Shown here: piece by piece, positions 1 to 64,000 of the stretch
How positions within the stretch are numbered: position 1 is the first letter of the stretch
How the letters are laid out: every line of letters begins with the position of its first letter
Assembly: GCF_013868415.1 (NCBI RefSeq)
Contig: NZ_JACEMT010000042.1
Location: 1-64,000 of the forward strand
Direction of reading: 5' to 3'
DNA from: Marinobacterium marinum
GTDB taxonomy: Bacteria; Pseudomonadota; Gammaproteobacteria; Pseudomonadales; Balneatricaceae
Length of the DNA: 64,000 nt
The notes under the pieces: generated by a model
Told to the model about the DNA's origin: nothing
What the model saw: only the letters and a program-made list of their open reading frames with translations
The model's database searches: none
Made by a program: the position numbers and the translations under genes

Positions 1-16
1 CATCTATGGACGCCCC

Positions 17-244
17 GTTTTGTGCAAGCAAAACATTTCGTGACATGAAGGTATTGCAGCCATCTATCCGGATTTTTACGAGGTATTAACCTCTATCCCT
101 GATGAATTCCGCTGACTGGATGCTAATCATTTTAACGTTCTCTGTACGAACGATGTTAGTCGCAGCCTTATCCAGTCTCGGCTCTACCTGTCTGTCATCA
201 GCAAGTTCTGCCCACGCAAACCTCAGCGCGTTCCTGTCATTGGT
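17..244 (-). ncRNA. candidate guide (bridge/seek) RNA region of the IS
   Basis: This 228-bp non-coding stretch follows the transposase stop and ends at the left inverted repeat. In IS1111-group elements the RNA that pairs with donor and target DNA is encoded here. Small hairpins are visible: GTTTTG (17-22) with CAAAAC (29-34), and GAGGT (80-84) with ACCTC (89-93). I could not fold the region or identify the target-pairing loops, so the RNA itself is inferred from family knowledge and position. Confidence 0.35.
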
Positions 245-1270
245 TTATTCAGCAGCCGGTTCTATGTACCGCTGCCCTTTATTCAATAATGCCCATGCTA
301 TACGTGCTAGCTTGTTTGCCATTGCTACAATGACCACATTCTTGTTTGCTCGCACTGATAGTGCATGTAACCAGTTGCTAACGGCATTTTTCTTGGTCGC
401 TGAATGCCTTAGCACTGCTCGCGCACCATGAACCAACATCCTGCGCAAATATGCATCCCCACGCTTACTGATCCCTCTGAGTACTGTTTTGCCGCCACTC
501 GAGTGCTGTCGTGGAACAAGGCCTAACCACGCTGAAAGTTGGCGGCCGTTCTTGAATGCCAATGCATTACCCACGGTTGCTACCAAAGCTGAAGCGGTTA
601 AACGACCAATACCTGGTACTTCAAGTAAACGCTGGCATGCCGAATTGTGTTGCACGTGTTGGTCAATTTCACGATCCAACTCACCAATGCAGCGCTCTAG
701 CTCCACCCAACGAGCTCTCATACGCTCAATGTGGCGCTGCATCAGTACCGGCAGCTGATCTTCATTTATGCCATAGCTGTCGCGGAACCACTGCTTTAGA
801 CGCGCCGGGCCGGATGGCACTGCTATGCCAAATTCACCTAAGGTTGCACGTAAGCGGTTGATTAGAGCAGTACGGTCTCTCATTAACCCATCACGCTCAC
901 GGTGTATCAGCAAAATACTCTGCTGATCAGGCGTCTTCAGCTCCACAAAACGCATATGTGGCCGAGATACTGCCTCACAAATCGCTTCCGCATCAGCAGC
1001 GTCATTTTTGTTGGTTTTTACATAAGGTTTTACGTATTGGGGTGGAATCAGCTTCACTTCATGTCCGCAGTCAGTAATAACTCGACCCCAGTAGTGCGAG
1101 CTGCTGCATGCTTCCATCCCAACTGTACATTTGGATAACTTTGCAAAAAATGCGTAAACCTGTGTCCTCCGCAATGACTTTCTGATTACGCAGCGCCCAC
1201 GTTCATCAGCACCGTGTACTTGAAAGACATTTTTCGCAAGATCCAAGCCGATCACTGATACCTGTTCCAT
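245..1270 (-). CDS. IS110-family (IS1111 group) transposase
   Basis: A full-length 341-aa transposase that cuts and rejoins DNA during movement of the element, guided by an RNA in this family. The N-terminal RuvC-like DEDD domain begins with VIGLDLAKNVFQVHG and continues to DAADAEAICEAVSRPHMRFV near residues 90-110. The C-terminal Tnp_20-type domain has the helix-hairpin-helix LLEVPGIGRLTASALVATVG near residue 215 and the serine region LVPRQHSSGGKTVLRGISKR near residue 250. The frame is intact and starts at ATG 1270, close to the inner side of the right repeat. Nothing suggests inactivation. The family call is firm; the exact IS name cannot be given without a database. Confidence 0.93.
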   Translation of the reverse strand: MEQVSVIGLDLAKNVFQVHGADERGRCVIRKSLRRTQVYAFFAKLSKCTVGMEACSSSHYWGRVITDCGHEVKLIPPQYVKPYVKTNKNDAADAEAICEAVSRPHMRFVELKTPDQQSILLIHRERDGLMRDRTALINRLRATLGEFGIAVPSGPARLKQWFRDSYGINEDQLPVLMQRHIERMRARWVELERCIGELDREIDQHVQHNSACQRLLEVPGIGRLTASALVATVGNALAFKNGRQLSAWLGLVPRQHSSGGKTVLRGISKRGDAYLRRMLVHGARAVLRHSATKKNAVSNWLHALSVRANKNVVIVAMANKLARIAWALLNKGQRYIEPAAE

Positions 1271-1323
1271 GATGCATCCTCCACCTGGTTGCTACCAACT
1301 AGCAGTATAGGAGGGGCGTCCAT

Positions 1324-1650
1324 TTCATTATTTTAATACTGCGCATGCGCGTTTTTGCTCAAGTAAAGAGCTATGAAGCGCTCACTAAATAACTGTATAG
1401 ATTGGATAAATGATGGATCACAGCCATTCTCCTCAGTTGAAAACGAGCATGCGCAATTGCGTGAAAGGTTGTGCGCAGAATCCCACAACACAATATCTAT
1501 AATTACCTGATACTGAACCATTTTGCGTGTTGATTCTAGTCGCAAATGAGCACTCTCCTGCATCGGTTCACGCATAAGCACACGACATACCAAAATATAC
1601 TGTATATAAATACAGCGCTATGCGATAAGTTATGCACAGGAGGTGTTGAC
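1324..1650. other. integron-side intergenic region (IS end to intI remnant)
   Basis: A 327-bp gap between the IS and the integrase remnant. In a working integron the attI site and cassette promoter would lie here, with cassettes extending left. I could not recognise an attI or attC core. The only clear element is the LexA box at its right end. An imperfect repeat around GCGCATGCGC (near 1342) and GAGCATGCGC (near 1446) is present, with no assigned role. Confidence 0.4.
1600..1615 (+). promoter_or_regulatory. LexA (SOS) box upstream of intI remnant
   Basis: CTGTATATAAATACAG matches the gammaproteobacterial LexA consensus CTG-N10-CAG with its preferred AT-rich centre. It sits 35 bp upstream of the integrase start codon at 1651. 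Integron integrase genes are known to be repressed by LexA and induced during SOS, so the site fits its neighbour. It has survived even though the gene is broken. Confidence 0.9.
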
Positions 1651-2013
1651 ATGGGACGGAGCCCATTTCTGGACCACATTCGTCAAGAAATCAGGTTGCG
1701 TGGATACAGTATGCGCACGGAGAAGACATACTGTAATCATCCCATTACTGGAGAGGTGTGCCGGCATCACCTTCACGACTCCGTACCGAGAAAAGCGTTA
1801 AAGGCCGCCTTAGAGAAGGCGAATATTCGTCATAAAAGAGTCAGCTGTCATACGTTTCGACACTCGTTCGCTACTCATCTACTTGAAGCTGGACGCGACA
1901 TCAGGACTGTACAGGAACTGCTTGGCCACAGCGATGTGCGTACAACACAGATATATACCCACGTAATCGGACAACATTTTGCCGGAACTCGAAGCCCCTT
2001 GGATGAGTTATAA
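1651..2013 (+). pseudogene. intI: integron integrase with internal in-frame deletion
   Basis: ATG at 1651 follows a strong AGGAGGTG site at 1638-1645. The 120-aa product starts like an integron integrase ([20 protein letters not shown]) and then, after about 27 residues, jumps to the C-terminal catalytic part. That part includes [20 protein letters not shown], the integron-specific extra segment just before the HTFRHSF box. Normal IntI proteins are about 320 aa, so roughly 200 residues are missing without loss of frame. The remaining part keeps the H-x-x-R box, the GHSD histidine and the nucleophile tyrosine in IYTHV. It lacks the first catalytic arginine, the lysine and most DNA-binding structure, so it should be inactive. 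The frame and ribosome site are intact, so a short protein could still be made. Confidence 0.9.
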
Positions 2014-2193
2014 ACGAGCAGCTACCGCCAAACTCCGATTCCCGCTAACGTCTGCTCTGTGCGCTACGCAGACTCTAGTGGTGTACTGGTGAAGCCACGC
2101 AAGAACGCCAGCAGGGCAGGGCGTATTGAATGGGAGTATGTCGTACCGGCTGAGGCGTTTGTGCACCTCGATGCCTTTTTGTCGCGCATAAAA

Positions 2194-2226
2194 AACCGCG
2201 CCATCTCGGGGAAGAATGGCGCGGTT
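2194..2226. terminator. bidirectional terminator between intI remnant and aceA
   Basis: AACCGCGCCAT (2194-2204) pairs perfectly with ATGGCGCGGTT (2216-2226) around an 11-nt loop. An A-run on the left gives a U-tract for minus-strand transcripts from aceA, and a T-rich stretch lies on the right. The 180 bp before it (2014-2193) stays open in the integrase frame after the stop, but I do not recognise a gene there. Confidence 0.85.
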
Positions 2227-2268
2227 CTTTAACACAGTCCGGGTGCGGGAGCACCCGGGAACCGGTTC

Positions 2269-3864
2269 TTAGCCGAACTGGTTCATGGTGTTGTCTTTAC
2301 CAGAGGCTTTCAGCGCAGCGTCACCAGAGAAGTACTCTTTGTGATCGTCGCCCATGTCGGAACCGGCCATGTTCTGGTGCTTGACACATGCGATGCCCTG
2401 ACGGATCTCTTTACGCTGTACGCCGGCCACGTAGCCCAGCATGCCGGCTTCACCGAAGTACTCTTTGGCCAGGTTGTCGGTAGACAGGGCCGCAGTGTGG
2501 TAAGTCGGCAGCGTGATCAGGTGGTGGAAGATACCGGCTTCACGTGCAGCGTCACGCTGGAAGCTCTGGATGCGACGATCAGCTTCAGCAGACAGTTCAG
2601 TCTCGTCGTATTCAACAGACATCAGGTTAGCGCGGTCGTAGGCAGATACGTCCTTGCCTTCTTCAGTCCAGGCATCGAATACCTGCTGACGGAAGTTCAG
2701 CGTCCAGTTGAAGGACGGGCTGTTGTTGTAAACCAGCTTGGCATTCGGCACTGCTTCGCGGATGCGGTTAACCATGCCGGCGATCTGACCAACGTGCGGC
2801 TTCTCGGTTTCGATCCACAGCAGGTCGGCACCGTTCTGCAGAGACGTGATGCAGTCCAGAACCACGCGGTCTTCGCCAGAACCCTGCTTGAACTGGAACA
2901 GACCAGAGGCCAGACGCTTCGGCTTCAGCAGTTTGCCGTTAGCCTTCACAACCACGTCACCGTTGTCGATGTCGGCAGCGCTTTCAACGTAGTCGCCGTC
3001 CAGGAAGGCGTTGTACTGGTCGCCCAGGTCGCCCGGCTCGTTGGTAACCGCGATCTGCTTGGTCAGGCCGGCACCCAGGGAGTCGGTACGGGCAACGATA
3101 ACGCCGTCTTCAACACCCAGCTCCAGGAACGCGTAGCGAACGGCGCGGATCTTGGCCAGGAAGTCAGAGTGAGGAACGGTTACTTTACCGTCCTGGTGGC
3201 CACACTGCTTCTCGTCGGATACCTGGTTTTCGATCTGGATCGCACAGGCACCGGCTTCGATCATTTTCTTGGCCAGCAGGTAAGTGGCTTCTTCGTTACC
3301 GAAACCAGCATCGATGTCGGCGATGATCGGCACAACGTGAGTCTGGAAGTTGTCGATCTGACCCTGTACTTCAGCTTCCTTGGCAGCGTCGCCAGCTTCG
3401 CGAGCGTCGTCCAGCTGACGGAACAGGCCGCCCAGCTCACGAGCGTCAGCCTGACGCAGGAAGGTGTACAGCTCTTCGATCAGAGAGGGTACAGAGGTCT
3501 TTTCATGCATGGACTGGTCGGGCAGCGGACCGAACTCGGAACGCAGCGCAGCGATCATCCAGCCGGACAGGTACAGGTAACGCTTGTTGGTGTTACCGAA
3601 GTGCTTCTTGATGGCGATCAGTTTCTGCTGACCGATGAAACCATGCCAGCAGCCCAGAGACTGAGTGTACTGAGCGCTGTCTGCGTCGTACTCAGCCATG
3701 TCCTGGCGCATGATCTTGGCAGTGTAACGAGCGATGTCCAGACCGGTCTTGAAACGGTTCTGCAGACGCATGCGAGCGGCGTATTCAGGGTCGATACCCC
3801 AGGTTTCACCGTTGGCAGCACGCAGGCTGGAGAGCGCATCGATTTCAGTTTTGTAATCTGACAT
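2269..3864 (-). CDS. aceA: isocitrate lyase, long Pseudomonas-type
   Basis: Cleaves isocitrate to succinate and glyoxylate, the first step of the glyoxylate shunt for growth on acetate or fatty acids, in the cytosol. The 531-aa product fits the long isocitrate lyase subclass. It carries the catalytic cysteine in KQCGHQDGKV and the Mg-binding region IIADIDAGFGNEEATYLLAK. I chose the ATG at 3864 because AAGGA at 3871-3875 sits 6 bases before it. The ATG at 3870 touches that site directly, and longer forms add unlikely sequence. The gene stands alone with a long leader and its own terminator. With idh and prpE elsewhere in the window it points to acetate/propionate use. Confidence 0.96.
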   Translation of the reverse strand: MSDYKTEIDALSSLRAANGETWGIDPEYAARMRLQNRFKTGLDIARYTAKIMRQDMAEYDADSAQYTQSLGCWHGFIGQQKLIAIKKHFGNTNKRYLYLSGWMIAALRSEFGPLPDQSMHEKTSVPSLIEELYTFLRQADARELGGLFRQLDDAREAGDAAKEAEVQGQIDNFQTHVVPIIADIDAGFGNEEATYLLAKKMIEAGACAIQIENQVSDEKQCGHQDGKVTVPHSDFLAKIRAVRYAFLELGVEDGVIVARTDSLGAGLTKQIAVTNEPGDLGDQYNAFLDGDYVESAADIDNGDVVVKANGKLLKPKRLASGLFQFKQGSGEDRVVLDCITSLQNGADLLWIETEKPHVGQIAGMVNRIREAVPNAKLVYNNSPSFNWTLNFRQQVFDAWTEEGKDVSAYDRANLMSVEYDETELSAEADRRIQSFQRDAAREAGIFHHLITLPTYHTAALSTDNLAKEYFGEAGMLGYVAGVQRKEIRQGIACVKHQNMAGSDMGDDHKEYFSGDAALKASGKDNTMNQFG

Positions 3865-4370
3865 GGTCATTCCTTCACAGTGTTTGTGTTTAGGTAATGT
3901 CGGGGTTGGCGCCTGGCGTCGACCCCTGAACTTGCACCGTAACTGTTCGGGGTTCAGTTCCGGTGTGTTGAAGCGAATGATGGGCTTCCCCACTCAAGGA
4001 GTCAAAGCGATTTTGTGCAGAGCAAAATATATGTAGTCAGACTACACTTTCGGTGATGACAAAACTGTAAAATCACTACAACCCTGTTTCAGGGGGATAA
4101 AGGCGGAAGGCAAGTAACCATGCTGTTTTGAGGGGCTAAGCCTTAAGTTGTAGCCACTTTGGTCGTAGCCAGTGAAAGCCGTTTTTACAAGTAAAAAATA
4201 GAATAAGGAATGGTGTTTATATTCCAAAATATTATTTAAAGTATTAACTACATATTTTGAAAATTGCGCAATTTCAAAGAGTTATGCAGATTTTCACTTA
4301 CGACGAAAGTCGATCGAAGATGAAAGCCTTTCAGGATAGAAAGGCTTTTCAATGGAGTAAAAGCGGTGTC
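3865..4370. other. aceA upstream region
   Basis: About 500 bp without a convincing gene, holding the promoter region of aceA and the terminator of roxA. A short minus-strand frame at 4042-4227 has no ribosome site or recognisable product and is not called. I cannot pick out a defined operator by eye. Confidence 0.4.
4323..4348. terminator. terminator downstream of roxA
   Basis: AAAGCCTTTC (4323-4332) pairs with GAAAGGCTTT (4339-4348) over a 6-nt loop, 23 bp beyond the roxA stop on the minus strand. The stem is moderately AT-rich, so strength is uncertain. Confidence 0.65.
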
Positions 4371-5525
4371 TTACGCCATATTCAGATACAGACTGCCCTG
4401 ATTAAGCAGTTGTAACAGCAAGGTTTCAGCGGCTTCATCGCGCTGTATGAAAAGTGCTTCTTGGGCACATAGCTGAAGCGCAAATTCTTTTGCTGCAGGT
4501 GCGTAAAGCTCGAATGCATGGCCATCGGCAAACAGGATTACGACAGGGTGCTCCTGGTTAACAAAAGCAAAGCGAGAGCCTTCGTTGGCCTGAATCTCTG
4601 CACCCGCTTCAAGTGCCTCGTGTAATTCCGCCAGGGTATAGGGCTCGTCGTTACCGGCCAGGTCAGGATACTTGGGTTCGGTCATGGAGCAGCCGAACCA
4701 GCGGGTCAGGGCGTCAGTGTCATTCAAGTGCTGCTGAATGATGGCGTGCACTCGCTTGATGGCGCTGGCATCAATCTCGCCGGGTTGTGTCTGTAGCTGC
4801 AGATCCTTGTCTTCGTAGCGAAGGTCGCTACTGAGTCCGTCACACAGGGCCTGGGTGAAACCTTGCAGAACTTCGTTCTGCGAAGGTGCACGAAAGCCGA
4901 TCGACCAGGTCATGCAGCCGTCACCAACCCCGACACCGTTATGACCCACTCGCGGCGGCAGGTACAGCATGTCTCCGGGGTTCAGATCAGCACTCTGTTC
5001 AGCCTGCCATTCCGGCAGGATCATGACCGGCGTGTCATCCCGGCGTGGGGACTCTTCGCCGAACAGGCCGCCGAACTCCCAGCGTCTGACGCCTTCTGCC
5101 TGTAGCAGGAAAACGTCATAGTTGTCGTAATGAGGTCCGACACCGCCACCATCACTGGCGTAGCTGATCATCAAGTCATCACGACGCCATTGCGGGATAA
5201 AATTGAATGCCTGCATCAGGGGAGCAACTTCGGGTACCCAGTGATCGACGGCCTGGACCAGGAGTGTCCAGGGTTTGTTACCCAAACGGGAAAAACGCTC
5301 TTCGCTGAACGGGCCGTGCTCCAGCGCCCAGGTGCCGTCGGTTACATCGGTCTCGATCAGGCGTGATTCAATATCCTCTTCGCAGGCCAGCCCCGCCAAT
5401 TCATCTGCGCTGATGCAGGGTGTGAAGTCGGGGAAGGCGTTGCGGATCAGAAGGGGCTTTTTCTGCCAGTATTCACGCAGGAATTGTTCCGCGCTCAGAT
5501 CACCCCAGTGTATTTCATTTATCAA
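4371..5525 (-). CDS. roxA: ribosomal protein uL16 arginine hydroxylase (RoxA/YcfD)
   Basis: A 384-aa JmjC-type Fe(II)/2-oxoglutarate oxygenase of the YcfD family, known to hydroxylate an arginine of ribosomal protein uL16 (L16). The metal ligands are visible as H-x-D in GPHYDNYDVFLLQ near residue 131 and a distal histidine in PPRVGHNGVG near residue 192. The segment RWEFGGLFGEE lies between them, and the C-terminal part has the winged-helix-like region of the family. Length matches the family (about 370-390). The small gene upstream overlaps its start by 11 bp, so the two are likely co-translated. Confidence 0.92.
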   Translation of the reverse strand: MINEIHWGDLSAEQFLREYWQKKPLLIRNAFPDFTPCISADELAGLACEEDIESRLIETDVTDGTWALEHGPFSEERFSRLGNKPWTLLVQAVDHWVPEVAPLMQAFNFIPQWRRDDLMISYASDGGGVGPHYDNYDVFLLQAEGVRRWEFGGLFGEESPRRDDTPVMILPEWQAEQSADLNPGDMLYLPPRVGHNGVGVGDGCMTWSIGFRAPSQNEVLQGFTQALCDGLSSDLRYEDKDLQLQTQPGEIDASAIKRVHAIIQQHLNDTDALTRWFGCSMTEPKYPDLAGNDEPYTLAELHEALEAGAEIQANEGSRFAFVNQEHPVVILFADGHAFELYAPAAKEFALQLCAQEALFIQRDEAAETLLLQLLNQGSLYLNMA

Positions 5526-5778
5526 GGTTCAATAGCTCCGCCATTTCAGTGACAGCATCTTCCAGTTCGGCCATAACCTTGCGGGTATCCCGTTGAGACA
5601 GGGCCGCTTTGCGGTCATTGCCGACCATGCGGACGCATTTCTGAATCCGGTTCATGCACTGGTGGACGCCGGTAACATTGAATTCGAACTGCTCGTAATC
5701 GCGGGCAGTTCGGCTCAGCTGGTCGCGCAGGGCTTCCGCCTGGGCGGCCAGGGTGTGCAGGGATTGTGCGTGGCTCAT
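5515..5778 (-). CDS. small conserved-looking protein of unknown function
   Basis: An 87-aa protein I do not recognise. It is largely helical with heptad-like spacing of leucine and alanine and many charged residues, and has no signal peptide or membrane segment. It carries two cysteines (VHQCMNRIQKCVRM). Its last 11 bp overlap the roxA start on the same strand, which suggests translational coupling. A small helical partner or adaptor is possible, but that is a guess from shape only. The upstream region at 5779-5838 could hold a promoter. Confidence 0.7.
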   Translation of the reverse strand: MSHAQSLHTLAAQAEALRDQLSRTARDYEQFEFNVTGVHQCMNRIQKCVRMVGNDRKAALSQRDTRKVMAELEDAVTEMAELLNLDK

Positions 5779-5838
5779 CCGTTACTCTCCGATCAGGTTG
5801 GTTGTTGTTACTGTATCAGTGCGGAGGTAAATAACCCG

Positions 5839-6570
5839 TTAATCCCGGTCAGCTTTTTCTCGTGCCAGTACTTCTTCTACCGAGGTGAGAATGCCTCGCA
5901 GCATTCCCAGCTCCGCTTTTTCGGGACGCGTCCGGTTGAAATAACGACGCAATTTATCCATTACGCGCCCTTCATGTTGTGGAATGATGAAGCTGGTGCG
6001 GCGCAGGACCTGTTCCAGGTGTGCGTAGAACAGGCTCATTTCCTGTTGACGCGGGTAGGGTGATGGCTCCGGCAGCGTGTCGACCTGCTTGGATGCGCGG
6101 CGCAGCTCGTAGCAGACCAGCTGAATCGCTTGGGCAATATTCAGGACCGGGTAGTCTTCGTTGGCATCAATGAACAGGTGGCGGTGGCAGAGCATCATCT
6201 CTTCGTTTGTGAGTCCCATGGTCTCACGGCCGAACAGGATCGCGATCTGGCCATTACGGGCTTCGTCCGTGACCATTCCAGACGCCTGCTCTGCATCCAT
6301 TAGCGGCTGATCAAAACTGCGCTGGCGGGCGCTGGTGCCAACCACCAACTGGCAATCGGCAATGGCTTCTTCCAAAGTGCCGACGACAACAGCCTGATCA
6401 AGCAGGTCCTTGGCACCGGCGGCGCGTGATTCGGCTTCTTCGTGCGGGTATTCACGCGGGTCTACCAGCCAGAGCTGGCTCAGCCCCATATTCTTCAGCG
6501 CCCGTGCAGCCGCACCAATGTTGCCGGGGTGGAAGGTGTTGATCATAACAATGCGGATATTTTCGAGCAT
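5839..6570 (-). CDS. trmJ: tRNA (cytidine/uridine-2'-O-)-methyltransferase TrmJ
   Basis: A SPOUT-class methyltransferase that 2'-O-methylates position 32 of several tRNAs. It opens with IRIVMINTFHPGNIGAAARA, the family N-terminus, and has the SAM-binding knot elements AILFGRETMGLTNEE and NIAQAIQLVCYELRRA. A C-terminal helical extension (about residues 165-243) is typical of TrmJ. I start at ATG 6570 (MLENIRIV, 243 aa). The frame is open 14 codons further upstream, but that extension does not look like the family. It is a stand-alone gene between the hydrolase and the small unknown gene. Confidence 0.93.
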   Translation of the reverse strand: MLENIRIVMINTFHPGNIGAAARALKNMGLSQLWLVDPREYPHEEAESRAAGAKDLLDQAVVVGTLEEAIADCQLVVGTSARQRSFDQPLMDAEQASGMVTDEARNGQIAILFGRETMGLTNEEMMLCHRHLFIDANEDYPVLNIAQAIQLVCYELRRASKQVDTLPEPSPYPRQQEMSLFYAHLEQVLRRTSFIIPQHEGRVMDKLRRYFNRTRPEKAELGMLRGILTSVEEVLAREKADRD

Positions 6571-6690
6571 AACGGCCTCGCGGGTTGGAATGGGCCGCAT
6601 TATAGGGGGCAATGCTGTGCAGTAAAACGCTCTTTGTCAGGAAGTGCGGCTATGGGGACGGCATTCAAGCCAATGGGGTCTGCTGCAGGA

Positions 6691-7524
6691 TTACAGCTTG
6701 CCTATCCAGTGCCGCAAGTGGCGAGCAAACTGCTCCTTGTGCCATAAGTGAGGTGAATGGTCAGCCTGTCGATAAACGTGCAGCTCTGGACAGGGCAGGG
6801 CGGCTTCTACCCATTCCGGGACCTCCCGGTTGTAAAACTGGCTGCTGTCGCCATAAATCATCAGTGTTGGACGGTCGATCAACGGCAGTATATCGCGGTA
6901 GTCCTGCTGCGTTAATGAATCCCAGCAACGCGTCAAAGCAGGGGCATGCAGTTGACCGAGATATTCACGCATCTGCTGAAAGCCACGGCTGTTTTGCGCA
7001 TAGTTGTCGCGACTGCGCAGGTTGAGACCGTTGGCAGCCAGTTCCAGGACGCCTTCGGCAAAATCTTCGTCCAGGCGCCGAAGAAAGGCTTGATTGCGGG
7101 CATGATCAAAGTCGCCATATACCCCCAGTGGCCAGTCGGTATCAGTGAGCAATTTAGGTGACTGATCGACAATACACAGTCCGGCCAGGCGCTCCAGCCC
7201 ATAGTGACGTATGTACTCCCAGCTGATCAGGGCACCCATTGAGTGGCCTACCAGCACGGCATCCTGAATGCGGTGGTGATTCAGCAGTTGCTCAAGATCA
7301 TCGGCCAGGCGCTTGATATGCATCTGTTCCAGCGGAGGCGGCGTGTGTCGGCCATGTCCACGGGCATCCCAGCACAAAGTGCGATGCCGATCACTCAATT
7401 CGGTGGCAAAAGGGAGCCATTCTCGTGCGCCAGATGTCCAGCCGTGCAGAAATATAACGGCCTGGCCGCGGCCCATATCAAGGTAGCGAATCGGGTGTTG
7501 GTCGGAGCTGAGCAGGGTTTCCAT
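6691..7524 (-). CDS. alpha/beta-fold hydrolase
   Basis: A 277-aa alpha/beta hydrolase without a signal peptide. The oxyanion-hole motif is FLHGWTSGAREW, the nucleophile elbow is GHSMG (serine near residue 95), and the late histidine is in QADHSPHLWHKEQF near residue 263. An acid in LMIYGDSSQF fits the third member of the triad. The substrate cannot be read from sequence; relatives include esterases, haloperoxidase-like enzymes and C-C hydrolases. It lies between trmJ and purB on the same strand, but the purB terminator hairpin at 7556 separates it from purB. Confidence 0.85.
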   Translation of the reverse strand: METLLSSDQHPIRYLDMGRGQAVIFLHGWTSGAREWLPFATELSDRHRTLCWDARGHGRHTPPPLEQMHIKRLADDLEQLLNHHRIQDAVLVGHSMGALISWEYIRHYGLERLAGLCIVDQSPKLLTDTDWPLGVYGDFDHARNQAFLRRLDEDFAEGVLELAANGLNLRSRDNYAQNSRGFQQMREYLGQLHAPALTRCWDSLTQQDYRDILPLIDRPTLMIYGDSSQFYNREVPEWVEAALPCPELHVYRQADHSPHLWHKEQFARHLRHWIGKL

Positions 7525-7555
7525 ACGATAGCCTCACACCGGGATAGATATGAAA

Positions 7556-7575
7556 ACGGGGCCAGAAGGCCCCGT
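7556..7575 (-). terminator. purB terminator
   Basis: ACGGGGCC (7556-7563) and GGCCCCGT (7568-7575) form an 8-bp GC-rich stem with a 4-nt loop. Read on the minus strand the stem is followed by TTTTC, just after the purB stop. Confidence 0.85.
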
Positions 7576-7583
7576 GGAATCGT

Positions 7584-8963
<1,380 letters not shown>

Positions 8964-9036
8964 TTATCAGCTTGTGTCATTAAAGGGGGTAATTATACGG
9001 AAAACCGCGGCTACTGGGTATGCCGTAACCGCGTGA

Positions 9037-9723
9037 TCAGGCTTGCATGATACGTCTCAGCGACGGTTTCAGGCGCGAACGGAAGAACAGCATGTGCCAG
9101 CGCTTGCCGCCAACCTGACGCCAAAGCAGCGTGGCCCGAATGCCGGCCAGCAACAGGGCACGGATGCGTGCAGCATTCTCGCTGTTCTGCAGATGGCGAG
9201 GGTCACCGCCAACCTGAATACGGAAGCTGAAATGGCTGATCGTCTCCTGATACAGGTTGTCCAGCGCCGCAATGACATTGCGATGGGTATAAGCGACCGA
9301 CTGCAGTGCCTTGGGATCTTCATTGTCCGGATCATTGTCCCGATCGTTGAAATAGCGAGCCTTGGCCGCCACGGCATCAATACCTTGACCCACTTTGGCC
9401 ATGATATCCGGGTGCTTGTCCAGTTGCCGTTCCAGCATAATCATGCCCAAGACGTACTGGATGATCTGCTTGTTGCGAGCGCTTTCGTTTTTGTCGACCA
9501 TGTCCTGCAAGTGGCGCAGCCCCAGGCCCAGCCCATACGGTATTTCATTGACGCCGCCAAAGACATCTTCGGTCATGCGTGGGCTGGTCACAAACAGGCT
9601 GGCAATACAGGTTTCGTAACTGTTTTGCGGCACCATGCCTCGGGTGGCGATTTGATCAACCAGACTGGCGGCCTGAAACATGCCGGCCAGCGCGATCGTT
9701 TGTTCATCGTGTTGACGTGACAT
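9037..9723 (-). CDS. hflD: high-frequency lysogenisation protein HflD homologue
   Basis: A 228-aa, mostly helical protein of the HflD family. In E. coli HflD is a membrane-associated protein that binds phage lambda CII and affects the lysis/lysogeny choice; its normal cell role is unclear. Family features are the N-terminal QTIALAGMFQAASLVDQIA and the middle stretch IIQYVLGMIMLERQLDKHP. ATG 9723 overlaps the mnmA stop by one base (TGATG), so the two are translationally coupled. The mnmA-hflD-purB order is the common gammaproteobacterial one and supports the call. Confidence 0.93.
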   Translation of the reverse strand: MSRQHDEQTIALAGMFQAASLVDQIATRGMVPQNSYETCIASLFVTSPRMTEDVFGGVNEIPYGLGLGLRHLQDMVDKNESARNKQIIQYVLGMIMLERQLDKHPDIMAKVGQGIDAVAAKARYFNDRDNDPDNEDPKALQSVAYTHRNVIAALDNLYQETISHFSFRIQVGGDPRHLQNSENAARIRALLLAGIRATLLWRQVGGKRWHMLFFRSRLKPSLRRIMQA

Positions 9724-10862
9724 CAGGACTCCTTGGCCGATCCGACAATTGAATGACGAGAGGTGTATTCGATCACGCCTCCTCCCAGGCAAAGATCGTC
9801 CTGATACAGAACGACCGACTGTCCAGGTGTGACGGCGCGTTGTGGCTGGTCAAACAACACCCTGTAGCCGCCCTCCGGTGCTGCCTCGATCATGCAGTCC
9901 TGATCAGACTGACGGTAGCGCACCTTGGCCTTGCAGCGCAGCGGCAACGTTGGCGCTTCACCGCTGATCCAGAAAATTTCGCCGGCATAAAGCCAGTCGG
10001 CAAAGAGCAGGGGGTGCTGGCCCTGTACCGCAATCAGGACATTACGATCCAGGTCCTTGGCGGCGGCGAACCAGGGAACTTCGGGATAGTCCTTTAGACC
10101 ACCGATCCCCAAGCCCTGGCGCTGACCGATGGTGTAGTACATTAGCCCCTGATGCTCACCAATAACGTCACCTTCGGGTGTTTCAATACGACCGGGTTGT
10201 GCCGGGAGGTATTGTTTGAGGAAATCGCTGAAGCGGCGCTCACCAATAAAGCAGATGCCGGTACTGTCCTTTTTGTCATGGGTAATCAGGCCGTGCTCTT
10301 CGGCCAGGTGCCGAACGTCGGGCTTTTCCAATTCGCCTACCGGAAACAGTGTCTGTTCCAGCTCGGCCTCGCCAACCTGATGCAGGAAGTAGCTTTGATC
10401 CTTGTTGGGGTCCAGTCCTTTCAGCAGCACGGCGTGGCCGTCACGTTCACCGCGACGTACATAGTGCCCGGTGGCAATCAGATCGGCGCCCAGCACCTGG
10501 GCGTATTCGAGAAAGGCCTTGAACTTGATTTCACGGTTACACAGGATATCGGGGTTGGGAGTGCGCCCGGCCTTGTATTCCGCCAGAAAATGTTCGAATA
10601 CATTGTCCCAGTATTCGGCTGCAAAGTTGGCGGTATGCAGGGTAATGCCCAGCTTGTCGCAGACTGCCTGAGCATCGGCCAGGTCTTCCTTGGCGGTACA
10701 GTACTCGGTGCCGTCATCCTCGTCCCAATTCTTCATAAACAGGCCTTCCACCTGATAGCCTTGCTGGATTAGCAGCAGAGCTGAAACGGAAGAATCCACA
10801 CCGCCGGACATGCCGACGATTACTTTGGTTTGGGCGTGGGGCTTGGGTGCAGTCATGTTCAA
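9723..10862 (-). CDS. mnmA: tRNA-specific 2-thiouridylase MnmA
   Basis: Transfers sulfur to U34 of Glu, Gln and Lys tRNAs using ATP and the sulfur relay. The 379-aa product shows the PP-loop [15 protein letters not shown] near residue 20. It has the two catalytic cysteines in LCNREIKF (near 107) and [10 protein letters not shown] (near 202), and the tRNA-binding insert between them. The C-terminal beta-barrel region is complete. Its start overlaps the nudJ stop by 4 bp (ATGA) and its stop overlaps the hflD start, so nudJ-mnmA-hflD form one coupled unit. Confidence 0.97.
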
Positions 10863-11305
10863 GCGTTTTCCTGAATAAAGTCCAGCGGGTAGCGTATACC
10901 ACGCAGATAATCATCGATGCAGCGGATAACCAGATCACTACGTAACTCGGGGCGACGCGCTTCGATTTCTGTGCGGGTCAGCCATAGTGGACCGATAATG
11001 CCGGTATCAAGCTGTGCATCAGGCAGCTGCTCGACGGCGCGTGCTATGAAACAGTAGCGGTGATAGGTCACGCCGTTTGAAGGAGCATAATACGTGTACA
11101 GTCCCAGCAGCGCTTCAGGCTCCACGATCCAGCCGGTTTCTTCCAGAGCTTCACGCCTGGCGGCTTCCACAAAGCTTTCGCCCTGTTCCAGGTGCCCGGC
11201 AGGCTGGTTGATAACCCGGCGGCCGCCGGCAATTTCTTCAACAAACAGAAAACGACCCTGCTGTTCGACAATACATGCAACGGTCGCATGGGGTGTCCAG
11301 CGCAT
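10859..11305 (-). CDS. nudJ: Nudix hydrolase NudJ-type phosphatase
   Basis: A 148-aa Nudix protein. The Nudix box runs from GHLEQGESF through REALEETGW near residues 37-60, with the metal-binding glutamates present. E. coli NudJ (YmfB), in the same neighbourhood upstream of mnmA, hydrolyses thiamine pyrophosphates and nucleoside di/triphosphates. ATG 11305 ([14 protein letters not shown]) has GGAG 7 bases before it, and the N-terminus fits the family better than the in-frame ATG 36 bases upstream. The NudJ assignment rests on gene order as well as sequence. Confidence 0.9.
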
Positions 11306-11390
11306 TACAACTCCATCATACTCGGCTTGGCTGAAACGCATGATAACAGTTTGGCCCCGTCATTGTCTGTGCGCCAGCCGGCAGGCCGGT

Positions 11391-12020
11391 TCAGCGTTGA
11401 CGGCGCGACCGCTGACCTTGTCCGGCGTGGGGACGTCGATCGGAGCGAGAGCGTGGACGAGGTGTACTGGCTGGCAGATGAATCGTGTCTTCTCGCCACT
11501 GGCCCGGTGGCAGTTGTTCCAGCGACCAGGTGCCGATAGACCAGCGAATCAGGCGCAGGGTGGGGAAGCCGACTGCTGCCGTCATCCGGCGCACCTGGCG
11601 GTTGCGACCTTCGGTGATGGTCAGCTTCAACCAGCTGGTTGGTTGCTCCTTGCGGTAACGTACCGGTGGTGTGCGGGGCCAAAGCCAGTCCGGCTCATCG
11701 ACCCTTTGTGCCTGTGCCGGGCGTGTGGGGCCATCTTTCAGGGTGACACCTTTTTGCAGTCGCGAGATGGCTTCATCCGAAATGAGCCCTTCTACCTGAG
11801 CATAATAGGTTTTGGGCATTTTGAAGGCAGGGCTGGCCAACTGATGCTGTAGCTGACCGTCACCGGTCAGGATCAACAGTCCCTCGGAGTCGTAATCCAG
11901 CCGTCCAGCTGCATAGACTCCGGGAATCTTAATATAATCGGCCAGCGTTGCGCGTTGCTCCTGATCCGTGAACTGCGTCAGTACTCTGAACGGTTTGTTG
12001 AAAAGCAAAATGTTTGACAT
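11391..12020 (-). CDS. rluE: 23S rRNA pseudouridine synthase RluE
   Basis: An RsuA/RluB-family pseudouridine synthase; RluE modifies U2457 of 23S rRNA. The catalytic aspartate lies in [18 protein letters not shown] near residue 42, and the C-terminal motif [19 protein letters not shown] near residue 140 is conserved. It lacks the N-terminal S4 domain seen in RsuA and RluB, as RluE does. The last 25 residues are unusually rich in Arg and Ser ([20 protein letters not shown]) and look disordered and RNA-binding. It lies just downstream of cspD (13-bp gap) on the same strand. Confidence 0.93.
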
Positions 12021-12032
12021 TTAACGCGAGTA

Positions 12033-12239
12033 TTACTCCGCCGATTGAATGTTGACAGCATGCAATCCCTTTGGGCCCTCCTGAATCTCGAACTTAACGG
12101 TCTGGCCTGCCTTGAGGCTTTTGTATCCGTCCATCACGATGGCCGAGAAATGGGCAAAGAGCTCTTCTTCACATGCATCCGAGAGAATAAAACCATAGCC
12201 CTTGGCATTGTTGAACCACTTCACAGTCCCTAACTGCAT
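12033..12239 (-). CDS. cspD: cold-shock-domain protein CspD-like
   Basis: A 68-aa single cold-shock domain. RNP1 appears as KGYGFI and RNP2 as LFAHFSAI. CspD of E. coli inhibits DNA replication in stationary phase and is divergent to clpS, as here. I chose ATG 12239 (MQLGTVKWFNN) because AGGAGG lies about 9 bases before it. The upstream in-frame ATG at 12260 would put that ribosome site inside the gene. The 5' region contains a 7-bp hairpin, CCGCTTG (12289-12295) with CAAGCGG (12302-12308), whose role is unknown. Confidence 0.9.
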   Translation of the reverse strand: MQLGTVKWFNNAKGYGFILSDACEEELFAHFSAIVMDGYKSLKAGQTVKFEIQEGPKGLHAVNIQSAE

Positions 12240-12500
12240 CACTACTTCCTCCTGCGACATTCAGGGCCACTCGCCCTTAGGTCATTGCCCGCTTGTGGGT
12301 GCAAGCGGTGTTCCTTGATATTCTGAGTGGATCAGGGACTACAGGTTGGCGGTCAGCGTAGTAACTACAAACAGCGTAGACTTATCGGCAGGCTGCCTTT
12401 AACCTCTCCTTTACACAGGCCGAGTATAGCATTTGCTGCCTATGACACTAGGGATAGCAGGGCTTTTCCGGCGGGATTTAGACTAATATCGAAGGTAAAG

Positions 12501-12866
12501 ATGTTGCTGCAACAGTTTGATGGGTTCAGGTTGATGAGTTCTGATCAGGGCACCGATGATGATCATGCCGGCGACAGCGGTCTGGCGACGGCGGAAGCTC
12601 GGCCGCAGCTGAAACGACCGCCGATGTATCGAGTGGTGCTGTTAAATGATGATTACACACCGATGGATTTTGTCGTTGAAGTGTTGATGATTTTTTTCGC
12701 CATGGATCAGGAAAAAGCGACACAAGTGATGATGGCCGTCCATACTCAAGGCAAGGGGGTCTGTGGTGTATATACCCGCGATGTGGCTGAAACCAAATCG
12801 GCGCACGTGAATCACTATGCCAGAGAAAACAAACACCCGCTGTTGTGTGAAGTGGAAACGGTCTGA
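12501..12866 (+). CDS. clpS: ATP-dependent Clp protease adaptor ClpS
   Basis: The N-degron recognition protein, which hands proteins with destabilising N-terminal residues to ClpAP. The 121-aa protein has a 35-residue flexible N-terminal extension followed by the core [20 protein letters not shown], with the Asn-Asp pair that grips the N-terminus, and [18 protein letters not shown] 12501 has GAAGG at 12491-12495 and gives an N-terminal extension of the length seen in Pseudomonas. ATG 12534 is a possible alternative. It is followed by clpA after 14 bp. Confidence 0.94.
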
Positions 12867-12880
12867 CGGAGGCATACGCC

Positions 12881-15139
12881 ATGCTTAATCGAGAACTTGA
12901 AGATACCCTGAGCGTTGCGTTCCGGTCTGCCCGGGATAAGCGACATGAGTTCATGACGGTCGAGCATCTGCTGCTGGCACTGCTTGATAACCGGCAGGCT
13001 GTTGAGGTGTTGCATGCCTGTGGTGTTGATCTGGACCGGCTGCGCCAGCAGTTGATCGCCTTTATTGATGAAACCACGCCCTTGCTGCCTGAAAACATCC
13101 CCAATATGGAAACTCAGCCGACTCTGGGCTTCCAGCGCGTTCTGCAGCGGGCCGTTTTTCATGTGCAGTCTTCCGGCAAGACGGAAGTCAGTGGTGCGAA
13201 TGTACTGGTTGCCATTTTCAGCGAGCAGGAAAGCCATGCTGTTTTCGTACTGCAGCAGCAAGGTGTCGAGCGAGTTGATGTCGTCAACTATATTTCTCAC
13301 GGCATCTCGCGGGTGAGCGAAAGTGAAGAGGCGGGTCATGGCCAGGAAGCGGAAGGGGAGGAGCGTCAGGATAACAGTAAAAGCGCACTGGCTCAGTATT
13401 CGGTCAATTTGAACCAGCAAGCGGCCCAGGGGCGCATTGATCCGTTGGTCGGGCGTGATGCTGAAGTGGAGCGCGTGGTTCAGATTCTGTCGCGGCGCCG
13501 CAAGAACAACCCGCTGCTGGTCGGGGAGGCCGGTGTCGGCAAAACCGCCATTGCCGAAGGTTTGGCCAAGCTGATCGTTGAAGAGTCCGTGCCGGATATT
13601 ATTGCCGACAGTGTTGTCTATTCTTTGGATCTGGGTGCCTTGCTGGCCGGTACCAAGTATCGAGGGGATTTCGAAAAGCGCCTTAAGGCACTGCTGAACG
13701 AAATCAAGCAGCAGCCAGGCGCTATCCTGTTTATCGATGAAATCCATACCATTATCGGAGCGGGCGCGGCTTCGGGTGGCTCCATGGATGCGTCCAATCT
13801 GTTGAAGCCGCTGCTCAGTTCAGGTGAAATCCGTTGCATCGGTTCTACTACCTTTCAGGAATTCCGCGGCATTTTCGAGAAAGACCGGGCGTTGGCGCGT
13901 CGTTTTCAGAAAATTGATGTGCTGGAACCCAGTGTCGATGATACGCACCGGATCTTGCGTGGCCTCAAAACGCGGTTTGAAGAGCATCATGAAGTGGAGT
14001 TCACCGATGCGGCGCTGCGTGCTGCAGCTGAACTGGCCGGACGCTATATCAATGACAAACATATGCCGGACAAGGCTATTGATGTGATTGACGAAGCCGG
14101 AGCTTATCAGCGTCTGGTCGAGCCGGAGCAGCGCAAGAAAGTGATTGATGTCGCTGAAGTAGAAGCGGTTGTGGCCAAGATCGCACGTATTCCGCCGAAA
14201 AGCGTGTCCACGTCTGACAAGGATCAGCTGCGCAAGCTGGAAACCAATCTCAAGATGGTTGTGCTGGGGCAGGATGAAGCGATCGACTCTCTGGCTTCGG
14301 CCATCAAGCTCTCGCGTGCCGGATTGAAAGAGCCCAACAAGCCGGTGGGCAGCTTCCTGTTTGCCGGGCCTACCGGGGTTGGCAAGACCGAAGTGACACA
14401 GCAATTGGCGCGTATCCTGGGGATCGAGCTGGTGCGTTTCGATATGTCCGAATATATGGAACGTCATACGGTTTCACGGTTGATCGGTGCGCCGCCCGGT
14501 TATGTGGGTTTTGACCAGGGGGGGCTGCTGACCGAAGCGGTTACCAAAACACCGCATTGCGTTTTGTTGCTGGATGAAATCGAAAAGGCGCATCCGGAAG
14601 TGTTCAACCTCCTGCTGCAGGTGATGGATAACGGGACACTGACCGATAACAATGGTCGCAAGGCGGATTTCCGTAATGTCATCCTGGTCATGACGACCAA
14701 TGCCGGCGCCGAAGCGCAGGGACGGCCGTCAATCGGTTTTGCCCGACAGGATCATAGCTCTGATGCCATGGAAGCACTCAAGCGGCTGTTTACGCCCGAG
14801 TTCCGCAACCGCCTGGATACGGTCATTCAGTTCAAGCCGTTGACGCTGGAGATCGTCAAGGGTGTTGTAGACAAGTTCCTGACTGAACTGCAGGCTCAGC
14901 TGGATGAGAAGCGCGTTGTACTCAATGTCAGTGATGAAGCTCGCCTGTGGCTGGCGCAGAATGGTTACGATGAGAAAATGGGCGCGCGTCCGATGCAGCG
15001 ACTGATTCAGGAGAAGGTGAAAAAGCCGTTGGCCGAAATGATTCTGTTTGGCAGCCTGGCAGAGTCAGGCGGTGAAGTGGATATCGATATCGGTGAGGAC
15101 GGGGAGATCAGTGTGGAGGTCGCAGCGGTGGCAGCCTGA
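12881..15139 (+). CDS. clpA: ATP-dependent Clp protease ATP-binding subunit ClpA
   Basis: The hexameric AAA+ unfoldase that feeds ClpP. The 752-aa protein has a Clp N-domain (about 1-145) that docks ClpS. D1 has Walker [10 protein letters not shown] near residue 213 and Walker [10 protein letters not shown]2 has GPTGVGKTE near residue 497 and [12 protein letters not shown]. The ClpP-docking loop is IGF ([10 protein letters not shown] near 615). It lacks the long middle domain of ClpB. It is co-transcribed with clpS. Confidence 0.97.
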
Positions 15140-15172
15140 GGGCTGCCATCCACCGCAGCCGCGCCTGATGAA

Positions 15173-15391
15173 TCAGCGGGCGCGGTATACGATGCGACCT
15201 TTGCTCAGGTCGTACGGGGTCAGTTCAACCTTGACCTTGTCGCCGGTCAGAATGCGGATGTAATTCTTGCGCATTTTGCCGGAGATGTGTGCAGTAACAA
15301 CGTGACCGTTTTCAAGTTCTACACGGAACATGGTATTCGGAAGGGTATCAACAACCGTTCCTTCCATTTCAAATGAATCTTCTTTAGCCAT
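15173..15391 (-). CDS. infA: translation initiation factor IF-1
   Basis: The 72-aa S1/OB-fold initiation factor that binds the ribosomal A site. The sequence is canonical: [20 protein letters not shown], then [20 protein letters not shown] and a [11 protein letters not shown] end. It is convergent with clpA and lies downstream of bpt, the usual gammaproteobacterial arrangement. The 34 bp between the clpA and infA stops are GC-rich, but I see no clean terminator hairpin. Confidence 0.98.
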
Positions 15392-15487
15392 TTACCTACC
15401 TTTGAGGCTGGATTGCCTATATGGAAAGCGCAGTATTTTGCCTGAAATTGCGCGTGAATTCAAAATCTATCGGCTGAACGGGCCATA

Positions 15488-16195
15488 TTATACGCTCTGC
15501 CACTTGTGATTCAGCAGCATTTCAAGCGGTGAATATGCCGTTTTGTAATTCATTTTTCGGCACTCCTCGACCCAATAGCCCAAATACAGATAAGGCAACT
15601 GCAGTCGCTGTGCTTGCCGGATTTGCCAGATGATCGCGTAAACGCCCAGGCTGCGCCTGGGTTCATCCGGGTCATAAAACGTATAGAGCGCCGACAGTCC
15701 CTGCTCAAGTCGATCGGAGACGGCTACAGCCAGCAGTGTGCCTTCAGGGGAGCGGAATTCATAAAAGCAGCTGTCGGTCCGTCCATCGGTCAAGAAGCTC
15801 ACAAACTGCTCTTCGCTGGGCGGGTACATATCGCCATCGGCATGCCGTTTTCGGATATAGCGCTCGTAAAGGCTGTAGTACTCGGCGGTGAATGCACAGG
15901 GGGCAGGGCAGACGATCAAATCGGTATTTCGGTTCTCGATACGGTGCTGAGTTTTGGATGGCCGAAAGCGTGCAGCCGGAATACGTACGGATATACAAGC
16001 CTGACAGTCTTCACAGTGCGGGCGGTAGATATGGCTGCCGCTGCGCCGAAAGCCCAGATTGGACAGTTGGCTGTACAGGTGATTGTCGATCGTCGCACGG
16101 GGGTCCACGAACAAAGTGCGGGCTTGGCGGTCAGGCAAATAGCTGCAGTCATGTTCGGGGGTTGCGTAAAACTTCAGCGTCCGCAGATTGCTCAT
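15488..16195 (-). CDS. bpt: aspartate/glutamate leucyltransferase Bpt
   Basis: Transfers Leu from Leu-tRNA to proteins with N-terminal Asp or Glu, creating N-degrons for ClpS. The 235-aa protein has the N-terminal cysteine-bearing region HDCSYLPDRQARTLFVDP and the CxxC pair in HCEDCQACISVRIP, both typical of the arginyl/leucyl-transferase family. The C-terminal part includes GVYAIIWQIRQAQRLQLPYL and GYWVEECRKMNYK. Its start overlaps the aat stop by 4 bp, so the two transferases are coupled. Confidence 0.95.
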   Translation of the reverse strand: MSNLRTLKFYATPEHDCSYLPDRQARTLFVDPRATIDNHLYSQLSNLGFRRSGSHIYRPHCEDCQACISVRIPAARFRPSKTQHRIENRNTDLIVCPAPCAFTAEYYSLYERYIRKRHADGDMYPPSEEQFVSFLTDGRTDSCFYEFRSPEGTLLAVAVSDRLEQGLSALYTFYDPDEPRRSLGVYAIIWQIRQAQRLQLPYLYLGYWVEECRKMNYKTAYSPLEMLLNHKWQSV

Positions 16196-16907
16196 GCACG
16201 TCCCTCCGCAACTGCGTCGCGATCAATGGAAAAATACCATGCGTGCTCACAGGGTCGATCACGCAGGCGCGCGACTTCCTGAGCAAAGATCGCTCGTGGT
16301 ATTTCGGTTGCACCAAGACTGGCCAGATGGTCGTTATAGACTTGGCAATCGATCAACTCATAGTGCCAGTGCCGCAATTGAGTCGCGAGCCAGGCAAAGG
16401 CTATTTTGGAACAGTCACGTTGCGTGGAAAACATGGACTCGCCGAAGAATACCTTGCCGATTCCCAGGCCGTACAGGCCGCCTGCCAATTCTTCACCGAC
16501 CCAGACTTCAACCGAATGTGCGATTCCCTGATGATGCAGGTTCAGGTAAGCGGTGAAAATGTCATCGCTGATCCAAGTGCCCGCCTGTTTACGTCTTGGG
16601 GCCGCGCAGGCTGCGATAACTCTGGCAAACGCGGTATCGAAAGTGACCCTGTAATCCGTCTTGCGCAGGCGCTTGCGCATGCTGCGTGACAGGTACAGGT
16701 CTCCGGGAAATAGAACGCAGCGAGGGTCGGGGCTCCACCATAGAATGGGTTCACCGGGGTTGTACCAGGGAAAAATGCCCTGGCGGTAGGCCGTGAGCAG
16801 TCGTGCTTCGCTCAGATCGCCACCTGCCGCAAGCAGGCCATCCGGGTCTGTCAGGGCCTGCTTGAGCGGCGGGAAGTCAAGGCTGTCATCAGCCAGCCAG
16901 GCGATCA

Positions 16908-16908
<1 letters not shown>
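16192..16908 (-). CDS. aat: leucyl/phenylalanyl-tRNA-protein transferase
   Basis: Adds Leu or Phe to proteins with N-terminal Lys or Arg, the second route into the ClpS/ClpAP degradation pathway. The 238-aa protein has the family marks FPWYNPGEPILWWSPDPR near residue 48 and GGLYGLGIGKVFFGESMFS near residue 145. The C-terminal part has YELIDCQVYNDHLASLGATE. The start overlaps the trxB stop by one base, and its own stop overlaps bpt. trxB-aat-bpt (and perhaps infA) are read as one minus-strand unit. Confidence 0.96.
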
Positions 16909-17870
<962 letters not shown>

Positions 17871-18064
17871 TCAGTTTCCACATTAAGATGTTCGTAAGCT
17901 GGTTCAAGTATACTGAACCGTTGGCGGAATGGAGCTGACTCTAAACCCGCAAGGGGCGATTGTCCATGTTGCATCTTTAACGTCAGGCAATATTCGGCGT
18001 CCGTGGGCGGATTATGTTATTTTTGCCATAGCTTGTTGATCTGTAGAGTGTAAGGAAAACCGGA

Positions 18065-20602
18065 TTGAGTGAGAAGCAGCCAAAAACCCCACCATCTCTG
18101 GCGGAACAATTACTCGGTATCGTGCGCGAGAGTGGTCTTATTCTGCTGGTGGGTGCCAACCTGTTCCTGGTGCTGGCGCTGATAGGTTATGACCCCAGAG
18201 ACCCCGGGTGGTCTCATCTGGGTTATCAGCCCCAGGTTGAAAATTTTACCGGCACGGCAGGTGCCTGGCTTGCGGATGCGGCCATTTCGGCAGTGGGGGT
18301 TGGGGCTTATCTGCTGCCGATCCTCTTGTTGATGCCGGCCTGGCGTTTTCTGCGTCGCCCCAAGTACGGGCTGATCGACAGTTTGCCGTTTTTGATGCTG
18401 CGTAGCACAGGCGCCATGCTGTTTTTGCTCAGTCTCTGTGCTTTGGCCTCTATTCATCTGTCCAATGAAGGGTTGCATTATCCCTTTACGGTCGGCGGAA
18501 TTCTGGGTGAAGCGGTGTCTGACTGGAGTGTCGGCTGGTTCAGCGTGGCGGGCAGTTCGGTTGTGTTCTGGACGCTATTGTTGCTGGGCGTAACCTTTTT
18601 TGCCGAAATGTCCTGGCGTGACGCGCTGGAAAAACTTGGTGGCAGGATTCTGGGTCTGGTCGATGCCATTAAGGGGCGTTTTGCACGCGGGCTTCCCTTG
18701 CCAGGCAATACGCTGGAAACCGAACCGCAGTGGCGAGATGAGATTCCCGAGCAGCCGGTGGCGCGCACACGCCCCGTGTCCAAGCCACGTCCACCTGTGG
18801 AAGAAATGCCGGAGCCGCCCTTGGTGACCAACAGGGTTGAGCCATCTTTTGACCCTGTAGTCGCGAAGCCGGAACCGCCGCGCCAGGCACGGTCGACGGC
18901 CCCGGCTCCTGTGCCCGAGAAAACGGAATCGGTGCCTGTACGCACCGAGCGTGTTGCTCCGGTGGCGGAAGCGAGCCGACCATCGACACCGGCGAGCGAT
19001 GATGCGGTCGCTAAAAAGAGCCTCAAAATCGTACCGCTGTCCGAGACGCACAAGCCGCTGCCGGAAGAAGCCGATCAGCAACCGGCACAGGTGCCGAAAC
19101 GCAAACAGCTCCCGCGTTTGCCGTCACTGGATCTGCTTGATCCGCCAGCTGAACAGCAACAGCAGGGGTACAGCGAAGATGATCTGGAGCAGATGTCGCG
19201 TCTGCTGGAAGACAAGCTGAATGACTTCGGCGTCAAGGCCGAGGTTGTCGAAGTTAACCCCGGCCCCGTGATTACGCGCTTTGAGCTGCAGCCCGCACCC
19301 GGAGTCAAAGCCAGCAAGATCTCCAACCTGTCACGCGACCTGGCACGTTCCATGGCCGTAACCAGCGTGCGTGTTGTCGAAGTGATTCCCGGCAAGTCGG
19401 TTGTGGGGGTCGAAATTCCGAATGAGGTCCGGCAAACGGTTCAACTGAGCGAAGTACTCAATGCCAAACCCTATCTTGAGGCGTCTTCACGCCTGACACT
19501 GGCGTTGGGTAATGATATCGCCGGCAATCCGGTCGTTGCCAACCTGGCCAAGATGCCACACTTGCTGGTGGCGGGCACCACCGGCTCGGGTAAATCGGTG
19601 GGTGTCAACGCCATGCTGCTGAGCTTGCTGTTGAAGGCAACTCCAGACGAGGTACGCCTTATTCTGGTTGACCCGAAGATGCTGGAACTGTCCATTTATG
19701 AAGGCATTCCGCACCTGCTGACGCCGGTTATTACCGACATGAAAGAGGCGGCGGGTGGCCTGCGCTGGTGTGTGGCCGAGATGGAGCGTCGCTACCGTCT
19801 GATGGCCAAAATGGGTGTACGTAACATTGCCGGCTTTAACGACAAGGTTATCAATGCCCAGGAGGCTGGACAGCCCATTCCGGACCCTCTGTGGAACCCG
19901 CAGGAACATGGCTACCCGGATGATGAACCGGCTCCTCTGCTGGAGTCGCTGCCATACATCGTGGTGGTGATCGATGAATTTGCCGACATGATGATGATGG
20001 TCGGCAAAAAGGTTGAAGAGCTGATCGCGCGTATTGCCCAGAAGGCACGTGCGGCCGGCATACATCTGATTCTGGCCACTCAGCGACCGTCCGTGGATGT
20101 CATTACCGGCCTGATCAAGGCGAATATTCCGACTCGCATCGCCTTCCAGGTATCGTCCAAGATCGACTCACGTACCATTCTGGATCAGGGCGGAGCGGAA
20201 AGCCTGCTGGGTTATGGTGACATGCTATATGTGCCTGCCGGTACCAGCATTCCCAATCGTGTCCACGGCGCCTTTGTCAGTGATGACGAAGTCCATCGGG
20301 TGGTAGAGCAATGGAAGCTCCTGGGAGCGCCGAACTATATCGACGTGAACCTGTCCGAAGGGGGAGGCGAGTCCGGCGCCGGGGGCGGTTACGATGATGA
20401 ACAGGACCCCCTGTATGACGAAGCCGTCGCCTTTGTGACCGAGTCGCGCAAGGCATCGATCTCAAGCGTACAGCGTCGATTGAAAATCGGTTATAACCGG
20501 GCCGCCCGAATGATCGAGTCAATGGAAGCGGCGGGCGTTGTGTCTGAAGCAGGCAGCAACGGTCAGCGTGAAGTGCTGGCTCCGCCACCCCCGAGGGATT
20601 AA
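18065..20602 (+). CDS. ftsK: DNA translocase FtsK
   Basis: Septum-anchored DNA pump that moves terminus DNA toward dif and activates XerCD. The 845-aa protein has about four N-terminal membrane segments (residues 20-180), then a Pro/Glu-rich linker (about 220-365). The motor has Walker [21 protein letters not shown] near residue 507 and Walker [15 protein letters not shown]. The C-terminal gamma winged helix has [20 protein letters not shown] near residue 800. That domain reads KOPS octamers, which in this window point at the dif site near 42.4 kb. The start is TTG at 18065 with AAGGA upstream; no ATG or GTG fits. Confidence 0.96.
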
Positions 20603-20604
20603 AC

Positions 20605-21249
20605 ATGTTGAAAGCGATGATGACAAAAACACTGGCGGCAGCGGTGTTGGCGATGGGGTTGAATGTCGCCTGTGCCAGCCCGGTTGACGAGTTGACCGAC
20701 CTTCTGTCCGGGCATGACGCAGCCAAGGCGACGTTTACTCAGTTTGCCCTGAGTGGCGATGGCGTCAAGGCGGAAGATTCCAGTGGCCATTTCGTGGTCG
20801 CCCGTCCCAACCGTTTCCGCTGGGTGACTGAGGCACCGTTTCTGCAGGAAATCGTCAGTGACGGCGACTATATATGGATTCATGATCCGGACCTGGAGCA
20901 AGTCACGCGAAAGCCGGCAACCGGGCAAAATAACAGTGCGCCGGCCATGATTCTGAACGGTCAGATCAAGCAGCTCAGCGAGCGCTTCAGTATTGAGCGG
21001 ATTGATCGTAACGAGGGCGGCACTGCCCTGTATGAGCTGAAGCCCCTGGATGCTGAAAACAGTACGTTCACACGTATTCGCCTGTTGTTTGACCAGGAGC
21101 GTATCAGTGAACTGTCCATGGAAGACAGCCTGGGGCAACGCAGCATGCTTGTGTTGCATGACCTGGAATACGACCCTGAACTGGAAGCCGGTGTGTTTGA
21201 ATTCATACCGCCAGAAGGCGCAGATGTGATTCTGGACCCGGGTCAGTAA
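20605..21249 (+). CDS. lolA: outer-membrane lipoprotein carrier protein LolA
   Basis: Periplasmic chaperone that carries lipoproteins from LolCDE to LolB. The 214-aa precursor has a Sec signal peptide with a hydrophobic core [14 protein letters not shown] and likely cleavage before SPVDEL (residue 25-26). The mature part shows the LolA start [18 protein letters not shown] and the sugar-barrel strands [19 protein letters not shown]. It begins 2 bp after ftsK and its stop overlaps the rarA start by one base, so ftsK-lolA-rarA-crcB are tightly packed. Confidence 0.95.
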
Positions 21250-22601
21250 TGCAAGACCTGTTCAGCGATCAGATCAAGGGTTACCAGCCACTGGCAGCCC
21301 GTATGCGTCCCACTACGCTGCAAGGCTACATTGGGCAAAGCCACCTGCTGGCTTCGGGCAAGCCTCTGCGTCAGGCATTGGAGCAGGGTGCGATTCACTC
21401 CATGATTCTGTGGGGACCGCCCGGCGTCGGCAAAACCACGCTGGCACAACTGGTTGCACATCAGGTGGATGCTCATTTCATGACCGTCTCGGCGGTTCTG
21501 GCTGGCGTGAAGGACATCCGTCAGGCAGTGGATGAGGCCCGACAGGTCAAGGCTCAGAGCGGCCGCATGTCGATTCTGTTTGTGGACGAGGTACACCGAT
21601 TTAACAAGTCGCAGCAGGATGCCTTCTTGCCCTATGTGGAAGATGGAACCGTGATTTTCATTGGTGCGACAACAGAAAACCCCTCGTTTGAATTGAATAA
21701 CGCGTTGTTGTCGCGCGCCCGTGTATACCTGTTGCGTTCCTTGACTCAGGAGGAGCTGCATCAAGTGATCGAGCAGGCACTGAATGATGTGGAGCGCGGT
21801 CTGGGCGGGCAGTCCCTGCAGATCCCGGATGACATGCTGGAACAGTTGGCACTGGCCGCCGACGGGGATGCCCGGACGGCACTCAACCTGCTGGAAATCG
21901 CTGCCGATCTGGCGCAGGATCAGCCGGATGGCAGTCGACGCCTGACACCCGACCTTATGCGGGAGGTCTTGCAAGCCGGAGGGCGCCGCTTCGACAAGGG
22001 GGGTGACCAGTTTTACGATATGATATCGGCATTCCACAAGTCGGTGCGCGGCTCATCCCCGGACGGAGCGCTCTACTGGTACTGCCGCATGCTGGATGGC
22101 GGTGCCGACCCCTTGTACGTAGCCCGCAGGCTGGTTGCCATTGCCTCTGAAGATATCGGCAACGCTGACCCTCGTGCCATGCAAGTGGCCTTGTCCGCCT
22201 GGGATGCCTTTGAGCGTGTCGGGCCGGCCGAGGGCGAGCGCGCTATTGCCCAGGCGGCCATTTATTGTGCCTGCGCTCCTAAAAGCAATGCGGTCTATCG
22301 TGCTTTCAATCAATGCATGGCCGAAGTGCGTCAGGAAGGCTCTTTGCCAGTCCCCGAGCATCTGCGCAATGCCCCAACCGAATTAATGAAAGACTTGGGG
22401 TATGGCGCCGAATACCGGTATGCCCATGATGAACCGAACGCCTATGCGGCTGGTGAATGTTACCTGCCCGAGGCCATGGCTGATCGGTGCTGGTATCAGC
22501 CCGAAACACGTGGCCTGGAAATTAAAATTGGCGAGAAACTGCAACACCTGCGCCAACAGGATAAGCAGAGCCCTCGGCAACGCTACGGGAGGCGGCGATG
22601 A
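21249..22601 (+). CDS. rarA: replication-associated recombination protein RarA (MgsA)
   Basis: AAA+ ATPase that acts at stalled replication forks with SSB. The 450-aa protein has Walker [18 protein letters not shown] near residue 57, Walker [21 protein letters not shown] near residue 115, and sensor 1 [15 protein letters not shown]-terminal tetramerisation domain follows ([20 protein letters not shown]). Size and layout match the MgsA/WRNIP1 family. Its stop overlaps crcB by 4 bp. Confidence 0.96.
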
Positions 22602-22969
22602 TGCAGATGTTCGCCGTGGCTCTGGGAGGTGCACTGGGTGCTATGGGGCGCTATTGGGTGAGCGGGCTGTTCAATAACGCCGCCTACAAACTCCCTTTAG
22701 GGACGCTGACCGTCAATGTGCTGGGTTCCTTCCTGATGGGAGTCTGCTTTGTCTTGATCCTTGAGCGCACCCGTCTGCCTGCCGAGCTGCGTCCCCTGTT
22801 GATGGTCGGTTTTCTGGGAGCCTTTACGACCTTTTCCACCTTTTCGCTGGAAACCGTCGCGCTGATCGGAGAAGGGCATGTCATGTCGGCGCTGATTTAT
22901 ATATTATTAAGTGTTTTATTGTGCATTGCGGCACTTGGTGCCGGATTGTGGCTGACCCGTTTGTTCTGA
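22598..22969 (+). CDS. crcB: fluoride channel CrcB (Fluc)
   Basis: Dual-topology fluoride exporter subunit in the inner membrane. The 123-aa protein has four membrane spans. The family motifs are [27 protein letters not shown] with the pore Asn, and [15 protein letters not shown] with the phenylalanine box. It starts inside the rarA stop (ATGA). I see no fluoride riboswitch, as expected for an internal operon gene. Confidence 0.95.
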
Positions 22970-22972
22970 TAA

Positions 22973-24265
<1,293 letters not shown>

Positions 24266-24285
24266 ACAACAATACTGCATGATCA

Positions 24286-24306
24286 AGCCCCGTCCTGTAC
24301 GGGGCT
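24286..24306 (+). terminator. serS terminator
   Basis: AGCCCCGT (24286-24293) and ACGGGGCT (24299-24306) make an 8-bp GC-rich stem with a 5-nt loop followed by TTTTTATT, 20 bp after the serS stop. Confidence 0.92.
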
Positions 24307-24447
24307 TTTTATTATCAATGCCTCAGGACCACTGGCAAGCGTCTGCTTTCATGGATACGGATCAAGAATCCCGCGAGGTGACGAGCGGCCGCTGGGTGCA
24401 TCAGGTATACTGGCGCGGTTAGGGGAAAGGCCGTTACTGGGGAGTGA

Positions 24448-25659
24448 ATGATGAAAATGCGGTATGACGTTCTGATTGTAGGCGGCGGCATGGTAGGCTC
24501 GGCTCTGGCCTGTGCGCTGGGTAACAGCGGTCTTTCAGTGGCCGTATTGGAACGGCGCTTACCCCCGACATTTACCCCTGAGCAACCGCATGACTTGCGT
24601 GTGTCTGCACTCAGCATTGCCTCCGAACGCTTTCTGCAGAATATTGGCGCCTGGGACGGCATTAAGGCGCGGCGCAGCTGCCCGTACAAGCGCATGAAAG
24701 TCTGGGAAAGCGATTCCCGACAAGGTGCAACCGAATTTAATGCGGCCGACAGCGGTTATACCCATTTGGGCCATATCGTTGAGAACCGAATCGTTCAGCT
24801 GGCATTGCTCGAGCGTGTCCGCCAGTTTGACAATATTGATCTCATCTCGCCGGCACCGACCCGGCACATTGATTATGTTCCCGGCGCTACCCTGATTGAA
24901 CTTGAAAACGGCGAGCAGCTAGTCGGACGTTTGGTTATCGCTGCCGATGGCGGTGATTCCGTGGTGCGCCAGACGGCCGGTATTGGTGTAACCAAATGGG
25001 ATTACCACCAGCATGCCCTGATTGCCGGAGCCACAACAGCCTATGGTCAGGAAGATATTACCTGGCAACAGTTCACGCCTTCAGGTCCCTTGGCATTTCT
25101 GCCACTCAGTGGGCATAACGCTTCAATTGTCTGGTACAACACGCCCAACGAAGTCAAACGCTTGCTGGCCCTGTCTGATGCGGAATTTAAACAGCAGTTA
25201 CACGCGCGTTTCCCCGCCGAACTGGGTGAAATTACCGACATCCAGGGACGCGGCAGCTTTCCGTTACGGCGCCAGCATGCCCATCGCTATGTGCTGGAGG
25301 GCCTGGCTCTGGTCGGTGATGCGGCGCACATGATTCATCCGTTGGCGGGGCAGGGAGTGAATATCGGTTTGCTGGACGCGGCATCTTTGGCCGATGTTCT
25401 CCTGACGGCGCAGGCTCGAGGGGAGGGCGTCGATTCCTTGCCGGTACTGGCGCGCTATGAAAATCAGCGCCGACGCCACAACCTGCTGATGATGCAGGTG
25501 ATGGATGGCTTTTATCACGTTTTCAGCAATGATGTGGTGCCCTTGAAGCTACTGCGTAATCTTGGGCTGGGATTGGCGGGGCGTGTTCCTCCGGCGCGCA
25601 AGCGGGTCATGGAGTTTGCCATGGGCATTCGCGGCACCTTGCCGGACTTGGCACGCTGA
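24448..25659 (+). CDS. ubiF: UbiH/UbiF/VisC-family FAD monooxygenase, closest to UbiF
   Basis: A 403-aa flavoprotein hydroxylase of ubiquinone synthesis. It has the dinucleotide fold VLIVGGGMVGSALACALG at the N-terminus, the middle DG motif VIAADGGDSVVRQTAGIG, and the second FAD motif ALVGDAAHMIHPLAGQGVNI near residue 287. TWQQFTPSGPLAFLPL and the tail MDGFYHVFSNDVVPLKLLRN resemble E. coli UbiF, which hydroxylates C6 of the ring, more than UbiH or UbiI. Paralogues are easily confused, so the exact ring position is an inference. It is a single gene with its own terminator, convergent with the phasin. Confidence 0.8.
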   Translation: MMKMRYDVLIVGGGMVGSALACALGNSGLSVAVLERRLPPTFTPEQPHDLRVSALSIASERFLQNIGAWDGIKARRSCPYKRMKVWESDSRQGATEFNAADSGYTHLGHIVENRIVQLALLERVRQFDNIDLISPAPTRHIDYVPGATLIELENGEQLVGRLVIAADGGDSVVRQTAGIGVTKWDYHQHALIAGATTAYGQEDITWQQFTPSGPLAFLPLSGHNASIVWYNTPNEVKRLLALSDAEFKQQLHARFPAELGEITDIQGRGSFPLRRQHAHRYVLEGLALVGDAAHMIHPLAGQGVNIGLLDAASLADVLLTAQARGEGVDSLPVLARYENQRRRHNLLMMQVMDGFYHVFSNDVVPLKLLRNLGLGLAGRVPPARKRVMEFAMGIRGTLPDLAR

Positions 25660-25664
25660 AACAA

Positions 25665-25688
25665 AAATGACCGCCAAAGCGGTCATTT
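25665..25688. terminator. bidirectional terminator between ubiF-like gene and phasin
   Basis: AAATGACCGC (25665-25674) pairs with GCGGTCATTT (25679-25688) over a 4-nt loop. A-rich and T-rich flanks let it serve the two convergent genes. Confidence 0.85.
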
Positions 25689-25709
25689 CAATGGCCTGAT
25701 CAGACGATA

Positions 25710-26225
25710 TCAGGCGGAGGCGGCACTGCTGGCTGCGGAAGAAGCCTTGCGTACCGGCTGCTTGACCGCAGGCTTTGATTCGGCTTTCGAGGCCTCTGCT
25801 TTGGCGGTTTCTTCCGCTTTCGGCATCCAGCCACTGAGATCAAAGCCTTTCATATCGAATGCCGGCAGCTCGAATTTGCTCAGGTCAAAGCATGGCAGGT
25901 CGTTCATGGATTCGAGACCCTGCTCCAGCAGAGAAGTAAACTCTTCACGTACTTCGTTCAGCGCGGCGAGTTCCTGCTCAGCCGTATCGCTCCACTTGGC
26001 TTCCTGCTCTTTGATAAAGCTCATCTGCAATTCAAAGGCTTCCTTGGGCTCTTTGACTTCAGCCAGTGCCTTGAACTGGGCGAGGCTCGCATTGACCGAT
26101 GTGGTGAACAGTTCAGATTGCAGGGAAAAGATTTTCTCGGCGGCCTTACGATTCAGCTCAACCAGCTGAGTCATCGGCTTCATTTTGTCCTGCATATCCT
26201 TAAGCATGTTATCGTACATAATCAC
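25710..26225 (-). CDS. phasin family protein (PHA granule-associated)
   Basis: A 171-aa phasin. The amphipathic helical core (about residues 5-100) has the typical NRKAAEKIFSLQSELFTTSV and KEPKEAFELQMSFIKEQEAK repeats. A motif with repeated Asp-Leu/Phe (FDLSKFELPAFDMKGFDLSG) follows. The tail is rich in Ala, Lys and Ser (KAEASKAESKPAVKQ...), like the tails of larger phasins. Phasins coat polyhydroxyalkanoate granules and control their size. A second phasin gene follows upstream in the same direction, and both have PhaR-like sites ahead of them. No PHA synthase is in the window. Confidence 0.9.
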   Translation of the reverse strand: MIMYDNMLKDMQDKMKPMTQLVELNRKAAEKIFSLQSELFTTSVNASLAQFKALAEVKEPKEAFELQMSFIKEQEAKWSDTAEQELAALNEVREEFTSLLEQGLESMNDLPCFDLSKFELPAFDMKGFDLSGWMPKAEETAKAEASKAESKPAVKQPVRKASSAASSAASA

Positions 26226-26271
26226 TCACCTTATTTTAATGCAATTGAAACGTATGTGCTGAGCCCTGTGA

Positions 26272-26288
26272 TTACTGCGGTGCAGCAA
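26272..26288. promoter_or_regulatory. PhaR-like operator before the first phasin gene
   Basis: TTACTGCGGTGCAGCAA contains CTGC-N3-GCAG (26275-26285) about 50 bp upstream of the phasin start at 26225. The PHA-responsive repressor PhaR is known to bind CTGC-N3/4-GCAG type sites near phasin genes. The match is by eye. Confidence 0.6.
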
Positions 26289-26469
26289 TCTGCATACTAA
26301 GTGGTACCCGCCTGATATTACAATCGCATTGCCTGGGTAACTGCCTCATGCTTGATACGTCTCCCTGTTCAGCCACATCACAAGACCTTGCTCAGGAGAT
26401 GTTCACATTTGCCCGGGCCAAATCTGAAGCGGGGCGCTGCCAGGTTACCCGGGCAGCGCACGGGCGTCT

Positions 26470-26859
26470 TTACTTGGTGTTCTTGTCTGCGGCCATGTCC
26501 ATCGGTTTCATGAACTTCTGCAGTTCGGTCATGAAGGGCATGTCCTTGACGTCACCCAGTTCGGCAACGCTTTTTTCAATCAGGCCGGTCAGTTCTTCAC
26601 GGGCCTCAACCAGAGCAGCCATTTCCTTTTCAGCCACATCGGTCAGCTTGGCTTCAATCTCTTTCAGGTACTTGACCTGCTGTTCGACTGCAGCCTTGGG
26701 ATCGCGTACTTCAGACAGCGTTTTCATCTGGTTCAGGCTGGCATTGACGAAATCCGACACATAAGCAGACTGCAGAGAGATCAGCTTTTCGGTGGTCTTT
26801 TTGTTGATTTCAGCCATGTCCATTACCGGTTTCATGGAGTCTTTCATCTGTTCGTACAT
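26470..26859 (-). CDS. phasin family protein, short
   Basis: A 129-aa phasin paralogue of the neighbouring gene: EINKKTTEKLISLQSAYVSD and RDPKAAVEQQVKYLKEIEAK align with the same blocks in the other copy. It lacks the long Ala/Lys tail. I start at ATG 26859 (MYEQMKDSM), which has GAGGTGA before it; the frame is open a further 7 codons. It is separated from the other phasin by 244 bp holding an operator-like site, so the two are probably independently transcribed tandem duplicates. Confidence 0.9.
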   Translation of the reverse strand: MYEQMKDSMKPVMDMAEINKKTTEKLISLQSAYVSDFVNASLNQMKTLSEVRDPKAAVEQQVKYLKEIEAKLTDVAEKEMAALVEAREELTGLIEKSVAELGDVKDMPFMTELQKFMKPMDMAADKNTK

Positions 26860-26901
26860 GGGGTCACCTCTCAATGACATAACAGTGGGTGTACTGCGCT
26901 T

Positions 26902-26916
26902 TTGTGCATTGCAACA
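26902..26916. promoter_or_regulatory. PhaR-like operator, imperfect copy
   Basis: TTGTGCATTGCAACA has the TGC-N3-GCA core seen in the other two sites. It lies 43 bp upstream of the short phasin start. The outer bases are only partly symmetric. Confidence 0.45.
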
Positions 26917-26959
26917 TAGGGTTTACTTTATTGGCCAATAAATAGGCTGTCAAGCAATT

Positions 26960-26976
26960 TTTGTGCGCTGCACAAA
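26960..26976. promoter_or_regulatory. PhaR-like operator, perfect palindrome
   Basis: TTTGTGCGCTGCACAAA is a perfect 7+7 inverted repeat with a 3-nt centre, about 100 bp upstream of the short phasin and 150 bp upstream of the divergent peptidase gene. It shares the TGC-N3-GCA core with the sites at 26272 and 26902. Confidence 0.55.
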
Positions 26977-27125
26977 TAAAACAGAGGCCGCCTGTCACTA
27001 CGAACCGAATCGCCGGTGCTGGTTGAAAATCACTGCTCCCGGCACCTGTACCGACCTGCAATGATGAGTGGGAATCGTTACAATGCGGTAAATACCTTCT
27101 CAACCGTTAAACGATAAGGCCTTTC

Positions 27126-30044
27126 ATGCACGCAGAACTTTGTCATCCCACTTTCCGCTTCCTGCAAAGCCGAGCAGTGGAGGCCCTCAACATTGAAGTG
27201 GCCGAGTACGAGCATATCGCAACCGGTGCGCGGCATTACCATATTGCGTCTGATTATGATGAAAACGTATTTCTGGTCGCCTTTCGTACCGTACCGGAAG
27301 ATTCTCGCGGTGTAGCGCATATTCTGGAGCATACGGCGCTGTGTGGCAGCGAGCGATATCCCGTGCGTGATCCCTTCTTCATGATGACACGCCGTTCGTT
27401 GAACACCTTCATGAATGCCTTTACCAGCAGTGACTGGACGGCCTATCCGTTTGCCAGCCAGAATCACAAAGATTTTTTCAATCTGTTGGATGTGTATCTG
27501 GACGCCACGTTCTTTTCTCGCCTGGATCCTTTGGACTTTGCGCAGGAAGGTCATCGCGTCGAGTTTGAGGAGAGCGGTAATTCTGATTCGGCTCTGGTAT
27601 ACAAGGGTGTTGTCTATAACGAAATGAAGGGCGCGATGAGCTCACCGGTTTCCACTCTGTGGCAAACGCTGACACGCTACCTGTTCCCGACAACCACCTA
27701 TCATCACAACAGTGGCGGCGAGCCCGATGCCATTCCTGATTTGAGCTATGAAGACCTGCTGGCGTTTTATCGCAGCCATTATCACCCCAGCAACGCCATA
27801 TTCATGACATTTGGCGACCTTCCTGTACAAACGCTGCAACAGCGCTTCGAAGAAAATGCCCTGTCGCGCTTTGAGCGCCGTGACGAGGTGATCGCCGTCG
27901 CTGATGAAAAGCGCTACTTTGCCCCGGTGCGTGTGGAAGAGGCCTATGCGCTGGCACAGGAAGACCAGAGTCAGTCAACACACCATGTACTGGGCTGGTT
28001 GCTGCCGCGCTCCATCGACCTGAATGAGTTGATGCAAGCACATCTGCTGAGCCGAGTCCTGCTGGACAACTCCAGCTCGCCGCTGCGGGCGGCTCTGGAA
28101 TCCAGTAGCCTGGGGAATGCACCTTCGCCGTTGTGCGGTTTGGAAGATTCGAACCGCGAAATGAGTTTCATGTGTGGCTTGGAAGGCAGTGAGCCGGAAC
28201 ATGCCGAAGCATTTGAAGCGCTGGTACTTGAAACCCTTAACACCATCGCGGAAGAAGGTGTTTCTCAAGAAATGGTTGCGGCACAGCTGCATCAGCTTGA
28301 ATTGAGTCAGCGTGAGATTACCGGTGATGGCTACCCGTTCGGCCTGCAATTGATTCTGGCATCCATGCCGGCGGCTATTCATCGCGGCAACCCGATCGGT
28401 GTGCTGGATATTGACCCCGCTCTGGAAATTCTGCGCGAAAAGGTCAAGGATCCGCAGTTCATCCCGAATCTTGTACGCCGCTGGCTGCTGGATAATCCGC
28501 ACCGAGTACGTTTGACGTTGCGCCCCGATGCCGAACTGGCCGATCGCCGTGATACTGCCGAGGCGGCCCGTCTTGAGCAGATCAAATCGGCCATGAACGC
28601 GGAACAAAAGCAGGCCGTGATTGAACGTGCCGAAGCGCTGGAAGCACGTCAGCAGCAAGTGGATGATGACAGCATCTTGCCCTGTGTCACCCTGGAAGAT
28701 GTACCTGCCGAACTGCACCTTCCTGCACCAGACGCGCTGGCACAGGGACCGGCGGCGACAACCTGGTTCAGTGCCGGTACGAATGGTCTGACATATCAGC
28801 AGGTTATTGTTGATTTGCCGGAACTTGGTGAACACGAGCAGGCCTTGCTGCCCCTGTATACCTATTGCCTGACCGAGCTGGGCTGTGCCGAGCGTGATTA
28901 CCGTGCCAATCAAGCCTACCAAAGCCAGATCACCGGTGGACTGCATGCCTACACCAGCCTGCGTGGCTGCGTGAGCGATGAGCAGCAGGTGAGCGGTTAT
29001 CTGGTGATGTCAGGTAAGGCATTAAGCATCAATAGTGACAAATTGACGGCCTTGATGGCTGAAACGCTGGAACATGCGCGTTTTGATGAGCAGGCACGCA
29101 TACGTGAAATTGTGGCACAACAGCGTGCCCGACGTGAGCAAAGTATTACCGGGTCCGGTCATGCTCTGGCCATGATGGCCGCTGCTGCGGAGCTTGCGCC
29201 GGTTGCACATTTCAGTCACCTGACACGAGGTCTGGAGGGTGTACGTCGGGTCAAGCAGCTCGATAAGCGTATCCAGGAAGAGGCCGAGCTAACCAAACTG
29301 GCCACTGACCTGGCCGTTTTGCACACGCGCATCAAGGTGGCTCCTCGGCGCTTCTTGCTGGTCGCCGAAGAGGAGCATCAGCAGGCCATTTTGAGTCAGT
29401 TGACGCAGTATTGGTCTGATCAACCAGAAGTGACAGAATTTGCGCCGCTGGTGCTACCGACAACGCGTTCGGCAGTCAAACAGTTGTGGCTAACCAATAC
29501 CCAGGTCAACTTCTGTGCCTGCGCGTTCCCGACAGTACCGACCGGTCATCCGGATGCGGCGGCATTAACCGTTTTGGGCGATTTCTTGCGGAACGGGTAC
29601 CTGCACCGCGCCATTCGTGAAAAAGGTGGCGCCTATGGGGCAGGGGCCGGGCAGGACAACGGTGACGCGGTCTTCCGTTTCTTCTCGTACCGCGACCCGC
29701 GTGTCGAAGGGACTTTGGAAGACTTTGCACGAGCTGTCGACTGGCTGGCTGAATGTGATAATGAGCAGCAGCGTCTGCAGGAGGCTATCTTGGGCGTCAT
29801 CGGCTCCATGGATAAGCCAGGTTCCCCGGCCGGGGAGGCCAAGGGTACCTACCACAGCAGCCTGTTCGGGCGTACGCCCGAAGTTCGCCAGGCCTTCCGG
29901 GAACAGATTCTTGCGGTAACACTGGATGATCTCAAGCGGGTCGCCAAACATTACCTGCAGCCGGAACATGCCAGTGTTGCGGTCGTGACCAACCAGAAAG
30001 TGGCCGATACACTGCCAGCGGATTTCGTACGCATCGAAATCTGA
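27126..30044 (+). CDS. M16C zinc peptidase, presequence-protease (PreP) type
   Basis: A 972-aa clamshell metallopeptidase. The inverted zinc motif HxxEH is HILEH near residue 67, followed by TALCGSERYPVRDPFFMMTR typical of the PreP/falcilysin subfamily. The second zinc glutamate lies in the VVYNEMKGAMSSP region near residue 165. The C-terminal half has the substrate-binding GGAYGAGAGQDNG near residue 840. There is no signal peptide, so it is expected to act in the cytosol on peptides. PreP degrades targeting peptides in organelles; the bacterial role is less clear. It is monocistronic with a terminator, divergent from the short phasin gene. Confidence 0.92.
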   Translation: MHAELCHPTFRFLQSRAVEALNIEVAEYEHIATGARHYHIASDYDENVFLVAFRTVPEDSRGVAHILEHTALCGSERYPVRDPFFMMTRRSLNTFMNAFTSSDWTAYPFASQNHKDFFNLLDVYLDATFFSRLDPLDFAQEGHRVEFEESGNSDSALVYKGVVYNEMKGAMSSPVSTLWQTLTRYLFPTTTYHHNSGGEPDAIPDLSYEDLLAFYRSHYHPSNAIFMTFGDLPVQTLQQRFEENALSRFERRDEVIAVADEKRYFAPVRVEEAYALAQEDQSQSTHHVLGWLLPRSIDLNELMQAHLLSRVLLDNSSSPLRAALESSSLGNAPSPLCGLEDSNREMSFMCGLEGSEPEHAEAFEALVLETLNTIAEEGVSQEMVAAQLHQLELSQREITGDGYPFGLQLILASMPAAIHRGNPIGVLDIDPALEILREKVKDPQFIPNLVRRWLLDNPHRVRLTLRPDAELADRRDTAEAARLEQIKSAMNAEQKQAVIERAEALEARQQQVDDDSILPCVTLEDVPAELHLPAPDALAQGPAATTWFSAGTNGLTYQQVIVDLPELGEHEQALLPLYTYCLTELGCAERDYRANQAYQSQITGGLHAYTSLRGCVSDEQQVSGYLVMSGKALSINSDKLTALMAETLEHARFDEQARIREIVAQQRARREQSITGSGHALAMMAAAAELAPVAHFSHLTRGLEGVRRVKQLDKRIQEEAELTKLATDLAVLHTRIKVAPRRFLLVAEEEHQQAILSQLTQYWSDQPEVTEFAPLVLPTTRSAVKQLWLTNTQVNFCACAFPTVPTGHPDAAALTVLGDFLRNGYLHRAIREKGGAYGAGAGQDNGDAVFRFFSYRDPRVEGTLEDFARAVDWLAECDNEQQRLQEAILGVIGSMDKPGSPAGEAKGTYHSSLFGRTPEVRQAFREQILAVTLDDLKRVAKHYLQPEHASVAVVTNQKVADTLPADFVRIEI

Positions 30045-30065
30045 CCAAACTCGAACCGACCTTCA

Positions 30066-30091
30066 GGGCTGCCCGGAATACCGGGCGGCCC
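30066..30091 (+). terminator. terminator of the M16C peptidase gene
   Basis: GGGCTGCCCGG (30066-30076) pairs with CCGGGCGGCCC (30081-30091), one G-U pair, 4-nt loop, then GTTTTTG. The DMT exporter starts 20 bp further on. Confidence 0.9.
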
Positions 30092-30111
30092 GTTTTTGTT
30101 TGGAGAAAATA

Positions 30112-30960
30112 TTGACCCTTACCCCTCTTGTGCAGGGTGCTGTGCTGATCCTGCTTTCGGAATGGATGCTGGTTGCCAGCGGCATCATTATCCGCCATCT
30201 TAGCGACACCTTGCCCACCGAAGTTCTGGTATTTCTGCGCAACAGCCTCGGCCTGGTATGGCTGCTGCCCTGGATTATTCGGCGCGGACGGCGTGAACTG
30301 CCAACCCGCCGAATTCATTTGCATCTGGTGCGTGCCCTGGTCGGTATTACGGCCATGTCCTGCATGTACTACTCTTGGGTCAACTTGCCGTTGGCTCAGG
30401 CCGCCTTACTCAAGCAAACAGCTCCTTTCTTCATGCCGTTGATTGCATTTTTATGGTTGGGAGAACGTATTAATGCGGCCGTGCGCTGGGCCATTGTTAT
30501 CGGTTTCTTTGGTGTCATGCTGGTTCTTCAGCCAACCACGGGGAGCCTGAACCCGGCCGTGCTGATTGCACTGGTGGGAGCGGCACTGGGCGCGACAGCC
30601 AAGGTGTCGATTCGCGCCATGCGCACAACCGAGTCGCCACAGAGAATTGTTTTCTACTTTGCGTTCTTTGGCTCGGTATTGGCCGCAGTGCCGGCCTGGT
30701 TGGTATGGGTGATGCCGCAGGGGGTTGACTGGTTATGGCTGTTGGCTCTGGCGGCAGCATCGACGTTGGCACAGCTTTTTCTCAGTCGAGCCTATGGGCT
30801 GGTCGGGGCGGGTACGCTGGGACCCTTTACCTATGCATCCATTCCCTTTGCCGCTCTGGCCGGCTGGTGGTTGTGGGACGAGGCGCTTGGTATGGCGACG
30901 CTGGCCGGGATGGGACTGATTATTGCCGGTGGACTGCTGGTGCTGAAAGGGAAGGGGTGA
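30112..30960 (+). CDS. EamA/DMT-family inner-membrane transporter
   Basis: A 282-aa protein with about ten hydrophobic spans in two EamA repeats. It is of the drug/metabolite transporter superfamily, whose members often export amino acids or metabolites. The first repeat includes VFLRNSLGLVWLLPW and SWVNLPLAQAALLKQTAPFF, the second SRAYGLVGAGTLGPFTYASI. There is no ATG. I favour TTG at 30112, with GGAG at 30102-30105 six bases before it; TTG at 30100 is the alternative. The substrate is unknown. Confidence 0.85.
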   Translation: MTLTPLVQGAVLILLSEWMLVASGIIIRHLSDTLPTEVLVFLRNSLGLVWLLPWIIRRGRRELPTRRIHLHLVRALVGITAMSCMYYSWVNLPLAQAALLKQTAPFFMPLIAFLWLGERINAAVRWAIVIGFFGVMLVLQPTTGSLNPAVLIALVGAALGATAKVSIRAMRTTESPQRIVFYFAFFGSVLAAVPAWLVWVMPQGVDWLWLLALAAASTLAQLFLSRAYGLVGAGTLGPFTYASIPFAALAGWWLWDEALGMATLAGMGLIIAGGLLVLKGKG

Positions 30961-31000
30961 GGTGATTCATCCCTGACAGTGATAGAGCTTTTAAGCATAA

Positions 31001-31033
31001 AAAAACCGGAGCTTCAGGGAGGCTCCGGTTTTT
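31001..31033. terminator. bidirectional terminator between DMT exporter and idh
   Basis: AAAAACCGGAGC (31001-31012) and GCTCCGGTTTTT (31022-31033) form a 12-bp stem with A and T runs on the two sides. It serves the convergent exporter and isocitrate dehydrogenase genes. Confidence 0.92.
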
Positions 31034-31089
31034 CAAACAGGCTCACATCACGGGATTAATCCGGATGGCGTGAGTCCCCTGGTCGGCAA

Positions 31090-33318
31090 TTACTTGCAGA
31101 AACCGTCCAGAATCTGGTTGAAGGTTGCGCTCGGGCGCATAACCTTGGCAACCACATCCAGGTTTGCGTGGTAGTAACCATCCAGTTCAGCCGGTTTGCC
31201 CTGCACAGCATTCAGCTCTTCAACGATCTTCTGCTCGTTTTCAGTCAGAGCATCAGCCAGAGGCTTGAATTCTGCAGCCAGGTCGGCATCTTCGGTCTGT
31301 GCCGCAACTTCCTGCGCCCAGTACATGGCCAGGTAGAAATGGCTGCCACGGTTGTCCAGTTCACCCGCCTTGCGAGACGGTGACTTGCCGTTTTCCAGCA
31401 GACGTTCGGTTGCCTTGTCCAGTGCCGCAGCCAGCACTTTGGCGCGCGCGTTGTTCTGCTTGATACCCAGCTCTTCCAGAGAGACACCCAGTGCCAGGAA
31501 TTCACCCAGAGAATCCCAGCGCAGGTGGTTTTCCTGCTCAACCTGCTGTACGTGTTTCGGTGCAGAACCGCCTGCGCCGGTTTCGTACATGCCGCCACCC
31601 GCCAGCATCGGCACGATAGACAGCATCTTGGCAGACGTACCCAACTCCATGATCGGGAAGAGGTCGGTCAGGTAGTCACGCAGCACGTTGCCGCTGACGG
31701 AAATGGTGTCCAGACCACGGATCATGCGCTCCATGGAGAAGCGAATCGCTTCATTGTAAGACATGATGTGGATTTCCAGACCTTCGGTGTCGTGCTCCTT
31801 CAGGTATTCCTTGACCTTTTTGGTCAGTTCCAGGTCGTGAGCACGTTCCTGGTCCAGCCAGAACACGGCCGGAGTGTTGGACTGGCGAGAGCGGGTAACA
31901 GCCAGCTTGACCCAGTCACGGATCGCCGGATCTTTGGTCTGGCAGGCACGCCAGATATCGCCTTTCTCGACGTTGTGCTGCATCAGGACATTGCCCGCAG
32001 CATCAACAACACGCATTACGCCGTCAGCCTGAACTTCGAAAGTTTTGTCATGAGAACCGTATTCTTCGGCTTTCATTGCCATCAGACCAACGTTCGGTAC
32101 TGTACCCATGGTAGTCGGATCAAATGCACCGTTGGTTTTACAGAAGTTGATGACTTCCTGGTAGATACGGGCATAGGTGGACTCGGGCATAACCGCCTTG
32201 GTGTCCTTGGTTTTGCCATCGCGGCCCCACATCTGGCCAGAGCTGCGGATCATGGCCGGCATGGACGCGTCCACGATAACGTCAGACGGGATGTGCAGGT
32301 TGGTGATGCCTTTGACGGAATCGACCATTGCCATTTCCGGACGGTGTTCGTAGCAGGCGTGGATCGCTTCTTCGATTTCGTCCTGAGTAGACTGAGGCAG
32401 AGTCTTGATCTTTTCATAGACACTGCTCATACCGTTATTCGGGTTAACGCCGATTTCGTCGAACAGCTCACCGTATTTATCGAACACTTCACGGTAGAAC
32501 ACACGCACCGCGTGGCCGAATACGATCGGGTGAGAGACCTTCATCATGGTCGCCTTGACGTGCAGGGACCACATGACGCCGGATTCTTTACAATCCTGCA
32601 GTGTTTCTTCGAAGAACGCGTCCAGTGCCTTGGCGCTCATGAACATGCCGTCCAGTACTTCGCCCTTGTCCAGGCTCAGTTCTTTCTTCAGCTCAGGCTG
32701 GCCGCCTTCGGCGACAAACTCGATGCGCACATCACCGGCATCAGCCATGGTGATGGACTGTTCGCTGGAGAAGAAGTCGCCGCTACGCATGTAGTCAGCG
32801 TGAGAGCGGGAAGCCTTGCTCCACTTGCCCATGGAATGCGGGAACTTGCGAGCGAATGCCTTGACCGCAGCCGGAGCACGACGGTCGGAGTTACCCTGGC
32901 GCAGAACCGGGTTTACAGCGCTGCCCAGAATTTTGGCGTAACGGGCATTAGCATCTTTTTCTTCGTCGGTCTGCGGGTTTTCAGCAAATTCGGGAATATC
33001 GTAACCCTGTTCCTTCAGCTCCTTGATGGCGGCGCGCAGCTGAGGTACGGAAGCACTGATGTTCGGCAGTTTGATGATGTTGGCTTCCGGGTCCTTGGTC
33101 AGATCGCCCAGGAACGCGAGGCCATCTTCAACGCGCTGTTCTTCGGTCAGGCGCTCGGGGAAGGCGGAAAGGATACGGCCAGCCAGAGAGATGTCACTCA
33201 GATCAACTTCGATATCGGCAGTAGACGAGAAGGTGCGGATAATCGGCAGCAGCGACGCAGTCGCCAACGCCGGGGCTTCATCAGTAAGGGTATAGATGAT
33301 TTTTGATTTTGTAGACAT
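31090..33318 (-). CDS. idh: NADP-dependent isocitrate dehydrogenase, monomeric type
   Basis: Oxidises isocitrate to 2-oxoglutarate. The 742-aa protein belongs to the monomeric class (about 740 aa), not the 416-aa dimeric Icd. Recognisable family stretches are [20 protein letters not shown] at the N-terminus, [20 protein letters not shown], and [20 protein letters not shown] in the middle. It competes with AceA for isocitrate, so the two set the flux between the TCA cycle and the glyoxylate shunt. It is monocistronic with a 337-bp upstream gap. In Pseudomonas, from memory, idh lies beside cspD; here it is on the far side of serS. Confidence 0.97.
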
Positions 33319-33655
33319 GTTTTTCCCCGAAATGATTTATGGCTGGATTGCCAAAGGCTCTTCGGACGATGCGTAAAATCGTCCTGCGCTATCCAATAGA
33401 GGAGCCCGGCGCTTGTAAATCGGCTACAAATTATAATGCTTGCAGGGGGGATTTCATACCCGGGGAGTATCGACTTAGGGATAACGCAGCCGGATTTTGC
33501 CCTCGATTAGCTGCAACGGAGTGTTGTAGTACGATAACACCGAAGAGTGTATCGCCTGTTTTTAAGGGTACTCCTGTATTGTTTTCTGTAAGAAAAAATC
33601 ATCGGCGGCAGCGAGTGGGAAACACAGCCTGTCAGCGACCGTGTCTCCCAGCGGC
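33319..33655. other. idh upstream region
   Basis: A 337-bp gap between the metH stop and the idh start, both genes on the minus strand. It must hold the idh promoter and any metH terminator. I see no clear hairpin, riboswitch or known operator. Confidence 0.4.
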
Positions 33656-36600
33656 TCAGCCTTCTTCCGGCTCGTAGCCCAGATTGGGGGCCAGCCAGCG
33701 TTCGGCTTCGTCCATGCTCATGCCCTTGCGCTTGGCGTAGCTCTCCACCTGGTCTTCACTGATTTTTGCGACGCCGAAATAGCGCGCGTCCGGGTGGCTG
33801 AAATACCAGCCGCTGACGGCTGCAGTCGGTAACATGGCAAAGCTGTCAGTCAATGTCATACCGGCGTTGTGCTCTACATCCAGCAGTTTCCACAGCAGCG
33901 CTTTTTCAGTGTGGTCAGGGCAGGCCGGGTAGCCGGGGGCAGGGCGTATGCCTTGATATTGCTCGCGGATAAGGCTTTCATTATCCAGGTTCTCATCAGC
34001 GGCATAGCCCCAGAATTCGGTGCGCACTCGCTGATGCAAACGCTCGGCAAAGGCTTCCGCCAACCGGTCGGCCAAGGCCTTGATCATGATGCTGTTGTAG
34101 TCATCATGGTCGGCTTCATACTGCTCGACCCACTTGTCGATCCCGATACCGGCGGTGACCGCGAAGGCTCCGACGTAGTCCTGAACCCCGCTATCCTTCG
34201 GTGCCACATAGTCACTCAGGCAGTGGTTGTAGCGACCTTCCACTTTTTGGGTCTGCTGACGCAGGTGATGCACCCTCATGTGCACCTGGTCACGGTTGTC
34301 GTCACTGTAGATCTCGATATCGTCAAACCCTGTGCTGTTGGCCGGGAACAGGCCAAATACGCCACGTGCCTTCAGCTTTTTGTTGTCGATGATATCTCGC
34401 AGCATGGCCTTGGCATCTTCAAACAGCTTGCGTGCCTCGGTACCAACGACTTCGTCATCCAGGATGCGTGGGAAACGACCGGCCAGCTCCCAGGATTGGA
34501 AAAAGGGCGTCCAGTCGATGCACTGCACCAATTCTTCCAGGTCGTAGTCATCCAGTACATGAATGCCGGGGCGCAACGGAGTCGGTGCCTGATACCCTTC
34601 CCATTCGATGGGCTGCCGGTTGTCACGGGCTGCTTCCAGAGTGACGCGACGCTGATCATGCTGACGTGCGGCATGGCGTTCACGTACTGCCTGATAGTCT
34701 TTCCGTATTTCCTTGATATATGCGTCTTTTTTGCTTGCTGACAGCAGTGCGGATGCGACTCCGACCGAGCGGGAAGCATTGGTCACATGCACGACCTGAT
34801 TGTTTTTGTAGTTGGGCTCAATCTTGACAGCCGTATGTGCCTTGGAAGTGGTTGCACCACCGATCAGCAAAGGCAGATCAAACCCCTGACGCTGCATCTC
34901 CTTGGCCACATGTACCATCTCGTCAAGAGACGGGGTAATAAGACCGGACAGTCCGATGATGTCTGCCTTGGTTTCACGTGCGGTTTGCAGAATTTTCTCG
35001 GCCGGCACCATGACGCCCAGGTCGACGATTTCGAAGTTGTTACACTGCAACACCACGCCGACAATATTTTTGCCGATATCATGTACATCACCCTTGACGG
35101 TAGCCATGACGACCTTGCCGGCGGAGCTGCTTTCGTTGCCCTGTTTTTCCTCTTCAATAAAGGGCATCAGGTAGGCCACAGCTTTTTTCATTACACGCGC
35201 CGATTTCACCACCTGAGGCAGGAACATCTTACCGGCACCGAACAAATCACCAACAATACCCATGCCATCCATCAACGGGCCTTCAATCACCTGCAGAGGT
35301 CGTTCGTAATTGTGGCGACACTCTTCCACGTCTTCGTCGACATAATCGGCAACCCCCTTGACCAGAGCATGGGCGAGGCGTTTATTCACGTCCCAGGTGC
35401 GCCACTCAAGGTCCTGCTTAACCGAAGACTCAGACGCGCCGCCACGATATTTTTCCGCCAGCTCCAGCATCCGCTCGGTACCGTCCTCACGACGGTTTAA
35501 AACGATATCTTCAACATGCTCGCGCAGCTCTGCAGGCAGGTCATCATAAATGGCCAACTGACCGGCATTGACGATCCCCATATCCATGCCTTTCTGGATG
35601 GCGTGGTACAAGAAAACACAGTGAATGGCTTCACGTACCTTGTCATTGCCACGGAAGGAGAAGGAGACGTTGGAAACACCACCAGAGACCTTGGCATACG
35701 GCAAGTTCTGTTTGATCCATCCGGTGGCATTGATAAAGTCGTTGGCGTAGTTGTTGTGCTCTTCAATACCGGTGGCGATGGCGAAGATATTAGGGTCAAA
35801 GATGATATCTTCCGGCGGGAAACCCACCTTGTCGACCAGGACACGATAGGAGCGCTCACAGATTTCAATCTTGCGCTCATAGGTGTCGGCCTGACCCGTT
35901 TCATCAAACGCCATGACGACCACCGCCGCGCCGTAATGACGGATTTTGCGTGCCTGAGCGATGAAGTTTTCTTCACCTTCCTTGAGGCTGATCGAGTTCA
36001 CCACCCCCTTGCCCTGAATGCGCTTGAGGCCTTCCTCCATGACATGCCATTTGGAAGAATCGAGCATGATCGGCACACGGGAGATGTCAGGCTCGGAGGC
36101 AATGAGGTTCAGGAAGCGGTTCATCGCGGCTTCGGCATCCAGCATGCCTTCGTCCATGTTGATATCGATGATCTGCGCGCCATTCTCTACCTGCTGACGC
36201 GCAACTTCCAACGCAGTCTCATAGTCGCCTTCCTTAATCAAACGACGGAACCTGGCGGAACCGGTTACGTTGGTACGTTCACCCACGTTGATGAACAGGG
36301 TGTCGGCACCGATGTTCATCGGCTCTAGCCCGGACAGGCGGCATTCAACTGTAATTTCAGGCAGGGTGCGAGGCGCCTGGTCCAGCAGCGCGTCACGGAT
36401 GACTCGAATATGATCCGGCGTGGTGCCACAGCAGCCACCCACGATGTTAACGAAGCCGGATTGCGCCCATTCACGAATCTCCTCAGCCATCTGCTCCGGG
36501 GTTTCATCGTAGCCGCCAAAGGCGTTGGGCAAACCAGCGTTGGGGTGCACGGATACATAGGTATCGGCGACACGGGACAGCTCTTCCACATACTGGCGCA

Positions 36601-37381
36601 GTTCCTTCGGCCCCAGGGCACAGTTCAAACCAATACTGATCGGGCGGGCGTGGCGTACCGAGTTCCAGAACGCTTCGGTGGTCTGGCCGGAGAGAGTACG
36701 ACCAGAGGCATCGGTAATGGTGCCGGAAATCATCACCGGCAGGCGGATATCGTGCTCATCGAAATAGTGCTCGATTGCGTAGATAGCGGCCTTGGCATTG
36801 AGGGTATCGAAGATGGTTTCGATCAGCAGGATCTGGGCACCACCCTCGATCAGACCGTCAATGGACTCGGTATAGGCTTCGAACAGTTCATCAAAGGTAA
36901 CATTACGAAAGCCCGGGTCATTCACGTCCGGTGAAATGGAGCAGGTACGGTTGGTCGGTCCCAGTACGCCAGCTACGTAACGTGGACGTTCCGGCGTACG
37001 GGCTGTCATCGCGTCAACGGCTTCACGTGCCAGACGGGCGGCGGCCACGTTGACTTCACGGCTCAGCTCTTCCATCTCGTAATCGGCCATGGCGATACGC
37101 GTGGCGTTGAAGGTGTTGGTCTCAATGATATCGGCACCACCTTCAAGATAGGCCGTGTGAATGTCACGGATCATATCGGGCTGGGTCAGTACCAGCATGT
37201 CATTATTGCCTTTAACGTCGACATGCCAATCCGCGAAACGCTCGCCACGAAAATCCGCCTCGGTCAACTGCCGCTCCTGGATCATGGTACCCATACCGCC
37301 ATCCAGCATCAGTATGCGTTGTTTCAGGGAGTGACTGAGTTGTGCGTGCAGATTAGTGTCGTTCACGAGTACATCCATCAT
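33656..37381 (-). CDS. metH: cobalamin-dependent methionine synthase
   Basis: Transfers the methyl group of methyl-tetrahydrofolate to homocysteine via B12. The 1241-aa protein has all four modules. The homocysteine domain has zinc cysteines in GLNCALG and [11 protein letters not shown]. The folate domain follows ([13 protein letters not shown] near 365). The B12 domain has the cobalt-ligand histidine in [13 protein letters not shown] near 750 and GLSGLITPS. The SAM-binding reactivation domain ends with [20 protein letters not shown] start at ATG 37381; ATG 37378 is equally possible. It is divergent from prpE. Confidence 0.97.
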
Positions 37382-37800
37382 GTGATCTTCTTGGGATACC
37401 GCATTGTATGCCAAATGGTCGGCGTTTTGCCTGAGGGCTCGTCATACGCTGTTGAAAATATTTAAAGATTAGGACGCATCTCGAATTGGCAAAGCAGGAA
37501 GGGCCGCACGGAAGAACAGGGCGAAGGGGCCATAAAGGAGTTCCCCTAATTTTCGTCTTCATGTCGACATTATTATGCATTTCACTGTTGCGGGCCTGTT
37601 TGGTTCATCAGACTAAAGTGCGGATTTGTCCGACAAAACCCCGTGGTTAGGGTGATTAATCTCTAAATATGGATAACTTGTAAGCCTTTTGTCTTAGTTT
37701 CCTGAGCAACAAGTTTCGCTAGAGTGCCGTATCAATGACATGAAGTGTCAACAATAAGAAATCTGGAATGAACACTTACCGAGAGTTAGAGGATGCTGCA
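37382..37800. other. metH/prpE divergent promoter region
   Basis: About 420 bp between divergent metH and prpE. I looked for cobalamin and SAH riboswitch cores on the metH side and saw none. A small inverted repeat, TGACA (37736-37740) with TGTCA (37746-37750), lies about 50 bp before the prpE start and could be an operator, but it is too short to trust. An in-frame ATG at 37768 lies in this region. Confidence 0.4.
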
Positions 37801-39696
37801 ATGACCTATCATGCAGAGTACAGCAAGTCAGTCGAGACCCCGGAGACCTTCTGGGCCGAGAAGGCCGCCAACCTTCCCTGGTTCAAACAGCCGGAACAGA
37901 TCCTGTCCAAGGACCGGAACGGTATGGATCGCTGGTTTGCGGATGGCGAAATGAACACGGCTTACATGGCTCTGGACTACCATGTCGAAAATGGCCGAGC
38001 CGATCAGCCTGCCGTCATCTATGATTCTCCCGTTGCCGATACCAAGCGGACTTTGACCTACCGGGAAATGCGTGACCAGGTTGCTCTGTTTGCCGGTGTC
38101 CTCAAGGCGCAGGGCGTCGAAAAGGGCGACCGTGTTGTCATCTATATGCCGATGGTCCCTGAGGCCCTGATCGCCATGTATGCGGTTGCACGCCTGGGTG
38201 CGATCCATTCTGTGGTCTTTGGAGGCTTCGCGCCGCATGAGCTGGCGGTCCGTATCGAAGATGCCGAACCCAAGGTGATCGTAACCGCATCCTGCGGCAT
38301 CGAGGTGTCCAAGGTTATCGAATACAAACCGATGCTGGATGAAGCCATTGAGCAGGCCGTGCACAAACCGGATGCCTGCATTGTTCTGCAGCGTCCGCAA
38401 GCCCTGGCAAAGCTGGTTGAAGGCCGTGACCTGGACTGGGCCGATGCAGTTGCTGCAGCGGAACCGGCCGACTGTGTGCCAGTAAAAGGCACCGATCCTC
38501 TTTATATCCTTTATACCTCCGGCACCACCGGCAAGCCCAAGGGTGTTGTGCGTGACAACGGCGGTCATGCTACCGCTCTGCATTACTCGATGAAGGCGAT
38601 CTACAACATTGAACCAGGAGATGTATTCCTGGCGGCTTCCGATGTAGGGTGGGTTGTAGGGCACTCTTATATCGTATATGCGCCTTTGCTGGCCGGTGCC
38701 ACCACCATCGTGTATGAAGGCAAGCCGGTACGCACACCGGATGCCGGTGCGTTCTGGCGCCTGTGTGAAGAGTACAAGATCAAGGCGTTGTTTGCGGCTC
38801 CAACCGCTTTCCGTGCCATCAAGAAGGAAGATCCGGAAGGGCTGGAGATCGGCAAGTATGATCTCAGCAACCTGGAGATCATTTTCATGGCAGGCGAGCG
38901 TCTGGACCCGCCAACCTATCACTGGACCATCGAGAAGACCGGCAAGCCGGTTATCGACCACTGGTGGCAAACCGAAACGGGTTGGGCAATCTGCGGCAAC
39001 CTGATGGGTATTGAAGCCAAGGAGCCGAAGCCCGGCTCGGCGACCTTGCCAACCCCTGGCTTCAATGTGCAGATCTTGGATTCGGAAGGCAACGAGCTGC
39101 CTGCAGGCGAGCAAGGCGCTATTGCGATCAAATTGCCGCTGCCGCCCAGCTGTCTGCCGACCATCTGGAACAACCATGAACGTTTCCGCGCGGGCTACCT
39201 GTCCGATTTCCCGGGGTACTACACATCCGGTGACGGCGGGTACAAGGATGAAGACGGTTACGTTTTCATCATGGGACGTACGGACGATGTAATTAACGTG
39301 GCTGGCCACCGCCTGTCTACTGGCGAGATGGAAGAAATTGTTGCTGACCACCCGGCCGTTGCCGAGTGTGCGGTTATCGGCATCAACGATACCCTCAAGG
39401 GGCAGGCACCGGTTGGGCTGGTGTTGCTGAAGGACGGTGTTGATATTGATGAAGAGCAGCTTGAGAAAGAGCTGATCGCCAGGGTACGTAAGGAGATCGG
39501 CCCGATCGCCTGCTTCAACAAGGCCATGGTCGTACAACGCCTGCCGAAAACCCGTTCCGGCAAGATTTTGCGTAAACTCATGCGTCAGATCGCCGATGGG
39601 CAGGAGTACACCGTGCCGTCCACCATCGATGATCCAAGCAGCCTGCTGGAAATTGAAGCACTGATGGATGAGCGCGGCCTGATGCAACGCAGCTGA
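37801..39696 (+). CDS. prpE: propionyl-CoA synthetase (PrpE-type acyl-CoA synthetase)
   Basis: Activates propionate (and often acetate) to the CoA thioester through an acyl-adenylate. The 631-aa protein has the AMP-binding P-loop YTSGTTGKPKGV near residue 240, the middle motif WWQTETGWAICG, GRTDDVINVAGHRLSTGEM near 495, and the catalytic, acetylation-prone lysine in PKTRSGKILRKLM near 585. The residues around DVGWVVGHSYIVYAPLLAGA and LPPSCLPTIW resemble PrpE more than Acs. I start at ATG 37801 because AGAGGA lies 7 bases before it. No other prp genes are nearby. Confidence 0.88.
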   Translation: MTYHAEYSKSVETPETFWAEKAANLPWFKQPEQILSKDRNGMDRWFADGEMNTAYMALDYHVENGRADQPAVIYDSPVADTKRTLTYREMRDQVALFAGVLKAQGVEKGDRVVIYMPMVPEALIAMYAVARLGAIHSVVFGGFAPHELAVRIEDAEPKVIVTASCGIEVSKVIEYKPMLDEAIEQAVHKPDACIVLQRPQALAKLVEGRDLDWADAVAAAEPADCVPVKGTDPLYILYTSGTTGKPKGVVRDNGGHATALHYSMKAIYNIEPGDVFLAASDVGWVVGHSYIVYAPLLAGATTIVYEGKPVRTPDAGAFWRLCEEYKIKALFAAPTAFRAIKKEDPEGLEIGKYDLSNLEIIFMAGERLDPPTYHWTIEKTGKPVIDHWWQTETGWAICGNLMGIEAKEPKPGSATLPTPGFNVQILDSEGNELPAGEQGAIAIKLPLPPSCLPTIWNNHERFRAGYLSDFPGYYTSGDGGYKDEDGYVFIMGRTDDVINVAGHRLSTGEMEEIVADHPAVAECAVIGINDTLKGQAPVGLVLLKDGVDIDEEQLEKELIARVRKEIGPIACFNKAMVVQRLPKTRSGKILRKLMRQIADGQEYTVPSTIDDPSSLLEIEALMDERGLMQRS

Positions 39697-39716
39697 AACC
39701 GGTAAGCCAAGAAAGC

Positions 39717-39743
39717 AAAAAGGCAGCCTCGAGCTGCCTTTTT
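39717..39743. terminator. bidirectional terminator between prpE and the YedE-like gene
   Basis: AAAAAGGCAGC (39717-39727) pairs with GCTGCCTTTTT (39733-39743) over a 5-nt loop. It serves both convergent genes. Confidence 0.93.
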
Positions 39744-39759
39744 TGTGTGCCCAATATGC

Positions 39760-40200
39760 TTAGGCGGAGCGGCGGGCCAAAAACCAGCGACTGATAAACG
39801 TACCGACGACAAAAGCACCAACAACCGTCAGAATATCAGCATTTGCAAAGCTCAGTGAGGTAATCATGGGGCCCGGACAGTAACCGGCCAAACCCCAGCC
39901 AATCCCGAAGATGATGCCGCCAATGATAATGCGTTTGTCTATTTCGGTCTTACTGGGCAAGCGGAAATACTCTGCCATCAGCGGACGACCGCGCTTCAGA
40001 ATAAAGGGGGTTACGATCGTATTGGTGATCAGGCCACCGGCCATGACAAAACCCAAAGACGGGTCCCAGGTCCCGGTAAAATCGAGGAAATTGATGACCT
40101 TGGCCGGGTCAATCATCTGCGCAACCGATACCCCCAAGCCAAAGAGAGTACCGGCAAACAGGGCTGCCAATAGACGCAATACAGGTGACATATCAGACAA
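39760..40200 (-). CDS. YeeE/YedE-family membrane protein (DUF6691 half)
   Basis: A 146-aa inner-membrane protein with about four spans. It is the second half of a two-gene YeeE/YedE (TsuA-like) transporter. Motifs include GTLFGLGVSVAQMIDPAKVI and IIFGIGWGLAGYCPGPMITS with the conserved cysteine. Members of this superfamily import thiosulfate or other reduced sulfur compounds; paired short forms are often linked to sulfide or rhodanese functions. It overlaps the upstream partner by 8 bp. Confidence 0.85.
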   Translation of the reverse strand: MSDMSPVLRLLAALFAGTLFGLGVSVAQMIDPAKVINFLDFTGTWDPSLGFVMAGGLITNTIVTPFILKRGRPLMAEYFRLPSKTEIDKRIIIGGIIFGIGWGLAGYCPGPMITSLSFANADILTVVGAFVVGTFISRWFLARRSA

Positions 40201-40636
40201 CTCCCATCAAGTGGCGGGTGAGATACACCGTTACAATGGCGCTTGCCATAAAGCACAGTGTGGCAACCAGTGAGCGCGGGCTTCTGCGGGCCAAACCACA
40301 AATGCCATGCCCGCTGGTGCAACCGGTACCGATCTGAGTACCAATACCCACCAACAAACCACCCATTACCAGCAGCGGTGTGCTAACCATGGCCTGGATG
40401 TGATCAACGCCGACACCCAGCCCTGACGCCTGGTAGATGAAACCGCCAAGCACCAGCCCTGCGATGAAGACCAGGCGCCAGCTGATATCGTCCTTGCTTT
40501 CAGGATAAACAACACCACCGGCAATACCGGAAATGCCTGCAATACGTCCCTTTGCATACAATAAAAATGCCGCAGACAGCCCAATGAGCACCCCTCCCAG
40601 CAATGCCGGCAGGGGCGTGAAATTTACGATCGTCAT
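40193..40636 (-). CDS. YeeE/YedE-family membrane protein (first half)
   Basis: A 147-aa membrane protein with about four spans and the family cysteine motif GIGTQIGTGCTSGHGICGLA near residue 105. With the overlapping downstream gene it makes a full-length YeeE/YedE pore from two polypeptides. The upstream 137 bp are AT-rich (TTAGATAGTTCTTATATAAT near 40653) and shared with the divergent recombinase. An ArsR-type regulator of sulfide genes could bind there, but none is encoded nearby. Confidence 0.85.
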   Translation of the reverse strand: MTIVNFTPLPALLGGVLIGLSAAFLLYAKGRIAGISGIAGGVVYPESKDDISWRLVFIAGLVLGGFIYQASGLGVGVDHIQAMVSTPLLVMGGLLVGIGTQIGTGCTSGHGICGLARRSPRSLVATLCFMASAIVTVYLTRHLMGVV

Positions 40637-40773
40637 TGAAAAACACCTTTATTAGATAGTTCTTATATAATATCGGCTCCCGCGCCGGGAAACAACAGCA
40701 GAAGAGACGACAGGCATAGTGCGCAAGTGGTTATTTTTGATAAGGTTATACATAAATAAATCCTTCCAAGTAT

Positions 40774-42087
40774 ATGAAAATGATAAAAATACCGACCGCA
40801 ATTCCTCTTTTTGATGCCATTGAATATCTGGAAGAGGGGAATGCACGGGTGAATGAATATATCGCGGCGTTGACGGTGCATCGATTAAGTGATGCCGCAG
40901 TAGTATATGAGTATTCTGCTGACTGGCTGCTGGAACAGCGGGGCAGTGAAAACAACTTCAAGACCTACCGGTCAGAGCTGACAACCTTTCTGTACTGGTG
41001 TTTCGAGATCGAACAGGCAAGCCCTCTGGATGTGACGCGGCGCAGCTTGTTCAGGTATGTGGAATTTTGCCGCCAACCGCCTCAGGCGCTGATTGCCTAC
41101 TTCAATACCGCTCAGTTCAAAACACACAAGGAAACGGGAGACCGCTTGCCAAACCCTTGCTGGCGCCCCTTCCTGGGCCGCAAGCAGGACGGTGAAGCCC
41201 TGCCGTATCGTTTAAGTGAGCCCGCCTTACGTACAAAACTGGCCATCCTGTCGGCGTATTACAGCTTCTTGATCGATGAAGAGCTGACCGAACGTAATCC
41301 GGCTCGCCAAATTCTGAAAAGCGGTGTGTTTCATACTGGCGGTCAATTTCACGCCAGCGGAGAAGACAACGAAAACCTCAAAGCTTTCAGTGAGCTGCAA
41401 TGGTCTTACGTCATGACGAGCGCTCGACGGCTGGCGCAGGAGACGCCCGCGCTGCATGAGCGCACACTGTTTCTGGTCAGCCTGATGTATGGCTGCTATT
41501 TGCGTATTTCAGAAGTGTCGGCACGACCGGGATTCGCACCGATTATGGGTCAGTTCCGGCGCGACAGCCAAACCGCCATCTGGAGCTATCATATACCTCG
41601 CAGCAAAGGAGGAAAGCAGCGCAGTGTCGCGGTATCCAAAGCACTGTTAGCGGCCCTCAAGCGTTATCGTCATTACCTGGGACTGAGCGACTTGCCACCT
41701 CCCGGTGATGAAACCCCCTTGTTCATACGCCACCGTCCCGCTGGGCACGGCAGGGATGCCGGCATTCAAAATGCCAATTTGGGCATCCGTCAGATTCGTG
41801 ATGTCCTGGATGCCTTGTTCGAGACTGCGGCATGCGCCGCGGAAAAGGACGGTTTTCTGCAGGATGCAGCTGAAATCAGGCAAATGACGCCACACAGCCT
41901 CAGGCATACCGGCATTACACATGACATCAACCTGAATCAGCGCCCCTTGTCACACGTCCAGGCTGATGCCGGGCATGACAGCATCGACACGACGTCGCGC
42001 TATCTGCATACCGGACGCGTGGAAAGACACGAGTCTGCTGCCGGCAAGCAACTGGATCGCCTTCAGGCTGCAGTGGACGATCAATAG
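40774..42087 (+). CDS. orphan tyrosine recombinase/integrase
   Basis: A 437-aa site-specific recombinase, longer than XerC/XerD (about 300). The catalytic set appears complete: arginine in CYLRISE near residue 247, lysine in PRSKGGKQR, H-x-x-R in TPHSLRHTG near 375, histidine in DAGHDSIDTT, and tyrosine in SRYLHTG. The N-terminal SAM-like core-binding domain is about residues 25-170. The start is uncertain: ATG 40774 has a weak ribosome site; ATG 40780 and GTG 40849 are alternatives. It stands alone and ends 333 bp before the dif site. There is no excisionase or att site that I can see. Confidence 0.85.
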   Translation: MKMIKIPTAIPLFDAIEYLEEGNARVNEYIAALTVHRLSDAAVVYEYSADWLLEQRGSENNFKTYRSELTTFLYWCFEIEQASPLDVTRRSLFRYVEFCRQPPQALIAYFNTAQFKTHKETGDRLPNPCWRPFLGRKQDGEALPYRLSEPALRTKLAILSAYYSFLIDEELTERNPARQILKSGVFHTGGQFHASGEDNENLKAFSELQWSYVMTSARRLAQETPALHERTLFLVSLMYGCYLRISEVSARPGFAPIMGQFRRDSQTAIWSYHIPRSKGGKQRSVAVSKALLAALKRYRHYLGLSDLPPPGDETPLFIRHRPAGHGRDAGIQNANLGIRQIRDVLDALFETAACAAEKDGFLQDAAEIRQMTPHSLRHTGITHDINLNQRPLSHVQADAGHDSIDTTSRYLHTGRVERHESAAGKQLDRLQAAVDDQ

Positions 42088-42154
42088 GAACAGGGCGCGG
42101 AAACAGTGCCGGCAGGCTACGCTTAGCATAACACCGAGGAAGCAGAGGTGGCTT

Positions 42155-42328
42155 ATGTCAGTACGCACGGCGTTATGGATTATCATGCTGGGGAGCCTGC
42201 TGCCGATTACCCGAGTTTTGGCTGAGGCCCCCGAGAGGCAGCGGGTCTATGCAGTCTATTGGCGCGGATGCGAGGAATCATGTCAGGGATTCAAAGACTA
42301 TCTTGCTCGGCTAACCGGATGCCGATAA
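42155..42328 (+). pseudogene. short exported ORF, probable N-terminal remnant of a larger protein
   Basis: ATG 42155 follows an AGAGG site. The 57-aa product has a clear Sec signal peptide (LWIIMLGSLLPITRVLAEA) and then ERQRVYAVYWRGCEESCQGF, which looks like the start of a periplasmic substrate-binding protein that has lost the rest. It stops at 42328. Whether it is a real small secreted protein or a relic cannot be told from sequence alone; I favour a relic beside the terminus. Confidence 0.5.
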
Positions 42329-42420
42329 ATCAGGTTATCGGTACTGAGTGGCGGCAGACCTCGGGTTGAGGATACACCCCTGAACTCAATGAATTTGCCT
42401 GGAAATAGCCACCATACAAT

Positions 42421-42448
42421 ACTTCGCATAATGTATATTATGTTAAAT
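42421..42448 (+). other. dif: chromosome dimer resolution site dif
   Basis: The 28 bp consist of an XerC arm ACTTCGCATAA, a 6-bp centre TGTATA and an XerD arm TTATGTTAAAT. The last 24 positions match the E. coli dif as I recall it, with differences only at positions 1, 2 and 4. This is the site where XerCD, activated by FtsK, resolves chromosome dimers. Supporting this, GGGNAGGG octamers (KOPS) on the left lie on the plus strand and those on the right lie on the minus strand, so they point here. The rest of the 334-bp gap (42329-42662) holds nothing else that I recognise. Confidence 0.93.
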
Positions 42449-42662
42449 CAAGTATCAGGATATGGTTGAGCAGTCAGCCTATTGTGATATCCATGACCAA
42501 TGTTGGGATTCGTGCCGGCAATGCCGGGTTCCTCCAACGCCCTGGCCGTCTGCTGACTTATCAGCCGATTAAGTCCTCTGAATTTGGTGCGGAGAGTCGC
42601 GAAGATTTGAGTTTCGCGGGCTGAGTGTCATTCCGTGCAAGCTGGTGACGACTGGTACGCGA

Positions 42663-43232
42663 TTAGTGCATGGTCTCGCGTGGGTCTGGTAGCTGCTTCA
42701 GCAGATTGAGCATCTCTGCAGCTGGCCATATGAACTCTCGTTTCTTCATGTCCTTGATACCGCATGGTCGCTCACACAACCTCGCAGACACTGAGTACGG
42801 TCCCAGTTCCATGATGTCGCTGCCATCCCAGGTCAATGCTTCCAGATCCAGCATCATGTTTTTCAATGTGCCTTGTACCGATCGGCTGCACGCCGTGTCG
42901 AAGCTCAGCTCATCGACCAGGCCAACAGCTCGCTCCATCAATTCTGCAGGATAACCCAGCTTGAGCATGGTGTTGCCCAGCATATCGTTGAACCAGAACG
43001 TCAGTGCCTTGAGCTCTTTTTGCGTCACGCCGATCAAGGCCAATGAGAACCGCGTCTGGTCGTGAGTAAACACCAGACACTGACGACGCTGAATCGTGGT
43101 GATATTGGCATGCCATTCACCCAATGCAGATGGGCTTTCCTGAGGCGCATCTGCAATTTCGAAGCCTGCCTTTTTGAGCTTGTCGGCCAACTTCCTGGTA
43201 ACGTGAATTCTCATGTGTTTACCATAATTCAT
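42663..43232 (-). CDS. DUF6933-like protein of unknown function
   Basis: A 189-aa protein that resembles the uncharacterised DUF6933 family: a start like MRIHVTRKLADKLKK, then the WHANITTIQRRQCLVFTHDQ block around residue 40-60. The rest is helical with no known catalytic motif. ATG 43232 has AGGT about 6 bases before it; ATG 43214 gives a more family-like N-terminus. It lies 6 bp behind an hsdR remnant on the same strand and was probably once the last gene of that operon. The function is unknown. Confidence 0.65.
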   Translation of the reverse strand: MNYGKHMRIHVTRKLADKLKKAGFEIADAPQESPSALGEWHANITTIQRRQCLVFTHDQTRFSLALIGVTQKELKALTFWFNDMLGNTMLKLGYPAELMERAVGLVDELSFDTACSRSVQGTLKNMMLDLEALTWDGSDIMELGPYSVSARLCERPCGIKDMKKREFIWPAAEMLNLLKQLPDPRETMH

Positions 43233-43238
43233 TGATAC

Positions 43239-43463
43239 CTATGAGTTTCCCTTGTTCAGCTGCATGTCAAATACCACTCGAGCAAACCCTTGAGCGACCT
43301 GCGGATTACTGAGAATCTGCAGCATCTGGTTCTGGTGTGCTTCCGAGCTTCCCATGACCGCATCATCGACCGCCTGCGGGAAGTCACCGAGAAATGCCTG
43401 CTCAGGTGTGTTGTTCCTGAGTTGGTGAACCACTCGTTCATTCTCCCCTACTTTATCCGCACA
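43239..43463 (-). pseudogene. hsdR: C-terminal remnant of a type I restriction subunit HsdR
   Basis: The frame is open for 74 codons after a stop at 43464-43466. It reads KVGENERVVHQL, then NNTPEQAFLGDFPQAVDDAV and SSEAHQNQMLQILSNPQVAQ, the C-terminal end of HsdR proteins of a class different from the intact HsdR at 50361-53498. The motor and nuclease parts are gone. A GTG at 43433 could start a 64-aa peptide, but a relic is more likely. It shows that an earlier type I system occupied this spot. Confidence 0.75.
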
Positions 43464-43528
43464 TCAGCCGGCTACCCGATTCAAGCTGACGGCATTGCCT
43501 TCAGCACCAAGGCCTAAAACCTCTGGCT

Positions 43529-46500
43529 TTAATACGGTTTGCGCCTTTCAATGCTTCTAGCATTGCAGACCCATTCTTCAAACGTGTTGGCCGTTGACGG
43601 GTGACGACGCCCAATCTTGAACTCACTAAACAACCAGTCCACGGGATCTTCTGGCTTTGCCGCCAATGCTGCACGAGCAACACCTATTTGCTCCTGGTAA
43701 CACAATCCTTTCCAGTCACGCTCCTGACCAAAAGCGTTTAAACCTCGCCACGGGATCTCATCACACACATCCTCCGGCGACAGCCAGACCGTCGCATTCT
43801 CATCTTCGCCATCCCAGAAACCAGCCCAACCGGCTATCACTTCCCGCAGGTGCTGACGCTGCTTGCGGGAACTTCGGTTCAAGTCGTGCTTCTGGGCAAT
43901 ATCAAAGGTAAGCTCGTGAAGCGAAATGCCATTCTTTCGCTGAAGCACGGCACTCGCCAACGCACTCAAGTTGTCCCGGTGTTCCGCTTGGAAGTAGCAC
44001 TCTTTGTCATATTCAGGCAGGTCTGCCAAAACATCGCCATCAACGGATGGCACCACATCGCCAGACGACGGTGGCAAACCAGTACGATCTGGAACGGCCT
44101 CATTCACATCCGGTTGAATACCAAGTTCCGAAGTCTCTTGACGTTGTCTAACCTCCATTCTGCCTGCTACTTTCTGCGGCACATCAACCAATTGAGGTTC
44201 ATACTCTGCGGTCTCGGTCTCGGTTGATTCGAGCATTTCCGCTTCAGCAGACGCGGCACACTCGGCAGCTTGACGGTCTTCCGCCAAGAGGTTTTCCAGA
44301 CACTCGTGCAAGCGCTTCATTGCGTACTCTGGCTCCTGGAAATAGTCGGTCGACCAGAGTCGAAGGATACGCCAACCAAGATTTTCCAAAATGACCTGGC
44401 GAACGCGGTCACGGTCACGTGCCGACGGAGAGCCATGGTAGGTTGCCCCATCACACTCAACACCAGCAAGGTACTCGCCCGGTTTATCCGGATGCACAAT
44501 CCCCAAATCCACTCGGAATTTGGATACCCCAATCTGAGTCTGAACTTTCCAGCCTTTATCACGTAATGTCATAGCGACGGCCTGTTCAAACGGTGAGTCG
44601 AACTGGTCCACACCATAATTGGCCGTACTGAACTCAGCCAGCGCAATAGGGCCACGCTCCGCGAATTCGAGATAGTTTTTCAAATGCTCCACGGCTGTGG
44701 CTCTCGTACGCGACAGATCCACCATGGATGAGTCAAAACTGGTGAATAACAACACTTCGGTTGTTGCACGCGTTACGGCAACATTGAGCCTGCGCTCGCC
44801 TCCCGTCTTGTTCAACGGTCCAAAGTTCATGCTTATGGTGCGGCCACCTGGCTCGGTCGGACCATAGGTCAGTGACAGGATAATAATGTCACGCTCATCG
44901 CCCTGAACAGATTCCAGGTTCTTCACAAACAGCGGATCGTAGTTATCGGCTGCAGTAAAGAAGCGCTCCAGTTCAGGGTTGTTCCGACGTGCTTCATCCA
45001 CCAGGTCTTCAATCATGCGCTGCTGTTGCGAGTTAATGGTCACGATACCCATCGTTCGCACTGGCGCACCCTGCAACATTGCCGTCAGCCGTTTGACGAC
45101 TTCCGTGACCACAGCCTGTGCCTCTATCACATTCGTCTGTCCACGGCCCTTGGCATAGACACCATCAACACGGTGTAGCGTCACCGCACTCTCTTTGGTT
45201 TCCGCAGACGGGAAAGTCCTCAGTTGGTTTTCGTAGTAATGCGAGTTCGAAAATGCGATCAATGTTTCGTGGCGACTGCGGTAGTGACCCATTAAACGCA
45301 GATGAGGCAAGCGTGCAGCCAGCGCCTGATCAAGGATAGACTCCAAGTCACCCTCATCCGAATCCTCCTCTTCCTTACGCCCGAACGTATTGCTGGGCGG
45401 CATCTGTTTAGGGTCACCGACCACGATGACATTCTTGCCACGCGCAATCGCACCAACGGCATCCCAAGTGGTGATCTGCGAGGCCTCGTCAAATACCACA
45501 AGATCGAAGAGTGCAAAATCTGCCGGTAGGAATTGCGCCACCGATAAAGGAGACATCATGAAACAAGGTGTCAGATCCGTCAGTGCCGCTCCCATTTCTT
45601 TGACCAATGCTCTGACCGGCTTGTGGCGGGTTTTTTTGGTGAGTTCACGAGCCAGCACGCCGTATTCCGCCGGCGCATTGGATGCATTACGGTCCGGCAC
45701 AGCACCTGCTGTTTTAGCCAGGATATAATCAGCGGTTGTCTCGGCGACCTCCGCATCAAGCTCCCTGAACATCTCGATGGTTGATTCATGCGAAGCGCCT
45801 GCGAACTGCACCAGTGAAGGACTCTGGTCGATCAATTTCGGAGCCAGCCAAATGCAGAGAGCTGTCATTGCATTATCTTCACATGCCTGAGGGATAATGA
45901 CGCGAGTTTCCAGGGCCTGTGACAAGGGCTCAAGCTGATACTGAGCCGCTTTTTGTTTCGCTCCCAGCCATCGACACCATCGGTTCAAGCGTTCGCTCTG
46001 TTGTTCAATCACTGCGAAGTCTGCTGCGATTGTAGCCAAGTCATCTCCCTGACGGATGGTGACTTTCAACTGCGCCGCTTCTCCCACCAGCTCGGCCAGC
46101 TGCGCTGCATCATCAGCCACCTTCCGAGACAATTTGACCAACGGTGTATTATCGGTGAGGTAGTCTCGCCCTTCCACGAGCACTGAACGCAGCTTGCGCA
46201 ATGGAATGGCAGGATCATCAAAGGTGCTAATGAATGCTTTGAACAGCTCCATCGCTTTGATGCCATTGGCCAGAGTACGCTCTAATTTTTCTACCTCTGA
46301 ATCTACCCCTGCCCAAATACTGCTACACTCAAGCTCAGCCGCACTCTTTTTGAGCGTTTGCAACGTTTCCCGAGCGGCAACTGCCTTTTCCAGAATACTG
46401 AAGTCCGAGATCGTCTCGAGGCCCTGTGCGCACATTTGCTGACGCAAACTCCGACGTTTAAAAAATCCGAACAGGCCTGTTGCGTCATTACGCTGTTGGA

Positions 46501-49477
46501 TCCATCGATCCCAGTCACAGTCCTCCAGCATGTTCCACTTGAGGCCATGCCCAAAATCCCTGATCTGTTCTTGCAACCGAGCCTGTAAGGGTACGCATGC
46601 TTTTAACGCTTTGACACGTGCGAGCCCTCCTTGCTGGAGTGCAAAAACAACATCAAAACGCATCACAAACTCGCACAACTCTGCCAAACGAGCCAACTGC
46701 ACATGCTTATCTGGTGAAATGTGATCCGGGGGAACCCCTAAGGCTTCCAATAACGTCTCTGCATTGGCACGAGTCTGCTTGGTGGTCGCATTGATGCGCT
46801 TTGCAAAGGTAACAAGAGAGGTACGCCATTGGTTGGAAAAATCCCGTTGTGTGACTGACTTGAAATGGTCCGGCTCCAGGTCTTCAATTTCACCAAAGGC
46901 GATCCCCAGTTCCCGCGCAGCCTCCAAATAAGGATCGAGTTCAGCTTCAGTTGTGATGGGTGCCTGCTTCAGGTCTTCAGGCCAATCCAGACGTAACGGA
47001 TGCTCATAGGAGAAACGGACCACCCTTGCCATCGCATCACGGGCTGACAAACCCAGTGCATGCGGGCGATGCAACTCGACAACATAGCTATTCAGCCCGT
47101 GCCTAACCTGTTCCAGTTTCTGAGCTTTGGCGATCCAATCGCTTTGGGATGCTCCTTGACGCCGCGCCCAGGCTCCGCCCAGCTGATCCAGCACCGATTT
47201 CTTGTTGGCCTTGTTGGAGTGCAATTCCAGGCACAGGTGAGCCAGCCCAATCTTCTCCATGCGGCGGTAAACAACCTGGAGTGCTGCCATTTTTTCAGCC
47301 ACAAACAGGACCTTTCGCCCTTGCGCCAGGTTGTGGCAAATGATGTTGGCAATGGTCTCCGACTTGCCTGTTCCGGGCGGCCCTTCCAGAACAAAGTCCT
47401 GAGGATGAGATGAAGCCTCAACCGCCACCATTTGAGAAGAGTCGCAGTTCAGGGGTGCATAGAAATCTTCCGGCGAAATTTTCTCATCCACACGATCATG
47501 TTCAATGAAGCGATGATCCTGATTGAACGCAGCCGTTGGGCGCTCAATCAAGTGTTCCACAAACGGGCTTTTTTTGAGCAGTTCTGTGCGGTCACGCAAG
47601 TCTTTCCACATCAGATACTTGGCAAACGAAAATGAGCCGAGAACAATTTCCTCTACCACAATAAATCCAGGTTGTTCCTGGATAGCCGCACGGACGATAG
47701 TCCAAATGGCCTCGACATCGATACCGGATTCATCTTTAGGGAGATCGTTGCGTAGCTGATCCAGCGTAATATCGTAATCCGCCTGAAGCATCTCGATCAG
47801 CGTCAAGTTGAAGATAGGCTCTTCGTCAGCCAACTGAGAAAGCTTGACCGGTGCTTGTGCGCTGCGACGTTCAAGCTTCACCGGCAACAAGATCAGCGGG
47901 GCACGGAACGACTTGTCACTTTCAGGAGTTTCCTTCCAGCGCAGCATCCCGATTGCCAAAAACAGCGTATTGCTGCCCCCTTCTTCCAGGTCGTTCTTGG
48001 CTTTACGCAGCAGCTCAATCAGCTTGGTTTCGGTTCGTTTTGCCGTCTCATTCACAATGAGATTTTTGTTATCAAGCTGCTGCAGCGCAAATTCCCGATG
48101 CAAATCCTCGCCTGTCGATAACCGAAACGCTTCGGTACTGCGCTCCTCATCCACCAGCGGTGTATCTTCGGCTGAAACAAACCCAAATATTTGATCAGCG
48201 GCGAGCATGTCCTCTAACTTGCCCAAATCTGGACAAAAGAGCTTAAGCGCCGATTGTTTTACATTCAGCAGCGGGTTACGTTTGGTCAGATCCAACAGCT
48301 TTCGCTGCCACATATCAATGCGTGTTTCAGGTGTTTCTTCATACACCCGCTCGTCCCCGCGCACCGGTGGCAGTGGCGGTGGACCATCGATACCGATTGA
48401 CACCACACGCGTAACGGTTTTACCGTCTGTTTCGGGTGCGTTTTTAGGGCGCTCTTCGATGATACCGATGGGTTTGATTCGACGTGCCCGCGCCTGCTTG
48501 ATATCAATCAGCATGACAAAGTCGGATTCTTTATCTTCTTCCAACAAGGTTTTCGCGTGATCAATCGCTTGTTTGAACGTAACGGGTGAATCGTTAGTGA
48601 CCAGCGTTGTCTCAAACATGACAAGGTCAGACGTATCCATGCGCTTCCTCAAATCGATGGGGTCATCGTTGGTTAGCACCGGAAAACATTCATCAATCAA
48701 CCAGAAACCGGCAAACGCATGGGTCTTGGTCAGCGCAACAACCGGGTTCAAGCCCATATTTTCGAGGCAGCTCGCAAACAGGACAGACGTATCAAGGCAC
48801 GCAGCGGTTTTATGCTCCAGGATATCCTTGGCTGGGCGGATGCGCTGCCCCTGTTTTGCCCAACCATTCGGGGGCGACAGGTACATCAAACGTTCGTTGA
48901 ACAACGTGGCCCACAACGCAGCGCCGAACAAGAATGGCCGTTCGCGGGTATTCGACTGGTAACCATCGATAGCACTGTTCTGACCAGCATCACGCAACCC
49001 TTGTGCGACTTTTGCGGTCAACGCTTCAACGGCATGGACATTAGGCTGCACAAAAGCACCCAATAACTCAGCTTGACGAGACTCACCGCCCCAATAATCG
49101 CCTGGCAGCACACTCACATCATAATGAGAAGTCAGCTCCCGCGACTGCCCTTCTGCATCGATATAGGATGCGGCAAACGTCAACTGAACCTGCATCTCTT
49201 CTGTCAGGCCAGTCAGCTTCTCGAACTGGGGCTTTAGTGGTCGTTCTTGCAGTTTTGCAGACTGTCCCGCAGCCAAGCGGTCTATTAACCACTCTTCCGG
49301 TTCAAAGAAGACGGGATCACTGGTGAGCCGTATCCGAATATCGGTGATACTCCCGGAAGGCTCGCCTTCAGTCGCCTCAGGTGCTGAAACCAACGCACGC
49401 TTGAGCAATGGATAGGCGTTCTGTTGCGCCGCCAAAGAGAAGGTGGAAGCCAGTTCGCAATTGAGGTGCAACTCCAT
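43529..49477 (-). CDS. giant DUF4011/SF1 helicase with Vsr-like nuclease and transglutaminase-like N-terminus (Hhe-type defence protein)
   Basis: A 1982-aa single protein. An N-terminal part (about 180-300) looks like a transglutaminase/cysteine-protease core, with Cys in TAACLDTSVLFASC near 228 and His in TKTHAFAGFWL near 253. DUF4011 starts near RIDMWQRKLLDLTKRNPLLN (395). The SF1 helicase has Walker A LEGPPGTGKSETIANII near 700, Walker B VVFDEASQITTWDA near 1330, VVGDPKQMPPSN, and the C-terminal RRLNVAVTRAT. A Vsr/DUF559-type PD-(D/E)xK nuclease follows (FRVDLGIV near 1655, GVECDGATYHG near 1675). The tail (about 1845-1905) is DUF3320-like. The DUF4011-helicase-Vsr order matches a single-gene anti-phage protein reported in 2020 (called hhe, from memory). 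The gene has its own 167-bp upstream gap and is not fused to the neighbouring RM operon. Confidence 0.85.
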   Translation of the reverse strand: MELHLNCELASTFSLAAQQNAYPLLKRALVSAPEATEGEPSGSITDIRIRLTSDPVFFEPEEWLIDRLAAGQSAKLQERPLKPQFEKLTGLTEEMQVQLTFAASYIDAEGQSRELTSHYDVSVLPGDYWGGESRQAELLGAFVQPNVHAVEALTAKVAQGLRDAGQNSAIDGYQSNTRERPFLFGAALWATLFNERLMYLSPPNGWAKQGQRIRPAKDILEHKTAACLDTSVLFASCLENMGLNPVVALTKTHAFAGFWLIDECFPVLTNDDPIDLRKRMDTSDLVMFETTLVTNDSPVTFKQAIDHAKTLLEEDKESDFVMLIDIKQARARRIKPIGIIEERPKNAPETDGKTVTRVVSIGIDGPPPLPPVRGDERVYEETPETRIDMWQRKLLDLTKRNPLLNVKQSALKLFCPDLGKLEDMLAADQIFGFVSAEDTPLVDEERSTEAFRLSTGEDLHREFALQQLDNKNLIVNETAKRTETKLIELLRKAKNDLEEGGSNTLFLAIGMLRWKETPESDKSFRAPLILLPVKLERRSAQAPVKLSQLADEEPIFNLTLIEMLQADYDITLDQLRNDLPKDESGIDVEAIWTIVRAAIQEQPGFIVVEEIVLGSFSFAKYLMWKDLRDRTELLKKSPFVEHLIERPTAAFNQDHRFIEHDRVDEKISPEDFYAPLNCDSSQMVAVEASSHPQDFVLEGPPGTGKSETIANIICHNLAQGRKVLFVAEKMAALQVVYRRMEKIGLAHLCLELHSNKANKKSVLDQLGGAWARRQGASQSDWIAKAQKLEQVRHGLNSYVVELHRPHALGLSARDAMARVVRFSYEHPLRLDWPEDLKQAPITTEAELDPYLEAARELGIAFGEIEDLEPDHFKSVTQRDFSNQWRTSLVTFAKRINATTKQTRANAETLLEALGVPPDHISPDKHVQLARLAELCEFVMRFDVVFALQQGGLARVKALKACVPLQARLQEQIRDFGHGLKWNMLEDCDWDRWIQQRNDATGLFGFFKRRSLRQQMCAQGLETISDFSILEKAVAARETLQTLKKSAAELECSSIWAGVDSEVEKLERTLANGIKAMELFKAFISTFDDPAIPLRKLRSVLVEGRDYLTDNTPLVKLSRKVADDAAQLAELVGEAAQLKVTIRQGDDLATIAADFAVIEQQSERLNRWCRWLGAKQKAAQYQLEPLSQALETRVIIPQACEDNAMTALCIWLAPKLIDQSPSLVQFAGASHESTIEMFRELDAEVAETTADYILAKTAGAVPDRNASNAPAEYGVLARELTKKTRHKPVRALVKEMGAALTDLTPCFMMSPLSVAQFLPADFALFDLVVFDEASQITTWDAVGAIARGKNVIVVGDPKQMPPSNTFGRKEEEDSDEGDLESILDQALAARLPHLRLMGHYRSRHETLIAFSNSHYYENQLRTFPSAETKESAVTLHRVDGVYAKGRGQTNVIEAQAVVTEVVKRLTAMLQGAPVRTMGIVTINSQQQRMIEDLVDEARRNNPELERFFTAADNYDPLFVKNLESVQGDERDIIILSLTYGPTEPGGRTISMNFGPLNKTGGERRLNVAVTRATTEVLLFTSFDSSMVDLSRTRATAVEHLKNYLEFAERGPIALAEFSTANYGVDQFDSPFEQAVAMTLRDKGWKVQTQIGVSKFRVDLGIVHPDKPGEYLAGVECDGATYHGSPSARDRDRVRQVILENLGWRILRLWSTDYFQEPEYAMKRLHECLENLLAEDRQAAECAASAEAEMLESTETETAEYEPQLVDVPQKVAGRMEVRQRQETSELGIQPDVNEAVPDRTGLPPSSGDVVPSVDGDVLADLPEYDKECYFQAEHRDNLSALASAVLQRKNGISLHELTFDIAQKHDLNRSSRKQRQHLREVIAGWAGFWDGEDENATVWLSPEDVCDEIPWRGLNAFGQERDWKGLCYQEQIGVARAALAAKPEDPVDWLFSEFKIGRRHPSTANTFEEWVCNARSIERRKPY

Positions 49478-49644
49478 GTTAACGTCCTTTTTAATCCTTG
49501 AAACATCGTTTCGGCTTACGAAATCTGCTTCCTAAGCCAAGCAGTTAATCCGGTACCGAGGCCCTTCAGCTACAGAAACCCGTCTAGAGCACGCCATTTT
49601 AGACTTTATGTTAGCAAAACGGCACACTCCGGGAGTGGATAGAC

Positions 49645-50364
49645 TCATAATTCCAACCCATGCGCATGCTGTCGCAACCAGGCTTTGCACGCTTCGTAAT
49701 CCGGCATCACCCGTTCCACTTCGCGCCAGAAGGCTGCCGAGTGGTCGTGGTGTATCAGGTGGCAGAGTTCATGAATCACCACATAGTCCACCATGCGGTT
49801 GGGGGCCATGAGGATCTTCCAATTGAACTCCAGCACGCCATCGATCGTGCAGCTTCCCCAGCGGGACTTGAAGGTTTTGATGCGTACCCCTGCTGGTTTA
49901 ACACCGACGGCAGACGCATAGCGGTTAACCTTTTCGGCTAACTTCTGTTCTGCCTGGCGTTTGTACCAGCGCACCAGTGCATTGCGGATGACATGGGGCT
50001 TGTTGCCATCTTCAGGCACTTGCACCCGCAAGCGACCCTGCACCAGCTTCACGGGTGCAAAGTGGCCGGTTTCGATCTTCAGGCGGTAGTTACGGCCTAG
50101 ATAGCTAAAGGCTTCGCCCGAAACAAACGCTTTGTCGCTGGCGGGTTGCAGGGACTGGTGCAGTGCGATCTTGTCGCGAATCCATGTGCGCTTGGCTTTC
50201 AGTAGTTGGTCTATCTTTTCCAGCGGTGTATCCGTGGGCACCACAACTGACACCGCACCTTCTTCCACTCGGATATCGGCAGTTTTGCGACGGCTGGTGC
50301 GGACGATCTCGGCAATGAAGCCGTGGCCGTCATGATACTCCGGTGTGTTCACAGCCATGTTCAT
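49645..50364 (-). CDS. YgjP-like (SprT/M48-type) zinc metallopeptidase
   Basis: A 239-aa protein of the YgjP/DUF45 family. The zinc motif is HELCHLIHHDHSAAFWREV near residue 200: HExxH plus a third histidine six residues on. The upstream FKSRWGSCTIDGVLEFNW is the conserved family strand. It starts inside the hsdR stop (ATGA overlap), so it is translated with the restriction subunit. Genes of this family are often found next to type I restriction systems. Its target is unknown; processing or removal of HsdR or HsdS is a guess. Confidence 0.88.
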   Translation of the reverse strand: MNMAVNTPEYHDGHGFIAEIVRTSRRKTADIRVEEGAVSVVVPTDTPLEKIDQLLKAKRTWIRDKIALHQSLQPASDKAFVSGEAFSYLGRNYRLKIETGHFAPVKLVQGRLRVQVPEDGNKPHVIRNALVRWYKRQAEQKLAEKVNRYASAVGVKPAGVRIKTFKSRWGSCTIDGVLEFNWKILMAPNRMVDYVVIHELCHLIHHDHSAAFWREVERVMPDYEACKAWLRQHAHGLEL

Positions 50365-53300
50365 GCAAACTTCGTCTTGGCCAGGTCCATAAAGCGGTCC
50401 TGCACGACAGTGACAATCGCTTTATCCCCAAAAGAACAATCCAGAATGGCGCGTTTGATCTCTTTCTTCATCCCTTTTACTTCATCGGTTTTGCTGAAGA
50501 AGTCCACAATCTGCGTGGCTTCATCGAACATGCCGACAAGAGCCTGGCTGGTGGCTTTGATCTCATCAAATACCGCTTCGCTGACCGTTCCCTCACCCTG
50601 ATGCTGGGTCACCTCGGCCATCAGGATGTTATAGAAAGCGAACTCGGTTTCGTTCAGGCCGATATCCTCTGCCGCTTGCTGATGTTCGGATTCAATGTTG
50701 CTCACCATCTCCAGCAGCAGCTCATACTGCTGATCCCACTTGCCACGGGTCTTTTCAATAATGTCGCGCAGCCGAAGACTTAGGGATTTGTAGTACTCAG
50801 GGTCTTCTTCCAGATTGATGGTGATGTGGTGCTTGATGGCGCTCTCAATCTCGGATGCGCGGGATTCGGGGGATTTGATCTGTTCCACCGTCTCCTTGAA
50901 GTTGGCCGCCATCAGATCCACCGGTGGAATCTTGGGATCAACACCGGTACTGATGATGTGCTCTTCTACCAACTGGCGTACTTTTTCACCGGCATCACGG
51001 ATATTCAGCCCTGGCTCGCGGTAGCGGTTACGCGCAGCATTCTGCACCTTGCCCCAGAACTTCAAATCGGCCACATAGGGCTTGGCCGCCACATCGGGCA
51101 GAATCACGTCCATCTGCTTGGCAAACTGTTTGAAGGCCAGTTCAAACTGCTGGCGCTTTTCTTCGTCTTTCAAGAAAAGCACATAGTCATCAATGTCTTC
51201 GCCTTTCACGCTGGTAAACAGCTGGGCGACACGGGTGTGTGTGGCCTTCAGCTTGGGTATTTCGTCTTTCAGCGTGTAATAGGTGCCTTGGGTATCCTCA
51301 CTGCTGAATAGCTCCAGTGCTTCAGTCAAGTGGTCCGACAAGCCGTAGTAATCCACCACAAAACCGGCTTCCTTGCCCTTGTAGGTACGGTTTACACGGG
51401 CGATGGCCTGCATCAGGGTGTGATCCTTCAGACTGCGGTCGATATACATCACCTGAGCGATGGGGGCATCGAAGCCGGTCAGCAGCATGTCTTTCACGAT
51501 CAAAAAGGCGGTCGGGTCTTCACTCAAGGGCTGAGTGAAACGCTTGATTGCCTGCTTTTGTTTAGTCGGGTCGGTATAGGGTGCGTAAATCGGCGCATCG
51601 TTATGATTACCCGAGATGATCACTTCAGAAGGGGGTGCTCCCAGTTCGTCCAGCGTTTGCTTGTACAAGGTGGCCGCGTAACGGCTACCCACCACGATCA
51701 TCCCTTTAAAGCCGTTGGGCTGGATATGCTCACGGTAGTGTTTTAACAGATCAAGGCAGACCCAACGGATGCGTGCGGGGGCTTCACGTACAGCGCGTTC
51801 AACGCCGTACTTCTTTTTGATCTCGCGCTTTTCGTCATCAGTACAGTCTTTGAAGTACTCTTCAAACAATGCATCCAGTGAATCACCGACCACATCGGTC
51901 TGTACCTGACGGCCTTCGTAGATGATCCGCACGGTTGCCCCATCATCCACCGCTTCGTTGATCTTGTACTCATCGATATAACCACCAAATGCCTGGCCCA
52001 TCTTCTGGGTTTTCAGCAGGGGCGTACCGGTAAAGCCGATCTTGGGTGCGTTGGGCAGTGCGGCATTGATGGTGGCCGCCAGATTGCCGAACTGGGTACG
52101 GTGGGCTTCATCGGCCAACACAATGATCTTGTCGCTGGGGTTCAGGTCGGTGAATGCCTTGTCGGGGTCGCCTTGGGCGCTTTCCGCTTCAGCCTCCTGA
52201 AACTTCTGCACCATGGCGGTGACGATATCAGAGGAGTCCTTGGCCAGCAGTTCCCGCAATTTTGCGACTGATGTGGCGTTGTAGACGGTCTCGTTCTGGG
52301 CATCACGGAAGGTGGCAGATAGCTGGGTATCCAGCTGGGTGCGGTCTGTAACGAACACCAGCTTGTACTGTTGCAACTCTGGGTCTCGGCGCATTTTGAC
52401 CGCCAGCATCACCATAGTCAGGGACTTGCCCGAGCCTTGGGTATGCCACACCACCCCGGACTTCTCCTTGCGGGTCTTACCGGTTTTAAGCTGGTGGATT
52501 ACCTTGTTGACCGCACGGTACTGCTGGTAACGGGCCACCTTCTTGATCAAGCGACCTTCCACCGCCTCATAGACAGTAAAGTTCTGGATCAGATCGAGGA
52601 AGCTGGCTGGGCTGAACATGCCCGCCAGCAATCGCTGCTGTGCAGTAACACCGGATGATCCATTGGCTGCGCCAGAGGCGATGGCCTGAGCATTTGCGAG
52701 GTAAGCCGGTGAAGGCACATCCTGCACTGAGAAACCGCCTTCAGGTGGCTGGGGCTGGCTCGTTGCCAGCCCCAGAATGTCAGCATCGGTGAAAGGATAA
52801 GCATCTTTCCAATCGCCATAATGCTGAGCACTGGAACTGATGGTACCCACCTTGGCCTGATCACGACAGGCGGAAACCATCAGCTGGTTGTACCAGAACA
52901 GCTTCTGTGCCCCCTCTTCCTCTTCGGGGTAACGCAGATTGGCGTAACGACGCAGCTGATTGATCCCCTCGGCAATGGCATCGGCCACATAGGGGGATTT
53001 GCACTCGATCACTGCCAACGGCAGACCGTTCACGAAGCAGACAATATCGGGGATGATGTTCTGGTTCAGCCCCTCCACCTTGAACTGGTTGGTACAGAGG
53101 AACTCGTTGTTTTCAGGGTGTTCGAAATCGATGATTTTGACCGTCTGGCCTTTGCGCCCTTTACCCAGATCCTGCTCCACCGACAGGTAGTTCACCAGCA
53201 TCTGGTAGATGGAATGGTTGTACTCCATCAGCCCCGCATGGTTGGGGTGGGTCAGCTCACGCAGCACCTTGCGCAGGTTTTCATCACTGAGCCAGGGGTT

Positions 53301-53498
53301 CAGCCTGCGCAGCGCCTTTTCCAGCCGCTGTACCAGCACCACATCACGGTAGTAGCCCCGTTCGCCCACGGGTGAGCCATCCACCGGTAAAGCAGGCGCC
53401 AGCCCAGATCCGGCAATATAGGACCAACCCAGTTGCTGGAGCTGCTCAATGGCAGGCTGTTCAACTTTTTCGATTTCATCCTGAAACATAACGTGCAT
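50361..53498 (-). CDS. hsdR: type I restriction enzyme R (motor/nuclease) subunit
   Basis: The 1045-aa subunit translocates DNA and cuts at a distance. The PD-(D/E)xK nuclease lies at the N-terminus, with IIPDIVCFVNGLPLAVIECK near residues 150-170. The SF2 motor has Walker A WHTQGSGKSLTMV near 350, DEAH-type box VLADEAHRTQFGN near 460, GFTGTPLL, and the late motif QAIARVNRTYKGKEAGFVVD near 690. The C-terminal helical part contacts the methylase core. It starts 27 bp after hsdS. ATG 53498 is used; ATG 53489 is an alternative, and neither has a strong ribosome site. Confidence 0.95.
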   Translation of the reverse strand: MHVMFQDEIEKVEQPAIEQLQQLGWSYIAGSGLAPALPVDGSPVGERGYYRDVVLVQRLEKALRRLNPWLSDENLRKVLRELTHPNHAGLMEYNHSIYQMLVNYLSVEQDLGKGRKGQTVKIIDFEHPENNEFLCTNQFKVEGLNQNIIPDIVCFVNGLPLAVIECKSPYVADAIAEGINQLRRYANLRYPEEEEGAQKLFWYNQLMVSACRDQAKVGTISSSAQHYGDWKDAYPFTDADILGLATSQPQPPEGGFSVQDVPSPAYLANAQAIASGAANGSSGVTAQQRLLAGMFSPASFLDLIQNFTVYEAVEGRLIKKVARYQQYRAVNKVIHQLKTGKTRKEKSGVVWHTQGSGKSLTMVMLAVKMRRDPELQQYKLVFVTDRTQLDTQLSATFRDAQNETVYNATSVAKLRELLAKDSSDIVTAMVQKFQEAEAESAQGDPDKAFTDLNPSDKIIVLADEAHRTQFGNLAATINAALPNAPKIGFTGTPLLKTQKMGQAFGGYIDEYKINEAVDDGATVRIIYEGRQVQTDVVGDSLDALFEEYFKDCTDDEKREIKKKYGVERAVREAPARIRWVCLDLLKHYREHIQPNGFKGMIVVGSRYAATLYKQTLDELGAPPSEVIISGNHNDAPIYAPYTDPTKQKQAIKRFTQPLSEDPTAFLIVKDMLLTGFDAPIAQVMYIDRSLKDHTLMQAIARVNRTYKGKEAGFVVDYYGLSDHLTEALELFSSEDTQGTYYTLKDEIPKLKATHTRVAQLFTSVKGEDIDDYVLFLKDEEKRQQFELAFKQFAKQMDVILPDVAAKPYVADLKFWGKVQNAARNRYREPGLNIRDAGEKVRQLVEEHIISTGVDPKIPPVDLMAANFKETVEQIKSPESRASEIESAIKHHITINLEEDPEYYKSLSLRLRDIIEKTRGKWDQQYELLLEMVSNIESEHQQAAEDIGLNETEFAFYNILMAEVTQHQGEGTVSEAVFDEIKATSQALVGMFDEATQIVDFFSKTDEVKGMKKEIKRAILDCSFGDKAIVTVVQDRFMDLAKTKFA

Positions 53499-53525
53499 GG
53501 ATGCACTGGCATCGTCCGACGATGC

Positions 53526-54878
53526 TTAGCCCACCGCTACCTCCTTGTCTTCAACGTTCACTCTGACTTTGCCGGTTAGCAGATCTTGCATTAGGGCTTT
53601 TTTTAGAGAAGTTAAGAGATCTTTCCTTTTCTCGATAACTGCAATTTTTTTGCTAACTGAGTTGATGCAGCAGACTATTTGGTCCTGCTCTTCTTTACTT
53701 GGCAATGGAAGCGGTAGCGTCTTCAAATTGGTTCCGGATAGATTTTTTTGTACCCCACCAGAAGCGAGCATTTGTATCGATTCTTGAGTGCTTGTTGACA
53801 TCATTACACTTCGCACAAACCAAGGATTAACCGAATCCAGAAGGCGAAAACGTATAAGGAATGCAGCGGCTATCATGGGCAATGGCTGTTCTTGAAAGAC
53901 ATCGACTACTCCGCACGTTCCAGAACGGGTTACCAACAAATCACCGTCCCTTAATATATGACTTTGAAACTCATTAAAATTGAGCTGAGCCAGCGGTACT
54001 GTTGAATAATCTATGTCCCAATTTTCATTTATGTCAGTTGTTCGAATACAGCCAAAATTGCCGGTTTCCGAATAAAAATCCGAAGAAAATCTCGGTCCGA
54101 ATGCGCTGTCTTTTGTGATCTCTCCTAATGTACAAACCTCCCAGCTGACAGGAATCCTCCCCACCGGTGAGTCCTTAAACTCCGTATGCGGCTTTCCATC
54201 TGGCCCGATTCCTTTGGTCAGCAGCTCCTGCATCATGCCGGTTTTCAGGTCTTTCAGCTTGTCGATCTGTGCGCGTGTTTTTTCGATCACATCATCGACA
54301 GATGACAGGATGGCGGCGATTTTTTGTTGTTCGGGGAGTGGGGGCTTAGCAAACTGGTACTCAACAACATCACTATTTTTTAAGTTGTTAATTGCACTGC
54401 CAGCCAATGAAAAATCAACTTGCCTCTGGAATTGATCAGAATTGAAAATCTGCTCTACAAATCGAGCACTGACTGATTCCAGTGGACGAAAAATGCTACA
54501 AAAAGCCCCTACCGTTAATCTATTTCCATTAGGGATAACATCAAAAGCAGCAGACTTACCTACTAGTCGCTTACTCCCATTAGACATACATACTGCGATA
54601 TCACCTTCGTTGGCAATTTGCTTATTACTAACTTTTGTCTGATCTACATGCTGTACATCAGAGAGGTATAAGCTACCCGACTGAATATTATTTGATCGAA
54701 GCAGCGTGACGGTATTGTCAGTTTTAGTTGGTGATAAATCCTCGGGCTTATATGAAACGCCACGAATACCCAAGCAAAACTCACTTAATGGAACTACATC
54801 CCACCCTTCAGGAACTGCATTCACCGCTCCAGCGCATCCTGCGCTCGCGGTGTTAGTGAATCCCTTCACGTCACTCAT
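53526..54878 (-). CDS. hsdS: type I restriction enzyme specificity subunit
   Basis: A 450-aa subunit that chooses the DNA target. It has two target-recognition domains: TRD1 about residues 20-190, and TRD2 from about 245 ([20 protein letters not shown]) to 405. Each is followed by a helical spacer: [20 protein letters not shown] near 180, and [20 protein letters not shown] near 390. The TRD stretches are AT-richer than the flanking methylase and restriction genes, as expected for segments exchanged by recombination. The start overlaps the hsdM stop by 8 bp. The recognition sequence cannot be predicted by eye. Confidence 0.93.
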
Positions 54879-56649
54879 AACCCAGCTCCTTCAGGTACCC
54901 CTTCATCAGGCTCTCGGCTTCAGCCACCTGTGTATCCAACTCATTCAGCGACACACGATACTTGTCCCACCAGCGTTCCAGTTGGGTAATCACTTTGGCA
55001 GCCGCTTCCGGCGTCCTGCCTCCCGCGACATTAGCACCTCCCTGTGCGTCATCCGCATGGCCTTCAACGGTTTCGCGGATCGCCTCCTTGGTATCGATAT
55101 GGGATTTAAATTCGAAGTAGTCGTCATCGCGGCGGTTGAACACCAGGCTTACATCGAAGTCTTCCAGAATCTCTTCACGGATATACTCGCTTTCCACTTC
55201 ACGCACGGGGATGCCGCCATGGAGGATGGCACGCACATCGAAGATTTCGGGCGGTGGTGAGGTATCAGCATAGCGGCGGATGTTCAGGTTGTAGTCGTTC
55301 TCTTCGATCTCATCGAGGTGCACCACCTTGGAGTAGCGTTTGATCTCACGGTAATGCTCGAAGGTATCGACGATCTTGCCGATATCCTCGGGGCGCAGCT
55401 TGTTCTGGTTCTTGCCCTCTTCAAACTCCAGCTCGCCGTTGATGAACAGAACTTTGTTGATTCGCTCGGTGGGTTTGTTCTTGTTGATGATTAACAGGCA
55501 AGCGGGAATGCCGGTGCCATAGAAGAGAGCAGATGGCAGGCCGATCACCGCTTCCAGCAGGTCGTCTTCCAGAATGCCCTTGCGAATCGCTTTCTCGCTG
55601 GAGCCACGGAACAGCACACCGTGCGGCATTACCACGCCCATCATGCCTTCAGCATTGAGGCTGGCGATCATGTGCTGCACAAACGCCAAGTCACCCTGAC
55701 CCACAGGTGGTGTGCCATAGGGGAAACGGCCATAGGCATCGTTATCCGCTTCTTCCTTACCCCACTTCTTAAGACTGAACGGCGGGTTGGCCACCACACG
55801 GTCGAAGGTCATCAGCGCACCCTGCTGGGTATGCTGGGGCTCACGCAAGGTATCGCCCTTGCGGATGTCCGCACTGTAAACGCCATGCAGGAACATGTTC
55901 ATCTTGCAGATGGCCCAGGTGTTCAGGTTCATCTCCTGACCGAACAGAGACAGATTGGCGGGGTTTTCGCCATTTCGGGCAAGGTAGTGTCGGGTTTGCA
56001 CCAGCATGCCGCCAGAGCCCGCTGTAGGGTCGTAGATACGCATGCCAGCGTGGGGCTTGAGCAGGGAGATCAACAGCTCGACCACTTCATGCGGGGTATA
56101 GAACTCACCGCCTTTCTTACCTGCGCTGTCGGCAAATTTTTTGATCAGGTATTCGTAGGCCGCACCCAGCAGGTCAGGACGCTCGAAGTCTTCATTACGC
56201 AGGCGGTGCTGGCTGAAGTGGCTGAGCAGGTCGCGCAGCTTTTTGTCAGACAGCTTGTTCTTGATGTTGAAGTCGATGGAGACCAGTACCCCTTCCAGTG
56301 TGGGGTTGTACTCTTCAATGGCCTCGGTGGCCTTGTTCAGCTCGGCACCGATATCGTGCTTGAGGTCTTTCAGTGCTTCCCAGCGTGCAACGGGCGGAAT
56401 GTAGAAGGTTTCATCGTATTCATCTTCATCATTGGCCAAGTCACGGGCCTGCTCTTCACTCTTGCCCTTGTCGAGGTAGTACTGAACCACGCCTTCCTGC
56501 GCCTCTTCAAAGGCATCGGACAGACGCTTGAGGAACATCATGCCGAAGATGTAATCCTTGTACTCGGATGCGTCCATATTCCCGCGCAGGATGTCGGCTG
56601 CGCCCCAGAGGAAGGATTCGAGTTGTTGGAGGGTTATTGTGTGGCTCAT
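54871..56649 (-). CDS. hsdM: type I restriction enzyme methylase subunit
   Basis: A 592-aa N6-adenine methyltransferase. It has an N-terminal HsdM_N helical domain ([20 protein letters not shown]) and the SAM-binding motif [20 protein letters not shown] near 205. The catalytic NPPF is in [16 protein letters not shown] near 288, and [19 protein letters not shown] follows. Hydrophilic C-terminal helices start near 500. It is the first gene of hsdM-hsdS-hsdR-ygjP, all on the minus strand with overlaps or short gaps. A 145-bp gap separates it from the Wadjet genes. Confidence 0.95.
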
Positions 56650-56794
56650 GATGTATCAGCATTCCTTGAAGTGATGCAGTTGGCTACTAAGGCCTTGTAG
56701 CCAATGAAAATATTTTGGATGAAGCATATCACAGACGCTTTTCAACATGCTGGCGCCCTCTTCACACGAGTTTTGATTGCAGCCACGAAGTTAC

Positions 56795-57988
56795 TCAGAG
56801 TACTTCCTGATCCAAACAGCACCCCGCCGCAACCAACGGCAATATGTTTTCGTCAAACCATCTATCCCCTGTTGCAGCGATAGGTCTCTGCCCCTGCTTG
56901 CTTGCCATATCGAGTGTATGACCGCGTGACTGTAGCGTATCTATTTTCCCAGACATATAGCCGTTATCTCTGCCCAAAAACTCAAGCATTGTCTGATAAC
57001 CTGGACGCCATGCACGCAAGCCAGGGAACACAGACATCAGTCGCTGTAGAATCTGCGCGCCAGCCCAGTCCATGTCGCCAAAAAAATAAGAAGACACTTT
57101 ATCTGTGGCCAATAAAGCATTGTAAAGCCAGTTAATATTTTTCTCATCATGCGCACCCTCGCTGTCTAGATGCAGAGCAACACCCGCCCTCTCCCGGACC
57201 CTTTCTGCGCCAGCCATGAAGCCTTCCGAGTAGATCAACACCGTCTTTTCCAAACCAAAGAGGGTGCGTTGGTGGGAACCGGCCAGGTCACGGTAGGTGT
57301 CCTTATTCTCAATGAATAGCAGCTGCTCTGGCTCGGCAACCAATGAGACATTCACAATGAGCGGGCGTACCAGGATTGCGCCTGGTAGACCAAAGAGCGC
57401 TTCGAGCCACGCCTCCTTGTCGGTGAGCAGTTTCGAGCGCCCCTGAAAGACACGAGCACTAATTTGATAACAACTCAGCTTCCGGCTTTGCTGTCGCGCT
57501 GCCTCGATAACATCAGGAATCTGGGCAAGCCCGTTTAACCATTCTTCGTACTCCACTCCCCCGGGGCAAAAAGATGGCTGAAGCAGTTCCGGGGCTTTCC
57601 ATACCGGGTAGGCAGCTTTAAGTGCCTCGAAAGCACCCCGGCCAATGCGGGGGTCCGGACGATTTAAGGCCTCACGCAGCGCGCTTTCCTGCTCTGGTAA
57701 CAGAACAATACGGCGGCAACTGCGCCAGGGATCTGCCAAACAGTCAACTCGCGCCTTCATATCGAGATGAATCAGCTGAACCTGCTCCAGTGCCTTGAGC
57801 TGATCCCAAAGATCTTGATCCTGACCTGGCTGTTCCGGGCTTGCTAATCCTTTTATTCGGCTAAGCGGGCCACTGACCTTATTGCTGCGCGCCTCAAAAG
57901 GCTGCTTATCAACCTTATCCAGCAGTGAATGCAGCAGGCGTTGGATGCTTGCGTCAAGGTGAGTAATGTCTTCAGCCCTCGTTGACAT
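56795..57988 (-). CDS. jetD: Wadjet protein JetD (Toprim-like nuclease)
   Basis: A 397-aa protein of the DUF3322/DUF2220 (topo VI-like) family. JetD is the nuclease that cuts small circular DNA once the SMC complex has extruded it. The Toprim-type acidic residues are visible in LLFIENKDTYRDL near 226 and YFFGDMDWAGAQIL near 303. I start at ATG 57988, which has GGGGAGGG shortly upstream and overlaps the jetC stop by 17 bp; a TTG six codons upstream is less likely. It is the last gene of the jetABCD operon. Confidence 0.92.
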   Translation of the reverse strand: MSTRAEDITHLDASIQRLLHSLLDKVDKQPFEARSNKVSGPLSRIKGLASPEQPGQDQDLWDQLKALEQVQLIHLDMKARVDCLADPWRSCRRIVLLPEQESALREALNRPDPRIGRGAFEALKAAYPVWKAPELLQPSFCPGGVEYEEWLNGLAQIPDVIEAARQQSRKLSCYQISARVFQGRSKLLTDKEAWLEALFGLPGAILVRPLIVNVSLVAEPEQLLFIENKDTYRDLAGSHQRTLFGLEKTVLIYSEGFMAGAERVRERAGVALHLDSEGAHDEKNINWLYNALLATDKVSSYFFGDMDWAGAQILQRLMSVFPGLRAWRPGYQTMLEFLGRDNGYMSGKIDTLQSRGHTLDMASKQGQRPIAATGDRWFDENILPLVAAGCCLDQEVL

Positions 57989-60900
57989 GCGCACCCTCCC
58001 CGTCAAATTCAGCGAGCAGGCTCATCAGCTCCATGTTGTCGTAATGAGCCTTTATCCGCTGCTGGTCTTTCCCAACTAGCCCATGAATGGTTGAGGCGTT
58101 CAAGTTCTTGTCACTGACGGTGACCAGGGTATCCAGCTCGCCCCTTCTATGAGGCGCGATCGTCTTGATAACCTCAAACTGCCGATTGACCAGGGTGACA
58201 TAGGTGCCCATTTTGATCGTCGGCACAACGAAGATCACTTGGAAACCGAGAGTGTCGCTTAAATACTGGATGACTTCTCGGCTCCGGGGACCGTCCATCT
58301 TGGCAAAGCTCTCATCGATCAACACCATTCTGAGCGCGCTGGCAGAGTCTTCGACCTTGAGTGCCGAAGAAAGACCAGCAGCACGAATGACATAGCCGGG
58401 GCTTTCGGACTGCCCACCCGAGCCTGATGCATTGGTCTTGAGGGATATCTCATGGTTATCCGGCAGCACTTTCAGAATGTCGTAACTGCGGTAATTACGG
58501 TAGTCGGTTAGGTGCTTAAGATGTTCGATGGCAGTTTCAACCGGTTCTCCATCCTTGCCCAGTAATTTGTCCTTTAGGTCATCGAAAATGCGCTGTCCCT
58601 CTTCGCTGAGTGAGCCTCCCGTTTCCTCGGCAAAAAGGGACAGCGTATGTTCATCCATGCTTTTTTGGTTCAGTTCCACGACTTCTTTGAAAAAATCATA
58701 GTAGTCGCGGTATTCCGGGATGAACTCAAAAGCGAATTTATAGTGCTCACGACCGAAAATGTGTTGGCTCAGCTTCCGGTTGTAGCTTTTGAGCTTGTCG
58801 GCACCCTCGCCCACCTTGTTGTAGACACCGTGGCACAGGTTGGAGACGAAGATCTTGTTGAACTGCTCAGACAGTGCAGCCAGTTGCTGTTGATGCGCAG
58901 CCAATACATGGTCACGGAGACGCTCCAGTGACTGTTCCACCTTGTCAGCCACGGTTTTGATCGCGGCGAACTGGGTGAGAACAACCGACTCTTCGTGTGG
59001 TTTTGGAGCAGCAGGTTCCAGGCTGGCGGATGCGATTTGAAGACTGTTGATTCCAGCGCGATTGAACTCCATGACCTTGGACGTGAGACCCTGTATAGAG
59101 TTAACCAAGTTGCCCTGATAGCTGTCGTTATTTGAAAAAAGGATAGTCTCCTGTTCCAAATTGTCATCTACCTGGTCGAACAGCTGCTCGAGCTCGATTG
59201 CTGCACCGCGATGAACGAGACCTGCAAGAATCCCCTGATGCAGGCCTTGAAGGCGTTCAAACTTGATGACTTCTTTCTGTTTTTCCTTTTGGGCGCTGGT
59301 CAGGGTTTCGGCTTCTTTTACGAGTCCCGAAGCTAATCGAATTAACCGTTTTTCCTCGTCCTCTAGCCCTTTTATGGCTTCAACTAGCTCGTCTAGTGCC
59401 TTTTGAAGCTCAGTATGATCAGTGATATCCAGCTGCTCAAGGACACGCTGCTCACGAGCAAGGCTCGATTGCTGTTGGCGCATTGTTTCAATGGCAGCTG
59501 CCAGTGCCACCCTGACGACTTCATTTGAGCAAGCTACCCAACGATCGATACCCCGCTCAATCTCCGATGTCTTTTTCAGTTCTGCATGCAGACGGGGTAA
59601 CTGGCGCTTTTTGGCCTCAAGCGCTCGCTGTCGTGCAGCGGCACCGAATACCAGGTCACCTTCGGTTAGCCGGCTAACCCGGTAGGTAAAGGAACCGGCA
59701 GAGCGGCCATTCGCCATTAAGCCCCGTACCGCCCGTTTCAAGTCTGTAAAATGGAAGATCTGCTCTACGTTGCCATAAGCCGCAGAGATGTAGGCTTGAG
59801 CAATGGGGTCATCGATGCGCATCAGGTGAACAATTGATCGATCCACTAACCCTTTTCCCTGGGTTAACGCCCGGTGTCCCTGAATAATAATGGCGCGACT
59901 GAGTTTGAACTTCTCGATCAAACTGACGGCTGCCTCTTCGTAATCGGGCTCTACGATGAGTGAGAAACGCTGGTTGCCGACGATCGACTCTATCGCCATT
60001 TGCCAATCTGGATCGGTTACCTCGATGAATTCACATAAAACTCGAGTCTTTGCATCCGGTAACTGATCCTGCAACAGGTGTAAGGCGGCTTTTGTGTCCT
60101 GAGGATAGCGCAGCTGGTTTCTTTCCAGCTGGTCTATCTCCTTCTCCAGGCTTTCGACAGCATCATCAGCCTCTTTTCGAAGTTGCTTTTGGGTATATTT
60201 CTTCTCGCGCCATTCTTCGATGGTGTTCGCTACGGCGTCTTTCAATTCAGACGTCAGGTCACTGATTGGTGTAAGCAAGGACATTGCGTCATCGGGTATC
60301 GAGCCTTCCCTGGCCCAGGATTGAACCTGGATTTCAGGATTAGTAAGGGCTTGGCAGGTCTGCTCCAGGCGTTGGCTCCACTCGATTAGAGTCGATTGAT
60401 CCGGGATCAGTACACCTACAGCCTCTTCCTGTTGTGACAAGCACTGCTTCCAGTTCTCAAGATTCGCGATCTGGCCCTGGCGTTGCTGCTCTTGGTGAAG
60501 CACTTCAGCACCAGACTGATTCAGTTCCTCAGACAGGCGTTTTATGTTGTCCTCAATCGCCTTTTTCTGGGCCATTACAGGGATGCTTTCGAGTTTGATT
60601 CTTAGGAGACCAGCTTCCTCCTGCTTTTTCCCTCTAATCCCTTTAACTGCTTCAGCTTTGTCCTCAGACTGTTTGGCGTTTTCTTCAGCGTGGCGAATGC
60701 GGACTCCTAGGTCATTTGCTTCCCTCTGAGTACTATGTATTGCCCGGGTGAATTGCTCGTAGCTGGCGCACTGTTCGTTGATAATGAGCTTTAGCGCCTT
60801 ATGTCCATGTGTTTCGGCCTGCTCCAGCAACTGTACGCCCGCCTGAATCTGCTTGGCTTCTTGGTGCATCGCGTCGACGTTGCGCATGAGCTGGGCAATC

Positions 60901-61658
60901 TCCCGGATAGCCGATGACATATCCTCAGGCTCAAGAATCGTATCGCGAACAAAGGCATTCACATCGTCCAGGCTCTTGTAGGCCATAAACCGGCTTAATT
61001 GCTTCGCTGACGTGGTTGCATCCAATGAGCTGACCGCACCCTTACCATGCAGCGTACCGTATAGCTTGCACAGGTAGTCGTCTTTCCCCCGGGGAAAATA
61101 GGCTTGCTTGAATAGTGCGGGCTGGGTGAATTTCAAGTGGCGCTCCAGGTTTGACACGCTGGCGGCGACTTTCTGCCCGCTTTCCGTTTCAACCATCAGG
61201 TCTTGGATATCCAGATGTGATCCGGTGATGACCAGAGTCTGCATGTTGCGTTCTCGCGCATCCCGCTGTTTTCCGGTTACTTCCAACTCTGCGCTGATCC
61301 CAATGACGGCACAGAATGGCCCTGTACCCTGGTCTTCAGGTGAGGGAGAGAAGTTACCGATAATGTAACCCGAACAAGGGTTCACGCGGGCATAACGCTC
61401 TTCATCACAGCCCAGCACATAGGATGCCAGCGAACGGCCTTTACGCTTACGGCTACTCTGAGAAACTTCATCTTGTCCGGCGTTGTATTGGTATAATCCT
61501 TTTTTAGCGGCTGTCATCAGGGTTTGAATGGCATCAAGTAGCGTTGTCTTACCAGTACCAGACTCGCCGTTGATCATGTTGATGCGATCGAAATGGAAAT
61601 GCTGATTGGGCAAATTGGCCCAGTTGATCAGCCCAAGATTATCCAGGTACATTTCCAT
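57972..61658 (-). CDS. jetC: Wadjet protein JetC (MukB-like SMC ATPase)
   Basis: A 1228-aa SMC-type ATPase. Walker A is NGESGTGKTTLLDAIQTLM near residue 33. Long coiled-coil arms run from about 270 to 990, broken by a hinge-like globular part near 560-690 (IESIVGNQRFSLIVEPDYEE). The signature region GGQSESPGYVIRAAGLSSAL lies near 1085, and Walker B is RMVLIDESFAKMDGPRSREV near 1113. In Wadjet this protein extrudes plasmid loops together with JetA and JetB. It overlaps jetB by 20 bp and jetD by 17 bp. Confidence 0.95.
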   Translation of the reverse strand: MEMYLDNLGLINWANLPNQHFHFDRINMINGESGTGKTTLLDAIQTLMTAAKKGLYQYNAGQDEVSQSSRKRKGRSLASYVLGCDEERYARVNPCSGYIIGNFSPSPEDQGTGPFCAVIGISAELEVTGKQRDARERNMQTLVITGSHLDIQDLMVETESGQKVAASVSNLERHLKFTQPALFKQAYFPRGKDDYLCKLYGTLHGKGAVSSLDATTSAKQLSRFMAYKSLDDVNAFVRDTILEPEDMSSAIREIAQLMRNVDAMHQEAKQIQAGVQLLEQAETHGHKALKLIINEQCASYEQFTRAIHSTQREANDLGVRIRHAEENAKQSEDKAEAVKGIRGKKQEEAGLLRIKLESIPVMAQKKAIEDNIKRLSEELNQSGAEVLHQEQQRQGQIANLENWKQCLSQQEEAVGVLIPDQSTLIEWSQRLEQTCQALTNPEIQVQSWAREGSIPDDAMSLLTPISDLTSELKDAVANTIEEWREKKYTQKQLRKEADDAVESLEKEIDQLERNQLRYPQDTKAALHLLQDQLPDAKTRVLCEFIEVTDPDWQMAIESIVGNQRFSLIVEPDYEEAAVSLIEKFKLSRAIIIQGHRALTQGKGLVDRSIVHLMRIDDPIAQAYISAAYGNVEQIFHFTDLKRAVRGLMANGRSAGSFTYRVSRLTEGDLVFGAAARQRALEAKKRQLPRLHAELKKTSEIERGIDRWVACSNEVVRVALAAAIETMRQQQSSLAREQRVLEQLDITDHTELQKALDELVEAIKGLEDEEKRLIRLASGLVKEAETLTSAQKEKQKEVIKFERLQGLHQGILAGLVHRGAAIELEQLFDQVDDNLEQETILFSNNDSYQGNLVNSIQGLTSKVMEFNRAGINSLQIASASLEPAAPKPHEESVVLTQFAAIKTVADKVEQSLERLRDHVLAAHQQQLAALSEQFNKIFVSNLCHGVYNKVGEGADKLKSYNRKLSQHIFGREHYKFAFEFIPEYRDYYDFFKEVVELNQKSMDEHTLSLFAEETGGSLSEEGQRIFDDLKDKLLGKDGEPVETAIEHLKHLTDYRNYRSYDILKVLPDNHEISLKTNASGSGGQSESPGYVIRAAGLSSALKVEDSASALRMVLIDESFAKMDGPRSREVIQYLSDTLGFQVIFVVPTIKMGTYVTLVNRQFEVIKTIAPHRRGELDTLVTVSDKNLNASTIHGLVGKDQQRIKAHYDNMELMSLLAEFDGEGAHVNEG

Positions 61659-62355
61659 CCTCCTCTGATGAACGGGTATTTTGTTTTTGGGTCGATTCAG
61701 ATGCGGCTAGGTTCGGCGTCAAGGACTCCCCTGCCTCGACATCTGACAATGCATTGGTGACTGAACTCAGCGAAAAATATTCGACAATTGGGGTGATGCT
61801 CAGCAGGCTCTCGCTATCATGGATATCACCACACTGGTGTATCACTGACATGCGCTTGAGCCGGTCAAAGGACTTGTCTCGTTCGGTCACATTGCCGGCC
61901 ATCTCTCGGCCTACAATCTGCTGATAACGTGTATACACCGTACTGAGCTCGGTCATTGCCAGGCCATCGTCAGTGAGTGTGCCTGCCCGCAAGGTATCTT
62001 CAAAGATCATACGCAGCGCCAACAGAAGCCCTTTTTCCTCCCCTTTCAGGCGTCGCTGTATGTCGGTGCCAAGGTCGATTAACACTTCTTCCTCAGCTCC
62101 AGGAACCGAACTGCCCGGAGGATATGCGATCACGAAACCGCCCTGTTCATTAACGGCGAGCCGGACTCCCATGACTTCGAGATAGTCGGTCACGGATTCC
62201 CTTAACATCAAGAATGCATCGAATAGCTCACGATCACGCTGACTCTTCAAGCGATAAATAACTTGCCGGCCTAGAAGGCGCAAAATGACCTTTCGGAAGG
62301 TTTCGAGGGAAAGACCGCGTCGTTGGGCCGCCGCCTGGATGCTGTCAGTCAACAT
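61639..62355 (-). CDS. jetB: Wadjet protein JetB (MukE-like, DUF4194)
   Basis: A 238-aa KITE-type subunit. Its winged-helix core resembles DUF4194, with RKVILRLLGRQVIYRLKSQR, YLEVMGVRLAVNEQGGFVIA, and EEKGLLLALRMIFEDTLRAG near 110-130. The last 30 residues are polar and probably disordered. It starts 2 bp after the jetA stop. The call rests on position between JetA and JetC as much as on sequence. Confidence 0.9.
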   Translation of the reverse strand: MLTDSIQAAAQRRGLSLETFRKVILRLLGRQVIYRLKSQRDRELFDAFLMLRESVTDYLEVMGVRLAVNEQGGFVIAYPPGSSVPGAEEEVLIDLGTDIQRRLKGEEKGLLLALRMIFEDTLRAGTLTDDGLAMTELSTVYTRYQQIVGREMAGNVTERDKSFDRLKRMSVIHQCGDIHDSESLLSITPIVEYFSLSSVTNALSDVEAGESLTPNLAASESTQKQNTRSSEEDGNVPG

Positions 62356-62357
62356 GC

Positions 62358-63848
62358 TCAGTCTCCGAGGTATTCGATTTCGTAATTGGGCGCATCAAAA
62401 TAGTCATTGCTCATGCGCTCTTTAAGGGGGGTTATTCTGAATAGCGGTTTGCCAGAAACCGGATTGATAGCACTAATACCCGCATGGGATAGCGCGTTGA
62501 GTGCACAAATCAATTCCTTGGTGGAGGTCACAGGGAGCTCATGCATCTGCACAAATCGGGTTTCATGGAGTGCGCTGATAATGTAGTCCCTGACCTCAAG
62601 GCTGTTCGCCTGAAAGCTCTCATTGATGGCACGCTCAATTAGCAAGCGACGCTTTTCATCGTCGCTTAATTCAGGGATTGCTTCGACCGTGTTGACCTCA
62701 GCCTTCCTCGTGATGGATTTCGGGGGTGTCACTTGATCAATGTTTGTCAGGTGTATGTCGATTCCCGCACCATAGGTCGACGCATGTTCAAGCACCGATT
62801 GCTTCTCCTCCACACTCAGGGCTTCCAGGCGCCTGATCACGCTCAGAATTGAGTCCGCGGAGTCCGATTGATAGTTGAGCCGATTAAGATAATCGAAATG
62901 CATTTTGGCTCGATGTACCAGGGAGCGGACTTCACGCCGTAATTCGGGCATCAGCACTTGGCTTGCCTGCTCCACGTAGCGTTCGATCTGCTCATTCGCC
63001 CAGGCCAGAAGAAACGGGTGGGGTCTCAGTTGGATGAGCTTTTCCAGCAGCTTGGTGTGACGTTTGCGCAGCCGCCTTTCGATGTCGGCCCGGACTTGGA
63101 CCGGCCAGGTCATAATGGTGGTCAGAAGGTCGAGTATTTCACGGTTGAACAGGTCGATATTGTCACGCAGGAAGCGATCGGAGAGTTCCTGCATCAGGGG
63201 GCCCGCCATGTACTCCAAGGTGTGCTGTCCTCGGGCCCGCGCCTCTTGTAAGCCTTCGTTAATGGTCGCGATTAATTGGACACGTTGACTAACCGTATGC
63301 TCGATCGCTTCGGTAAAGTCATTAACGACGCCTCGCGAAAAGCGTACGGCCATCATTAATGCGTCGGTGTCGATCACCTGCTCTGACTGATAGCGATCTA
63401 CGAAGCTGCGCAGGTGTACCAGGGTTGAACGACTATTTTGGGTATCAATCTGGATGTCATCCTGATCTTGGGTAAATACAGTCGCAAAACGTCGGCCGAA
63501 CCAGGTAAACCGATAGGATGTACGCATATGACTGGGGTCTCGATAGGTTTCGAGCCAGCCACAATCGATCAATTTGCGGAGCAGTTGGTTTGCGAGATCG
63601 CGACTATCAGACTTATCTGACGGCGGTGCTTCGCCGTCGCTGTCCAGCTGAGGGGTGTGCCTTATGACATGCTCAAAAGTATCGAGTACATCACGACGGC
63701 TTAGCGTCGAGCGGAAATCACACTCCGGACCATTTACCTGATCATAGAGTTCGCAGACACACTGATAGGCTTGCTCCCGAAACTTGCCGCTTAGGGGCGA
63801 GAAAAAGTGGGTGTTGCTGCCAACGAAAAAGTTGTTTCGATACGTCAT
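62358..63848 (-). CDS. jetA: Wadjet protein JetA (MukF-like kleisin)
   Basis: A 496-aa helical kleisin of the JetA family (formerly DUF5716-like): N-terminal winged helix in FFSPLSGKFREQAYQCVCEL, long helices in the middle (about 150-330), and a C-terminal winged helix (SALHETRFVQMHELPVTSTK). It would bridge the JetC heads and bind JetB. I start at ATG 63848, which has GAAGGAA 7 bases upstream; a TTG five codons earlier is less likely. It is the first gene of the operon. The 150 bp upstream to the window end should hold the promoter, which I could not define. The Wadjet subtype is not assigned. Confidence 0.9.
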   Translation of the reverse strand: MTYRNNFFVGSNTHFFSPLSGKFREQAYQCVCELYDQVNGPECDFRSTLSRRDVLDTFEHVIRHTPQLDSDGEAPPSDKSDSRDLANQLLRKLIDCGWLETYRDPSHMRTSYRFTWFGRRFATVFTQDQDDIQIDTQNSRSTLVHLRSFVDRYQSEQVIDTDALMMAVRFSRGVVNDFTEAIEHTVSQRVQLIATINEGLQEARARGQHTLEYMAGPLMQELSDRFLRDNIDLFNREILDLLTTIMTWPVQVRADIERRLRKRHTKLLEKLIQLRPHPFLLAWANEQIERYVEQASQVLMPELRREVRSLVHRAKMHFDYLNRLNYQSDSADSILSVIRRLEALSVEEKQSVLEHASTYGAGIDIHLTNIDQVTPPKSITRKAEVNTVEAIPELSDDEKRRLLIERAINESFQANSLEVRDYIISALHETRFVQMHELPVTSTKELICALNALSHAGISAINPVSGKPLFRITPLKERMSNDYFDAPNYEIEYLGD

Positions 63849-64000
63849 ATGCCGTTCCTTCAATCCGTGAAGATGGGTAAAAGGGATTAGCTCTACCTTT
63901 TCACGCCGGCTTCCTGCCTACTACGTTTCCTTCCGATGTTAGTCTATTCGCCCGTCGGTTGCAGTGAGTAAAACATCAACTGAGCGGGCCTCCTTCATGT

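Follow-up and report, generated by a model that had tools for sequence, protein, structure and literature searches.

The resolution of chromosome dimers by XerC, XerD and FtsK at the dif site is established in other systems, terminus regions are known for acquired DNA, and integrons represent the well-known case of a recombinase gene placed beside a site with interchangeable cargo beyond it. The dif of E. coli K12 is tabulated as GGTGCGCATAATGTATATTATGTTAAAT in PMC2731167, which describes the flanks of dif as highly variable on both sides, and filamentous phages at dif are described in PMC5357621 and PMC11630473. Here, a 64-kb stretch of DNA from a Marinobacterium (hereafter, the window) is compared with these systems, together with its relatives, indicated by genome (G), locus (L) and genus group (g) numbers; a genus group is the group number in the genome collection, and species named Marinobacterium fall in several groups. 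The comparison suggests that, in this family, bounded defence islands probably land and are exchanged repeatedly on the XerD side of dif.

The site itself, ACTTCGCATAATGTATATTATGTTAAAT, has the 28-bp architecture of the proteobacterial type, with two 11-bp arms and a 6-bp centre. The initial annotation had described its XerD arm and central hexamer as those of the E. coli dif, and comparison with the K12 site in the table of PMC2731167 bears this out: the two sites differ solely in the XerC arm, at three bases (1, 2 and 4). At up to 3 mismatches, the site is the only dif-like sequence in the window (none in 100 shuffles), and a genome-wide search for further copies of the 28-mer likewise returned this single match in 3.28 Mb; no better dif was found in this 55-contig assembly, in which the origin is not relatable to dif. 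The 28-mer also matches the pattern RNTKCGCATAATGTATATTATGTTAAAT exactly, a pattern that was not found in PMC2731167. Among the relatives, 49/57 genomes have a dif match, with one site apiece; across the family, matches occur in 100/116 genomes, with two sites in G128, and the remaining 16, some of them incomplete, have none at up to 3 mismatches.

The position of the site agrees with the polarity of the chromosome. GC skew in the window is mostly positive left of dif and mostly negative right of it, and the cumulative G-C count peaks at 782 at 39,500, has dropped to 755 by dif and reaches 194 where the window ends. The skew flip predicted within a few kb of 42.4 kb is seen, with its peak 2.9 kb left of dif. 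The KOPS motif GGGNAGGG occurs 10 times on the plus strand, every time left of dif, and three times on the minus strand, twice right and once left of it, so that 12/13 copies are oriented toward dif and one points the wrong way. In six single-contig relatives, in which the distance could be measured (the assembly under study has 55 contigs), dif and dnaA are separated by 49.3 (G001), 48.1 (G007), 51.3 (G009), 49.6 (G018), 48.3 (G021) and 52% (G025) of the chromosome. The skew and KOPS switch, the single site and this spacing together support the earlier claim that dif fixes the chromosome terminus. A conserved orientation of dif relative to dnaA was considered and discarded: dif lies on the plus strand in G001 and G021 and on the minus strand in G007, G009 and G018, while dnaA is on the plus strand in all five, and therefore the orientation is not conserved. 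XerC (contig C43, 355 bits) and XerD (contig C41, 382 bits) score above their NCBIfam cut-offs, and FtsK is encoded in the window. The reading of the site as dif is supported by its sequence, its uniqueness, the skew and KOPS switch and the presence of the XerC, XerD and FtsK genes; it is almost certainly the chromosomal dif of a Marinobacterium. By the proposed mechanism, XerC and XerD would bind the two arms, FtsK, steered by KOPS, would activate both at division, and crossing-over at the central hexamer would resolve chromosome dimers. As judged from its letters, dif is an ordinary XerC/XerD site, in which nothing departs from the canonical type.

The immediate surroundings are less plain. 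The 334-bp gene-free gap (42329-42662) in which dif had been placed stands only if ORF 41966-42328 is counted as a gene; between the confidently called genes, namely from the recombinase stop at 42087 to the DUF6933 gene that begins at 42663, the gap measures 575 bp. The ORF has no match in Pfam, NCBIfam or PHROG, and its last 57 codons resemble the start of an ABC_sub_bind gene, which codes for 341 aa in M. stanieri. In G005 (L050/L051), an acs homologue reaches 2 bp before dif, without its C-terminal part, and the stop of the next core gene lies just right of dif, resulting in a compact dif site without an island. In G006 and G007 (L053, L054, L055), compared with G003 (L046, L047), dif and the DUF6933 gene are inverted relative to the flanking core genes.

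Right of dif, ten gene models extend from 42,663 to 63,863, all on the minus strand, and nine of them match PADLOC families, the YgjP-like peptidase being the only one without a match. The models include HsdR, HsdS and HsdM together, as in a type I restriction-modification system, and JetA, JetB, JetC and JetD together, as in type I Wadjet. The probable hsdR remnant near the DUF6933 gene is proposed on a homology block with the hsdR region of M. stanieri and on a 102-aa HsdR-family ORF at the same place in G003. The claim that everything right of dif is a defence island holds within the window and fails beyond it, because the contig, which runs on to 67,822, holds a WYL protein and an IS66 transposase past the window. 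This transposase (L031 5321-7114, contig C29) lies near the contig end and is possibly the reason why the assembly breaks there. At the other extremity, near the contig start, a 157-aa open frame at 1546-2013 of the window is a fragment of another integrase. The coordinates of the features are collected in Table 1.

Table 1. Features of the window, in window coordinates, and prophages at dif in relatives, in locus coordinates
Feature	Position	Strand	Remark
FtsK with gamma domain	18065..20602	+	
dif-linked tyrosine recombinase (group A)	40774..42087	+	not XerC or XerD
Putative truncated start of ABC_sub_bind gene	42154..42328	+	57 codons
dif	42421..42448	+	XerC arm 42421-42431, central hexamer 42432-42437, XerD arm 42438-42448
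LE element, dif-proximal island border	42587..42635	+	profile match including 8 leading bases 42579-42635
DUF6933 / PADLOC candidate PDC-S63	42663..43232	-	start probably 43214
Probable hsdR 3'-end remnant	43240..43460 (approximate)	-	
ProA-type anti-phage protein (DUF4011, helicase, nuclease domains)	43529..49477	-	NF058533 1846 bits, cut-off 1500
YgjP-like metallopeptidase	49645..50364	-	
HsdR, type I restriction subunit	50361..53498	-	
HsdS	53526..54878	-	
HsdM	54871..56649	-	
Wadjet JetD	56795..58006	-	
Wadjet JetC	57972..61658	-	
Wadjet JetB	61639..62355	-	
Wadjet JetA	62358..63863	-	
Inovirus-type prophages (Zot-family, Rep_trans), hybrid sites	L048 13593-19966; L054/L055; L132		M. stanieri; G007; IMG/VR contig

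Defence genes recur at the same flank across the family; the initial annotation noted neither this recurrence nor the recombinase gene next to dif. The DUF6933 gene is present in 26/116 family genomes, and in 19 of them it shares a contig with dif, at distances (taken by eye, as were those of JetC) of 0.24-26 kb, always on the XerD side and antiparallel, again as read by eye; several of these 19 genes are broken or partial. The remaining ones are found on other contigs of draft genomes (five) or are weak hits far from dif (two), and G091 carries an additional, degraded copy on the XerC side. A dif-like site, at up to 5 mismatches to the core, is present in the stretch examined at 14 of 42 DUF6933 loci drawn from named genomes and one viral contig; all 14 loci belong, judged by name, to this family, and the loci outside it (Alteromonas, Rheinheimera, Colwellia and others) have no dif-like site in the stretch examined. 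Full-strength JetC1 of Wadjet is found in two of the 116 genomes, the window's own and G076 (about 39 kb from dif), by eye on the XerD side in both.

HsdR shows the same preference: the 100 family genomes with dif have 78 strong hits, of which 16 lie within 10 kb of dif, with 0.37 expected, on counts that are not independent as related genomes share islands. The underlying lists were compiled by hand from strong hits only (about E <= 1e-40), with some split hits merged, and the expectation takes genome sizes rounded or set to 4.0-4.2 Mb and drops the genomes without a dif match. Of these near-dif hits, 15/16 are on the XerD side, 14 of those 15 antiparallel, and outside the family none of the 76 hits in 92 order-level genomes with dif falls within 10 kb, the nearest being at 12.6 kb. 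It might be argued that the terminus merely tolerates foreign DNA and that defence genes gather near dif as anywhere in the terminus, in line with the acquired DNA for which terminus regions are known; this appears very unlikely in view of the one-sidedness of 15/16 near-dif HsdR hits, of their confinement to the family (0/76 outside it) and of the precise ends that the islands share. The presence of a recombinase gene was also considered as the cause of the HsdR hotspot, and a comparison by eye gave no clear link. In the open-access literature searched, no description of a defence-island arrangement at the flank of dif was found, nor was the word DUF6933.

The relatedness of the cargo points to transfer. 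HsdR was compared for 14 of the 15 XerD-side proteins, that of G011 being left out. Ten of them belong to a single lineage with 84-98% identity, spread over six genus groups (g1, g5, g12, g13, g15, g16), and the others are 24-35% identical to the lineage and to one another, except for the G095/G096 pair (95%). Between G100 and G068, HsdR is 97% identical, while the adjacent LuxR regulator is at 61% and the next gene at 51%; between G100 and G031, the corresponding values are 96, 55 and 47%. For the six lineage members with core genes in the stretch compared, cross-genus identity in the LuxR regulator and the next gene spans 44-61%. The HsdR proteins are thus more alike (84-98%) than the adjoining core proteins (44-61%), and by this contrast the islands were transferred rather than inherited: they have passed from one genus group to another, arriving on the same side of dif and nearly always in the same orientation. 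G095 and G100, whose two core proteins are 96 and 99% alike, carry unrelated islands (HsdR 26%).

The islands begin at a short element, termed LE, of about 49 bp, starting with CGTGCGGAGAG. A profile built from the dif flanks of the family, with a threshold set on shuffles, matches 36/51 family genomes and not the outgroup, which is the 52nd genome; the 51 flank-read genomes, out of 100 with dif, were partly selected, many for DUF6933 or HsdR near dif, and since they are related, counts of LE and islands are not counts of independent events. All 36 have a copy on the XerD side that points away from dif, 117-586 bp off, with further copies at +1465 in G068 and +3444 in G104, and in seven of them an additional, inverted copy lies on the XerC side. 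Exceptions are G009, whose XerC flank has oppositely oriented copies at -551 (score 39) and -220 (score 5), and G095, with a weak inverted copy at +4226 (score 15). LE has no match scoring at least 8 elsewhere in 400 kb of the genome under study; in 40 order-level dif flanks, each extending no further than about 170 bp, none scores at least 12. An exact pattern is found in one viral contig, which also holds dif and DUF6933.

Homology between islands starts within 3 bp of LE in 19 listed pairs, 10 of them between genus groups, as for G000 (+166) with G084 (+117), G006 (+221) with G084, and G068 (+1463) with G100 (+290); within-group examples are G000 with G006 (+221) and with G007 (+253), and G095 (+305) with G096 (+263). 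Other pairs do not break at LE: homology starts 38 bp before it in G000-G003, runs from dif itself in G004-G006 and G004-G007, and starts inside the island in G004-G079, G003-G079, G004-G084 and most HsdR pairs. From the opposite direction, the homology of the sister genomes G095 and G100 passes through dif and stops just after LE (+375/+360), as does that of G079-G080 (+503/+502). With breakpoints reaching LE from both directions, LE is therefore a recurrent exchange border and, by the homology breakpoints in relatives, marks the edge of the island nearest to dif.

At the far ends of six islands, homology stops sharply at a shared sequence, ...AATCAGTGTACT(AC), termed RE, followed by unrelated DNA; RE ends in ...AATCAGTGTACTAC. 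Of the 36 LE-bearing flank sets, 11 have the RE 17-mer at up to 3 mismatches, in plus orientation and on the XerD side; the other 25 have none in the stretch examined, which is often short. Chance matches at 3 mismatches occur in G018, G036 and, on the minus strand, G105, and once in 400 kb of the genome under study. The contig of the window has neither RE nor another second border, the window holds no repeat of at least 22 bp at 39500-64000, and the exact RE 17-mer is absent from the viral contigs. Precise ends common to islands with different cargo are a feature of the relatives (LE; RE in RM lineages 1 and 2). LE and RE are different by eye, and a blastn-short search of the six right ends against the dif flanks gave no match.

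Several other explanations of LE were examined. A structured RNA was discarded, as the stretch 42100-43300 matches nothing in Rfam at E <= 1 and three copies do not fold in a consistent way (z -1.0, 0.4, 0.3). The terminator of one gene was discarded too, since LE adjoins genes for DUF6933, for HsdR and for recombinases of both groups, A and B. The gain from a search for motifs to the right of dif was weak (111.8 vs 75-87 for five shuffles), and this line was dropped. LE could instead serve the function of dif, for instance as a replication fork barrier or a terminus-orienting binding site, with the islands merely beyond it, and its uniform direction away from dif on the XerD side in 36/36 bearers, seven of which also have the inverted XerC-side copy, would suit such a role. 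This appears quite unlikely, as LE and DUF6933 remain together in M. lacunae, where dif lies 26 kb off, 15/51 family genomes lack LE in the stretch examined, the XerC-side copy of G009 and the extra copies of G104 (+3444) and G068 (+1465) break the rule, and the homology of the islands begins at LE itself.

A candidate agent of exchange is the product of ORF 40774-42087, a third tyrosine recombinase, in which the positions of R, K, H, R, H and Y align with those of the XerC and XerD of the same genome; it has no match to the model of GmtY of the gamma-mobile-trio at E <= 0.001, and this identity was set aside. Recombinases of this kind give 55 matches in 54 family genomes, 44 of them on the contig of dif and all 44 within 20 kb of it; five more are on other contigs (one being a second match in G024) and six are in genomes without a dif match. 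The dif-linked members of group A are 26 (one a fragment), 21 on the XerC side and on the same strand as dif and five on the XerD side and on the opposite strand, while those of group B are 18, 17 on the XerD side and on the same strand as dif and one on the XerC side. Group A looks to be under purifying selection, with dN/dS of 0.03-0.07 in 3/10 pairs, dS being not computable in the other seven. In the two group B genomes with both ends seen, the gene is either flanked by LE and RE and interrupted by a stop (G059) or placed beyond RE (G031), and several LE-RE islands carry no integrase gene. Owing to the G059 stop and the G031 position, the recombinase is retained as a candidate agent, and the proposal that the dif-linked enzyme acts on LE/RE and drives the exchange is tentative and rather doubtful.

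The main alternative to exchanged elements is homologous swapping of cargo in one old, vertically inherited island through its conserved ends and cargo, with no site-specific enzyme, a scenario that is plausible though somewhat short of even chances. LE (49 bp or little more) and the conserved genes could supply the homology; genomes that lack the recombinase (G006, G007, G026, G095, G096, G100, G101, G110) also have LE and islands; and the stops in group B genes in 8/26 genomes also favour it. RE followed by unrelated DNA in six genomes is not simply explained by swapping inside a fixed island, and the sharp ends at LE in 19 pairs speak against it as well. On the reading preferred here, that of bounded islands landing and exchanging at this flank, the island on the XerD side of the window would be an acquired defence island of a type repeatedly delivered to and exchanged at the XerD flank, and the dif-linked tyrosine recombinases would be the first candidates for the inserting enzyme.

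Inovirus-type prophages occupy the XerC flank in G004 (M. stanieri) and, by shared protein families, in G007, which also has a 6.17-kb tandem element. A near-palindrome (about AGCTAGTGCTTACT) is found on the XerC side of dif in 35/49 family genomes, the near-duplicates G100 and G080 and the outgroup G036 being left out of the motif set, with a log-likelihood of 156.7 vs 45-54 in eight shuffles. It starts at -45 to -50 in 21 genomes and at -57 to -60 in 14, about one helical turn apart; it has no site scoring 8 or more in 40 order-level genomes and is absent from the window (score -1.7). The palindrome is possibly an accessory site of dif, and it looks like the SlmA site. In G007, the palindrome that flanks dif in the relative G006 adjoins the far hybrid site of the prophage element, a shift that illustrates how filamentous phages rewrite the XerC flank. 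In G128, dif and a second site, whose XerC arm is degenerate, enclose about 12.5 kb (L134 10750 to L135 3290), and this insert on the XerD side, which includes a gene for a PM2-like coat protein P2, is a tailless prophage.

These prophages bear on the possibility that dif is an element-borne copy and the island an integrative element exploiting Xer (IMEX) that entered the original dif through XerCD. In relatives, IMEX-like prophages are indeed present at dif, with hybrid sites on its XerC flank (G004, G007) and, on its XerD flank, between dif and the second, degenerate site (G128). For the island of the window, such an origin is disfavoured and highly improbable, the second site lacking at up to 3 mismatches in the whole genome and no half-site being found in the window flank searched, while the far end of the island lies outside the contig; moreover, scanning the relatives for half-sites gave none at the distal ends of their XerD-side islands, and in most listed pairs the homology of the islands begins about 90-560 bp from dif and not at dif.

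By itself, dif only fixes the terminus. Its surroundings suggest, as a testable case, that one of the most position-constrained sites of the chromosome also serves as an address where immunity genes are swapped, almost always to one side of it and seemingly with no dif mimic involved. In its fullest form, the proposal would make dif a docking address for non-Xer elements bounded by LE and RE, with interchangeable defence cargo on the XerD side in one orientation, moved by a resident third tyrosine recombinase, and with filamentous prophages on the XerC side; the combination of all these parts is regarded as speculative and on the doubtful side. If true, the terminus would be a one-sided platform for swapping immunity genes, the dif flanks bounded by LE and RE would be a place to seek defence systems not yet described, and in the resident recombinase, with its low dN and its high or saturated dS, dif would have a new enzyme.

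With integrons, the likeness is one of arrangement only, a recombinase gene by a site and swappable cargo; here, large islands have one LE and one RE, there is no attC-like array, and the 3' ends of the genes face the site. The canonical proteobacterial dif/XerCD system (Carnoy & Roten 2009, PMC2731167) shares with this locus the XerD arm and hexamer, the position near the skew switch and XerC and XerD encoded elsewhere; unlike the canonical flanks in that account, those of the family carry the recurrent LE and the palindrome, although the palindrome is absent from the window. The difSL/XerS and difH/XerH systems, as covered in PMC2731167, also have a tyrosine recombinase gene close to dif, but they are single-recombinase systems with their own dif type, whereas here XerC and XerD are accompanied by a canonical dif and a third recombinase as neighbour. 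IMEX likewise place foreign DNA beside dif, recurrent at one chromosomal address, but they bring a dif mimic, and a second dif-like site remains where they have integrated; for the island of the window, no such site was found. The main text of PMC10121019, on a word search, has neither 'dif site' nor 'terminus'. Lastly, the defence-island hotspots of E. coli described in that text similarly gather varied defence cargo at fixed chromosomal addresses (PMC10121019, main text), while here the address is dif itself, and almost always one side of it.
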